From a virus: a stretch of DNA of 37,292 nt. This document shows positions 1-37,292 of this stretch, piece by piece. The DNA is taken from the IMG/VR virus record IMGVR_UViG_3300010391_000096, positions 1 through 37,292 of that record; one strand, written 5' to 3'. Within the stretch, counting starts at the first letter, position 1. The number at the start of each line of letters is the position of its first letter. The notes under the pieces were generated by a model that saw only the letters and a list, made by a program, of their open reading frames with translations, was not told the origin of the DNA and ran no database searches. Both the position numbers and the translations under genes were made by a program.

Positions 1-567
1 CTTCGGCATCCACGGCTCGCAACCAATACCACGGTGTTTCCGGAGACGCTGTTTGCGGGCGAGGTCACGAACATCCTTCAGGAACTGAGCCGTCGGTTGG
101 TGGACGAGAGACTTGTGCTCCGCAAGGCGATCTTCCTGGCGGTGATCGGGCCGCGGGGCGGGGATCGGGATGAGGTGTTCTGGGAAAAATGGGAGGAGCT
201 TCGACTGCTTCGGTCGGTCGTTCCGACCTCTTTTGCAGAGAACGTCGCCGAGGTGCGGCGGTTCGTTGCCAGCCCGGAAGCCTCTGATGTCAAATGCTGG
301 GCCGGCAACATCAGCTTTCACATCAAGGCGAACGGGGACTGGTACCCGTGCTGCTTGGCGGGCGGGGAGGCGATCGAGACCTATCCCGAATTGAAGACCG
401 GAAACTTCTTCAAAACCGGCAACATTTGGGAGTTGCTCGAAGCCTACGAAGCGAAGCCCCATTACGCCAACCCGCTGATGCCCTGCCGGGAGATTTGCCA
501 GTGGAAGCAGTTGCAGATCAACCTTGCCGGCCATGCCTGTGACGGCAACACCCTGTCCATGCCCTGA
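1..567 (+). CDS. Radical SAM/SPASM-type protein, C-terminal part (5' end outside window)
   Basis: The frame is open to the left edge, so the start and the CxxxCxxC cluster-binding core lie outside the window. The visible 188 codons begin with a stretch reading LATNTTVFPE, like the 'TN' strand late in radical SAM barrels. The last 100 residues are cysteine-rich: VKCWAGN, then FHIKANGDWYPCCLAGG, then MPCREICQW and HACDG. This spacing is typical of SPASM auxiliary iron-sulfur domains, where a cysteine precedes a 'G..YPCC' turn. Family knowledge says such proteins do radical chemistry on peptides or small molecules; the substrate here cannot be told. It lies just upstream of a ThyX-like gene and a DNA methyltransferase, so a nucleotide role is possible but only inferred. 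A GC-rich inverted repeat follows the stop (CCCGCCC at 568-574, GGGCGGG at 591-597), without a T-run. Confidence 0.6.
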   Translation, partial: LRHPRLATNTTVFPETLFAGEVTNILQELSRRLVDERLVLRKAIFLAVIGPRGGDRDEVFWEKWEELRLLRSVVPTSFAENVAEVRRFVASPEASDVKCWAGNISFHIKANGDWYPCCLAGGEAIETYPELKTGNFFKTGNIWELLEAYEAKPHYANPLMPCREICQWKQLQINLAGHACDGNTLSMP

Positions 568-641
568 CCCGCCCGGCCCCGCGCCGACAGGGGCGGGCCG
601 GCATTATGCCCTATTCGGAACCCCGTTTGAAGGAGCTCACG

Positions 642-1706
642 ATGGCCGAAGCGAAAGTCACACTGTTGAGTTGGACGGAACATCCCGTTGAAACGATCTA
701 CACAGCATGGGAGGCGAGCCGACACAACCGCCCGGTGCGGACGCCCGCGGCCCTTGCCACTGACATTCGGGCGGAGCGGGAGGGCAACTGGGTCCATGAG
801 GGGCCACCGCTCGGGGCGGAGGTGGAGGGCGTTTTCCAGAAGGTGATCGAGAGCAAGATCCCTGTCGCCGAGATGGTGGACTTTGTCTTCTTGCTGGAGA
901 ACGTTTCCATCGCCTTCCGGGAACAGATGGTCCGCCACCGCATCGGTGTGAAGGTTGGCGAGCGGTTGGGGACCGACATCGTGCCGGACCTGGCGGACAG
1001 TACTTGGTGGTCCCAAAGCATGCGGATCCTTGACATGGGCCAGTTTGCATCGGAGGGGGCCTACGAGATCCCGGAGGGAGTGGACCTCCGGAAAGTGGAG
1101 GACCCCGTTTCACAGCAGTTCAACCTGACCGCCCGCCAGGCGTACCGCGAGTTCATGATGCACGCCCAACTGCTCTACAAGGCCCTAGCGGATGCGGGTG
1201 TCCCGCTGGAGGAGGCCCGCCTGGTGATCCCGCTGGCTGCAACGCACCGCATTGTCTGGAAGCTCAACCTCGCGGCCCTCCAGCACATCATCGGGAAGCG
1301 GGGCTGTTGGATCCTGCAACTGGGGTTCTGGGGGCCGGTGATTAAAGGCATGGTGAACGAGCTTGCGACCCGCGTTCACCCCGGCTTCCGTAGCCTCATT
1401 AACCCGCCCTGCATCCGGGGCGACCGCTTCCACGAGTGCCTTTTCAAGCACGACAACGAACGGCGGATCGATGGCGAGGACGAGATCCCGCCCTGCCCAC
1501 TTTACCTGAACCACCACAAGGACGAGGCCTTGAGGGCTGTGGCCGCGGTGCTCGACCGCAAGGGTGAACCGCACTGGCGGTTCGACCCAGAGCAGCGGCT
1601 CTGGAACTCGAACGACGCAAAGGCCCGGCTTCGGATGAATCGGATGGAGAACGAATACACGGAACTCTGGCATCGGAATGTTGACACTGGAGTGTCCTGT
1701 GAGTGA
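642..1706 (+). CDS. thyX: Flavin-dependent thymidylate synthase-like protein (ThyX family, divergent)
   Basis: ThyX enzymes methylate dUMP to dTMP using FAD, NADPH and methylene-tetrahydrofolate. The ThyX signature begins at RHR (residues 98-100), but the usual RHRx7S spacing is broken: a serine-containing SQSMR follows only at 124-128, after an insertion including GERLGTDIVPD. The later block EEARLVIPLAATHRIVWKLN followed by LQHIIGKR matches the ThyX 'AR..LP...T......N...L.HF..LR' region. At 354 residues it is longer than the usual 210-300, with a C-terminal extension rich in Cys and His. The start at 642 is chosen over an upstream ATG at 606 because AAGGAG (630-635) lies six bases before it. 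The next gene overlaps its end. A changed substrate is possible; thymidylate synthase is the safest reading. Confidence 0.8.
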   Translation: MAEAKVTLLSWTEHPVETIYTAWEASRHNRPVRTPAALATDIRAEREGNWVHEGPPLGAEVEGVFQKVIESKIPVAEMVDFVFLLENVSIAFREQMVRHRIGVKVGERLGTDIVPDLADSTWWSQSMRILDMGQFASEGAYEIPEGVDLRKVEDPVSQQFNLTARQAYREFMMHAQLLYKALADAGVPLEEARLVIPLAATHRIVWKLNLAALQHIIGKRGCWILQLGFWGPVIKGMVNELATRVHPGFRSLINPPCIRGDRFHECLFKHDNERRIDGEDEIPPCPLYLNHHKDEALRAVAAVLDRKGEPHWRFDPEQRLWNSNDAKARLRMNRMENEYTELWHRNVDTGVSCE

Positions 1707-2628
1707 CACCGTTTTCTCTCGCTGGAAGCGGGGGAGTGTGGTCCTCTACACAGGGAGTTCTTTGTTGGTACTTAAGTTTCTCAAAGCCGGCAGCGTCCAG
1801 TGCGTGGTGACCAGCCCACCCTACTGGGGTCTGCGAGACTACGGTGTTGAGGGGCAGCTTGGACTGGAGGCTTCCCCCGCCGCCTACGTCGAGCGGATGG
1901 TGGAGGTGTTCCATGAGGTGCAGCGGGTACTGCGGGACGACGGGACGCTGTGGTTGAATCTGAGCTCAAGTTACAACAGTCAAGGCGGGGAGCGTAAATA
2001 CGGGAGTTTTGATGGTGGGACGGGAAGAGCGCAAGCGCCGGGACCTCGCATCAATGGCCAGGGCTTCAAGCCCAAGGACATGGTCCCGATCCCGTGGATG
2101 GTCGCCATGGCACTCCAGGCCGATGGTTGGTACTTACGTTCGGACATCATCTGGGCGAAACCGAATCCCATGCCTGAGAGCATGACCGACCGGCCGACGA
2201 AGAGTCACGAGTACCTGTTCCTGCTGACCAAGAGCCCGCGGTACTTCTACGACGCGACCGCCATCGTCGAACCAGCCGTAAGCTCGGGGGGCGGGGCGTC
2301 ATTCGGCAAACAGAATCAGTCGGTAGAGGGAACGCGGGCGCAGAGCCGTCAGTACGACCGACCCGAGTACACAACCCGAAACGCCCGAGACGTATGGACG
2401 ATGACGACGCGCTCATTCAAGGGGGCTCACTTCGCTGTGTTCCCTCCTGAGTTGCCCGAACGATGCATCAAGGCCGGTACCCGACCCGGAGATCTGGTGC
2501 TGGATCCGTTCGTTGGGAGCGGCACAAGTTGTATGGTCTCCAATCGCCTGGGAAGGCGAAGTCTCGGGATCGACTTGAATGCTTTTTATATCGAGATGGC
2601 AAAGGAACGAGTGAGGAACGGAAAATGA
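1699..2628 (+). CDS. DNA methyltransferase, amino-methylating, beta class
   Basis: Adds a methyl group from S-adenosylmethionine to an exocyclic amino group of adenine (N6) or cytosine (N4). Catalytic motif IV, TSPPYW (residues 38-43, followed by GLRDYG), comes before the SAM-binding motif DPFVGSGT (269-276). This order defines the beta class. SPPYW is frequent in N4-cytosine enzymes, but the base cannot be decided from the motif. The middle section (KSPRYFYDATAI and the Gly/Ser/Gln-rich stretch after it) is the likely target-recognition part. I chose the GTG at 1699, which has GGAG six bases upstream and overlaps the preceding stop by eight bases; an in-frame ATG at 1678 is an alternative. 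No restriction endonuclease is adjacent, so it is probably an orphan enzyme protecting phage DNA from host restriction or marking it. Confidence 0.88.
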   Translation: MSDTVFSRWKRGSVVLYTGSSLLVLKFLKAGSVQCVVTSPPYWGLRDYGVEGQLGLEASPAAYVERMVEVFHEVQRVLRDDGTLWLNLSSSYNSQGGERKYGSFDGGTGRAQAPGPRINGQGFKPKDMVPIPWMVAMALQADGWYLRSDIIWAKPNPMPESMTDRPTKSHEYLFLLTKSPRYFYDATAIVEPAVSSGGGASFGKQNQSVEGTRAQSRQYDRPEYTTRNARDVWTMTTRSFKGAHFAVFPPELPERCIKAGTRPGDLVLDPFVGSGTSCMVSNRLGRRSLGIDLNAFYIEMAKERVRNGK

Positions 2629-4847
2629 CCATTAGGATCCGTAAAACAAAAGCTGGGCACTTCATTGCCGGCTCGTTGCTGGCGGTGGACACCGAGACCA
2701 CCGGGCTGCGGGCCTGGCAGGGCGATTGCCCGTTCTCCATCGCCTTCTGCAACGAGGCAGGTGGAACCATCTACTTCGAGTGGCCAGTGGACCCAAAGAC
2801 GCGGCGGGTGCAACCGGACTCGGTGGAGCTTGCGAAGGTCAAGCGACTGATGGAAGACCCGGCCGTGGAGAAGGTTTTCCACAACGCGAAGTTTGACGTC
2901 CGGATGTTGGAGAACTCCTTCGGCATTCGGACGCTCGGGCGGGTCCACGACACGATGTTCGCGGCTCACGTGTGCAACACCCTAGAGGGCTCGTACGGGT
3001 TGAAGCGACTTGCCAACAAGTACCTCGATTATCCGGAGACCGACCTGTCCGAACTCAAGAAGATTGTGCAGCGTTGCCGTCGGATCGGCAAGAAGCTCGG
3101 ATGGGCGTTGGCCGAAGATCTCGAAGCGGACTACTGGATGCCAATGGCATTCCAGCGGCTCGGGCATGCTGGCTACCTACGGCAGATCGGACTGGACGAG
3201 GCGCAGGCGGAGGCCTGCAAGCGTTACTGTATCGGCGACGTGGAGCGAACCATGTTGCTCTTCGCCTTCTTCCGAGAGGCAATGGTTGGCATCCAGCAGG
3301 AGTATGACGCGGAGTCGGCCGACCTCCAGCGACACCTGACCGAATATCCCGAGGAGGCCCCGGCCTTTGCCATCAAGACCGATCAGACCCGCATGGACAT
3401 CGCCAAGACGTACGCCCGTGAGATCGAGCTTTGGCCCATCAACTACCAGATGGAGACGCGGGGCGTGCGGGTGGACCCGGTCGTCGTCGCGACGGAGACC
3501 AAGCGTTGCCATGAGGAGATCGCTAAGTGGAAGCCGGTGGTCATGAATCGGGCCTGGAAGGGCTTCGACATTGATAGCCCGCAGCAGTGCGGCAAGCTCT
3601 TCTACGGCAAGCTTCACCTGCCCATCCTGAAACGAACGGCCCGCGGTCAGCCCCAGGTGAACTTTGACGCCCTGATGCAGCACGTGGAGAATCCGGTGGT
3701 CGCGGCCTTGTTCAAGTACCGTGCCGCAGAAAAGGCGCTGAAGTCTTTCTTCCTGAAATACACCGAAAACCTCCTGCCGGACCCGCTGAACCCCGGCGGC
3801 TTTGCCCTGCACCCGGACTTCAACCAGGTCGGTCCCTGCACCGGGCGGTTCAGCTGCCGCAACCCGAACCTGCAGAACGTGGCCAATGCACTGACCACCC
3901 GTTCCAGTGAGCCCATCCAGGCCCGTACCCCCTTTGGGCCGCGGCCGGGCTTCATCTGGTACCACATCGACTACCAGCAGCTTGAGGTCCGGATCTTCGC
4001 GGACGTCTGCGAAGAGGGCTTCATGATCGAGGCCCTGACGTCGGGCCGTGACCTGCACACCGAGTGCACCAACAAGGCCTGGGGAGGCCCCGGCAACCCC
4101 GCGGCGATCCGGGCCGCGGTGCACGCACTGGAGCTTGACGCGACGGGCGATCACCGCAACCCCGCCGTGCAGGCCGCATGGAAGGAGTGGGGGTTGAAAG
4201 ACCCGCGGATCTTGAAGGATCCCGAGCGGGAACGGCTCGCGGAGGAGTGGCTCGCCGACTTTGATTTCGACATTGTAAAGGCCGAGAAGTCTCTGGAGAA
4301 GAAGACCAGCCGTGCGAAGGCGAAGATGCTGCTCTTCCTCAAGATCTTCGGTGGCGGAGCGGGGGCAGCGGCAGACCTGATCCGGTGCAGCTACGAAGAG
4401 GCAAAGCAGTTCCTAAAGGACTACGACGTAGCCTTTCCACGGATCTCGGAGTACCTGGAAACGCTCTCCGGCCAGGCAAAGGCCGATGGCTACATCGTCA
4501 ACCGGTACGGCCGTCGGATCTCGGTGACCTCAGACGCCCCGTACCGCTGCGTCAACTACATGGTCCAGGGGTCAGCCGCGGACCTGATGAAGCGGAGCAT
4601 GGTCCGGGCGCACGGCTACCTGCGGGAGAGCGGGCTGGACGCACACATGGTCCTCACCATTCACGACGAGCTCGTCTTCGAGGTTCGCAAGGAACACGCC
4701 TACAAGTCGATGCTCCGGGGGCTCGTCGAATTGATGGCAGACCACGAGGGCCATTTCCGGGTGGAGACGCCCGCTGAAATCGACAAGGTTACCGTCCGCT
4801 GGGACAAGAAGGAAAAAGTCAACCTCGTGCTGAAGGAGGCCGCATAG
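2625..4847 (+). CDS. polA: DNA polymerase, family A, with 3'-5' proofreading domain
   Basis: Replicative-type phage DNA polymerase of 740 residues. The exonuclease domain shows all three motifs: VDTETTG (D22, E24), HNAKFD (N87 to D91) and YCIGDV (Y201, D205). The polymerase domain shows motif A (HIDYQQLEVRI, D449), motif B (RAKAKMLLFLKIFGGGAG, R563 and K567 with F571 and F575) and motif C (HDE, 680-682). The two metal-binding aspartates are therefore D449 and D681. No 5'-3' exonuclease domain is present, as in T7-like enzymes. The O-helix residue that is usually tyrosine in 'YG' is F575 here. The start at 2625 overlaps the methyltransferase stop as ATGA with GAGG eight bases upstream; earlier in-frame starts lie inside the methyltransferase. 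It sits in one transcript with the primase-helicase. Confidence 0.97.
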   Translation: MTIRIRKTKAGHFIAGSLLAVDTETTGLRAWQGDCPFSIAFCNEAGGTIYFEWPVDPKTRRVQPDSVELAKVKRLMEDPAVEKVFHNAKFDVRMLENSFGIRTLGRVHDTMFAAHVCNTLEGSYGLKRLANKYLDYPETDLSELKKIVQRCRRIGKKLGWALAEDLEADYWMPMAFQRLGHAGYLRQIGLDEAQAEACKRYCIGDVERTMLLFAFFREAMVGIQQEYDAESADLQRHLTEYPEEAPAFAIKTDQTRMDIAKTYAREIELWPINYQMETRGVRVDPVVVATETKRCHEEIAKWKPVVMNRAWKGFDIDSPQQCGKLFYGKLHLPILKRTARGQPQVNFDALMQHVENPVVAALFKYRAAEKALKSFFLKYTENLLPDPLNPGGFALHPDFNQVGPCTGRFSCRNPNLQNVANALTTRSSEPIQARTPFGPRPGFIWYHIDYQQLEVRIFADVCEEGFMIEALTSGRDLHTECTNKAWGGPGNPAAIRAAVHALELDATGDHRNPAVQAAWKEWGLKDPRILKDPERERLAEEWLADFDFDIVKAEKSLEKKTSRAKAKMLLFLKIFGGGAGAAADLIRCSYEEAKQFLKDYDVAFPRISEYLETLSGQAKADGYIVNRYGRRISVTSDAPYRCVNYMVQGSAADLMKRSMVRAHGYLRESGLDAHMVLTIHDELVFEVRKEHAYKSMLRGLVELMADHEGHFRVETPAEIDKVTVRWDKKEKVNLVLKEAA

Positions 4848-4849
4848 CC

Positions 4850-5074
4850 ATGGTGAAGATCCGGAAGCTCAGCGTCACGGGCCGGCGGGTGGACAAGCTC
4901 CACCTGGAAATCTTCTGCCCGTACTGCGAGGGCATGCACAACCACCTCCACGCGGGGCCGCGAGACGATGGCTTCTACCTGGCCGGCTGCGTCGGGATTG
5001 CGAAACACCCGGTGAACGGCCTATTCTACTACACCGAGCGGAAGGGCTATTTTCTGAAGGAGAGCACCCAATGA
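4850..5074 (+). CDS. Small hypothetical protein with a CPYC motif
   Basis: This 74-residue protein of unknown role has AGGAGG nine bases before its ATG and starts two bases after the polymerase stop. It contains FCPYCEGMHNHLHAG, a CxxC pair followed by three histidines, and a single later cysteine (AGCVG). This could bind one zinc, but the second pair is incomplete, so zinc binding is only a guess. Its stop overlaps the next ATG as ATGA, so it is translated together with the HNH nuclease gene. It is basic at the N-terminus (MVKIRKLSVTGRRVDK). I do not recognise a family. Confidence 0.75.
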   Translation: MVKIRKLSVTGRRVDKLHLEIFCPYCEGMHNHLHAGPRDDGFYLAGCVGIAKHPVNGLFYYTERKGYFLKESTQ

Positions 5075-5556
5075 GGCAGACCCACTTCCGTCTCAATGAG
5101 GGCCGTTCCGTTCCGCAACTGACGGAAGCAGACATCCGTCGTTTCACAGTCAAGATCGCTGCGGCCGAAGCCGGGCGGAAGGGCTGCTGGCTTTGGCTGG
5201 CTGCAAAAGACAAGAATGGCTACGGACAGTTCCGTCTTGCGGGCCAGACCTATTGGGCCCATCGGGTGGCCTACAGTCTTTGGGTCGAACCGTTGAAGCC
5301 CGGCATGACCGTCGGTCATGTTGGATGCAACAATAGCAGCTGCGTCCGGCCCGATCACCTGGAGCAGCAGACCGAGGGCGACAATGCCCGCGACGCCAAC
5401 ATCCGACGTTACGCCCCCGCGCCCGAGACTGAGACCCGGACGTGTGGCCGGTGCGGGGGTCCGGCGGTGCTTCGCTGGCGGGGTTGGCGATGCCTCCATT
5501 GCAACCATCTCTACACCCAGAAGACCCTCCAACCGTTAGAGCCGGCCCCGTTCTAA
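5071..5556 (+). CDS. HNH endonuclease with C-terminal zinc ribbon
   Basis: The sequence follows the HNH_3-type pattern of phage homing endonucleases: CWLW (39-42), GYGQF (50-54), AHRVAY (63-68), then VGHVGCNNSSCVRPDHL with the metal/catalytic H83, N87-N88 and H96. After it comes a second metal site, C125-x2-C128 and C141-x2-C144, forming a zinc ribbon that probably helps DNA binding. Such enzymes cut DNA at a specific site and often spread as free-standing homing genes next to replication genes, which fits its place between polymerase and primase. No intron boundary is seen in the neighbours. The ATG overlaps the preceding stop by four bases. All expected catalytic residues are present, so it is probably active. 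Confidence 0.92.
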   Translation: MRQTHFRLNEGRSVPQLTEADIRRFTVKIAAAEAGRKGCWLWLAAKDKNGYGQFRLAGQTYWAHRVAYSLWVEPLKPGMTVGHVGCNNSSCVRPDHLEQQTEGDNARDANIRRYAPAPETETRTCGRCGGPAVLRWRGWRCLHCNHLYTQKTLQPLEPAPF

Positions 5557-5568
5557 AAGGAGTTTTCG

Positions 5569-5781
5569 ATGCCCTCAACGAAAAAAGTTAATTTCAAGGC
5601 TCGAGTCACCACAGCCATTCGAGGTGATGCCAGGGAAGAACGGAAGGAGGAGGGGCAGCTGGAGCGTTTGACGCGGGCAACAGCACTGCTCGCTGCGTGT
5701 TTGGCCCACACCAACAGCTGGACCGAGATGGAGCGTCGGTGGTTCCTGGATGGCATTGAGTACGGAAAGGACTCCTTGTGA
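5569..5781 (+). CDS. Small hypothetical protein
   Basis: This 70-residue protein has AAAAGGAG shortly before its ATG. The N-terminal half is strongly charged (KKVNFKARVTT, then DAREERKEEGQLERL), and the second half is a probable helix (TRATALLAACLAHTNSW) ending in MERRWFLDGIEYGKDSL. No motif identifies it. Its stop TGA overlaps the GTG start of the primase-helicase by four bases, so the two are translationally coupled. A role linked to replication is only suggested by position. Confidence 0.7.
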   Translation: MPSTKKVNFKARVTTAIRGDAREERKEEGQLERLTRATALLAACLAHTNSWTEMERRWFLDGIEYGKDSL

Positions 5782-7934
5782 TCGAGATCCCCAGGAAGCT
5801 CTTGCCTTTCGGGTGCCACGGCATTGAGTTCGAGGGTGAGTCGGGAACGACGCACCTTTCGGCCGACTGCCCGTTCTGTGGCAAGGCGAAGCATTTCTTC
5901 GCGGCCCGCGAGACGGGCCAGTGGAAGTGCCAATCATGCGGCGAGCAAGGCAACATCGTGACGTTCCTCGGCCGTGTCGCGGCGGAGACGCACGCCGAAA
6001 CCGCAACCATCTACTGGAGCCAGCTGGCCAAGAACCGTGGCATCCCGGCCGCGGCCTTCAAGCGGTGGAAACTGGGGTTCAACGGCCGCGAGTGGCTGAT
6101 CCCGTACTTCAGTGAGACTGGCACCGTCCGCGACATCCGCCGCTGGATCCCCGGCACCCGGCAGGTCATGTCCACGACCGGGTGCCATGTGGGGCTGTTC
6201 GGCGCGGCGGAGCTCGCGAAGGCCCCGGCCGGCGTGAAGGTCTGGGTGTGCGAGGGCGAGTGGGATGCGATCGCATTGCGGTGGGCGCTGGACGAGGCCG
6301 ATCGCAAAGACGAGATCGTCGTCGGCGTGCCGGGTGCCTCGATTTTTAAGGCAGAGTGGACCGAGTGGTTCCGAGGGAAGCACGTCCACCTGATGTACGA
6401 CAACGACGACGCGGGCGACGCCGGCTCGAAGCGCGCGGCCGCGATCCTGCGAGGTGTGACGTTCAGTCTGGAGTTCCTGTGCTGGTCGGATGCATTGCCG
6501 AAGGGCTACGACGTTAGGGACTTTGTGAAGGCTGGACTGATCGGCAAGTGGCCAGCGAAGAAAATCGTCAAGCAGCTGTGCCTCCGGTTGAAGCCCAAAC
6601 ACCGCCACGATACCGCAGCCGATGACGCTCCCGACGGCCCCACGGCCCCGGCCGGCCCGCCGATTACCTTTCCTGAATTGTTGGAGGTTTTTCGCCGATG
6701 GCTGTTGATGGATGCGGACATGGAGAACGCCCTCCGGGTCTGCCTGGCGGTGTGCCTGTCGGAGCAGCTGCCGGGCGATCCCCTCTGGTTCTATCTGGTC
6801 GGCCCGCCGGGTTCAGGCAAAACTGCGGTTCTGAACACGTTCCGAAAATCGGACAGCTGCTTGTTCCGCTCGACGCTGACTCCCGCTTCCCTGGTGTCCG
6901 GTTTCCAGCGCACCCCGGACCCGTCGTTGTTCCCGCTGATGCAGGCGAAGACCGCCATCTTCAAGGACGCCACCGAGCTCTTCAGCATCCACCCCGCAGC
7001 CCGCGAGGAGATCTGGTCCATCTTCCGTGGGGCGTTCGACGGGTACGTTTATAAGCAGTTTGGTAACGGGGTGGTCCGCGAGTACGACCCTCTCCACTTC
7101 AGCCTTTTGATGGGCGTCACACCGATCATCCATGGGGACAGCACCGCAACGCTCGGCGAGAGGTTCCTGAAATTTGAGATGGTGAAGGGGGTGGGTTTCA
7201 ATGCAGAGGAGCAAATCTGGGCTGCGATCAACAACATCTCCCGTGAGGGTCGCATGGAGGAGGAACTCACCATGGCGGTGAACCGCTTCTTGCTCCGGCG
7301 GGTGAACGTGGACCATGTGCCGGAGGTTCCGATCTGGGCAAAGCGGCGGGTGGTGGCCTTGGCGCAGTTGGTGGGTATGTTGCGAGCCCGTGTGGATCGT
7401 GAGCAATGGGGTGAACGAGAGATCAAGTATCGCCCAGCACATGAGGTCGGTACCCGACTCGCCAAGCAGTTGGTGAAATTCGCATCGATGGTCGCGGCTG
7501 TTGCGGACGAAGCCTCGCTCTCTCCAGAAAACTTTGCCTTGGTCGAACGGGTGGCCTTCGACTCCGCGATCGGATTCCATTTGGACATGGTCATGGCCTT
7601 GATGAAGTTCGGGTCCGGGGCCACTCAGGAAGAGATCGCGGAGTCCAGCCGGTTGCCACGGACCAACATACAGCGGAAGCTTGAGGATCTGTTCTTGCTT
7701 GGTATTGTGCGAAAGGAAAAGGGTCGCGGGCCGGGTCCAATCATCCAAGGTACCGCTCGGCGGGGAGCACCCCCCACAAAGTATTTCATGTGTGACCGGA
7801 TCGCGGAACTCTGGCGGGCCGCGGTCGCCTCGAACGAAGGAATGGAGTCCGCGGCCGCGCGTGCGGACGCGAACCGTCGTCGCCGACCGTGGTCGGTCGG
7901 CCCAAAGGTCAAACGGCTCGTTGCCGTCAACTAA
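5778..7934 (+). CDS. DNA primase-helicase: CHC2-type zinc finger, TOPRIM, P-loop ATPase and winged helix
   Basis: This 718-residue replication protein has four parts. The N-terminal zinc finger has C31-x2-C34 and C51-x2-C54, with CQSCGEQGN typical of CHC2 primases. The TOPRIM fold shows VCEGEWDA (catalytic E159) and YDNDDAGD (D208, D210, D211), which bind the primase metals. The ATPase part begins with Walker A VGPPGSGKT (341-349). The last 100 residues contain IAESSRLPRTNIQRKL and LFLLGIVRKEKGRGPGP, a winged-helix reader. Family knowledge gives synthesis of primers plus DNA unwinding at the fork with the upstream polymerase. The ATPase part is not the RecA-like T7 gp4 helicase type; it looks nearer to AAA+ or SF3-like helicases, but I am unsure which. 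The start is GTG, coupled to the preceding stop. Confidence 0.88.
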   Translation: MIEIPRKLLPFGCHGIEFEGESGTTHLSADCPFCGKAKHFFAARETGQWKCQSCGEQGNIVTFLGRVAAETHAETATIYWSQLAKNRGIPAAAFKRWKLGFNGREWLIPYFSETGTVRDIRRWIPGTRQVMSTTGCHVGLFGAAELAKAPAGVKVWVCEGEWDAIALRWALDEADRKDEIVVGVPGASIFKAEWTEWFRGKHVHLMYDNDDAGDAGSKRAAAILRGVTFSLEFLCWSDALPKGYDVRDFVKAGLIGKWPAKKIVKQLCLRLKPKHRHDTAADDAPDGPTAPAGPPITFPELLEVFRRWLLMDADMENALRVCLAVCLSEQLPGDPLWFYLVGPPGSGKTAVLNTFRKSDSCLFRSTLTPASLVSGFQRTPDPSLFPLMQAKTAIFKDATELFSIHPAAREEIWSIFRGAFDGYVYKQFGNGVVREYDPLHFSLLMGVTPIIHGDSTATLGERFLKFEMVKGVGFNAEEQIWAAINNISREGRMEEELTMAVNRFLLRRVNVDHVPEVPIWAKRRVVALAQLVGMLRARVDREQWGEREIKYRPAHEVGTRLAKQLVKFASMVAAVADEASLSPENFALVERVAFDSAIGFHLDMVMALMKFGSGATQEEIAESSRLPRTNIQRKLEDLFLLGIVRKEKGRGPGPIIQGTARRGAPPTKYFMCDRIAELWRAAVASNEGMESAAARADANRRRRPWSVGPKVKRLVAVN

Positions 7935-7945
7935 AGGAGCTCAAG

Positions 7946-8389
7946 ATGTCGAACGTTCCAAACCCCCCTGACTGTGTAAAGAACCTGCCTGGTTTCATCG
8001 CGTACAACCGGGTGATCCTCGGGCCGCAGGTCCACCACGAGCTATCCGTCCGGTTGGCGAGTGGGGCCATGAAGAAATACGTCACCGCGACCCCGGCCGC
8101 GGGCATGTCCTTCGACGAGGCCCCCATCCGGTTGTCGGCCCTGGCTCGGTTGGACCTGCGACCGATCGGGGCGACCACAGGGCGACCCAGCGGGGCCGCA
8201 GCCCCGGCCGGCCCAACGGTCGCCCCCGCCGCGGCCGTCGCGTCTCCGATCGTCCCTGTGACTCCGGTGGCCCCTGTGGCCAGCCCGACCCCCGCCAAGC
8301 CCTCTACAGCCGTTAAGGAGTCCAAATCGCCCAAGCCGAGCGCCCCCAAGCTCCGCCGCCGAGTCAAAAGGGCCTCCAAAGGCCGCTAG
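7946..8389 (+). CDS. Hypothetical protein with Ala/Pro-rich linker and basic tail
   Basis: The protein has 147 residues; AAAGGAG lies six bases before ATG 7946, which I prefer to an upstream in-frame start at 7889 inside the primase gene. Residues 1-75 form a compact part (VKNLPGFIAYNRVILGPQ, then MKKYVTATPAAGMSF). The rest is low-complexity Ala/Pro/Val/Thr, ending in a very basic tail (KLRRRVKRASKGR). That tail could contact DNA or RNA; this is inference from charge only. The leader AAAGGAGCTCAAG is nearly the same as that of the ThyX gene, AAGGAGCTCACG. The stop is followed at once by a structured non-coding element. Confidence 0.72.
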   Translation: MSNVPNPPDCVKNLPGFIAYNRVILGPQVHHELSVRLASGAMKKYVTATPAAGMSFDEAPIRLSALARLDLRPIGATTGRPSGAAAPAGPTVAPAAAVASPIVPVTPVAPVASPTPAKPSTAVKESKSPKPSAPKLRRRVKRASKGR

Positions 8390-8390
8390 A

Positions 8391-8481
8391 ACGATTCCTA
8401 GCCCCCCAGTCAAGCCCGCGGGGGCGGGCGGGGGCCGTTGGATCCCGGACGGCCCCGGCCCGCCAGCGGGGCTAGAAATCG
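8391..8481 (+). repeat. Structured inverted-repeat element between genes
   Basis: CGATTCCTAGCCCC (8392-8405) pairs with GGGGCTAGAAATCG (8468-8481) in 13 of 14 positions. Inside the 62-base loop, GGGGCCGT and ACGGCCCC form a second perfect 8-bp stem. The left arm shares AACGATTCCTAG plus a C-run with 26610-26627, in another non-coding gap. No T-run follows, so it is not a standard terminator. A shorter hairpin (CCGCC, loop, GGCGG, 8531-8545) lies just before the next ribosome site. It could be an RNA structure, a protein-binding site or a recombination site. Confidence 0.5.
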
Positions 8482-8561
8482 ATTCGGAGAGGCAAGTTGA
8501 CCATTTTCCATCCGAGCGATCATCCAATAGCCGCCTTGAAGGCGGCGGGAAGGAGCGAGTG

Positions 8562-9305
8562 ATGGGGACCACAATGAATCGACAGACGTATGAGAAGTTG
8601 ATCGCGGAAGACCTTGAATGGCTTTTGAAGCAGCCGCACTGCTCCGAGCGTATGCACATCAAGGCAGTGTTGGCAGCGTCGGCAGGGAGCCATTATAAAG
8701 GTGAGAGCGACCATGCCGAAATCGCCCGGCTCAAGGTCGAGTTAAATAAGCAGGAAAAAAACGTCGATGACATGATGAACATGGCTATCTACAACGACGA
8801 CAGGAGAAAAGAAGCCTCGTCTCTGTTCCGTGCCGAGCACGAACGGGCGGAGAACTGTCTTAGGGCTGCTGAGGCACTATGGGGAGTAGTTGCTAATGCG
8901 GGCGGAGGCAACTGGCAGCTGGAAAGTGTCGAGTGGCGTAACGCAGCGGCAAGAGCACGGGAGTTGTACCGCACCGCCCTCGCCAGAAAGACGAAGGCCA
9001 TTCCGCCATGCACCTGTGGCCCTGGATTCAATCCTGACTGCGAACATCATCACGAAGCGGGGGCCACAACCGAGCGTCAAGCCCTCGGCAATCTGCTGGC
9101 TACGCTGAACGGTGACGGCGGGCAGCGACAGGATGAGGTAGGCGTCAAGCAAGCTGCTGAGGAGGGCCTTTCCCGTGTCCTGGCAATGCTGCAGGTGATG
9201 GCCGAGAAGGGAATCGAGTTGCCGAAGGCCAAGATTGAGTGTCCGAAGTCGCCGACGGGGCGGTGGAAGTGTCTGGGTTCACCAGAGGACGCTGAGGATT
9301 GCTGA
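8562..9305 (+). CDS. Hypothetical protein, coiled coil with Cys/His-rich segment
   Basis: The protein has 247 residues. AAGGAG (8550-8555) is six bases before ATG 8562; GTG 8559 and ATG 8574 are alternatives. Residues 45-100 are charged and heptad-like (HAEIARLKVELNKQEKNV), suggesting a coiled coil. Around residues 145-165 comes CTCGPGFNPDCEHHHEAG, a possible metal site. A second helical region follows (AAEEGLSRVLAMLQVMAEKG). No family is recognised and the function is unknown. Its composition is somewhat less GC-rich than the replication genes, and it begins the accessory block. Confidence 0.72.
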   Translation: MGTTMNRQTYEKLIAEDLEWLLKQPHCSERMHIKAVLAASAGSHYKGESDHAEIARLKVELNKQEKNVDDMMNMAIYNDDRRKEASSLFRAEHERAENCLRAAEALWGVVANAGGGNWQLESVEWRNAAARARELYRTALARKTKAIPPCTCGPGFNPDCEHHHEAGATTERQALGNLLATLNGDGGQRQDEVGVKQAAEEGLSRVLAMLQVMAEKGIELPKAKIECPKSPTGRWKCLGSPEDAEDC

Positions 9306-9386
9306 CTATCCCGGCGGACCGTTCAAGGGTCAGCTGGATCGGCCCGAGCACAAAACTCATTCCTCCTCCCGTTCCTAGGAGTTCAA

Positions 9387-9926
9387 ATGGCCCCGTCGAA
9401 TCAACTTTGGACCTCTGCGGCACCCCAGTGGTGGGGGCGGAGCACCACCGCCCCGGAACCGTTGCCGCTGGATCGTTGGATCCTTGCACTCAGACACCTG
9501 GCCCCCATCGGACCGACCGTCGTGGTCAACGTCCGACGCAGTGAGTACGATGTCTACATGGGGCGGTTCGACCCCCAACGGGGCGATGGCTATTTCGGCA
9601 ATCCCGCGAAATTCGGTCGGTGTAACCACTGCCACCACAGCCACAACCATCGGCTTGACGTGGTTGGATGCTATCGGGCGTACTTCACGTTTCGGCTCAC
9701 GGCGGATGAGTCGTTCCGGGATCGGCTTCTGGAGTGCCGCGGGAAGCGGCTCGGATGTTTCTGCGCACCGGCCCTGTGCCACGCGGACGTGGTTGCGGAG
9801 TTCCTGAACGCCAATACCCCGACCCATCGGCCCCGGACGCGAACGGGGTCCTCCGATTCGAAAGAACCAGACGTCCGGGTCTTCCGCGTGGGCCGGCGGG
9901 AAGCGGGAGGGCGTGCTCATGACTAA
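9387..9926 (+). CDS. DUF4326 domain protein
   Basis: The core VVVNVRRSEYDVYMGRFD, then GNPAKFG, RLTADESFRDRLLECRGK and LGCFCAPALCHADVVAEFLN fits DUF4326, a small domain common in phages: 'VNxR...YDVYIGR...GNP...L.GK.L.CwCaP..CHgdvL.e'. The cysteine/histidine cluster CFCxPxxCHxD is its hallmark. A further CNHCHHSHNH insertion sits in the middle. The biochemical role of the family is not established; the conserved Cys/His and Arg residues suggest a nucleotide- or metal-linked enzyme. The C-terminal 35 residues are a charged tail that overlaps the next gene. AGGAG lies five bases before the ATG. Confidence 0.85.
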   Translation: MAPSNQLWTSAAPQWWGRSTTAPEPLPLDRWILALRHLAPIGPTVVVNVRRSEYDVYMGRFDPQRGDGYFGNPAKFGRCNHCHHSHNHRLDVVGCYRAYFTFRLTADESFRDRLLECRGKRLGCFCAPALCHADVVAEFLNANTPTHRPRTRTGSSDSKEPDVRVFRVGRREAGGRAHD

Positions 9927-10398
9927 GAAGTACGTCCACGATTTGACAAAGTATTGGGAGCGGATCCGAGCCGATACCCGGCCCCCGATTCCACCGGTGC
10001 GTCACTCCGGTTCGATCATTTTGTTGGCGGAGCGGGGACTGGAGCTCTGGGATTTTTTTCTGTCCAGCGAACGGGATTCGAAAGAACTCCGAGAAATGAA
10101 ACAGGCCTACGAGGGTCTTCGGGCGGAGCACGCTCGCCTGGCCGGTCAAGAGGCGCAGCTTCGCGAGGAGTGCAGGCAACTCTGGCGGGTGTGGATGGCG
10201 TCGCGGCGACTGCTCCGGGGCCATTACTGGCGGGCGGGTCGTCCGCGATTCAAGGAGAACAAACGGCTCGCTCGGGCGGTGATGGTGATGCGCCAAGCAT
10301 TTAAGAACATGCGTCCGGAAGAAAGTCCCGCTGAGCCGTTTAGGATCCAGCGGCGCAATCGGGGTTTCATTCCATTCCAGAAAAAAGGAGCAACATGA
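9919..10398 (+). CDS. Hypothetical charged helical protein
   Basis: The protein has 159 residues starting at ATG 9919, with GGGAGG seven bases upstream; GTG 9913 is an alternative. After a first domain (MTKKYVHDLTKYWERI, then SGSIILLAERGLELWDFFL) comes a long charged helix (KELREMKQAYEGLRAEHARL), followed by an Arg-rich region (ASRRLLRGHYWRAGRPRFKE). This could be a nucleic-acid-binding coiled-coil protein, but no family is recognised. It overlaps the DUF4326 gene at its start and the next gene at its stop by four bases. Confidence 0.68.
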   Translation: MTKKYVHDLTKYWERIRADTRPPIPPVRHSGSIILLAERGLELWDFFLSSERDSKELREMKQAYEGLRAEHARLAGQEAQLREECRQLWRVWMASRRLLRGHYWRAGRPRFKENKRLARAVMVMRQAFKNMRPEESPAEPFRIQRRNRGFIPFQKKGAT

Positions 10399-10685
10399 GT
10401 TTCATCAAAGCACCAACGATCGAGGAACTGGCGGAGGCCCTCTATGAAGGGACTTCGCAACTGGGCAACCTGGCGGAGACGCTCGCTCGCCTGCACGGTA
10501 AGGCGGGGGCTCTGAGCTTCTACCAGCTGATGGGCCCGGATGTACAGAACTTCTGGCGGAACATCGCCAAACAGCTGATCGACCACGCAGCGGAGTGGCA
10601 ACCCGGACAGGGTTCCTGTTGCATCTTGAGTCGTCGAGAACAGGCAAGGCTTGAAACCCTGCCCCGCGTCGCAGAGGAGGGCTAA
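10395..10685 (+). CDS. Hypothetical protein, 96 residues
   Basis: AAAGGAG (10384-10390) precedes the ATG, which overlaps the previous stop as ATGA. The sequence is helical (IEELAEALYEGTSQLGNLAE, then ALSFYQLMGPDVQNFWRNIA) with a CC pair near the end (GSCCILSRREQ). Nothing identifies its role. It lies in a run of small coupled genes between the primase and the AT-rich gap. Confidence 0.7.
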   Translation: MSFIKAPTIEELAEALYEGTSQLGNLAETLARLHGKAGALSFYQLMGPDVQNFWRNIAKQLIDHAAEWQPGQGSCCILSRREQARLETLPRVAEEG

Positions 10686-10687
10686 CC

Positions 10688-11275
10688 TTGAGTGCAATTC
10701 AAGTGTTCCATGCTGGCGAAACTTTTGAGGTACAGGTAGATGCTGATCTGCTCCCGGAGGTCCTGCGGCTTGGGGAGCTCTACCTGCACGGAAACCAATA
10801 CGGGAACCATCGAGCCATTCTGAAGCGGACGCACGGTCCAATGCTCTTCCTCCACCGGATGCTCGCAGCAGCGGGACCGGCGGAGGTGGTGTTCGCCAGA
10901 AACGGGGACTACCTGGACTGTCGTTTCAACAACCTCCTGATCCTCCCGCGGGCGGAGGCCTATGAGGTGATCTCCCGCAAGGTTGCAGAGAAGATCTACC
11001 GTCGCGGGCGGGGGCACCCCAGCCACGGAGAGCCGGCCCCGACCACTTTCAAGGGGGTCACCTGGCGACGGAACAGGGGGCGTGATTACATCCAATGGGC
11101 AGCACAGATCCATCTGAACAACCGTACCCTTCACCTGGGCATTTTTCCGTTCACCCCGGAGGGGGAGCGGGCCGCGGCTCGGGCATTCGACATGGGTGTG
11201 CTGGAGCATCGCCCGGCGGGGGCGTACCTGAATTTCCCCGAACAACTTTCACAGGAGATCCAGATCCAAGGCTGA
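10688..11275 (+). CDS. HNH-like/AP2 domain protein, probably nuclease-impaired
   Basis: The protein has 195 residues and a TTG start with GGAGGG six bases upstream. The middle (residues 50-83) follows the HNH layout: FLHRMLAAAG, then VVFARNGDYLDCRFNNL. In active homologues this reads 'VDHxNGDxLDNRxxNL'; here the aspartate and histidine are F69 and A70, while D74, D77 and N82 remain. The C-terminal 65 residues, from FKGVTWRRN through WAAQIHLNNRTLHLGIFP to AARAFDMG and AYLNFPE, form an AP2 DNA-binding domain. AP2-HNH proteins are known phage homing nucleases. The lost histidine suggests DNA binding without efficient cutting, perhaps a decayed homing gene or a repurposed regulator. Confidence 0.85.
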   Translation: MSAIQVFHAGETFEVQVDADLLPEVLRLGELYLHGNQYGNHRAILKRTHGPMLFLHRMLAAAGPAEVVFARNGDYLDCRFNNLLILPRAEAYEVISRKVAEKIYRRGRGHPSHGEPAPTTFKGVTWRRNRGRDYIQWAAQIHLNNRTLHLGIFPFTPEGERAAARAFDMGVLEHRPAGAYLNFPEQLSQEIQIQG

Positions 11276-11319
11276 TAGTTCGAGTTTATGCTGTTTCACC
11301 TCCAGAAAAGGAGACGATG

Positions 11320-11661
11320 ATGGAATCAGAGGCATCACAAGCGGTTCGTGCCGCGGCGGAGAAGGTCCCGCCGCAGCAGCGGCTCAGCGTCGGGCACAAC
11401 AACGACACCGGGGCTGTGATCCTCCTGGTGTCCGACCGCCAGGTCGCGATGGACCCCGACAGTGCAGCCGTGTTCGCCCGCGCCATCCTCAAGCACGCGA
11501 AGAAGGGGGCTGCGATCGCGACGGCCCGGCGGTATGCGTCGCCCGCCCCCCTTAAGGGGGGCGGGGGAGCGGGACTGCTGGCCAGGGCCGCGGCCCTCGG
11601 ACTGGCTCCGCTGCGGCTGGACCCGGCGGGACTGGGTTTGCGGAGGCCCGGCGGGGCCTGA
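11320..11661 (+). CDS. Hypothetical protein with palindrome-encoded C-terminus
   Basis: The protein has 113 residues. ATG 11320 lies six bases after AAAAGGAG; ATG 11317 is too close. Residues 1-70 look like a normal folded unit (QQRLSVGHNNDTGAVILLVS, then MDPDSAAVFARAILKHAKKG). The rest (YASPAPLKGGGGAG onward) is encoded by and after a 24-bp perfect palindrome and is low-complexity Ala/Leu/Arg. The tail may be read-in of non-coding DNA after loss of the original stop. No family is recognised. Confidence 0.6.
   Translation: MESEASQAVRAAAEKVPPQQRLSVGHNNDTGAVILLVSDRQVAMDPDSAAVFARAILKHAKKGAAIATARRYASPAPLKGGGGAGLLARAAALGLAPLRLDPAGLGLRRPGGA
11542..11565. repeat. 24-bp perfect palindrome
   Basis: CCCGCCCCCC, then TTAA, then GGGGGGCGGG reads the same on both strands. 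It can form a 10-bp GC hairpin. It lies inside the 3' part of the 11320-11661 gene. Such C/G-run palindromes with a TTAA centre resemble bacterial intergenic repeat elements; that resemblance is an inference. Confidence 0.75.
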
Positions 11662-11958
11662 AAATGGTCCATTAATGGCTCATTAATTGAGAAACCAGTT
11701 CACCGTATCCTCCAGCCCGTTGGCCGACTTAAACGATGGGAGGTTGAATTAAGCCCTATATCAGGGGGGGATAATGCGTGTGCTCTGTCTTTGGTCTCTT
11801 TAACCTGAGTAAAGCTTGATTGTTCTTATAAGAGAGAAAAAAGCTTTTTGGGGGGTTTAGGGGGTTTAGGAGGTTTGAAGGACACTCATTACCCCCCACG
11901 GCTATAGGGCGGAATTCGGTCGGAAGCGTATTCGGTGCTTGAAAAAAAGGAGAATTCA
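11662..11958 (+). other. AT-rich non-coding region with palindromes and G-tracts (candidate regulatory or origin region)
   Basis: This 297-base gap holds no convincing gene. It starts with two short palindromic sites, CCATTAATGG (11669-11678) and CTCATTAATTGAG (11679-11691). A G7 run followed by ATAATG lies at 11764-11775. AAAAAGCTTTTT (11838-11849) is a perfect palindrome. From 11850 come G6-TTTA-G5-TTTA-GGAGG, a guanine-quadruplex-type repeat. TTGAAT (11745) with GATAAT (11770) is a weak promoter possibility at 19-base spacing. AAAGGAG (11946-11952) at the end serves the next gene. Unlike its GC-rich surroundings, it is visibly AT-rich. Confidence 0.5.
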
Positions 11959-12210
11959 GTGGATGGATTGCCAAAAAAGGCCCGTTTAAAGGGTCGGTTG
12001 ACCGCTGGGGTGCCGACGTGCCCCCTGTGCGGGGTGACCATGATCAAGCGGAAGCGGCGGGCGGATGGGGTGGAGTTCTGGGGTTGTTCCGATTTTCCGG
12101 GATGTCACGGTGCGCGGGACGTGGATTATGATGATGAGGTTGAGAGCCTGGCGGAGCGAGACGCTCGCCGGGCCGCAACGGAAAGGGAGGTGGACCTTGC
12201 AAGCGAGTGA
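11959..12210 (+). CDS. Topoisomerase-type C4 zinc ribbon protein
   Basis: The 83-residue protein starts at GTG 11959, six bases after AAAGGAG. Its core TCPLCGVTMIKRKRRADG followed by EFWGCSDFPGCHGARD is the C4 zinc finger found at the C-terminus of bacterial type IA topoisomerases (CPxCG...GxFxGCxxFPxC). Four cysteines of the CxxC...CxxxxxC pattern are present. As a free-standing protein it probably binds single-stranded DNA. The acidic/charged tail (DYDDEVESLAERDARRA) is not part of the domain. It directly follows the AT-rich gap, so an origin- or template-related role is conceivable but inferred. Confidence 0.82.
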   Translation: MDGLPKKARLKGRLTAGVPTCPLCGVTMIKRKRRADGVEFWGCSDFPGCHGARDVDYDDEVESLAERDARRAATEREVDLASE

Positions 12211-12604
12211 GCTGGCGGTTTGGATCCGGGCGGGCGGGTGGCGGTGGGTGTTGTTGTTGTATGGCGCTCCAATCCGGGCGCTCAAACTTGAGGTGGAGCG
12301 GGCGGCGGTGCTCCGGGGGGAGGTGGTTCCGCGGGGGCCGTTGACGGACATGGCGGAGTTGGCGGAGTTCCTGCAGCGGGAACTGCCGGATGTAAGGTTC
12401 ACCCTGGAGGCGAGTGCGGCAACGGTGTGGGGGTTGGACCTGGTGTTGCTCCTGATCCAGAAGGGGGATTGTGAGTCAGCTGAGGGGAGCGTGCGGCGGT
12501 GGTTGGGGCCGGCTCCGGCGGGACAGAAGCGGCTTTGGGTATGGGTGGATCGGGAGGAGCGGGCGGATGTGATCGGGAGGGGTGGGGGGACGAGCGATGG
12601 TTGA
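12197..12604 (+). CDS. Hypothetical protein
   Basis: The protein has 135 residues from TTG 12197, with GGGAGG (12185-12190) six bases upstream, overlapping the end of the zinc-ribbon gene. Longer in-frame starts from 12065 lie inside the upstream gene and lack a ribosome site. The sequence has alternating hydrophobic strands and helices (WRWVLLLYGAPIRALKLEVE, then MAELAEFLQRELPDVRFTLE) ending in a Gly-rich tail. The plus strand is strongly G-biased over its length. No family is recognised; the coding call rests on the ribosome site and packing. Confidence 0.55.
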   Translation: MQASELAVWIRAGGWRWVLLLYGAPIRALKLEVERAAVLRGEVVPRGPLTDMAELAEFLQRELPDVRFTLEASAATVWGLDLVLLLIQKGDCESAEGSVRRWLGPAPAGQKRLWVWVDREERADVIGRGGGTSDG

Positions 12605-12645
12605 GTTGGCGTCGTTGTACAGATCCTTCTCTGAAAGGCGGAGTG

Positions 12646-12927
12646 ATGACATTGGCGATTGAACTTGGCGACCGGGTGCGGGATCGGATTAGCGGACTTG
12701 TTGGAATCGCGACGGCCGTGACGCATTACATCTACGGGTGCACCCGGTGGACGTTGACCCCGGAGATCTGCAAGGAGGGTGCTCCCGCTGAGGTCCAATG
12801 GTTTGACGAACCGCAGTTGGAGGTGGTGGAGCGGGGCATCATCAAACCGTTGCAGCTGCGGACCGTGGAGACTGGCCCGGCCGGCCCGCGGCCGGACGCC
12901 CGCAGAGCGGCAGACACCCCGCGGTAG
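12646..12927 (+). CDS. Small phage protein of the 'LGDRVRDxxxGxxGIA' type
   Basis: The 93-residue protein starts at ATG 12646 after AAAGGCGGAG. IELGDRVRDRISGLVGIATA, then YIYGCTRWTLTPE and VQWFDEPQLEVVE match from memory a widespread small phage protein with an SH3-like or KOW-like fold ('LGdkVrDkvTGF.GIa.....ylnGC....vqp......p...wfDe.qLe'). Its function is unknown. The last 30 residues are a Pro/Arg-rich tail. It is the last gene before a strong terminator, so it ends the early or middle transcript. Confidence 0.75.
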   Translation: MTLAIELGDRVRDRISGLVGIATAVTHYIYGCTRWTLTPEICKEGAPAEVQWFDEPQLEVVERGIIKPLQLRTVETGPAGPRPDARRAADTPR

Positions 12928-12962
12928 CGGGGACAGGAATTTGAGGAAGTTGAGCCTTGGTA

Positions 12963-12984
12963 ATTGAGCGTCAAGACGCTCAAT
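12963..12984 (+). repeat. 10-bp inverted repeat
   Basis: ATTGAGCGTC and GACGCTCAAT are perfectly paired around two bases. It lies in the 183-base gap 12928-13110 between the last accessory gene and the packaging genes. No T-run follows, so an operator-like or processing role is as likely as termination. Confidence 0.6.
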
Positions 12985-13063
12985 CCGTTAAGTTAGCTCC
13001 CACGACGTGGGTCGCTGACCGGAACAAAAACGTGATGGGACTCGCAGCCCATTGTGTTGCTCC

Positions 13064-13094
13064 CGCCCCGGCCTTGTTGGTCGGGGCGTTTTTT
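13064..13094 (+). terminator. Rho-independent terminator
   Basis: CGCCCCG (13064-13070) pairs with CGGGGCG (13082-13088), extended by inner pairs around a TTGTT loop and followed directly by six T. It would end the transcript of the accessory genes before the packaging genes. A possible promoter overlaps it. Confidence 0.85.
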
Positions 13095-13101
13095 GTAGAA
13101 T
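13074..13101 (+). promoter_or_regulatory. Possible sigma70-type promoter for the packaging/head operon
   Basis: TTGTTG (13074-13079) and TAGAAT (13096-13101) are 16 bases apart. Initiation about seven bases on would begin near the ATG at 13111, which has no Shine-Dalgarno site. The -35 match is weak and lies in the terminator loop. Confidence 0.35.
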
Positions 13102-13110
13102 AGACCTTGC

Positions 13111-13596
13111 ATGCCTCGATACATGAGGAAAAGCCCGCCATGGAACCAGGGTGCGTTCCAGCCTGTGGGGCGGAGGCTTGGTCCGAACGGCAGGTTGCAT
13201 GCGTTGCTCCTGCTGGACTTGATGCTGAGCAAGGACGCCAACAAGGCCCTGCTGCTGAAGGCACTTGAGAAGGAGTTCCGCGGTGACCCGGTCGCGTTCT
13301 TCAAGAGCATCATCATGCCTCTGCTGCCGCAGCGGGCAATGCAGAGGATTGACGAGCTCTACGAGGACGAGGCCCGGCAAGGCGGTGAGGTGGCCTTCAT
13401 GCTGAAAGCGAAGCGGCTCGTGGCGGATACCCTCAACGACATGGGTGAGGGCCGCATCGCTGAAGTGCTTTGCTCCGCCCTGGACCGCACCGCGGGGGCG
13501 GGCTCTGGCGGGGCGGGGCCGGTGGAGGTGGAACTTGTGGTGGGCGACCCCCGCCCGGACGAGGCGACTGTTCGAATCCGCAAGAGGAAGCCATGA
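13111..13596 (+). CDS. Putative terminase small subunit
   Basis: The 161-residue protein sits two genes before the large terminase subunit and right after a terminator, which is the usual place for the small subunit that recognises phage DNA for packaging. The N-terminus is basic (MPRYMRKSPPWNQGAFQPVG), followed by helices (LLLLDLMLSKDANKALLLKA, then DPVAFFKSIIMPLLPQ) and a variable tail. This resembles DUF5681-type packaging proteins only loosely, so the function is mainly from context. No ribosome site precedes ATG 13111 or ATG 13123; the gene may be read from a near-leaderless transcript, or start further in. Confidence 0.55.
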   Translation: MPRYMRKSPPWNQGAFQPVGRRLGPNGRLHALLLLDLMLSKDANKALLLKALEKEFRGDPVAFFKSIIMPLLPQRAMQRIDELYEDEARQGGEVAFMLKAKRLVADTLNDMGEGRIAEVLCSALDRTAGAGSGGAGPVEVELVVGDPRPDEATVRIRKRKP

Positions 13597-13787
13597 GGTG
13601 GCAGCGGAGTGAACTTGAAGAAATTGGTGTGTCGGCCCTCCAAGTATTGGCGGGCAGAAGTTACTATGCCGAGGTCAAGCGACTCCAAGCCGGACCCCTT
13701 GGCACTCGTTCCTGGGAGGCGATTCGAAAACAGTTGAGGGCGTGCGTGGCGGAGTTCAGGCACCTTGGCGTGCGGCGAGGTTCATGA
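13593..13787 (+). CDS. Small hypothetical protein coupled to terminase
   Basis: The 64-residue protein MRWQRSELEEIGVSALQVLA... is linked on both sides by ATGA overlaps, to the putative small subunit and to the large subunit. The in-frame extension upstream of 13593 lies inside the previous gene and is Gly/Pro low-complexity, so I start at 13593. It is predicted all-helical and basic at the end (EFRHLGVRRGS). Its position suggests a packaging accessory role, which is inference. Confidence 0.6.
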   Translation: MRWQRSELEEIGVSALQVLAGRSYYAEVKRLQAGPLGTRSWEAIRKQLRACVAEFRHLGVRRGS

Positions 13788-16018
13788 AGATCAAGATCCA
13801 CATCGAGAGGCTAAACCCCGCGGTGCGGGCGATGGCGATTGACGCCCGCCCCACGCTCGTGGTGGCCGCGGCCCCACTGCCCAGCGTGCGGGAGGGGCTG
13901 TTGGGCTGGTGGCTGAGTCGCGCACTGGGTACGTCCATTCCTCACCAGAACTTCATCTGGGTCGGCCCCCGCTGCGAGGCCATGCGAACCGCTGTGGAAG
14001 TCTGGCTCGCGGGAAGTCCGGTGGAGCTCATGCTCGGCACGAAGGCGGAACACCCGCACTCCCTGCGACACAACGATGCCCGCCTGTGGTTCCTGCGGCC
14101 CGAGCGGGCCTTTCAGCTGGAACCGGCGGGCGGGGTGGCCGATGCTGTGCTGGAGGACTGTGAGGCCACAGCGGACCCAAGCACATGGCTCGCCATGAAC
14201 GCTAAGGGCAACGTCCGCATGGTGGGGTCACAGCCATTGGATTCCAGGCATTGGTTTGCACAGGCCATCAACGCAGCACGTCAACTTTCTCCAGAAGACC
14301 CCAAGACCGGTTTCCACTTCATTGCCATCACCGACGATGTTCGTCATGGGCGGTTGACCCCGGAGCAAGCTGCGGCCCTCAAGGCCGGCGACCCAGACAG
14401 CTTCGGGCGGGTCTACCTCCTCCAGCAAACCGCGGCCCCGGTTGGTCCTGTGGACTCCGCCAGCCGTGGGCCGTCGGTTTTGACTTCCTTCAGCCGGTTT
14501 GCAAGGGAGCGTCTCTGGATTCGTCCGAAGCTCGGTCAACCCATCCAGTTTCGGGTCAACTCCGTTCAGAGGTATTATGAGGGAGCAAGGCGCCTGTCTC
14601 GGCAGCGGGGCCATCCCGCGAAGTACCTACTCCTGAAGTACCGCCGCGGGGGATTCACCACCTGGGAGCAGGGTCGCAACTACCAGACCATCTGCGAGGT
14701 GCCCTATTCTCAGGTGGTCACCCTGGCCCACACCGACGACGCGACGCAGCGAATCTTCCGCATTGCCCAGCTGTTCCATGAGAAGGATCCGCACGCCCCC
14801 GACCTGCGGGGCGTGGGCAACGCCCGTCGATTGGAGTTCATCCAGCAGCACTCCATGTTCTTCATTGGCACCGCGGGCTCGTCCGGCTTCGGCCGAGGCG
14901 ACACGCTTCAGCGGGTGCACGGCAGTGAGGTGGCCTGGTGGTGCCGCGGGCCGCATCAGGCCGATGACGTAGAGCAGTTGGTTGCCGGCTTGACCGAGGC
15001 CAGCAGTCACGGCGAGATCACCCTGGAGACGACGCCCAATGGGCTCGACTGGTTTGCCTCCATCTACAAGGAGGCGAAGGAGGGGCTGAACGACTGGACG
15101 CCGATCTTCCTCCCTTGGTTCTTTGATGAGACCAACACCCTGGCCCCGACGGAGTTCAATGCGGAGGAAGTTCTCGCAACACTGGCCGAGGACGAAAAGG
15201 CCCTGATTGAGCAGTACAACTTGACCACCGGTCAGGTCGCCTGGCGTCGGATGAAGCGCCGGGCGCTCAAGGGGCTGTTCAAACAAGAGTATCCTGAGGA
15301 CGACATCAGCTGCTTCCTGGCAACTGGCCATTGCTACTTCGACATCCAGATCATCTCCGCCCTGGTGGATGCATTGCAGTTGCGACCGGCCCCATTGGTC
15401 AGCCGACGGGACATCAAGAAGTCCGACTCGGGCCGGGCGGTGGAGCTCATGTGGGAACGCCCCGTCCCCGGCGAGCGGTACTGCCTGGGTGCCGACACCA
15501 GCGAGGGCAAGCCCGGTTGCGACCCGAACGGGCTGGTCGTTCTGAAGCGGAGCTCCGGAGTTCCGGTGTGCGACATCCACGGACTGATGGATCCGGCAAT
15601 GCTGGCGGACGAGTGCGTCCGGGTGCACCGACTGTACAACAACGCAATCATGGGCATCGAGGAGAACAACCACGGCCACGCTGTCCTCCAGCGGGTGCGG
15701 ACGGTGCATAACGTTCGTGAGTCTCGGTTCCTCTACCACCACGGCATTGGTAAGGCCCGCAAGCCGGGCTGGTCCACGGACGCGATCAGCCGTCCGATCA
15801 TGCTGGACGAGCTTTGCGAAGCAGTGGAAAGCGGAGCGGTGGAGGAACGTGACGTCGAGTTCCTTTCCGAGTGCTTGACGTTTCGAATGCAACGGAACGC
15901 GAAGTTTGGGGCTGACTCCGGGGCCCATGACGACCGAGTGATCAAGCGTGCGATCGCCTGGCAGATGCGGAAGGCCCGGGTGTCCGTGCCCGCCATGGGT
16001 GTTGCGGAGATGCTGTGA
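13784..16018 (+). CDS. terL: Terminase large subunit with extra N-terminal ATPase-like region
   Basis: This is the motor that pumps DNA into the prohead and cuts it. Of 744 residues, the standard terminase begins near residue 255 (IQFRVNSVQRYY). Its P-loop region LLLKYRRGGFTTW (282-294) is an unusual Walker A, and VHGSEVAWW (from 378, E382) is the Walker B. The nuclease domain shows D571 (GADTSEG), E626 (GIEENN) and D716-D717 (AHDDRV), the RNase H-like acidic set. Residues 1-250 are extra. NFIWVGPRCEAMRTAVEVWL, then KGNVRMVGSQPLDSRHWFAQ and SFGRVYLLQQ follow the order of a terminase ATPase without a P-loop, as if a decayed second copy were fused on. The start at 13784 overlaps the preceding stop. 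Confidence 0.9.
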   Translation: MKIKIHIERLNPAVRAMAIDARPTLVVAAAPLPSVREGLLGWWLSRALGTSIPHQNFIWVGPRCEAMRTAVEVWLAGSPVELMLGTKAEHPHSLRHNDARLWFLRPERAFQLEPAGGVADAVLEDCEATADPSTWLAMNAKGNVRMVGSQPLDSRHWFAQAINAARQLSPEDPKTGFHFIAITDDVRHGRLTPEQAAALKAGDPDSFGRVYLLQQTAAPVGPVDSASRGPSVLTSFSRFARERLWIRPKLGQPIQFRVNSVQRYYEGARRLSRQRGHPAKYLLLKYRRGGFTTWEQGRNYQTICEVPYSQVVTLAHTDDATQRIFRIAQLFHEKDPHAPDLRGVGNARRLEFIQQHSMFFIGTAGSSGFGRGDTLQRVHGSEVAWWCRGPHQADDVEQLVAGLTEASSHGEITLETTPNGLDWFASIYKEAKEGLNDWTPIFLPWFFDETNTLAPTEFNAEEVLATLAEDEKALIEQYNLTTGQVAWRRMKRRALKGLFKQEYPEDDISCFLATGHCYFDIQIISALVDALQLRPAPLVSRRDIKKSDSGRAVELMWERPVPGERYCLGADTSEGKPGCDPNGLVVLKRSSGVPVCDIHGLMDPAMLADECVRVHRLYNNAIMGIEENNHGHAVLQRVRTVHNVRESRFLYHHGIGKARKPGWSTDAISRPIMLDELCEAVESGAVEERDVEFLSECLTFRMQRNAKFGADSGAHDDRVIKRAIAWQMRKARVSVPAMGVAEML

Positions 16019-16052
16019 TGTTCTGTTTTCCTGAACCGAAAGGAGATCAATC

Positions 16053-16538
16053 GTGAGTGAGAAGAAGAGCCCTCTGTCGAGTGTCACCGTCTGGGCGGGA
16101 CTGCTGGTCCTGCTCTGGGGGGTGTTGGCTGCCTGCGGGGTCCAGGTCAGCGATGAGATCAAGGACGTCACCGGCCAGCAGGTGGTCCCCGGTCTGCTGA
16201 CCGCGGCCCTCGGACTGCTGACGATCTGGGGCCGGGTGCGGGCGACCAAGGTCCTGAACACGCCCTCTCCGGAGGACAAGACCCCGAAGCTGCTGTTCCT
16301 GCTGCTGCTACTGCCGGTCATGTGGGGCTGTACCATCGTAACTGCCCGCGACCGGACCTACTTTGACCAGTCGGCCGCGAACGCCGCTGCCTTCAATGCC
16401 CGCATACAACCCATGCTAGCCCCCGCCCCGAACGACTGGAGTGCGGTGAAACTCTGGATCCAGTCCCAGGCGGACAAGACGAAGTATGAATCGGACTGGG
16501 CGCACGGCCGACGTCCGGCTGTTCCACCCGGTCCATAA
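16053..16538 (+). CDS. Holin-like membrane protein fused to a lipoprotein-like segment
   Basis: The 161-residue protein has a GTG start seven bases after AAAGGAG. Hydrophobic segments are at about 11-30 (VTVWAGLLVLLWGVLAACGV), 45-60 (VPGLLTAALGLLTIWGRV) and 79-93. The first two with the 'GRVRATKVL' end resemble small phage membrane proteins often annotated as holins. The third, LLFLLLLLPVMWGC, looks like a lipoprotein signal with a cysteine after Gly, as in outer-membrane spanins, followed by a short soluble tail (RDRTYFDQSAANAAAF). No start codon with a ribosome site separates the two halves, so they are one chain here. A lysis role is inferred. Confidence 0.6.
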   Translation: MSEKKSPLSSVTVWAGLLVLLWGVLAACGVQVSDEIKDVTGQQVVPGLLTAALGLLTIWGRVRATKVLNTPSPEDKTPKLLFLLLLLPVMWGCTIVTARDRTYFDQSAANAAAFNARIQPMLAPAPNDWSAVKLWIQSQADKTKYESDWAHGRRPAVPPGP

Positions 16539-16584
16539 CATGGGGCTGGCTTCCCGCCCGCCCCGTTTCGGAAAGGAGTCTGTG

Positions 16585-16716
16585 ATGACTGACAAGCGGT
16601 ACCGCGTTGAAATCGGATCGCTTCGGATTTCGGACACGACCAGCGGCAAGAACCAGTTGATCTTCGACTCTGGTACGATCTGCTACCAGGAAATGCCTGA
16701 GGTCGGCGTCCTCTAA
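16585..16716 (+). CDS. Short protein, N-terminal part of a gene split by an in-frame TAA
   Basis: The 43-residue protein starts at ATG 16585 after GAAAGGAG: MTDKRYRVEIGSLRISDTTS..., ending EMPEVGVL. The TAA at 16714-16716 is followed in the same frame by IEALMLGMLQRLNDIGIERL, which reads as a natural continuation. The two parts together would make a protein of about 95 residues. Function unknown. The ribosome leader AAAGGAGTCTG is identical to that of the 17319 gene. Confidence 0.6.
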   Translation: MTDKRYRVEIGSLRISDTTSGKNQLIFDSGTICYQEMPEVGVL

Positions 16717-16728
16717 ATCGAGGCCCTC

Positions 16729-16869
16729 ATGCTCGGCATGCTCCAGCGACTCAACGACATCGGCATCGAGCGTCTCAAGCTCACCACCGGGATCGACGCG
16801 AAGGCCGATCTGGCGACCGTGCTCAAGCAGATCGAGACCCACAAGAAGGAGTTGGCGTCCAGGATCTGA
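16729..16869 (+). CDS. Short protein, C-terminal part of the same split gene
   Basis: The 46-residue protein starts at ATG 16729, in the same frame as the preceding gene: MLGMLQRLNDIGIERLKLTT, ending ETHKKELASRI. GAGG (16720-16723) five bases upstream could allow separate or re-initiated translation. It is an amphipathic helical protein. It may be a separate small protein, the product of stop-codon readthrough, or the remains of a gene broken by a nonsense mutation. Confidence 0.5.
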   Translation: MLGMLQRLNDIGIERLKLTTGIDAKADLATVLKQIETHKKELASRI

Positions 16870-16898
16870 ATTGGTCCTGCACCTCAGGAAATTCTGTG

Positions 16899-17246
16899 AT
16901 GGAAATGAACCAGACGGAAGCCCTACTGAAGATCATCGTCGGACAACTGCTCCGGCAGTTGCCGAAAGAAGCCCAGCCGCTCGTGAGCATTTATCAGGGC
17001 GTGCTCACCCGGCTGGCCGCGAGTGAGATCGATGCCCTGCTCACGACCCTGGCAGGCACCGGGGGTGACCCGAACGCTGCGATCCGTGGACAGATGACAC
17101 TCACTGAGCTCGCACAGGAGAACGCTACCCTGGCGGAAGTGGCGAAAGCACTGGCCACTGCGAATGCAGAGGCCCGCGAGCTTCACCTGACCGCGATGCG
17201 TGCGGTTCTTACGGCCTTGGTCTCTCTCGCGATCGTTGCCCTGTGA
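16899..17246 (+). CDS. Hypothetical protein with C-terminal membrane segment
   Basis: The 115-residue protein starts at ATG 16899 (GTG 16896 is also in frame), with AGGAA eight bases upstream. The body is helical (LLKIIVGQLLRQLPKEAQPL, then ELAQENATLAEVAKALATAN) and ends in a hydrophobic stretch, VLTALVSLAIVAL, that could be a tail anchor. It lies among membrane-type small genes between the terminase and portal, so a lysis or membrane role is possible. No family is recognised. Confidence 0.65.
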   Translation: MEMNQTEALLKIIVGQLLRQLPKEAQPLVSIYQGVLTRLAASEIDALLTTLAGTGGDPNAAIRGQMTLTELAQENATLAEVAKALATANAEARELHLTAMRAVLTALVSLAIVAL

Positions 17247-17318
17247 CCTTCCCTGCTCGTTCCGCCCTGGCCCACGTTGGATCGGGACGGGCCGAGCGAT
17301 GCTTCAAAGGAGTCTGCA

Positions 17319-17879
17319 ATGGCTGAGCCTGTGCAAGCCCTCAAGATCAACAACCACGACGTCGTCATCCTGGCCGACCAGCTGGCTCGTTTCATCGAGG
17401 AGCTCTACAAGAGCGTGTCCTCGGGCCTCAGCTTGGTCAACACGTTCGATCAGGCCCGCTGGCAACAGTACATCACCAACATCCGGGCCCTCCACACCCA
17501 CATCATCTCCCAGCCCCAGCTGGACCTGCCCGAGACGCACCCGTGGCAGTGGGCGGTGGAGCCCCTGGTCAACCTCGGTTTCGAGGACACCGAGAACGAC
17601 TCGATCAACCAGGCGGTGCGGCTCTTCCTCCTGGCCCGCGAGGAGCTCCTCAACTCCCAGTTGGCCCGCATGCCGGCGGGGCTGATCATCTACGACCCGT
17701 CCCGCTTCGTGTCGATCATCAGCAAGGCCGAGTCGTTCCTCATCAACTACGTCGCGACGGCCACCCCGCTGGACTTCCCCGAGTCCAGCCCGCAAGAGCC
17801 CGAGACCGGCCCCGGCCGGACGGGCAGCATGAGCGGGGGCGTGGCCCCGTTCAACCCGATCGCTGTGACGCGAGGCTGA
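17319..17879 (+). CDS. Hypothetical protein, 186 residues
   Basis: ATG 17319 follows CAAAGGAGTCTG at the standard distance; the frame is open further back but without a ribosome site. The protein is mostly helical (ILADQLARFIEELYKSVSSG, then QAVRLFLLAREELLNSQLAR) with a Pro/Gly-rich tail from residue 155. No motif identifies it. A hairpin with a short T-run follows its stop. Confidence 0.72.
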   Translation: MAEPVQALKINNHDVVILADQLARFIEELYKSVSSGLSLVNTFDQARWQQYITNIRALHTHIISQPQLDLPETHPWQWAVEPLVNLGFEDTENDSINQAVRLFLLAREELLNSQLARMPAGLIIYDPSRFVSIISKAESFLINYVATATPLDFPESSPQEPETGPGRTGSMSGGVAPFNPIAVTRG

Positions 17880-17907
17880 ACCCCAGTCCCGCTTGCCGAA
17901 AGGCGGG

Positions 17908-17948
17908 CGGGCCTCTTGTAGAAGTGAACGAGACCGGAGGCCCGTTTT
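17908..17948 (+). terminator. Weak terminator or attenuator hairpin
   Basis: CGGGCCTC (17908-17915) pairs perfectly with GAGGCCCG (17937-17944) across a 21-base loop and is followed by TTTT. The T-run is short and the loop long, so at most partial termination is expected. It overlaps the ribosome-site area of the next gene (GGAG 17949-17952). Confidence 0.4.
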
Positions 17949-17958
17949 GGAGTGACGC

Positions 17959-18297
17959 ATGACCCTTGACACTGGAGTTTGGATCGCGATCATCGGCGGT
18001 GCTTGGACGCTGATCCAGATCGGCGACCGACTTTGGGGCTGGAAACGTGGGAGTCAGCTGCGAGAGGAGAATCGCTCCGACCGCTCAATCCCTGCCTGTG
18101 CTCGGGAGATTGAGCGACTGCTTGTGGATTCCCAGGCCACCCATGCCAACCACTTCGAGGCCCAGAAGGAACTCGCGAACTCGATTGCCGAGCTCAACCG
18201 CAACGTCAGCCAACTGGTTCAGGCGCAGCGCACCGAGTACGAGACCGTCCGGTTGCGTTTCGAGATGCTCCAACGAACACTCGAAAAGAAGGAGTGA
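17959..18297 (+). CDS. Membrane protein with coiled coil (XhlA/holin-like)
   Basis: The 112-residue protein has GGAG six bases before the ATG. It has one N-terminal hydrophobic segment (GVWIAIIGGAWTLIQIGDRL) followed by a long charged helix (QKELANSIAELNRNVSQLVQ, then YETVRLRFEMLQRTLEKKE). A membrane anchor plus coiled coil is the layout of haemolysin XhlA-like phage proteins and some spanins. In XhlA the membrane segment is usually C-terminal, so this is only a resemblance. Its context of small membrane genes suggests lysis or membrane contact. Confidence 0.6.
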   Translation: MTLDTGVWIAIIGGAWTLIQIGDRLWGWKRGSQLREENRSDRSIPACAREIERLLVDSQATHANHFEAQKELANSIAELNRNVSQLVQAQRTEYETVRLRFEMLQRTLEKKE

Positions 18298-18299
18298 GC

Positions 18300-18530
18300 A
18301 TGAAGTCCCATTCCCAAGTCGAAGGCCCCTCCGGCACCGCTCCCCGCCCGCGGCGACACCGGCCCCCGTCGGTGGTTCCAATGGCCCCGGCGAGTGCGAC
18401 CGCGACCGCGGCAGCGGCGGTGCAGACCAACCCCACACAGACCATCCAACCCCAGAAACGCTCGCTCTTCCAGACGTTGCTCGGTGAGATGATCGCGGAC
18501 GGTGAGATCACCTTCGTGGATCCCAGATAA
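18300..18530 (+). CDS. Small hypothetical protein
   Basis: The 76-residue protein starts at ATG 18300, five bases after AAGGAG. The first 55 residues are disordered-looking Pro/Ala/Thr (PSGTAPRPRRHRPPSVVPMA). The end (RSLFQTLLGEMIADGEITFV) looks like a short helix that could be a peptide ligand. Its stop overlaps the portal start by one base (TAATG), so it is coupled to portal translation; a scaffold- or portal-associated role is a guess. Confidence 0.6.
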   Translation: MKSHSQVEGPSGTAPRPRRHRPPSVVPMAPASATATAAAAVQTNPTQTIQPQKRSLFQTLLGEMIADGEITFVDPR

Positions 18531-20920
18531 TGGTGACTCAAAACGACATCCTGGACGCTTACGGCCGGCCGGCCCGCTTGGGACTGCCGTCCCGCGGGAC
18601 CAGCGACAACGGAAACGGCAAGGTCATTAGCAAGGCCTACGCCAATTTCGTGAGCGCGGTCTTCGGGGTGTCGGCGGACCCGGTGTTCCGGGCGACCGAG
18701 CCGTTTGAGAATCATGCCTGGGTTTATGCCTGTGCCATGGCGATCGCGACGAACCTGGCCCAAGCCCCGTTCCAGATCATGCGGGAGACGGAGAAGGCCT
18801 CACAAGTCCGCGTGACACGCATGAAGGCCCTGGGTCGTCCCTGGGTTGGACCCCCGGCCGGTCGCGGCCGGCGGGCGGTGGAGCGCCACATGACCCGTGC
18901 GGCCAACCCCATGCGATTCCGTGGACTCCGATCGAAGGCACTTGAGCTCGACGAGACGCACCCTCTGATGAACGTCTTCAAACGACCCAACCCCCTGATG
19001 TCGCAGGGTCAGCTGTGGCAGGGAACCTCCCTCTGGCAGACGATGCGGGGTCAGTGCTTCTGGATCCTGCTCTCGGAGGAGGGGAAGCGGATCGCCCCCG
19101 GTGACATTCCCGGCCAGATCTGGCTGGGCAACCCGGACCTCATCGAACCACTGTACAAGGAGAACCGGCTCGTGGCCTGGGACTACAGGGTGCCCCGCGG
19201 GGCCGGTTACTTCCGGGAAGGGGAACGGGTCTCCCTGCTGCCCCATGAGGTGATCCGGTTCTACCTGCTCCATCCGAGCGACCCGGCCCGTGCGATCAGC
19301 CCCCTGACCGCCGCAGCCATGGGCATTACCATGGACATGTTGGCGGGGGCACACAACAAAGCGGTGCTGGAGAACGGGGCCGACCCCGGCGGGATCCTGA
19401 TGCACAAGGAGGGCTATGACGAGGAGGAGGTTCAGAAGCAGGTTAAGCAGTTTGAGCAGCGGCACAAGGGGACTCAGAACCGCCGCAAGATCGGCTGGCT
19501 GACGGGCGGGTGGGAGTACGTGCCGACCGGCATGACGCCCGAGGACATGGAATGGTTCGAACAACGCCAGTGGGACCGGGATGAAGTGTTGGCGGTGACC
19601 CGCACCCCGAAGTCGATTCTCTCCATCACGGACGGGCTCAACTACGCAACGCAACTGAGCCAGGACTGGAACTTCTGGGACAAGAACCTCCTGCCCCAAA
19701 TCAGGTACTTCGAGGACGTCCTGGACGGGACGCTCTTTTTCACTGAGACCGACAATGTGATGGGGATGTTCGATCTGTCCGGGGTTGATGCACTGCGACA
19801 GGGCTTGAGCGAGGCCACGACCCTGGCCAAATCCCTGGCCGGCTCGGAACTGCACGTCCCACCGCGACAAGCAATGGAGATGGCGGGGCTGGAGGTCGAG
19901 CCCTACGAGGGCGATGACGTCGTCCTGGTTTCCGCTGGGTTGATGACCCTGGACGCTGTGCTGAATCCGCCGGAACCTGAGCCGCTGCCGCTGCCGCTGC
20001 CGCTGCCTGCGGTGCCCCCGCCCGGCGAGGAAGAGCTCCCGCCCGGCCTTCCGGCCTCGCGCACGCCCGCGGCCGGGAAGCCCACCCCGCCCGAGCCGTT
20101 GCCTCCGCCCGCGATGAAGGCCGCACGTGCGGCGAGTGCGAAGCGCCGCTGGAACGCCATCATCGCGAAGGTGCAGCTGCCGGCGGAACAGGCCTTCATG
20201 CAGGCCTGGCGGGCTTGGGTTCTGAAGGAGCAGCAGGAGAACCTCCGGCTCTTCGACGCGGTCGTGGCGGAGCAGCACCTGAAGTTCTGGCAACCGCTGA
20301 ACAAGGCCCTCAAGGCGGAGGCCTTCCTCCCCGACTTGGAGGCATACAGGAAGCGACTTCAGCGGCGAGTGAACCCAGTGTACGCTCAGGAGCTCGCGGG
20401 CGTTTACGAGTACACCGTAGCGGAACTCGCTGGCATGGCGGTGTTCGCACTGGACGACCCCATGATCCAGGCCGCGATCACCCGCCGCGAGAAATTCCTG
20501 GTAGGCAAGGCCCCAGCCTCTCTCCAGAAGATGCTCCGCACCTCCTTGAGCAAGGGACTCGATGCCAACGAGTCCATGGCTGAGTTGCGAGCTCGGGTGT
20601 CCCAGGCCTACCAGTACGCCGCGAGTTCCGCGAAGACGCTCCAGGTCGCCCGCACGGAGTCGGCCGGCTTCATGAACGAGGCCCGCGAGGCGATGTTCAC
20701 CGCGCAGGGTTTCGAGCGGGGTGAGTGGCTCTCCGCCGTGGATGAGCACTCCCGCGTGAACCACCTGCTTTACGGTGGGGCCGGGCCGCAAAAGCGAGGG
20801 TTCAACTACCTGACCCTTTCCGGCAACGTGGACGCGGGTGAGCTGAAATATCCGAATGACATGGACTGCACCGACGCGGGTGAGGTTGTAAACTGTCGCT
20901 GCGTCATGATCCCGGTTTAA
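18530..20920 (+). CDS. Portal protein fused to MuF-like head morphogenesis domain
   Basis: This 796-residue fusion begins with an HK97-family portal, the ring through which DNA enters. Signs are HPLMNVFKRPNPLMSQGQLW, the 'G..D.IEPLY' region, LPHEVIRFYLLHPSDPARAI and a C-terminal wing with DEVLAVTRTPKSIL. Residues 480-530 are a Pro-rich linker (PEPEPLPLPLPLPAVPPP) encoded by repeated CCGCTG units. From about 540 comes a MuF-type minor head domain: ARTESAGFMNEAREAMFTAQ, then GEWLSAVDEHSRVNHLL and the closing VNCRCVMIPV. Portal and MuF are more often separate adjacent genes. No clear ribosome site precedes the ATG; it is coupled to the upstream stop. Confidence 0.93.
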   Translation: MVTQNDILDAYGRPARLGLPSRGTSDNGNGKVISKAYANFVSAVFGVSADPVFRATEPFENHAWVYACAMAIATNLAQAPFQIMRETEKASQVRVTRMKALGRPWVGPPAGRGRRAVERHMTRAANPMRFRGLRSKALELDETHPLMNVFKRPNPLMSQGQLWQGTSLWQTMRGQCFWILLSEEGKRIAPGDIPGQIWLGNPDLIEPLYKENRLVAWDYRVPRGAGYFREGERVSLLPHEVIRFYLLHPSDPARAISPLTAAAMGITMDMLAGAHNKAVLENGADPGGILMHKEGYDEEEVQKQVKQFEQRHKGTQNRRKIGWLTGGWEYVPTGMTPEDMEWFEQRQWDRDEVLAVTRTPKSILSITDGLNYATQLSQDWNFWDKNLLPQIRYFEDVLDGTLFFTETDNVMGMFDLSGVDALRQGLSEATTLAKSLAGSELHVPPRQAMEMAGLEVEPYEGDDVVLVSAGLMTLDAVLNPPEPEPLPLPLPLPAVPPPGEEELPPGLPASRTPAAGKPTPPEPLPPPAMKAARAASAKRRWNAIIAKVQLPAEQAFMQAWRAWVLKEQQENLRLFDAVVAEQHLKFWQPLNKALKAEAFLPDLEAYRKRLQRRVNPVYAQELAGVYEYTVAELAGMAVFALDDPMIQAAITRREKFLVGKAPASLQKMLRTSLSKGLDANESMAELRARVSQAYQYAASSAKTLQVARTESAGFMNEAREAMFTAQGFERGEWLSAVDEHSRVNHLLYGGAGPQKRGFNYLTLSGNVDAGELKYPNDMDCTDAGEVVNCRCVMIPV

Positions 20921-20987
20921 CCGGCAAGAAGCGGGTCCGTGTGGGGCCTGGCTCGAACGATTGAAACTTTAGGCAAGGAGTTTCGGA

Positions 20988-21419
20988 ATGTCTGACACAC
21001 TGTCTCTGATCAAGGACACGATGGCGAGCATCCTGACGGCCCTGAGCTCGATCAAGCTCCGGTGGTCCGGCGGATTGCCGTCCGATGCTACGTTCGCTAC
21101 GGAGAAGAACGGCACGCTCATCACCTCCACCGCGAAGCAGGACATCATCACCGCTCCCGCGGCAGGCAAGGCGATCTTCCTGCTCGCGATCGACGTCAGC
21201 AACCCCACCGGGGCGGAGACGCCCATCATCACCATCGAGGATGACGCCGCCACGCCGGTCGTGCAGTGCATCGTGGCCCCCGGTGCGAGCAACGCGAAGC
21301 GGGTGGAGTTCGCTCCGCCGCTGCAGCTGACCACCGCCAAGAAGATGACCGGCAAGGCTGACTCCAGCGTCGGCGACGTGACAGTCGTGGCCCACTACGC
21401 GGTCGGCACCCCGGCCTGA
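20988..21419 (+). CDS. Putative head-associated beta-sandwich protein
   Basis: The 143-residue protein has AAGGAG eight bases before the ATG. After a short helix (LSLIKDTMASILTALSSIKL) it is rich in beta strands (KAIFLLAIDVSNPTGAETP, then VTVVAHYAVGTPA). It lies between the portal fusion and the capsid protease, and strand-rich proteins of this size in head operons are often decoration or cementing proteins. Its leader shares GATTGAAACT-5-CAAGGAG with the gene at 26029. The role is inferred from context. Confidence 0.68.
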   Translation: MSDTLSLIKDTMASILTALSSIKLRWSGGLPSDATFATEKNGTLITSTAKQDIITAPAAGKAIFLLAIDVSNPTGAETPIITIEDDAATPVVQCIVAPGASNAKRVEFAPPLQLTTAKKMTGKADSSVGDVTVVAHYAVGTPA

Positions 21420-21427
21420 GGACTGCC

Positions 21428-22666
21428 ATGTCGGTGTTCAATGCCATCCTGTCCGCGGTTGACGAGGTGCCTCCTCCGGTTACTGATGCGCCGGAGGAGG
21501 CCCTCTTCCCGTACAGCCTGCGGGAGTTCGAGTTTTACAACCTCGATGCGGGGTCGTCCCGCTCGGCAGTGGTGAGAGGCAAATCCACCAACGTTTTCGA
21601 CGCCATCCTGAAGTTCAACCCGTACTGGGGTGATCAGCCGCGGGACGAGCAGGGCCGTTGGGCCTTCGACGGGGCGGGCGCGGGCGCGACCCCCGCGGGC
21701 ACCGCCGACCCCTCCGCCGACGATCCTTTCCCTCCAGAAAAACCAGCTGAGCCGACTGACCCCGTTGACCGGAAGATGCTTCAGGTAGAGCGGGCGGTTG
21801 CTCAAGTTGATGCCATCATCCAAAAGGCAACTGAAGCCTCCAAGGCACTTCTGGATTCATTCCAACCCCTACAAACCCAGAGAGATGAACTCTGGGAAAA
21901 ACAATTCGAGACTGTCAATAAGCTGACTGCAGCCAAGGAAGCTGGTGCCTCCCCTGAGGCAATCGCTGTCCTTCAGCAAGAATACACAGCCCGAGAGGCT
22001 GAGCTCAAAAAAATCACTGCGGAACTCGAGCCGCAATGGGAAGCCTATTCTAGAGCTAAAGAAGCAGAGAGTGCTGCTACCGAAGAAGGCAACCGCATGA
22101 TTCAGAATGCGCTTGCTGCCGACCCTTCCAGTAATCGGGGCCTGGGGGGGTCGTTCGGAAAAGAGTTGAAGCATGGCTCAGAAGCGGTGGCGTTCTTCAA
22201 TAAGGTAAATGGTTCTGATTTCTTGCGAGAGGGCAACTTCTCGGTCGGCCAATCAACGAAGAGCGAACGAGAATACTTCTCGAACGGGGCCATTTACCTG
22301 AGGAGTGTCACTTCAGCTTCGGTAATTGTTCATGAGATGGGTCACGTGCTTGAGCATTCCGATAGGGACGTCAGCCAAGAATGCCAAAGTTTTCTGGCTC
22401 GTCGGACACAGGGACTGAAGCCCGAGTCCCTGAATGCAATCAAAGGCTTGAAGGGTCGGAGTAAGGCTTTTTCTGATGATGAGGTTGGGATTAAGGATGG
22501 CTTCCGTGATCCCTATGTTGGCAAGATCTACCGCCATGAAGCAACAGAAGTGTTGTCCATGGGACTCCAATGGCTCCAACAAGAGCCCCTCCGTTTTTTC
22601 AAGGAAGACCCCGACCACTTTAAGTTTACGGTGCGGATACTGAACATGAAGAAGGGGAACAAATGA
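21428..22666 (+). CDS. HExxH zinc metallopeptidase cargo protein with capsid-linked N-terminus
   Basis: The 412-residue protein has three parts. Residues 1-80 are GC-rich and end in RDEQGRW (72-78) followed by a Gly/Ala linker. Residues 110-230 are a coiled coil (QREELW-type heptads such as AIAVLQQEYTAREAELKKI). The C-terminal domain holds VIVHEMGHVLEHSD, with zinc ligands H302 and H306 and catalytic E303. A later RHEATEVLSMG (E371 or E374) may supply the third ligand. This is a zincin peptidase of the type found as variable domains near phage capsid genes and thought to be injected or to process proteins. DNA after the linker is much poorer in GC (28/60 in two sample lines), pointing to acquisition. 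The stop overlaps the next gene. Confidence 0.8.
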   Translation: MSVFNAILSAVDEVPPPVTDAPEEALFPYSLREFEFYNLDAGSSRSAVVRGKSTNVFDAILKFNPYWGDQPRDEQGRWAFDGAGAGATPAGTADPSADDPFPPEKPAEPTDPVDRKMLQVERAVAQVDAIIQKATEASKALLDSFQPLQTQRDELWEKQFETVNKLTAAKEAGASPEAIAVLQQEYTAREAELKKITAELEPQWEAYSRAKEAESAATEEGNRMIQNALAADPSSNRGLGGSFGKELKHGSEAVAFFNKVNGSDFLREGNFSVGQSTKSEREYFSNGAIYLRSVTSASVIVHEMGHVLEHSDRDVSQECQSFLARRTQGLKPESLNAIKGLKGRSKAFSDDEVGIKDGFRDPYVGKIYRHEATEVLSMGLQWLQQEPLRFFKEDPDHFKFTVRILNMKKGNK

Positions 22667-22893
22667 AAGTGGAGTTTGAAGTCGACCAGATGGCTTTTGC
22701 CGTGGCCGACGGCAAGTTCAGTGGGGAGAATCCCGCATGGGTCCGGATCTTCACCGCTAATGCCGAGGCCCATCCGCCTGAGTACGATCCGATCAGGGAC
22801 TTTGGGCTCGCCGAGGCGATGGTGGATCGATACGGTGGGCGGATCTTGACGGAGCGTCCGACACCCGACTATGACCCCGAGATTGAGTACTAA
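22663..22893 (+). CDS. Small acidic protein coupled to the metallopeptidase
   Basis: The 76-residue protein's ATG overlaps the metallopeptidase stop by four bases, so the two are made together. It is acidic (MKVEFEVDQMAFAVADGKFS, ending TPDYDPEIEY). Coupling with a likely toxic peptidase suggests an inhibitor, immunity or chaperone role, but nothing in the sequence proves it. Its GC content returns to the phage average, unlike the peptidase domain upstream. Confidence 0.65.
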   Translation: MKVEFEVDQMAFAVADGKFSGENPAWVRIFTANAEAHPPEYDPIRDFGLAEAMVDRYGGRILTERPTPDYDPEIEY

Positions 22894-22911
22894 GCTCAGA
22901 AGGAGAACGCG

Positions 22912-24456
22912 ATGTTCAAGGCCCCGGATGATGAAACCCTGCTCAAGTCGGCTGAGCCGATTGAGTCCGGTAAGCTGGTTGACCGGCTGCTGGCCGCGGA
23001 TGTGGAGGTGCGGAAAACCAACCCCGCCAGCCAGACCACCATTGCGGTGGATGGTGACCGGCCCCGCGTGACCAAGGCGATCGGCGGCTCGCTCGGCGGG
23101 CCGATGCCTCCGCCCGCGGACCTGGCCCTTATGGCGCAGGAGAAGGGCATTCCCTGGCGTCCGGAGTATTCCGATCGCGTGGTGCCGTTCTGGGCAAGCG
23201 ATCAGCGGGTGGACCGCCACGGGGACATCGTCAAGCAGAACTTCGATTTCAGCGAGTACGCCCACAACCCCGTCGTCCCCTTCAGTCATGACTGGGACAT
23301 GCCCCCGGTGGGCAACGCGATCGACTGGAAGGTCCTTGAACGGAAGGACGCCGACTACGAGGGACCGGCCCTGCGGCTGCTCGACCTGTTCGCCTCGAAG
23401 GAAACCTGGGAGTGGGCCGATACCGTCTTCCGACTGGTGAAGGCCGGCTTCCTGCGGACGAGTTCGATCGGCTTCTACCCCAAGAAGGTCTGGGACATTA
23501 AGGATCCCGCGGCCCGGAAGACGCTCGGGCTCGGTCCGAACGGGCTGGTGCTCGACGAGAACGTGCTTCTGGAACACTCGCCGACCACCATTCCCGCCAA
23601 CCCCGGTACCTATGCGGCCTTCGCCCACGCGAAGTCGAAGGGACTGCTCCAGCCGAACGACGTACAGTGCCTGCGGGAGATGCGTCGGCGCAGCATCGTG
23701 GCCGGGCCGGACGATCGGCACGAATGGCTCCGATCCGAAGCTACGTTGCTCGCGGTCTGGCGGACGCTCTTTCCGGAGGTCCATACGCAGGTGCACCGGG
23801 AATTCGACGTTCCGCTGTTCCTGGAAGCGTTCAGCGAAGATCAAGCGCGCGATCCTGATGGCAAGTGGGGAAGTGGTGGGGTTGGGGAAACAGGGGCCAG
23901 TGGAGCTCCCGCAAGGGATCAGACTGGCACCCAGAATCCCAACCATCCGGAGAGGGACATGGAAGGAGTCTGGATCGCGGGAGAGACCAGCGAAGGCAAG
24001 CTGGCAGAGCAGGCGAAGACTCCCAAAGAGCACAGACAAGCCCGGAGTTACCATCGAGCAGCAGCCTTTACCGCGAACAAGATGGACATGCAAGATTCCA
24101 GGGATGCACACCGTGAAGCCGGCAAGCTGCATGATGCAGCAGCGACCAACCCTGACAAGGGTTACGACGTCAAAGCGCGTGAGGCTTCCGTCAAAGCTCA
24201 CGAGATCTCGAAGAAGACGATGACCAAAAAGCTCAACCCGTGGGATCTTGCAGATTTGATCATCAATTTCCAAGTCGAGGTCGGAGAGGAACTCGTGGCG
24301 ATCCGGCAGGGCGTAGCGGACCTGCGCCAGAAAGCCGAAGACGATGCCAACCAGAGGGAAAAGGAGGAGAAGCTGAGCAGTGAAGAAACCTCTTCGCTGA
24401 CGGGCGACGGTGTCCACCGGGCACTTGCCGCAACCGAGAAGGCGCTGGGTCGGTAG
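22912..24456 (+). CDS. Prohead maturation protease (HK97/S78 type) with extra C-terminal domain
   Basis: This protease matures the head by cleaving capsid and scaffold proteins. The core shows H126 in VPFSHDWDMPPVG, the serine in RTSSIGFYP (S184 or S185), and LLEHSPTTIPANPGTY, the usual strand before 'PANP'. The usual enzyme has about 200 residues; this one has 514. After RDPDGKW (313-319) and a Gly-rich linker come an unusual helical part (RSYHRAAAFTANKMDMQDSR, then DAHREAGKLHDAAATN) and a charged tail that may act as scaffold (ELVAIRQGVADLRQKAEDDA). The RDxxGKW junction is the same type as in the metallopeptidase gene. AAGGAG is six bases before the ATG. Confidence 0.9.
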   Translation: MFKAPDDETLLKSAEPIESGKLVDRLLAADVEVRKTNPASQTTIAVDGDRPRVTKAIGGSLGGPMPPPADLALMAQEKGIPWRPEYSDRVVPFWASDQRVDRHGDIVKQNFDFSEYAHNPVVPFSHDWDMPPVGNAIDWKVLERKDADYEGPALRLLDLFASKETWEWADTVFRLVKAGFLRTSSIGFYPKKVWDIKDPAARKTLGLGPNGLVLDENVLLEHSPTTIPANPGTYAAFAHAKSKGLLQPNDVQCLREMRRRSIVAGPDDRHEWLRSEATLLAVWRTLFPEVHTQVHREFDVPLFLEAFSEDQARDPDGKWGSGGVGETGASGAPARDQTGTQNPNHPERDMEGVWIAGETSEGKLAEQAKTPKEHRQARSYHRAAAFTANKMDMQDSRDAHREAGKLHDAAATNPDKGYDVKAREASVKAHEISKKTMTKKLNPWDLADLIINFQVEVGEELVAIRQGVADLRQKAEDDANQREKEEKLSSEETSSLTGDGVHRALAATEKALGR

Positions 24457-24523
24457 CCCCGCTGCCTGGTTTCGGGCATGTGCCCGTGACCTTTCAAGAA
24501 CTCTTTTTTGAGGAGATTCGCAA

Positions 24524-25885
24524 ATGCCAGTTGACCCGAAAGACGGTGCCATGGAGAAGGAAGCCGTGAAGAGGCTTCTGGAGAACGTGGAGATCATGTC
24601 CAAGGGCTTGCCCGAGATCCGCGAGGAGCTCAAGGCCCTGCAGGCGAAGGTCAAGGAGTTCGCCGACCTCGACGTGAGCAAGGCGCTGAAGGAATTCGAG
24701 CGGACGAAGGCCTCCATGGAGCAGGTCCGGGAGGCGATCCGCAGCAGCAAGGGCGGGTTCTACATCCCCGGCTTGGAGGACGCGGGCAAGAAGTTCAGTC
24801 TGACCCGCGCGTTCATCGGGGCGAAGACCGGTGACTGGAAGGGTGCCGAACACGAGAAGGAGATCTTCGACCAGGTCCGGTCGAAGGCCTCGCACATCAT
24901 CGGCAACGACAGCGCGGCCGGGCTCTTCATCCCGGACCAGGTGATCCCCGACGTGATTGCCGCGATCTACACCCGCAGCCAGCTGATCGACCTGGCCGGC
25001 GACGGCCGGACCCGCGTCAGCGTGCTGGACGGGCTGACCGGCATCCCCGCCAAGCTCCCGAAGTTCAACGGGGGCGTCATCGCCTACTGGCTGGGTGAGG
25101 AGGACGAGTACGTCGAGTCCCTGGTCAACGTCGGCAACATGTCGCTGACGCCCAAGAAGCTCGGTATCCTGGTCCGGCTCACCGACGAGATGCGTCGCTT
25201 CCAGTCCTTCGGCTTCGAGAACCTCCTGCGGGCGGACATGACCCGCGCGGCCGCGAAGAAGATCGACTGGACCGTGCTCTACGGGAGCGGCTCGGAGAAT
25301 ATGCCCCGTGGCGTGGTCAACTGGCCGGGCGTTGGGGTCTACTCCGCCGAGAACGGAACCAGCACTCAGCCGGCCAGCCCGGCGGGTGCGGCCCTGGACT
25401 TCGACGGGCTGGACAACATGGCCGGCATCCTGGAGGACGCTGACATCGACGCCGACTCCAGCTTCGCGACCATCTCGTGCCCGAGGTTCTTCCGCCGGAT
25501 GCGTCAGCTGAAGACGGACAACTACAGCGGGCAGACCACCAACCGGCCGTACCTCATCGGGGTACCGATGCTGCCGGAGGCCCGGCTGCGCGACGTCATC
25601 GGCGAATTCGGCAAGAGCACCCAGCTGCCCACCACCAACAAGCCCGGCGCTTCGGTGGCCTGGACCAGCCCGCAGGACGTGCAGAAGTGCACGGACGTCT
25701 TCCAGGGTAACTGGGCGAACGTGCTCTTCGGTCGGTGGTCCGGCCTGGAGATCGCGGACGACGGCGGGCTCGGCAAGGGCTTCACCTCCGACCACACCTA
25801 CATCAAGGTACGGATGTACTCGGACGTCGGTTGCCGGTACGAGCAGTCGATCGTCATCTGCCCCGACGCCAAGGTCCGCGACTGA
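24524..25885 (+). CDS. Major capsid protein (HK97 fold)
   Basis: The 453-residue protein builds the head shell. The first 100 residues are a charged coiled coil (LPEIREELKALQAKVKEFAD), the HK97 delta/scaffolding domain normally removed by the prohead protease encoded just upstream. The mature part begins around IIGNDSAAGLFIPDQVIPDV. It contains MSLTPKKLGILVRLTDEMRR, the conserved 'P.k.....vtdEll' segment; the E-loop/P-domain region; and VLYGSGSENMPRGV followed by the usual 'G.PqGi..w' turn. The position after protease and before connector genes agrees. AGGAG lies eight bases before the ATG, and a short hairpin (CGGGCA/TGCCCG, 24473-24486) sits in the leader. Confidence 0.93.
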   Translation: MPVDPKDGAMEKEAVKRLLENVEIMSKGLPEIREELKALQAKVKEFADLDVSKALKEFERTKASMEQVREAIRSSKGGFYIPGLEDAGKKFSLTRAFIGAKTGDWKGAEHEKEIFDQVRSKASHIIGNDSAAGLFIPDQVIPDVIAAIYTRSQLIDLAGDGRTRVSVLDGLTGIPAKLPKFNGGVIAYWLGEEDEYVESLVNVGNMSLTPKKLGILVRLTDEMRRFQSFGFENLLRADMTRAAAKKIDWTVLYGSGSENMPRGVVNWPGVGVYSAENGTSTQPASPAGAALDFDGLDNMAGILEDADIDADSSFATISCPRFFRRMRQLKTDNYSGQTTNRPYLIGVPMLPEARLRDVIGEFGKSTQLPTTNKPGASVAWTSPQDVQKCTDVFQGNWANVLFGRWSGLEIADDGGLGKGFTSDHTYIKVRMYSDVGCRYEQSIVICPDAKVRD

Positions 25886-25904
25886 CCGCGTTGCTTCGCA
25901 GTAC

Positions 25905-25943
25905 GGGCCGGCCCCCAATAACCAAAGGGGGGGGGACCGGCCC
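25905..25943 (+). terminator. Strong GC hairpin after the capsid gene
   Basis: A 12-bp stem with one bulged base forms between 25905-25916 and 25931-25943. There is no T-run, so it is not a textbook terminator. It may slow polymerase or protect the 3' end of the capsid message, giving more capsid than downstream products. Confidence 0.45.
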
Positions 25944-26028
25944 CCTGCGGGGCTTTGTGTCTCTCTCCAGAAACCGCTCGTTGCGGTTGTTCGCCTGAGA
26001 TTGAAACTAACCTCAAGGAGACTCGGAA

Positions 26029-26505
26029 ATGTACGGAACTCCCTCCGCTCACATGATCGTCGGTCGGGCGCTGAAGCCCACCGTCGTGGACGACAGCCCG
26101 GCGATCGAGGGTGACGCCATCGTGCGTCCCTGGAAGAAGGCCCGGAAACTCAGCTTCATCGTCACGGCCGGTGCGATGACCACCGGTGACGCCCTCACCA
26201 TGAAGGTGCAGGCCCGCGTCGCAGCTACCGCGGCGTGGGAGGATCTGCAGAGCGATGCGGCCACCCCGGTGGACATCGTCTTTCCCGCTGCGAAGATCGC
26301 CGACACCGGCGCGATCGAGTCGAACGTGGTCTTCGGGTCGCTCGACCTGACCCGCATCGAGGACACCTACGATGCCCTCCGCCTGCACGTCGTCAACGGG
26401 GTGGCACAGAACGTCACGGTCGCTGCGGTCTACGTCCTCACCGACCTCTACGCCGTGCCGCAGACGGACATCGCGGATGACCTCTGGAGCCAGCAGAGGC
26501 CCTGA
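26029..26505 (+). CDS. Putative head-associated protein
   Basis: The 158-residue protein directly follows the capsid gene and its hairpin. It is beta-rich (KKARKLSFIVTAGAMTTGD, then VTVAAVYVLTDLYAVPQ), with no recognisable motif. Position and size fit a decoration or head-stabilising protein. Its leader copies the one before the 20988 gene: GATTGAAACT at 25999-26008, then CAAGGAG (26014-26020) and TCGGAA before ATG. The two proteins are not obviously related, so the shared part is the expression signal. Confidence 0.65.
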   Translation: MYGTPSAHMIVGRALKPTVVDDSPAIEGDAIVRPWKKARKLSFIVTAGAMTTGDALTMKVQARVAATAAWEDLQSDAATPVDIVFPAAKIADTGAIESNVVFGSLDLTRIEDTYDALRLHVVNGVAQNVTVAAVYVLTDLYAVPQTDIADDLWSQQRP

Positions 26506-26609
26506 CCGGGCTCTATGAGGGTCGGAGAGGTCGATTTTGGTCTCTCTGAGCTCGAATAGCGGTGGGTCGGCTGGGAATTGGGGCTCAGCCGGCCCCCGCG
26601 TCGAGCTAC

Positions 26610-26643
26610 AACGATTCCTAGGCCCCCTGGAACGATTCCAGGG
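26610..26643 (+). repeat. AACGATTCC element with hairpin
   Basis: AACGATTCCTAG (26610-26621) followed by a C-run repeats the left arm of the 8391-8481 element. It is followed by CCCTGGAA-CGA-TTCCAGGG, an 8-bp hairpin with a second AACGATTCC copy. It lies in the 339-base gap 26506-26844, which otherwise holds only a weak small reading frame. Confidence 0.5.
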
Positions 26644-26696
26644 ATCAACCCCGGCAACCGGCCGGTCCGCCAGCCGGCTCGCCTCAGGCGACGCAG

Positions 26697-26849
26697 ATGG
26701 ACCCTGAAAGTCCCCGACTCCGGCAAGTTGGCGACCCGCCCGCCCCTCCGCCCGTTACAGAGGCCGCACGCCCGGCAACGGTCCGGGTGCGGCTGGCAAG
26801 CGTGCGGCGGGCGCAAGTCCGGCTCCAAGTGAGGGAGGTGCCCGTTGGC
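26697..26849 (+). CDS. Possible small protein in the gap before the connector genes
   Basis: This 50-codon frame ends with TGA overlapping the TTG start of the next gene by five bases, as coupled genes do. The end is strand-like (ATVRVRLASVRRAQVRLQV). There is no good ribosome site before ATG 26697, and another frame across the same DNA (26578-26832) is also open. The call is weak; the region may be non-coding. Confidence 0.28.
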
Positions 26850-27204
26850 TGATCCAACAATGCTTACGTTGAGCCGTGGCTCCGGCAATTCCATCGTACT
26901 TTCCATGGTGGATGAACGGGATGTGGCGGAAACCCTGGACATGGGGTCCATCACGGAAGCCGAGGTCCGGATCAAGACCTTGCTCGGTTCCACCGGAACG
27001 GTGATCGTGGAGTGGCTGTGGGCCACCGACGATGACCCCGCGACGATCTCGTTCAATGCGGGGGCCGGTACGTTGACGGTGGTTCTGACCCTAGCGCAGG
27101 CGGATGACCTGATCCCCGGTGTTTATATCGGGGAGGTGGGCCTCCTCTGGGGAGGAGTGTGGCGGTGGGCGGAACCGTTTCCGGTTACGGTGCTGGAGCA
27201 CTGA
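26845..27204 (+). CDS. Hypothetical structural protein
   Basis: The 119-residue protein has a TTG start six bases after GGGAGG. It is predicted mostly beta (GSGNSIVLSMVDERDVAETL, then TVVLTLAQADDLIPGVYIGE). From memory this pattern resembles small phage proteins with an Ig-like fold found near head-tail genes, but I cannot name a family. It lies just before the connector gene, two bases from its start. A neck or tail role is inferred. Confidence 0.68.
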   Translation: MADPTMLTLSRGSGNSIVLSMVDERDVAETLDMGSITEAEVRIKTLLGSTGTVIVEWLWATDDDPATISFNAGAGTLTVVLTLAQADDLIPGVYIGEVGLLWGGVWRWAEPFPVTVLEH

Positions 27205-27205
27205 C

Positions 27206-27790
27206 ATGATCTCAATCGCAAAGTTTCGTGAGGCCCTTGCCCTTCCGGCAGCGAGAGATGCGGAGACCCAACGGCTTCTGGCCAGTGTGGTCTCGATGTG
27301 GGAGCTCCACACGAATCGGCTCTGGAGCAAGCGGACCGGCTACGTTCAGCGGTGGGAAGGGGTCGCCTCGACGACGGGCCTTTCGTTCCTGAAGTGTTAT
27401 CCGATCTTGCGCAGTCCCATCACGGAAGGCGGGAGTGGCGAGATCCTCTTCTCCCTGCAAGAACAGGCCGATGACGACGCGGCCCCGGTTGCGGTCGTCG
27501 CGACGGACTACCGGCTGGACACGTCGATGGGGCAGTTCCGCCGGCTGCGGACCAATCCCTGGCGGTCGTCATTGATTGCGACCTACACCGCCGGTTATGA
27601 GGACGACACCGCCCCCGGCGACGTCATCGAGGTGCTTTTCCTGCAAGCCAAGTATTGGCTGAAACGGAACAGCCCCGATAAAGTGGACCTGGCCTCACAG
27701 GCCTTCGAGAAGGGATCCACCACCTACCTCACCGGCTTACTTCACCCCGCGTTCAAAGAGCTCGCTCGTTTCCGGAGGAAGCTCGTATGA
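27206..27790 (+). CDS. Head-tail connector/adaptor protein (gp6-like)
   Basis: The 194-residue protein starts at ATG 27206 with GGAG seven bases upstream; the longer frame from 27119 lies inside the previous gene. The N-terminal helices (AALPAARDAETQRLL-type) followed by CYPILRSPITEGG and a helical C-terminus (DVIEVLFLQAKYWLKRNSPD) are the layout of HK97 gp6/SPP1 gp15-type adaptors, which form the ring under the portal. 'YPILRSPI' matches the 'P..PI.sI' turn common in the family. The gene order capsid-connector-closure-terminator-tube supports this. Confidence 0.72.
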   Translation: MISIAKFREALALPAARDAETQRLLASVVSMWELHTNRLWSKRTGYVQRWEGVASTTGLSFLKCYPILRSPITEGGSGEILFSLQEQADDDAAPVAVVATDYRLDTSMGQFRRLRTNPWRSSLIATYTAGYEDDTAPGDVIEVLFLQAKYWLKRNSPDKVDLASQAFEKGSTTYLTGLLHPAFKELARFRRKLV

Positions 27791-28503
27791 GCAAGTCGAT
27801 TCTCACGATCGAGATGAAGCCCCAAGACCGGCGACGGCTGGATCAGCTGTTGCGGGACTTAGCTCCCGCGCAGATTTTCGCTCTCTTCAAGGAGCTCTTC
27901 GACCAACTCGGCTCGCGGGCCGCAGGCTTCATCGTCAAGAACTACCTGAGCGGGCAACTGCTGAAGGTCCGCACCGGTTCCCTCCGACGATCGCTCACGG
28001 GCCGGGCGGTGAGCCTCCATGGAGTTCCGGCCCTGCGGGTTGGGATCTTCCGCGGGCCGACGGTCGCGTACGCAGGTGTGCAAGAGTTTGGAACGCGGGG
28101 CGTGAATCCTTCATCTCCCTACCCAGACATTGTACCCCGAAGGGCGAAGGCCCTTGCGATCCCGCTCGACAAGGAGCATGGTGGGTCCGGGCGGGCGCTC
28201 ACGCCCGCGGGCGTGGCCAGGTACGTGTCCCCGCGGGACTACCCGACGCCCCTGCGGTTCATCCCGTTCCGTCGATCGGGCGTGGCGGTCGGTGCACTTT
28301 ATGACCCGGAAGACCTACCCGACCACGGGCCGGTGGATCTGGGGGCTGCAAGGGCAACGTACCTGCTGCTCCGCCGGGTGCGAATCACTCCGAAGCACTA
28401 CTTGTGGCGGGGCCTGCAGTTCTTCCTCCCTGAAATCGCAAAGGGTGTGCATGATACCCTGAAGGGTGTGTTCGATGGCAAGCGATCGGCAACTCGTCGT
28501 TGA
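27787..28503 (+). CDS. Tail completion/neck protein (HK97 gp10-like)
   Basis: The 238-residue protein overlaps the previous stop by four bases. VRTGSLRRSLTGRAV followed by RVGIFRGPTVAYAGVQEFGT matches the gp10/gpG-type neck family ('..TG.L..si......v.VG....YA.yvEfGT'). These proteins link the finished head to the tail. It is longer than the usual 120-160 residues, with a helical end (HYLWRGLQFFLPEIAKGVHD). It overlaps the next gene by 29 bases. Confidence 0.78.
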   Translation: MSKSILTIEMKPQDRRRLDQLLRDLAPAQIFALFKELFDQLGSRAAGFIVKNYLSGQLLKVRTGSLRRSLTGRAVSLHGVPALRVGIFRGPTVAYAGVQEFGTRGVNPSSPYPDIVPRRAKALAIPLDKEHGGSGRALTPAGVARYVSPRDYPTPLRFIPFRRSGVAVGALYDPEDLPDHGPVDLGAARATYLLLRRVRITPKHYLWRGLQFFLPEIAKGVHDTLKGVFDGKRSATRR

Positions 28504-28900
28504 CCGGCTCCGGTCGTTCTGGAGCAAGCTCCGCAATGGGCGTTACTACGTCCGGCGGGGAGCCATCAACTGGGCCGCGTTCGATTTTGGCAAGCACCGG
28601 TTCGCGGTGGCCATCTTGGTGGATGACTGCACGCTCTTCGGTCGGCCGTTCAACACGATGACCCTGGCCTTCGAGGTGTTCACTGTTCTTCCTACCAGTC
28701 CGGAGGACATGGACGACAAGGTGCTTGACGAGTTCTTCGAGGACGTGCGGGACGCGGTACGAGATCTGCAGATCGCGAAGAACTCGCAGGGCGACGCGCT
28801 GGTCACCAAGTACGACGCAAGCGCCGAGAATGCGATCGAGTCGCATGATGCAGACAAGGGCGTGCAGGGCCTTGTCGCCAGTGTCCGCTTTGACTTCTAA
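28475..28900 (+). CDS. Putative tail terminator protein
   Basis: The 141-residue protein starts at ATG 28475 with AAGGG eight bases upstream; GTG 28466 is an alternative. It lies between the neck gene and the tail tube gene, where tail terminators are normally found. Secondary structure is mixed (NTMTLAFEVFTVLPTSPEDM, then VLDEFFEDVRDAVRDLQIAK), compatible with that fold. No clear motif is present, so the call rests on gene order. Confidence 0.6.
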   Translation: MASDRQLVVDRLRSFWSKLRNGRYYVRRGAINWAAFDFGKHRFAVAILVDDCTLFGRPFNTMTLAFEVFTVLPTSPEDMDDKVLDEFFEDVRDAVRDLQIAKNSQGDALVTKYDASAENAIESHDADKGVQGLVASVRFDF

Positions 28901-28915
28901 CCGAAAGGGTTTGTC

Positions 28916-29941
28916 ATGGCCGTTGTTGGTTTTCAAGACTTCTGGGTGACCGGCTCCCGTTTCTATTTCCAGCGGGAACCTGTCTCTTCCGTCGTCCAGC
29001 CCTTCGTCGATCTCGGCGTGATCCAGGTCGCCAGCCCGACCCTGGAGATCACGAAGATCGAACTCAAGGACTCGGACGGTGGCGTGAAGCGGGTGGTGGA
29101 TCAGAAGGTCACCGAGATCAACGAGACGTACGACATCACGTGCTCGAACCTGAACGGTGACAACCTCTCGCTGCTCTTCCTGTCCGCGGCCCCGGAGGCC
29201 TTCTCCCAGTCCGCGACGCAGGTGGAGAGTTCCCCGGTGTACTCGCACCCCGGCCGTCTGGTCAAGCTGCTGGATGCGAACGGCATCCCGATCTTCGGCA
29301 TCACGTCGGTGGAAGCTGTCACGAAGGCAACGAATTACGCCCTCGTGTCCATCACGTCGTCCACGAAGACGATCGTCGTCACAGGCGACTGCTCCTCTGT
29401 GATGACCGTCGGGGTGAAGATCGCGGTGGTTGGTTCGGTTCAGCCCACCGACGACGGGATCTACACCGTTGCCTCTTCCAGCTACGGTGCGCCGAACACC
29501 AGCATCATCGTCACCGAAACCGTGGCCGTCGATGCGACCGCGGGTGGCACCGTTTCGGAGGCGTACATCCTGGACACCGACTGGGAGGTCGTTTCCCTGG
29601 AGCGTGGGATCATCCGGATGATCGATGGCGGGGCCTTTGCCACGGCCGCGAACATCGACATCACCTTCACCCCCCGCGCGATCTCAGGTGCCCGCCTGAT
29701 CAAGCCTCAGTCGTCCCGCGGCGAAATCAAGGGCAAGGGCTGGGTCATCTGGGGCCGCGAGAACAACGCATCGCAGTCCATGCGTGAGGCCGACGTCAGT
29801 ATCACGCCGAGCTCCGGCAAGCTCGACATCGAGGACTACAGCAACTTCGTCCTTCAGGCGAAGGTGCTCAGCGACGTGACCCTGGTTCAGCCGGCCGGTC
29901 GGCTGCTCAACTGGCTCGGCGACCTCCCCACGAAGTCCTGA
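28916..29941 (+). CDS. Major tail tube protein
   Basis: The 341-residue, strand-rich protein has AAAGGG before the ATG. It lies directly upstream of the tail chaperone and tape measure, the invariant place for the tube protein of siphoviruses. The pattern LEITKIELKDSDGGVKRV with NETYDITCSNLNGDNLSLLF is typical of tail tube beginnings. A middle insertion (about residues 130-210, TNYALVSITSSTKTIVVTGD) looks like an added Ig-like strand domain that may sit on the tail surface. The end (GKLDIEDYSNFVLQAKVLSD) is again core-like. Confidence 0.82.
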   Translation: MAVVGFQDFWVTGSRFYFQREPVSSVVQPFVDLGVIQVASPTLEITKIELKDSDGGVKRVVDQKVTEINETYDITCSNLNGDNLSLLFLSAAPEAFSQSATQVESSPVYSHPGRLVKLLDANGIPIFGITSVEAVTKATNYALVSITSSTKTIVVTGDCSSVMTVGVKIAVVGSVQPTDDGIYTVASSSYGAPNTSIIVTETVAVDATAGGTVSEAYILDTDWEVVSLERGIIRMIDGGAFATAANIDITFTPRAISGARLIKPQSSRGEIKGKGWVIWGRENNASQSMREADVSITPSSGKLDIEDYSNFVLQAKVLSDVTLVQPAGRLLNWLGDLPTKS

Positions 29942-30031
29942 GTGTAGGAGGTGCCTGGCAGCGGAAAGAGAACAGAAAGCGGATCGGCCGGCGACGCTGC
30001 CCGCCGGGCGACCGCTTAAGGAGACAAGCCT

Positions 30032-30622
30032 TTGGCCAGTCAACTCCAGAAAACCGGACCCTCACCCGAGAAGGTCGCTGCACAGATGCGGCAGCTTTAT
30101 CCGGGCCGTCCGGTCCCGTTGCAGTGCGGGCTCTCCGTGACGGTGTACCCGATTGGGTATCGCCATCTCAAGAAGTTCTCGGGCCTGATCGGTCGCGGAC
30201 TGGCAATGCTGGCGGACCAAGCCGGCAGTTTGTCCGGGGCTGAGGACGGTGTGCGGGCTCGTGTGGTCATGCAGTCGTTGCTCCCGCTGGTCCTTGCCGA
30301 TGGGTTGGAGCTCCTCGGTGAGTGCGTGGACACGAAGCTTGATGACCTCCCTCACTGGGAGATCGCCCCGCTCGCAGAAGCGTGGGTGTTGGAATCGTTC
30401 GGGCAGGAAAACAAGTACCGCCCTTGGTTGCAGGCGATCGAGAACACGGTCTCCAACTTCACAGGAAAGCCCTTCTCGATCTCGGAGACTCTCTCCAAAC
30501 TCTCGTCGCCTGCGGCCACCGACTCAACGACATCCTCCACCACCGCCAGCTCGGTTGTCCCTACGGAGGCTGGACCCTCCCTCAGTTCATCTTCTGGAGT
30601 CAGCGAGCCCGGCGGCACCTGA
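30032..30622 (+). CDS. Tail assembly chaperone, short form (gpG-like)
   Basis: The 196-residue protein has a TTG start eight bases after AAGGAG. It precedes the tape measure gene and coats that protein during tail assembly. Up to about residue 145 it is folded (LSVTVYPIGYRHLKKFSGLI, then ECVDTKLDDLPHWEIAPLAE). Then it turns into a Ser/Thr-rich low-complexity tail (AATDSTTSSTTASSVVPTEA). At 30464-30469 the sequence GGAAAG, read GGA-AAG, allows a -1 slip to the frame of the downstream extension, as in lambda G and GT. Confidence 0.85.
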   Translation: MASQLQKTGPSPEKVAAQMRQLYPGRPVPLQCGLSVTVYPIGYRHLKKFSGLIGRGLAMLADQAGSLSGAEDGVRARVVMQSLLPLVLADGLELLGECVDTKLDDLPHWEIAPLAEAWVLESFGQENKYRPWLQAIENTVSNFTGKPFSISETLSKLSSPAATDSTTSSTTASSVVPTEAGPSLSSSSGVSEPGGT

Positions 30623-30738
30623 AGCGGTTTGAGGCAGCGATGATCACCGGGGTGAACGTGGCGGTTGGGGCCTTGATCGACGAAAAAGCCCGGACCGCCC
30701 TGAAGGATCTGCGGAAGGAGCAAGAAGACGATGGCTGA
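30469..30738 (+). CDS. T extension of the tail chaperone, made by -1 frameshift (gpGT-like)
   Basis: This frame lacks its own ribosome site but codes for a sensible domain: ALLDLGDSLQTLVACGHRLN, then PYGGWTLPQFIFWSQRARRH and VAVGALIDEKARTALKDLRK. 'GWTLPQFIFW' resembles the T part of other tail chaperones. A -1 shift after GGA-AAG joins residue 146 of the short form to this frame, giving about 235 residues. The long form is expected at a few percent and links the chaperone to tail tube subunits, by analogy with lambda. The stop overlaps the tape measure start. Confidence 0.75.
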   Translation, partial: ALLDLGDSLQTLVACGHRLNDILHHRQLGCPYGGWTLPQFIFWSQRARRHLKRFEAAMITGVNVAVGALIDEKARTALKDLRKEQEDDG

Positions 30739-33700
30739 GACTTCCGTAACCATCACCGCAACCCTGAAGGACGTGGTTACTGCGCCCGCCAAGGCCATCC
30801 AAGGTGCCCTTGGCGGGGTGAAGGGCGTATTGGATGGGCTCAGCAGTGCCTTGGGACCGTTCTCCAACAAGCTGACGCAGTTGGTCTCAGCATTCCTTTC
30901 TTTCGAGGGCATCAAGAAGGCGATGGCTTGGGGCCGCGAAGCGGAAGAGTCCATGCGGAAGCTGCAGATCGCGGCACATGGAAACGTCGCGGAATTCGGG
31001 CGGTTGCGGGATGCTGCTGAAAAGCTCGCGGCACAGACCACCTGGTCCGACGATGAGATCGCGAAAGTCGAGGCCTTGGGCATTCAGTTTGGTTTCGCCA
31101 GGCGGCAGATCCAGGATTTCACGGTCTCCGTTCTCGGGCTGGCTGCGACCACTGGGGAACCGGTGGAGGGCATTGCCCGCCAACTCCGCATGCTAGCCCT
31201 TTCGGACGCGGGGGCTGCACGAGGAAGTCTGAAGGCTCTCGGGGTGCAGGTTCTGATGAACAAGGACGGGCTGGTGGACCTGGACGCAACCCTCGCTCGA
31301 ACGGCCCGCGATTTCTTCATCTTCGCTCAGGCCGCTGCGAAGAGTCCCTTCGGGCGGTTGACCCGCGAATGGAACCGATTCCAGGACGCGATCGAGCCGT
31401 TGGGTTTGGCGCTGGCGGAGCTTGCTAATCGGTTCCTCCCGCAATTGGTGGATGCGGGGCTGCGGGTCGTGGAGGTGCTAAGCTCGCCTGAGGTGCAGGG
31501 CATTCTGACAGTGGTCACGGACCTGGTGGCTCGGTTCACGATCTGGCTCCCGCTGGTGTTTGCAATCACGGCCGGGATGATGGCCCTGGGTTTCGTCATC
31601 ACCGCCGTCACGACGGTCGTCGGGGCCGCGGTAACGGTGATCGGGGGGTTGGCCAGTCTGATTGGGGGACTTCCGATCATCATTGCCGCGGCGGTGGTGG
31701 CCATTTCCGGGATCGTGATCAGCATTGAAACCGACTTCGATCGCCTCTCCGAAGGTTTCGCTACGATCGTTACAGGGATTGGGTTGGGCACCGCTTCCAT
31801 CGGTGACTTGTTCCGGTTCATCTGGAACACGGTGAAGATCACTTGGAACCGGGTGCGAACCGACTTCATCCTTCCGCTGGAGATCTTTGTCAAGTGGGCC
31901 TTCAAGATTGCGATGGCGCTGAGTGAATTCGTTTCCTCTTCCATCATTGCGGGCTTCCTCAGCATCAAGGACACCTTCACCTCTGTCTTCGGTTGGATCG
32001 CGGACAAATTCGTTCAGATCTTCGGAGGGATCGCCCAGTTCCTTGGGACGGTATTTGGTAAGGTTTTCGGTTGGATCGCTGGCCAGGTGAAGGCCCTGGT
32101 TGTGGACATCAGCAAACTGGCCGGGCAGTTTGCGGACAACTTCCAGGAAGAGCTCAGAGCGGAAGCCGCGAAGCCGACGGGCAACCCGATCCTTGACGCA
32201 GCACAGGAGGCCCAAGCAAAGTCCTTCCAGCAGTTGACCGACCTGGTGACGACAAACCCCTGGGAGGCGATGCCGGAGATCAAGGCCCAGATCGAAGACG
32301 AGACGGTGGCACTGGAAAGGCAGAATGATGAGCTCGTGAAAAACGTCAAGGAACGGAACGCGCAAGCTCTCGCCGAAAAGGCTTCACGGGAAGCCCGCGG
32401 CCCCGGCGGGGAGGAACTGGATGCTGCTCTGCGCAAGTTGAACATCGAACGGATCAAGGCCCTGGATGTGCAGTTGGGCGAATTCCGCGAGCGGGAAGCG
32501 AAGCGAACGTCCCTCCTGGTGGCGGACATCGAGCTCACCGCCGTCAAGCAACTCGCCCAGAAAAAGCTTCTGACAGCTGAAGAGTACGAGGAGCGGCTTC
32601 GGGATCTGATGTTCCAGGAGACGGCCCGCGAGAAGGCGGGTCTGCTGACAAAGCTTGCCAACCTGGAAACGGAACGTAAAGCCCGCGAGGCTCTTTCCGG
32701 ACCGGAGGCCGACGTCGTTGACATCCTTCAGGAACAGATCAAGACCCGTGAGAAGCTGGAGGATCTGCTGGACAAGGAGCTCGACACGGAGAAGGAGCTC
32801 GTCCGGACGCTCGCTCAGTACCGCGAGGAACTCCGGCTCTTCGCTATCGAGAAGCAACAGTTTGTGGACGACCTTGCTCAGCGGTCTGCGAAGGCACTTG
32901 GAAAGCAGCAGCTGGCGGACATCCGTGCCTTCACCGCGCAGCAGCAGAAGGAAATGACCGACGCCATCGAGCGATTCGGGCCGGAAATCGCCGACCAGAT
33001 GCAGGCAATTCTGGACCTGGAAACGGCTCGGTTCCGGGGCATCTCCGTGCTTCAGGAGCTCGGGCGAGAGGAAGCGATTTATCGTGAGACGTTGGAGCGG
33101 ACGAACGCCATGCACGAGCAGGGCATCCTTACGCTTTCGGAAAGGAACCGGGCGATTGAAGAGGCAACCGCCAGTTACGTTCTTTCGGTTCAGGTTGCCA
33201 TCACCAACATCGAAGATCTTGCCCAAAGCAACGACGAGCTTGCTGCCAGCCTTCAGCCTGTGCTTGAGAAGTTGCAGCTGCTCCGGGCGGAACTCGACAG
33301 GCAGCGGGACACATGGGCCTCCTTCCAGGGTTCCTTCCTGGCGGGTATGCTGGAGGTGAGCGGCCGGATGAACGAGCTTGCGGAGCTCGGTCGCGAGGTT
33401 GGACGTGCGCTGGCGGAGGGACTTTCGAGCGGTATCGCCTCCGGAGTGCAGGCCATTGCCTCCGGAGCGGAGTCCGCAAGCGTCGCCTTCCGTAAGATGG
33501 CACAGTCCGTGATCCAGGACATCGCCCGGATCATGATCCAGTGGGCCGTTATGCGGGCGATCACCGGACTGCTCGGGGGCTTCACCGCAGGGGGCGGGGC
33601 CGTGGGCACCGCCGCAGCCGGAAGCTTTGCGGGTGGCGGACTGATTCCAGGAAGGGAAACTCCCGGCGACTCGTTACTGATTGCTGCCCGGCCACATGAA

Positions 33701-34006
33701 TACATCGTTCGGCCGGAAGCGGTACGGCGGTACGGACTGGGCTTCTTCAATGCCCTCAACGCCATGCTGCTCCCACGGGAGCTCTTCGTGGGGCTGGGCT
33801 CGGGTGTGGGTCGGCATGCCGGTGTGGCCTTCGCTGAGGGCGGGCAGGTCGGTTCTGTGGCCGCGGGCGCGGGCGGGGCGGGCGTTTCGCGGGCGGTGTT
33901 GGTGGCCAACGAGGAGGGCTTCGACAAGCTCCTGGCCGGTGGAGGGAATGCCATGCTGCGTTGGCTGTCGGCCAACCGGTCAGCCATCAGAGGAGCCATT
34001 GGATGA
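30731..34006 (+). CDS. Tape measure protein
   Basis: The 1091-residue protein sets tail length and is ejected ahead of the DNA. The N-terminus (VTITATLKDVVTAPAKAIQG) and early helices fit the family. Residues about 270-335 are strongly hydrophobic (LVFAITAGMMALGFVITAVT, then GLPIIIAAAVVAISGIVISI), the membrane-inserting part. Residues 480-880 are long charged coiled coils. The end has the usual 'GGG.IPG..TPGDSLLIAARPHEYIVRPEAVRRYG' signature region (about 968-1010). With roughly 1.5 angstrom of tail per residue known for the family, the tail would be about 160 nm. AAGGAG precedes the ATG. Confidence 0.95.
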   Translation: MAETSVTITATLKDVVTAPAKAIQGALGGVKGVLDGLSSALGPFSNKLTQLVSAFLSFEGIKKAMAWGREAEESMRKLQIAAHGNVAEFGRLRDAAEKLAAQTTWSDDEIAKVEALGIQFGFARRQIQDFTVSVLGLAATTGEPVEGIARQLRMLALSDAGAARGSLKALGVQVLMNKDGLVDLDATLARTARDFFIFAQAAAKSPFGRLTREWNRFQDAIEPLGLALAELANRFLPQLVDAGLRVVEVLSSPEVQGILTVVTDLVARFTIWLPLVFAITAGMMALGFVITAVTTVVGAAVTVIGGLASLIGGLPIIIAAAVVAISGIVISIETDFDRLSEGFATIVTGIGLGTASIGDLFRFIWNTVKITWNRVRTDFILPLEIFVKWAFKIAMALSEFVSSSIIAGFLSIKDTFTSVFGWIADKFVQIFGGIAQFLGTVFGKVFGWIAGQVKALVVDISKLAGQFADNFQEELRAEAAKPTGNPILDAAQEAQAKSFQQLTDLVTTNPWEAMPEIKAQIEDETVALERQNDELVKNVKERNAQALAEKASREARGPGGEELDAALRKLNIERIKALDVQLGEFREREAKRTSLLVADIELTAVKQLAQKKLLTAEEYEERLRDLMFQETAREKAGLLTKLANLETERKAREALSGPEADVVDILQEQIKTREKLEDLLDKELDTEKELVRTLAQYREELRLFAIEKQQFVDDLAQRSAKALGKQQLADIRAFTAQQQKEMTDAIERFGPEIADQMQAILDLETARFRGISVLQELGREEAIYRETLERTNAMHEQGILTLSERNRAIEEATASYVLSVQVAITNIEDLAQSNDELAASLQPVLEKLQLLRAELDRQRDTWASFQGSFLAGMLEVSGRMNELAELGREVGRALAEGLSSGIASGVQAIASGAESASVAFRKMAQSVIQDIARIMIQWAVMRAITGLLGGFTAGGGAVGTAAAGSFAGGGLIPGRETPGDSLLIAARPHEYIVRPEAVRRYGLGFFNALNAMLLPRELFVGLGSGVGRHAGVAFAEGGQVGSVAAGAGGAGVSRAVLVANEEGFDKLLAGGGNAMLRWLSANRSAIRGAIG

Positions 34007-34014
34007 AATTTGTT

Positions 34015-34043
34015 TTGCAATTGGGACCGCGAGGGGTTAAGAT
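34015..34043 (+). promoter_or_regulatory. Candidate sigma70-type promoter after the tape measure gene
   Basis: TTGCAA (34015-34020) and TAAGAT (34038-34043) are separated by 17 bases, the ideal spacing. It lies in the 79-base gap between two genes and in locally AT-rich DNA. Transcription would begin just before the hairpin at 34047. Confidence 0.42.
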
Positions 34044-34046
34044 AGT

Positions 34047-34082
34047 GGACTCCGGTGCATTCCGCCCCGGAACAAGGAGTCC
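34047..34082 (+). promoter_or_regulatory. Hairpin covering the ribosome-binding site of the 34086 gene
   Basis: GGACTCC (34047-34053) is the exact complement of GGAGTCC (34076-34082). The second arm contains the GGAG of the Shine-Dalgarno site AAGGAG (34074-34079). When folded, translation of the following small gene should be reduced. Confidence 0.5.
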
Positions 34083-34085
34083 GCT

Positions 34086-34388
34086 ATGAGACGCTTGCAC
34101 ATCGGTCACGTGTTGGTGGTTCTAGGGCTTGTTGCCCTCGTCGGGTTGTATGCTGTTGGGTTACCCCCCGATGTGGCAGAGGGTGACCAGGTACCTGGGG
34201 GCGTAGTGGTTGGAGTGGCTCCCGGCGGCATCTCGGTTCAGCCAGACGGCCATGAAACCATGAGCTTGCTGGTGCCACCTAAGGACTGGGCTTACTGCCA
34301 ACGTGAGGGATTCAGGGCGATGGAACTTAAGCTCATCGAGGACACTCGACGTGAGCTTGGTATCCCATTGACTAAGCCGATCAAGTAG
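34086..34388 (+). CDS. Small exported or membrane-anchored protein
   Basis: The 100-residue protein has AAGGAG six bases before the ATG. The N-terminus is a signal or anchor sequence: MRRLHIGHVLVVLGLVALVG. After it comes a small strand-rich domain (VVVGVAPGGISVQPDGHETM) and a helical end (AYCQREGFRAMELKLIEDTR). It interrupts the tail operon and appears to have its own promoter and a hairpin over its ribosome site. Such inserted genes ('morons') often alter the host surface, for example superinfection exclusion. That role is inference; no family is recognised. Confidence 0.7.
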   Translation: MRRLHIGHVLVVLGLVALVGLYAVGLPPDVAEGDQVPGGVVVGVAPGGISVQPDGHETMSLLVPPKDWAYCQREGFRAMELKLIEDTRRELGIPLTKPIK

Positions 34389-34396
34389 GAGATGAC

Positions 34397-35464
34397 ATGA
34401 CCGCTATTTCTATCGCCAACCTTGACAGTAAATCTGGTGCTGGCACCGCCAGCTTTGTCTCCAACAGCAGGACCCCCAGTGCGGACAAGCGCCAGTTCCT
34501 TTGCATCCAGAACACCTCTGATGGTGGGGTGGTCACGGGCGTGACGGGCTGTGGGCTGACCTGGACGGAAGTCCAGAGTCAAACCATCGTTGGATTCAGT
34601 GGGGCAACCGTGCGGCACTCGATCTGGACGGCCCTCGGAGCTTCGCCAACAACCGGGGCGGTGACCATCACCTGGACCAACGCTCAGTCGGTAGTTGGGT
34701 TGATCTGGGATGAAGTCAGTCCTGCGGATGCAGCTGGGAGTGTGGTCCAATCCAACAAAAGCACTGGTGCCTCCAACTCCGACTTGGCGACGACCCTCGC
34801 GGCCTTCGCTGATGCGGTCAACAATGCAGCTTATGCCTCCGGCCTTTCGGCGGGAAACGGAGCTTCGACGTTCACGCCCGGCGCTGGCGGCTGGGCGGAG
34901 TTGGCGGACATCCAGCCGAACGCCCGCCACGGGATGTGCAGCGAGTGGTTGCTGGGCGAAGATACGACACCTACCGCGACCTCTTCTCTCGCCCAGAATT
35001 GGTCGATGATCGCATTGGAGGCAAGTGCCTCTGATGTGCCCCCGCCCGCCCCCGAGATGAACGTCCAGGGCAATTTGGTTTCCATTGCTGATGACGACAA
35101 CACCCCGGACGCAGCCGACCACACCGCGTTCGCGGACACGATCGTCGGCCAAACAAGCGATCGAGTCTACACCATCCAGAACACAGGTGACGCCAACCTG
35201 ACCCTGACCGACTCCCCTGCCGTCACCATCGGCGGCACGCATGCGGCACAGTTCGCGCTCCAGGCCGCGCCGACAACGCCCGTGGTCCCGGCCGCTCGAC
35301 CACCTTCACCATCCGTTTCACCCCCACCAGCAGCGGTGCCAAGGTCGCCACACTCTCCATCGCGAACAACGACACCAGCGAGAATCCCTACAATTGGTCA
35401 ATCGGCGGGACCGGCATTGCTGCGACGAAGATCCTTACGGTCCACGATGGCGTCACCCAGTTGA
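34397..35464 (+). CDS. Surface/tail-associated protein with Ig-like (ASH) domains, N-terminal part before a frameshift
   Basis: The reading frame codes for 355 residues, but only about 297 make sense. Residues 1-215 form one beta-rich domain (SFVSNSRTPSADKRQFLCIQ, then GCGLTWTEVQSQTIVGFSG). Then starts an ASH/choice-of-anchor-D type repeat: DRVYTIQNTGDANLTLTD, then IGGTHAAQFALQAAPTTPVV. After position about 35290 the frame turns into Pro/Ser/Arg nonsense (RPPSPSVSPPPAAVPRSP). The expected continuation GRSTTFTIRFTPTSSGAKVA lies in the -1 frame. The intact gene would span 34397-36213. Domains of this type decorate tails and may bind host surfaces. Confidence 0.75.
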   Translation: MTAISIANLDSKSGAGTASFVSNSRTPSADKRQFLCIQNTSDGGVVTGVTGCGLTWTEVQSQTIVGFSGATVRHSIWTALGASPTTGAVTITWTNAQSVVGLIWDEVSPADAAGSVVQSNKSTGASNSDLATTLAAFADAVNNAAYASGLSAGNGASTFTPGAGGWAELADIQPNARHGMCSEWLLGEDTTPTATSSLAQNWSMIALEASASDVPPPAPEMNVQGNLVSIADDDNTPDAADHTAFADTIVGQTSDRVYTIQNTGDANLTLTDSPAVTIGGTHAAQFALQAAPTTPVVPAARPPSPSVSPPPAAVPRSPHSPSRTTTPARIPTIGQSAGPALLRRRSLRSTMASPS

Positions 35465-36213
35465 CCGACGGGCAGATCAACGCTGTGGATTTCGGTGAGG
35501 CCTTCGTGAGCGATCCTGAGCCCAACAAGGTGTTCACCCTTACGAACACTGGCAACACCCTGTTGACCCTCTCGAACATCACGGTCCCGATCGGGTACGA
35601 AGCTGTCGATCCTGCTCCTGACCTGACGCTCAACCCGGATCAGGAGGTTGAGCTCAGTGTCAACCTCCTTACAGTGGAAGCCGGTACGAAGAGCGGTTCG
35701 ATCAGTATCGATACTGATGGTTCACCCGCGACTTTCAATTTCCCCGTCACGGGAGTGGTCGTTTCATTGGTTCCGGAACTCGCGGTGGAGCTTGATGCGG
35801 TGGACATCCCCGATGGGTCCGCAACGCCGATCGCCTTCCCCGCAACCCCACAGGGCCAGACCCCACCGACGAAGACCTTTACCGTACGGAACACCGGGGC
35901 GGGCATGCTCAGCATTACCGCATACGCGGTCCCTGCCGGCTACACCATCATGAGCGACCCCGGACCCACCATCGCACCTGCGGGCAGTGAGGATCTGGTG
36001 GTGCAAATGGACACCGACACGCCAGGCACCCCCGCCGGCAACGTTGAGATCACCTGCGACGATCCGGACGAGGGGACCTTTACGTTCGCGATCAGTGGAA
36101 CGGTTAGGGCCGCGGGACGTGGCCCTTGGTGGTTCATCGCGGCCCCGAACCTCTTCCTGGATGAGAAGGAAGATGAGCTTCTGCCGGGCGTGGTGATTGC
36201 AATCAATCGTTAG
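35461..36213 (+). CDS. Continuation of the Ig-like (ASH) repeat surface protein after the frameshift
   Basis: The frame is open from 35191; the sensible protein starts at about 35290. A TTG at 35461 would allow a 250-residue product but has no ribosome site. Two further ASH/choice-of-anchor repeats are seen: DPEPNKVFTLTNTGNTLLTL with FNFPVTGVVV, and PPTKTFTVRNTGAGMLSITA with FTFAISGTVR. The C-terminus FIAAPNLFLDEKEDELLPGV is not repeat-like. With the N-terminal part it forms one protein of about 605 residues. Either the gene is inactivated in this genome, the shift is an assembly error, or translation slips. Confidence 0.7.
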   Translation: MTDGQINAVDFGEAFVSDPEPNKVFTLTNTGNTLLTLSNITVPIGYEAVDPAPDLTLNPDQEVELSVNLLTVEAGTKSGSISIDTDGSPATFNFPVTGVVVSLVPELAVELDAVDIPDGSATPIAFPATPQGQTPPTKTFTVRNTGAGMLSITAYAVPAGYTIMSDPGPTIAPAGSEDLVVQMDTDTPGTPAGNVEITCDDPDEGTFTFAISGTVRAAGRGPWWFIAAPNLFLDEKEDELLPGVVIAINR

Positions 36214-36228
36214 GCGAAAGGAAATCAG

Positions 36229-37023
36229 ATGGCTCTCGTCCACGCAACCGACTACCTCGAAGACATCATCCTCGGGATGGTCCTGAAGAACGTTGCAGCG
36301 GTTACCATCGCGGCACCGTACCTGGGGCTGTTCACCTCCTTCACCGATGTTGACGACGGAGATACCTTTGTTGAGGTCACCACCGTCAGCACCGGCTACG
36401 CCCGCCAAGCCCTGACGTTCGATGCCCCGGACGCGGACGGGGTCTGCATCACGAATGCCGCAGCAACGTTCGCAGCAGCATTGGTTGCGTACGGGACGGT
36501 AACCCACTTCGGTCTTTTCGATGCAGCAACGACCGGCAACCTCCTGTACTGGGCAGCGCTGCCGGTAGCCCAGGCGGTGGACGTGGATGCGATCTTTGAG
36601 ATGGCCGCGGGCTTGATTTCCGTTAGCCATGTGGGAGCATGTTCCGCGTACCTCTCGGGCAAGCTCCTGAATCGTTTCCTCCGCAACCAGGCGTGGGCCG
36701 CGATTGCCAACGTCTACGCCCTCCTGATGAACGAGTACACCAGCGACGCCGATTGGGACGAGGTGCCCACCGCCGGTCCCACAGGCTACGCCCGCCAGGC
36801 CGCAACGTTCGGCACCATTACTGCGGGGGTTGTGAGCAACAACGCCCTGATCGACTTCGGGACGGCCCTGCTGACCTGGAACGAGATCAAGGCCTTCGGG
36901 CTCTCGAACGCTTCAAGCGCCGGCGACCTGCTCTACCGTGGCTACCTGCCCACGCCCCGGACCATCGGGGTCGGGCGGGGCTTCAAGATGAACATCGGTG
37001 ACCTCACCGTTTCACAGGACTAA
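36229..37023 (+). CDS. Tail fibre/tip-type protein with duplicated domain
   Basis: The 264-residue protein has AAAGGA before the ATG. Two copies of one domain lie in tandem. Copy one has YLGLFTSFTDVDDG, then TGYARQALTF, THFGLFDAATTGNLLYWAAL and MAAGLISVS. Copy two has YALLMNEYTSDAD, then TGYARQAATF, KAFGLSNASSAGDLLYRGYL and MNIGDLTVS. This pattern ('Y.aLft....g.EVs..GYaRq.v.F.....th.gLfdA..gGnlL') is a family common downstream of phage tape measure genes. It probably forms a trimeric or beta-rich tail-tip part. The duplication within one chain is notable. Confidence 0.75.
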   Translation: MALVHATDYLEDIILGMVLKNVAAVTIAAPYLGLFTSFTDVDDGDTFVEVTTVSTGYARQALTFDAPDADGVCITNAAATFAAALVAYGTVTHFGLFDAATTGNLLYWAALPVAQAVDVDAIFEMAAGLISVSHVGACSAYLSGKLLNRFLRNQAWAAIANVYALLMNEYTSDADWDEVPTAGPTGYARQAATFGTITAGVVSNNALIDFGTALLTWNEIKAFGLSNASSAGDLLYRGYLPTPRTIGVGRGFKMNIGDLTVSQD

Positions 37024-37026
37024 CCC

Positions 37027-37292
37027 ATGGCCGCGGGCTTTGGTCCCAGTAACTACGCGATCAAGAGCGGGGTTGGACCCAACCTCATGCTCTGGGCACC
37101 CTGGCTCTGGACGGGGGTGTTCACGGGGATGTTCCGTTTCCGATTGGGGACACCTGAAAGCTTGACGGGGAAGTTACTCCACCTGTACCATGCCTACGAC
37201 TACGCAACCGGCTTCAGCGGGACGGGCGGGCTTCCTGTGGGCTCCCTCCTCCGATGGCAGTATGACCGTCTCGTTTTCCTGGAGGTGAACGA
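37027..37292 (+). CDS. Hypothetical tail protein, N-terminal part (3' end outside window)
   Basis: The ATG at 37027 comes three bases after the previous stop and the frame is open to the right edge (88 codons). It begins MAAGFGPSNYAIKSGVGPNL and continues with hydrophobic aromatic strands (LMLWAPWLWTGVFTGMFRFR). No ribosome site is visible, so it relies on coupling. Its position in the tail-tip block suggests a structural role. Confidence 0.6.
   Translation, partial: MAAGFGPSNYAIKSGVGPNLMLWAPWLWTGVFTGMFRFRLGTPESLTGKLLHLYHAYDYATGFSGTGGLPVGSLLRWQYDRLVFLEVN

Follow-up and report, generated by a model that had tools for sequence, protein, structure and literature searches.

The ORF at 13784-16018 (+ strand) of the viral genome analysed here encodes a complete large terminase (TerL) that carries an extra 235-residue domain at its N-terminus. 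The enzyme itself is known, but this arrangement of domains is new. This added part, residues 1-235 (hereafter the N-domain), is very likely a second TerL ATPase-fold domain, dead but conserved, placed ahead of a normal, complete TerL. Throughout, "the window" refers to the whole 37,292-nt stretch of IMGVR_UViG_3300010391_000096.

Domain layout of the terminase

The reading frame is open from an ATG at 13784, which overlaps the end of the preceding ORF, to a stop at 16018, and encodes 744 amino acids. Homology to public phage terminases is restricted to residues ~230-738 and sets in at residue ~230-251, and the added part is therefore about 235 residues long; the matches to PHROG_2 and PHROG_24361 cover residues 270-735. 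The original prediction had placed the start of a full terminase, ATPase plus nuclease, near residue 255. The full terminase is present, but the start was misplaced, the added part being slightly shorter than proposed. The layout of the region, all on the + strand, is as follows:

13111-13596, +: 161-aa ORF without a family match, upstream of terL at the position of the small terminase
13784-14488, +: N-domain (residues 1-235), predicted non-catalytic TerL ATPase fold (AlphaFold2, Foldseek, VIA, HMM family, profile match to phiCD27-type terminases)
14489-15298, +: active TerL ATPase domain, residues 236-505 (PHROG_2, PHROG_24361; VIA Z 18.6 to the P74-26 ATPase over residues 233-514)
14636-14662, +: Walker A of the active ATPase, K285-YRRGGFTT, K285 invariant (alignment of 20 proteins)
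14918-14929, +: Walker B end of the active ATPase, HGSE, H379 and E382 invariant (alignment of 20 proteins)
15326-15988, +: TerL nuclease domain, residues ~515-735 (VIA Z 21.6 to the G20c TerL nuclease, 2.4 Å, 181 residues)

The core (residues 236-744) has the hallmarks of a TerL, i.e. an ATPase domain with Walker A and Walker B, an RNase H-fold nuclease with its acidic residues, and a location in the vicinity of the portal and capsid genes. Across the 20 aligned proteins, the core residues K285, T292, H379 and E382 show no variation, and neither do D571, D716 and D717 of the nuclease. In the full-length model, the core compares with TerL ATPases at VIA Z scores of 18.6-19.2, and TerL nucleases align to residues 515-730 with Z up to 21.6. 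Phage_portal (18530-20920) and Phage_capsid (24524-25885) genes both lie downstream of terL.

Several observations were made in passing on the same neighbourhood and on related terminases. The portal protein of the window (PF04860, E 2.6e-45) has a C-terminal extension that matches head-morphogenesis/Mu F-like proteins, and a 412-aa protein encoded among the capsid genes (21428-22666) contains an HEMGH motif and weakly matches a zinc metallopeptidase family. In three Bacteroides phage records (PQ571263, PQ571269 and PQ571277), TerL homologues are labelled ‘tail spike protein’, probably a mis-annotation. Finally, the TerL at L006:4903-8520, on a contig common to L047, L085 and L182, is interrupted by an intein-like insertion of ~300 aa, which begins with CLDGGERV, ends with VHN before a Cys, and is located directly ahead of the conserved CFLTSG between ATPase and nuclease.

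The N-domain defines a family fused to TerL

None of the Pfam or PHROG families matches residues 1-235. Single-sequence searches that took the N-domain of the window as query returned nothing, and an alignment scan using the N-domain alone gave no confirmed locus. Matches to Listeria and Pseudomonas obtained by tblastn had E values of 2-6 and were discarded as chance. The family was uncovered solely by scanning viral contigs for the TerL core and then reading upstream of it. An HMM built from 16 N-domains detects the domain fused to TerL in 21 non-identical proteins including that of the window, with E values from 5.9e-17 to 1e-76, and in all 20 non-identical relatives listed the homologous domain is joined to TerL at the identical place. 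The carriers, which include some near-identical copies, are L002-L004, L006, L037-L044, L046, L061, L063, L068, L069, L080, L145, L157, L160 and L165. The HMM found no N-domain as a separate gene in the loci examined, and a scan of genome contigs yielded solely distant TerLs without an N-domain. In the first alignment, N-domains are 13-23% identical to that of the window, the pairwise comparison with L145 giving 32% over 156 residues (E 7e-17). For the TerL cores of carriers, identity is mostly 40-51%; the N-domain is missing from the more remote TerLs, which fall under ~40%.

The N-domain is truly coding, as judged from its G+C content by codon position (0.68/0.51/0.77, similar to that of the core) and from the homologues at the same place. 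Non-coding sequence translated ahead of the true terL start would produce an artefactual extension, and an internal start is usable in principle, with TTG and GTG codons near the junction. However, the window and 10 of 16 relatives have no Met in the 40 residues that precede the core, the homologous extensions are in frame in 20 non-identical viral contigs, and their codon-position composition is gene-like and their selection purifying; we give an artefact next to no chance of being the explanation.

Selection was examined in pairs of carriers. N-domain dN/dS is 0.056/0.404 for L002/L003 (about 0.14, near the core value), 0.258/0.933 for L038/L039, 0.464/1.684 for L037/L041 and 0.653/1.645 for L038/L069. 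Over the pairs with dS below 1.7, the ratio is about 0.14-0.40 in the N-domain and 0.08-0.19 in the core, and at the protein level the N-domain changes about twice as fast. Thus, it is under purifying selection and evolves faster than the core, but is not in free drift.

Upstream of terL, many carriers encode, at the small-terminase position, a protein with a CxxxC...H zinc-finger-like N-terminus (HPRRCQ...), as in L037:4361-4990, L068:4141-4824, L038:2970-3656 and L063:4623-5318. In L037 and L068, this protein belongs to PHROG_3678, a family of unknown function. Two carriers, L046 and L061, have HTH-like ORFs upstream, with a match to TerS only in L046, and a weak one (E 0.005). These ORFs speak neither for nor against a replacement of TerS, which was considered.

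Predicted fold of the N-domain

Residues 1-235 are predicted to adopt an ASCE P-loop fold with TerL topology. The AlphaFold2 model of the N-domain, computed from 16 sequences, is of moderate confidence (pLDDT 70.8, pTM 0.69), with pLDDT values of 83-91 across most of residues 41-160. In a Foldseek search of the PDB with this model, ranks 1-13 are all TerL (T4 gp17 at 4.7e-5 and HK97 at 9.5e-5, also D6E and P74-26). In VIA, 194 residues align at 3.8 Å and Z 14.7 to 7ks4, the P74-26 TerL ATPase, the first 19 rows being TerL, and the best BFVD matches that carry a name are for the most part terminases. A fold unrelated to P-loop ATPases, the outcome that the original prediction had named as fatal to it, is thus not what the models give: the best solved matches are all TerL ATPases.

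The two halves were also compared with each other, as the prediction had proposed. In the full-length model (pLDDT 78.6), residues 24-211 and again residues 280-495 follow the same order, strand-helix-strand-helix-strand-strand-strand-helix-strand-helix-strand with three end helices, and 7ks4 aligns a second time on residues 233-514 (Z 18.6), so that both halves align to P74-26 TerL ATPase structures. The pTM of this model is 0.48, and the mutual placement of the domains is therefore not fixed by it. Alignments of tandem RecA helicase-like proteins to it have rmsd values of 13-19 Å and therefore carry no information on domain orientation.

The N-domain might instead be a RecA/DEAD-helicase-like P-loop domain of non-terminase descent, since eIF4A-type DEAD domains align to it with VIA Z scores of 11-12. 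These scores are ~2.5 Z below that of TerL (14.7), a lower rank that is compatible with relatedness; against a helicase descent stand the first 19 VIA rows and the best 13 Foldseek matches, which are all TerL, the sequence profiles, which match TerL, and the location of the domain within a terminase fusion. We regard such a descent as very unlikely.

Loss of the catalytic motifs

Three positions in the N-domain correspond to the catalytic motifs of a TerL ATPase:

13868-13891, +: position of the lost Walker A, residues 29-36, AAPLPSVR, mostly HAxLDCR in relatives (alignment)
14135-14164, +: Walker B strand, residues 118-127, ending in ED-C, with Cys126 at the position of the catalytic Glu (AlphaFold2, alignment)
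14249-14257, +: His-Trp-Phe at the motif III position, HW invariant in 20/20 aligned N-domains (alignment)

The Walker A Lys and its GK[ST] signature are absent from 20/20 aligned N-domains and from the related domain of L079 described below. The Walker B Glu is replaced in all 20 aligned N-domains (by C, A, G, S etc.), the position after the Walker B Asp never being Glu. LDCR and FPDQ are conserved in most N-domains. These results bear out the order of segments read originally from the sequence, with IWVGP as strand 2, VLEDC as the Walker B strand and GSQP..HWF at the motif III position, as well as the reported lack of a Walker A in the N-terminal region. The description as a dead motor domain also holds: within a predicted TerL ATPase fold, every copy lacks the Walker A Lys and no aligned copy retains the Walker B Glu.

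The TerL of HK97, when mutated at either the Walker A Lys or the Walker B Glu, neither hydrolyses ATP nor packages DNA (PMC9410871). Because HK97 TerL loses its ATPase activity without these residues, the N-domain, judged by its sequence, is very probably catalytically inert. We considered, and rejected, a zinc site that would be formed by the conserved His and Cys of HAxLDCR together with the Walker B Cys and HW: the residues are not co-conserved, and the window has neither the first His nor the Cys. The charge of the N-domain is near neutral or variable, ranging from -7 to +10, so there is no simple DNA-grip signature.

The loss of the catalytic motifs, together with protein-level evolution at about twice the core rate and the lack of the N-domain in one sub-branch of the clade, could suggest a relic, i.e. 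a dead domain in decay, fused to TerL but functionless. This is improbable given the purifying selection (dN/dS 0.14 in L002/L003, near the core), the intact frame kept in 20 non-identical divergent relatives, the invariant His-Trp and the mostly conserved LDCR motif.

Origin of the N-domain

A profile of 20 N-domains scores 35.7 against five phiCD27-type TerL ATPases, 12 SD above column shuffles (12.3 +/- 1.9; P 1.5e-4). Against the ATPase of its own core, the score is 24.0, with shuffles at 13.1 +/- 2.0 (P 0.012), and thus the profile-profile comparison of the two halves, suggested at the outset, comes out above shuffles. With 16 sequences, the P-values are 0.0049 for the phiCD27-type TerL and 0.032 for the own core. 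The N-domain thus appears to have sequence-profile homology to TerL ATPases, with an hhalign probability against phiCD27-type TerL of just about 52%, and therefore sequence by itself would not decide its homology.

Two members of the same TerL clade, L079 and L078, have a longer N-terminal domain. In tblastn, that of L079 finds its matches among terminases, those of phiCD27 and phiEf11 included (best E 2e-6); aligned to phiCD27-type terminases, it reads NFVGST instead of GQGVGKT at Walker A and DAAD instead of DEAS at Walker B. It is a decayed TerL ATPase at an earlier stage, whether it stems from the fusion seen in the window family or from a second, parallel event. Compared by hhalign with the L079 domain alone, the window family has nil similarity to it, so L079 could be an independent fusion. 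Just upstream of terL in L079 (L079:3832-4689), a 285-aa protein consists of repeated ‘xxxIGVTEt’ units.

In a tree of the TerL core, a single clade with 29 members (support 100/99) contains every carrier, along with one group of 7 without the N-domain (L066, L067, L073, L074, L076, L151 and L158; support 90/88). A single carrier clade is not rejected by the AU test (p 0.127). One gain plus one loss matches this tree, which gives no order for the deepest forks of the clade.

Internal duplication and fusion had both been put forward as the source of the N-domain. As a decayed copy of this TerL's own ATPase, it would be expected to have the fold and element order common to both halves and a profile score above shuffles between them, as observed. 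However, its profile lies clearly nearer to the ATPases of phiCD27-type TerLs than to that of its own core, and the less decayed L079 version matches foreign terminases. Of the two origins, a fusion with the ATPase of another TerL is slightly the better fit; the profile comparison is not decisive on origin because alignment depth differs between the profiles. Overall, we consider a duplication possible but not likely. By fusion, the N-domain would most likely have been acquired once, in the ancestor of this phage group, from the ATPase half of another TerL resembling the phiCD27 ‘terminase B’; it would then have lost its catalytic residues, stayed under selection and disappeared in one sub-branch.

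Discussion

Published descriptions of TerL give a single ATPase domain and, after it, a single nuclease (PMC9855967, PMC7824862). The TerL of the window resembles those of T4 (gp17), HK97, D6E and P74-26 in its ATPase core and RNase H-type nuclease with invariant catalytic residues, but differs in having a second, apparently catalytically empty TerL ATPase in front. The closest sequence relatives found, both for the N-domain family and for the L079 N-domain, are the ‘terminase B’ TerL ATPases of phiCD27 and phiEf11, which look active with GQGVGKT and DEAS, whereas the N-domains have lost both. The packaging ATPase gp16 of phi29 keeps a vestigial, inactive nuclease domain (PMC9410871) and is thus alike in having a vestigial domain within a packaging enzyme, but there it is the nuclease and here an additional ATPase. 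Literature searches, which covered papers available without subscription, turned up no TerL described as having two ATPase domains or an inactive one.

What might an inert domain do in a packaging motor? The N-domain would provide an ASCE P-loop core and lid-like helices without nucleotide chemistry. Because related phages keep the dead domain under selection, a structural or regulatory part in packaging is probable. In the TerL ring at the portal, every subunit would contribute two ATPase domains, of which one works and the other is inert; the inert ones could form a fixed collar or docking platform holding DNA, the small terminase or neighbouring subunits, and would tune the working ring while burning no ATP. 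A dead ATPase with lid-like helices keeps the surfaces of a ring subunit, and we therefore favour an inert collar or platform over an adaptor, and an adaptor over a direct pseudo-subunit. A structural or regulatory collar is our tentative first choice. An adaptor to TerS, DNA or the portal is less likely, and a pseudo-subunit acting directly on its own active site, by analogy with the P-loop-less RecA2 of SF1/SF2 helicases, somewhat less so again; that the domain has no function seems unlikely. We also consider it rather doubtful, if conceivable, that the motor consists of two stacked rings made from one polypeptide, in which an inert TerL-ATPase ring would grip or gate DNA or set the firing order. 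In AAA+ double-ring motors, and in SF1/SF2 helicases whose RecA2 lacks the P-loop, a dead nucleotide-fold domain and a live one likewise form a tandem. They offer an analogy of working principle, their families being different from that of the window TerL, which is known here from sequence and models.

TerL diversity in viral metagenomes includes architectures absent from the families searched, as no Pfam or PHROG model matched the N-domain. Few molecular motors match TerL rings in strength, and how the TerL subunits are coordinated is a matter of debate. With one dead and one live ATPase per chain, the terminases described here would constitute a natural test of whether non-firing domains grip, gate or pace.

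What the first reader, a model, noticed from the sequence alone, without database searches (positions are those of the whole stretch)
30464..30738. Programmed -1 frameshift in the tail chaperone at GGAAAG
The short form ends in a Ser/Thr-rich tail, while the -1 frame from 30469 gives a clean T-like domain with GWTLPQFIFW. GGA-AAG at 30464-30469 differs from lambda's slippery GGGAAAG in only the first base (A instead of G), so P-site re-pairing is imperfect but A-site AAG to AAA is good.
Basis: partly seen in the sequence, partly recalled or inferred. Interest (0 to 1): 0.65.

Follow-up and report, generated by a model that had tools for sequence, protein, structure and literature searches.

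The report
Phage tail-chaperone frameshift at CCCTTGG
A tailed virus of bacteria makes a long version of a tail-building helper protein by having ribosomes slip back one base, but the slip most likely happens at an unusual seven-base site about 40 bases before the place first proposed, a site that distant relatives either keep letter for letter or replace with a textbook one.

Summary
Between major tail protein and tape measure lie a tail-assembly-chaperone ORF (G, 30032-30622) and a T domain in the -1 frame. In 26 of 26 related records T is in the -1 frame of G. GGAAAG (30464-30469) is not conserved and has no significant structure downstream. The evidence places the slip about 42 nt upstream, at C CCT TGG (30421-30427, zero frame Arg-Pro-Trp). 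That heptamer is in 18 of 26 records; 7 others have a textbook XXXYYYZ heptamer 12-15 nt further upstream, 1 has neither, none has both in the range scanned. At this column proline is CCT in 19 of 23, against 26 of 132 at other proline columns. The -1 frame has no stop from the Trp codon onward in 26 of 26, synonymous constraint rises just there, and a Shine-Dalgarno-like stretch moves with the slip site. In the window a 9-bp stem starts 8 nt after CCCTTGG. Best reading: lambda-like G/GT programmed -1 frameshifting with a non-canonical slippery site. No experiment shows the product.

The parts
28916..29941 (+). Major tail protein gene, upstream neighbour
   Evidence: phrog_807 major tail protein with Ig-like domain, E 1.2e-12
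30018..30023 (+). AAGGAG ribosome-binding-like sequence before the TTG start at 30032
   Evidence: Read from sequence; not tested
30032..30622 (+). G: short form of the tail assembly chaperone, 196 aa
   Evidence: ORF; 10 of 25 family members match phrog_1442 tail assembly chaperone at E<=0.1, best 3.5e-6, the window itself does not; AF2 model pLDDT 89.6
30401..30409 (+). Weak Shine-Dalgarno-like stretch GGGCAGGAA, 11 nt before the heptamer
   Evidence: Best 8-mer duplex energy -6.0 in the window; family-wide enrichment at this distance, p 0.0025
30421..30427 (+). Proposed slippery heptamer C CCT TGG; zero frame CCT TGG, after -1 slip CCC TTG
   Evidence: 18 of 26 records
30436..30444 (+). 5' arm of a perfect 9-bp stem, 8 nt after the heptamer
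   Evidence: Fold z -2.84, 0 of 200 shuffles as stable; arms complementary
30473..30481 (+). 3' arm of the same stem
30463..30469 (+).
   Evidence: judged not the slip site
30424..30738 (+). -1 frame part of GT: 104 residues from TTG 30424 (linker of about 18 residues, then T domain)
   Evidence: GT would be 131 + 104 = 235 aa
30731..34006 (+). Tape measure protein gene, downstream neighbour
   Evidence: phrog_339 E 3.2e-15; Tape_meas_lam_C E 3.5e-5

Best explanation
The locus is a G/GT tail-assembly-chaperone gene pair expressed by programmed -1 ribosomal frameshifting. Most ribosomes read through to make G. Some slip back one base at C CCU UGG (30421-30427): the P-site tRNA-Pro moves from CCU to CCC, where pairing is at least as good, and the A site then takes UUG (Leu) instead of UGG (Trp), giving ...KYRP-LVAGDR... 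and the 235-aa GT. A weak Shine-Dalgarno-like stretch upstream and a 9-bp stem 8 nt downstream are the likely stimulators. The G part would bind the tape measure and T the major tail protein, as in lambda. Shown here: -1 phase in all relatives, the location of the boundary, conservation of the heptamer, its replacement by canonical heptamers. Inferred: that slippage occurs, P-site-led slippage, which tRNA, efficiency, and protein roles.
For: T is in the -1 frame in 26 of 26 records. C CCT TGG in 18 of 26; canonical XXXYYYZ with P codon at W-15 (6 records) or W-18 (L045) in 7; neither in L057; both in none within W-24..W, Fisher p 1.7e-5 on 25 records. Proline codon there CCT in 19 of 23 against 26 of 132 at seven other proline columns, p 9e-9; C CCT TGG in 17 of 22 against 6 of 75 other Pro-Trp pairs in the same loci, p 5e-10. 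CCC or CCT would leave both frames' residues unchanged (Pro; Leu), so the T is a nucleotide-level constraint. -1 frame stops: 0 of 390 codons from W to W+44 against 89 of 3093 upstream; nearest upstream stops at W-13 (L018), W-19 (L052), W-22 (L004, L045, L059). Excess third-position conservation begins at W-6/W-3 (z 7.0, 6.1 on 24 records) and 8 of 14 codons from W+3 to W+42 are at p<=0.01, against 2 of 15 upstream. Shine-Dalgarno-like energy beats a synonymous null at W-26..-18 in CCCTTGG records (p 0.0025) and at W-41..-33 in the others (p 0.0175). Stem in window z -2.84.
Against: No product has been seen. The A-site re-pairing UGG to UUG has a middle mismatch, so classical two-tRNA slippage does not fit. 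The window's own Shine-Dalgarno-like stretch is weak (-6.0). A conserved downstream structure is not a family-wide feature: mean z after the heptamer is about as in flanking windows. L057 has neither site. L094 has C CCT TGG and also T TTT TTA with its P codon at W-27, just outside the scanned range. CCT is somewhat favoured before Trp anyway (23 of 75 other Pro-Trp pairs). Well-supported tree branches force only 1 switch between site types, although the best tree needs 5.
Confidence: 0.85

Rival explanations
1. One reading: -1 slip at A GGA AAG (30463-30469), P-site Gly imperfectly re-pairing to AGG and A-site Lys to AAA.
For: The heptamer is in phase and its A-site shift AAG to AAA is good; it lies just before the conserved T block.
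Against: GGA AAG at the aligned pair in 1 of 26 records; stop-free -1 frame and raised synonymous constraint begin about 13 codons upstream; no significant structure follows it and it sits in the loop of the stem that follows CCCTTGG.
Confidence: 0.06
2. T is made separately: the ribosome starts afresh at the -1 frame codon TTG inside CCCTTGG, helped by the upstream Shine-Dalgarno-like stretch; no fusion is needed.
For: Because Trp is TGG the -1 frame always reads NTG there, and TTG is a possible start codon (read); a Shine-Dalgarno-like stretch lies upstream.
Against: CCA TGG, which would give ATG, is seen in 0 of 26 records, and 3 records give CTG; the base before the Pro codon is C in all 18 CCT TGG records without a canonical site, which slippage needs and initiation does not; spacing to the TTG is about 14 nt, long for initiation (general knowledge); records with canonical slippery heptamers would be unexplained.
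Confidence: 0.04
3. C CCT TGG is conserved for another reason (RNA structure or protein-level constraint) and the slip is at some unrecognised site between W-13 and W+9.
For: The stop boundary leaves a stretch of about 20 nt open; L057 shows that neither recognised site is strictly required.
Against: Protein constraint in either frame does not fix the T or the preceding C; mutual exclusion with canonical heptamers at nearly the same place is what one slip site per gene predicts.
Confidence: 0.05

Closest known systems
Phage lambda gpG/gpGT programmed -1 frameshift
   Same: Gene order (major tail protein, G, T in -1 frame, tape measure) and tail-assembly-chaperone type of G protein.
   Different: Slippery site is not G GGA AAG but C CCT TGG; no recognisable sequence similarity was found to a named lambda-type family. 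Lambda facts from passages of PMC5009743, the finding itself and recall.
E. coli dnaX -1 frameshift (A AAA AAG, Shine-Dalgarno-like stimulator, stem-loop)
   Same: Shine-Dalgarno-like stretch about 10 nt before the slip site and, in the window, a stem 8 nt after it.
   Different: Different gene and different heptamer; relatives L023 and L086 do carry A AAA AAG. dnaX site and stem-loop from passages of PMC5009743; the 10-nt spacing is recalled.
PRFect hypothetical 'threetwotwo' slippery motif (commonest CCCGGAA)
   Same: C CCT TGG has the three-two-two letter pattern in phase.
   Different: In CCCGGAA the A-site change can be read as G:U pairing; in CCCTTGG it is a middle U-C mismatch. Passages of PMC10885494 seen; the supplementary figure defining the motif not seen.
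Canonical XXXYYYZ heptamers in seven relatives of this family (A AAA AAG, G GGA AAA, C CCA AAA, C CCA AAC)
   Same: Same gene, same -1 shift, position 12-15 nt upstream.
   Different: Two-tRNA slippage possible there, not at C CCT TGG.

Membership tests
lambda-like G/GT tail assembly chaperone frameshift pair | Two overlapping ORFs between major tail protein and tape measure protein | tested here: met
lambda-like G/GT tail assembly chaperone frameshift pair | Second ORF out of frame with the first, phase conserved in relatives | tested here: met
   -1 in 26 of 26 records
lambda-like G/GT tail assembly chaperone frameshift pair | First protein is a tail assembly chaperone | tested here: inconclusive
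   10 of 25 family members match phrog_1442 (best 3.5e-6), window member none; Foldseek viral hits include tail assembly chaperones (Bacillus phage BMBtp14, probability 0.99, E 0.011) but none at E<=0.001; HK97 chaperone 2ob9 Z 6.3, not above unrelated rows
lambda-like G/GT tail assembly chaperone frameshift pair | Both G and GT are made, in an unequal ratio | not testable with these tools
   needs protein data
lambda-like G/GT tail assembly chaperone frameshift pair | T binds the major tail protein | not testable with these tools
   no functional family match for T: phrog_14432 of unknown function in 5 of 23, best 0.0013
canonical XXXYYYZ two-tRNA slippage site | In-phase XXXYYYZ in the possible slip region | tested here: not met
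   none in the window from 30346 on; present in 7 of 26 records
PRFect 'threetwotwo' class | In-phase three-two-two letter pattern | tested here: met
   CCC TT GG at 30421-30427; definition inferred from the name and the example CCCGGAA

The most novel reading that the evidence does not exclude
C CCU UGG is a true programmed -1 slippery site that works by slippage of the P-site tRNA-Pro alone, with no useful A-site re-pairing, and it interchanges in evolution with canonical heptamers 12-15 nt upstream, taking its Shine-Dalgarno-like stimulator with it. Such sites would be missed by XXXYYYZ-based searches and would explain tail-chaperone frameshifts for which no slippery site is known.
Probability: 0.6. 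Interest if true: 0.65.

Novelty: new variant of a known kind. Interest (0 to 1): 0.55.

Why it matters
Tail-chaperone frameshifting is widespread in tailed phages, but many annotated overlaps lack the textbook heptamer (stated in PMC10885494, passages read). Here a family gives a natural experiment: the same gene with either C CCT TGG or a canonical heptamer, nearly exclusive of each other, at two places 12-15 nt apart. That makes an open question, whether -1 programmed slippage can run on the P-site tRNA alone, directly testable with matched natural sites, and gives a pattern to add to predictors.

Tried and rejected
Rejected: slip at GGAAAG (see rivals); slip in the conserved CTCTCCAAG block at the start of T (poor re-pairing; L012's zero-frame stop lies before its T motif); a family-wide downstream hairpin (mean z not distinct from flanks; only L024, L083 and L085 share a 9/9 paired stem 4 nt after the heptamer).

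Led nowhere: tblastn of G from the window, L028, L044, L057, L052 against 50,697 phage records, no match, and of the major tail protein, none; the capsid protein finds only distant records, all 86 under 60% identity, 23-28% in the 25 listed. First scan with G in viral contigs found none. Profile of G in 385 genomes of one class and 77 of one phylum found only the two known loci. Pfam has no match for G beyond two chance-level ones. PDB fold search found nothing at E<=0.001; T domain fold search in viral models found no named tail function. A first tree used wrong tail-protein ORFs for L004 and L090 and was replaced. Literature: CCCUUGG or CCCTTGG with 'frameshift', 'programmed frameshift' or 'tail assembly chaperone' gave no phage paper; only open-licence PMC papers are searched.

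Dropped before counts: duplicate loci of the same contigs; L029 (near-copy of L028) in nonredundant counts, L029 and L051. Loci with a tail protein but no G/T found: L017, L046, L049, L058, L091; L017, L058 and L091 end at or inside the tail protein gene, L046 ends 130 nt after its last tail-protein match, and L049 has an unrelated ORF there.

Full report
What is there. The window is one virus record of 37,292 bases. Its structural genes run portal (18530-20920), major capsid (24524-25885), major tail protein (28916-29941) and tape measure (30731-34006). Between the last two lie the short ORF 30032-30622 and a -1 frame open from 30346 to 30738.

Relatives. Direct searches with G found nothing. 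Searches with the tail and capsid proteins gave loci in viral contigs and two bacterial genomes. HMMs of G and T then found both parts in 26 distinct records: window, L002, L004, L012, L018, L020, L023, L024, L025, L028, L029, L044, L045, L050, L051, L052, L054, L057, L059, L083, L085, L086, L090, L094, L097, L098. T is in the -1 frame of G in all 26. The T block reads roughly DLGDxLQxLVxxGHxxxDILxxxQxGxPYxGWSxPQ.

Where the slip is. I scored every in-phase heptamer between the conserved Ser-Phe..Trp region and the T block (13 records) and then tabulated all 26. W below means the first base of the Trp codon (window 30425). C CCT TGG, spanning W-4..W+2, is in 18 of 26. Seven records carry XXXYYYZ instead: L023 and L086 A AAA AAG, L025 C CCA AAA, L044, L052 and L059 G GGA AAA, L045 C CCA AAC; the P codon is at W-15 in six and W-18 in L045. 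L057 has neither. On 25 records (L029 left out) none has both within W-24..W (Fisher p 1.7e-5). L094 has T TTT TTA just outside that range. XXXYYYZ occurs at 8 of 225 codons in W-24..W against 7 of 2739 upstream in G.

The T in CCT is not explained by protein. Pro in the zero frame and Leu in the -1 frame would both survive CCC. Yet CCT is used in 19 of 23 prolines at this column against 26 of 132 at seven other proline columns of the same genes. Other Pro-Trp pairs in the same loci use CCT in 23 of 75 and are C CCT TGG in 6 of 75. The product of each record's own CCT usage over the 18 records is 10^-12.9 (near-copies inflate this). End branches in the tree have a median of 0.86 changes per column, so common descent alone is unlikely to explain an unchanged third base.

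Three boundary signs agree. First, -1 frame stops: none in 390 codons from W to W+44 in 26 records, against 89 in 3093 codons upstream, and 34 in the +1 frame over the same 390 codons (totals summed by me). Nearest upstream -1 stops are W-13 (L018), W-19 (L052), W-22 (L004, L045, L059), so the slip is after these. Second, third-position conservation above a codon-usage null rises at W-6 and W-3 and stays up: 8 of 14 codons from W+3 to W+42 at p<=0.01 against 2 of 15 upstream, 24 records. This is the mark of two overlapping reading frames starting at W, about 13 codons before GGAAAG. Third, Shine-Dalgarno-like pairing is strongest just before the slip in each group: W-26..-18 in CCCTTGG records (mean -7.65, synonymous null -6.57, p 0.0025) and W-41..-33 in the others (-7.23, null -5.99, p 0.0175); the groups differ at both places (p 0.025 and 0.007) (17 and 8 records). 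The windows for these tests were chosen after seeing the profile, so the p values are somewhat flattering. The window's own stretch is weak (-6.0).

Structure. In the window 30436-30444 pairs with 30473-30481, a perfect 9-bp stem 8 nt after the heptamer, z -2.84. Downstream of GGAAAG the z is -0.36, and GGAAAG lies in the loop of that stem. L024, L083 and L085 share another 9-bp stem 4 nt after the heptamer, with one pair changed on both sides. Across the family the region is not unusually structured.

Proteins. Ten of 25 G proteins match phrog_1442, tail assembly chaperone. The G model is confident (pLDDT 89.6) and its viral fold matches include several tail assembly chaperones, none at E<=0.001. 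In the model the Trp lies near the start of a helix (126-144); slipping at CCT TGG would cut that helix and replace it with a linker before T. The T model is confident (92.4) but has no named functional relative.

Mechanism. tRNA-Pro in the P site can move from CCU to CCC; with a GGG anticodon the new pairing is the better one (general knowledge). The A-site pair UGG/UUG does not re-pair. Slippage of peptidyl-tRNA alone, with the next tRNA entering in the new frame, has been argued for a dnaX variant (passage of PMC5009743). A tRNA-Pro isoacceptor is described as naturally prone to frameshifts (title and abstract start of PMC4519876 in the listing). These support plausibility only.

Evolution. 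On a tree of G, T and tail protein pieces (25 records) the two site types need 5 changes (bootstrap 5-6), but strongly supported branches force only 1, so repeated switching is likely and not proven.

Compared with what is known. It works like lambda G/GT (passage of PMC5009743). Xu et al. 2004 on conserved tail frameshifts was not read and is known here only through citations and recall. PRFect reports that XXXYYYZ is not present in most of its annotated frameshift overlaps and proposes other letter patterns including 'threetwotwo' (passages of PMC10885494), so the idea of alternative motifs is in print; this specific heptamer was not found in print.

Noticed in passing
L046 6244-7404 and 7444-8556: Two tandem ORFs both match the major tail protein HMM (E 3.4e-69 and 7.7e-104), as if the tail protein gene were duplicated; the contig ends before G.
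   Followed up: no
L049 9806-10480: Downstream of the tail protein, where G is expected, lies an unrelated open ORF; G is not found before the contig ends.
   Followed up: partly
window 606-1706, 1678-2628, 2463-4847, 5778-7934: Replication block: Thy1 thymidylate synthase (E 3.9e-20), N6/N4 DNA methylase (2.2e-51), family A DNA polymerase with exonuclease domain (8.3e-65), and a Toprim primase-helicase-like protein.
   Followed up: partly
window 21428-22666: Protein with a HEMGH motif and a weak zinc peptidase match (E 0.0032, below cut-off), between portal and capsid genes.
   Followed up: no
window 18530-20920: Portal ORF of 796 aa whose C-terminal third matches head-morphogenesis families, apparently a natural portal / head-morphogenesis fusion.
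   Followed up: no
window 30484-30496; similar in L004, L020, L023, L028, L044: GGAGA-nnn-TCTCC mini-hairpin at the start of the T block, recurring in several records; may follow from the two overlapping codes rather than act itself (read by eye, window fold).
   Followed up: partly
window 10688-11275: Weak HNH and AP2 matches (E 0.009 and 0.008), possibly a homing-endonuclease-like gene.
   Followed up: no
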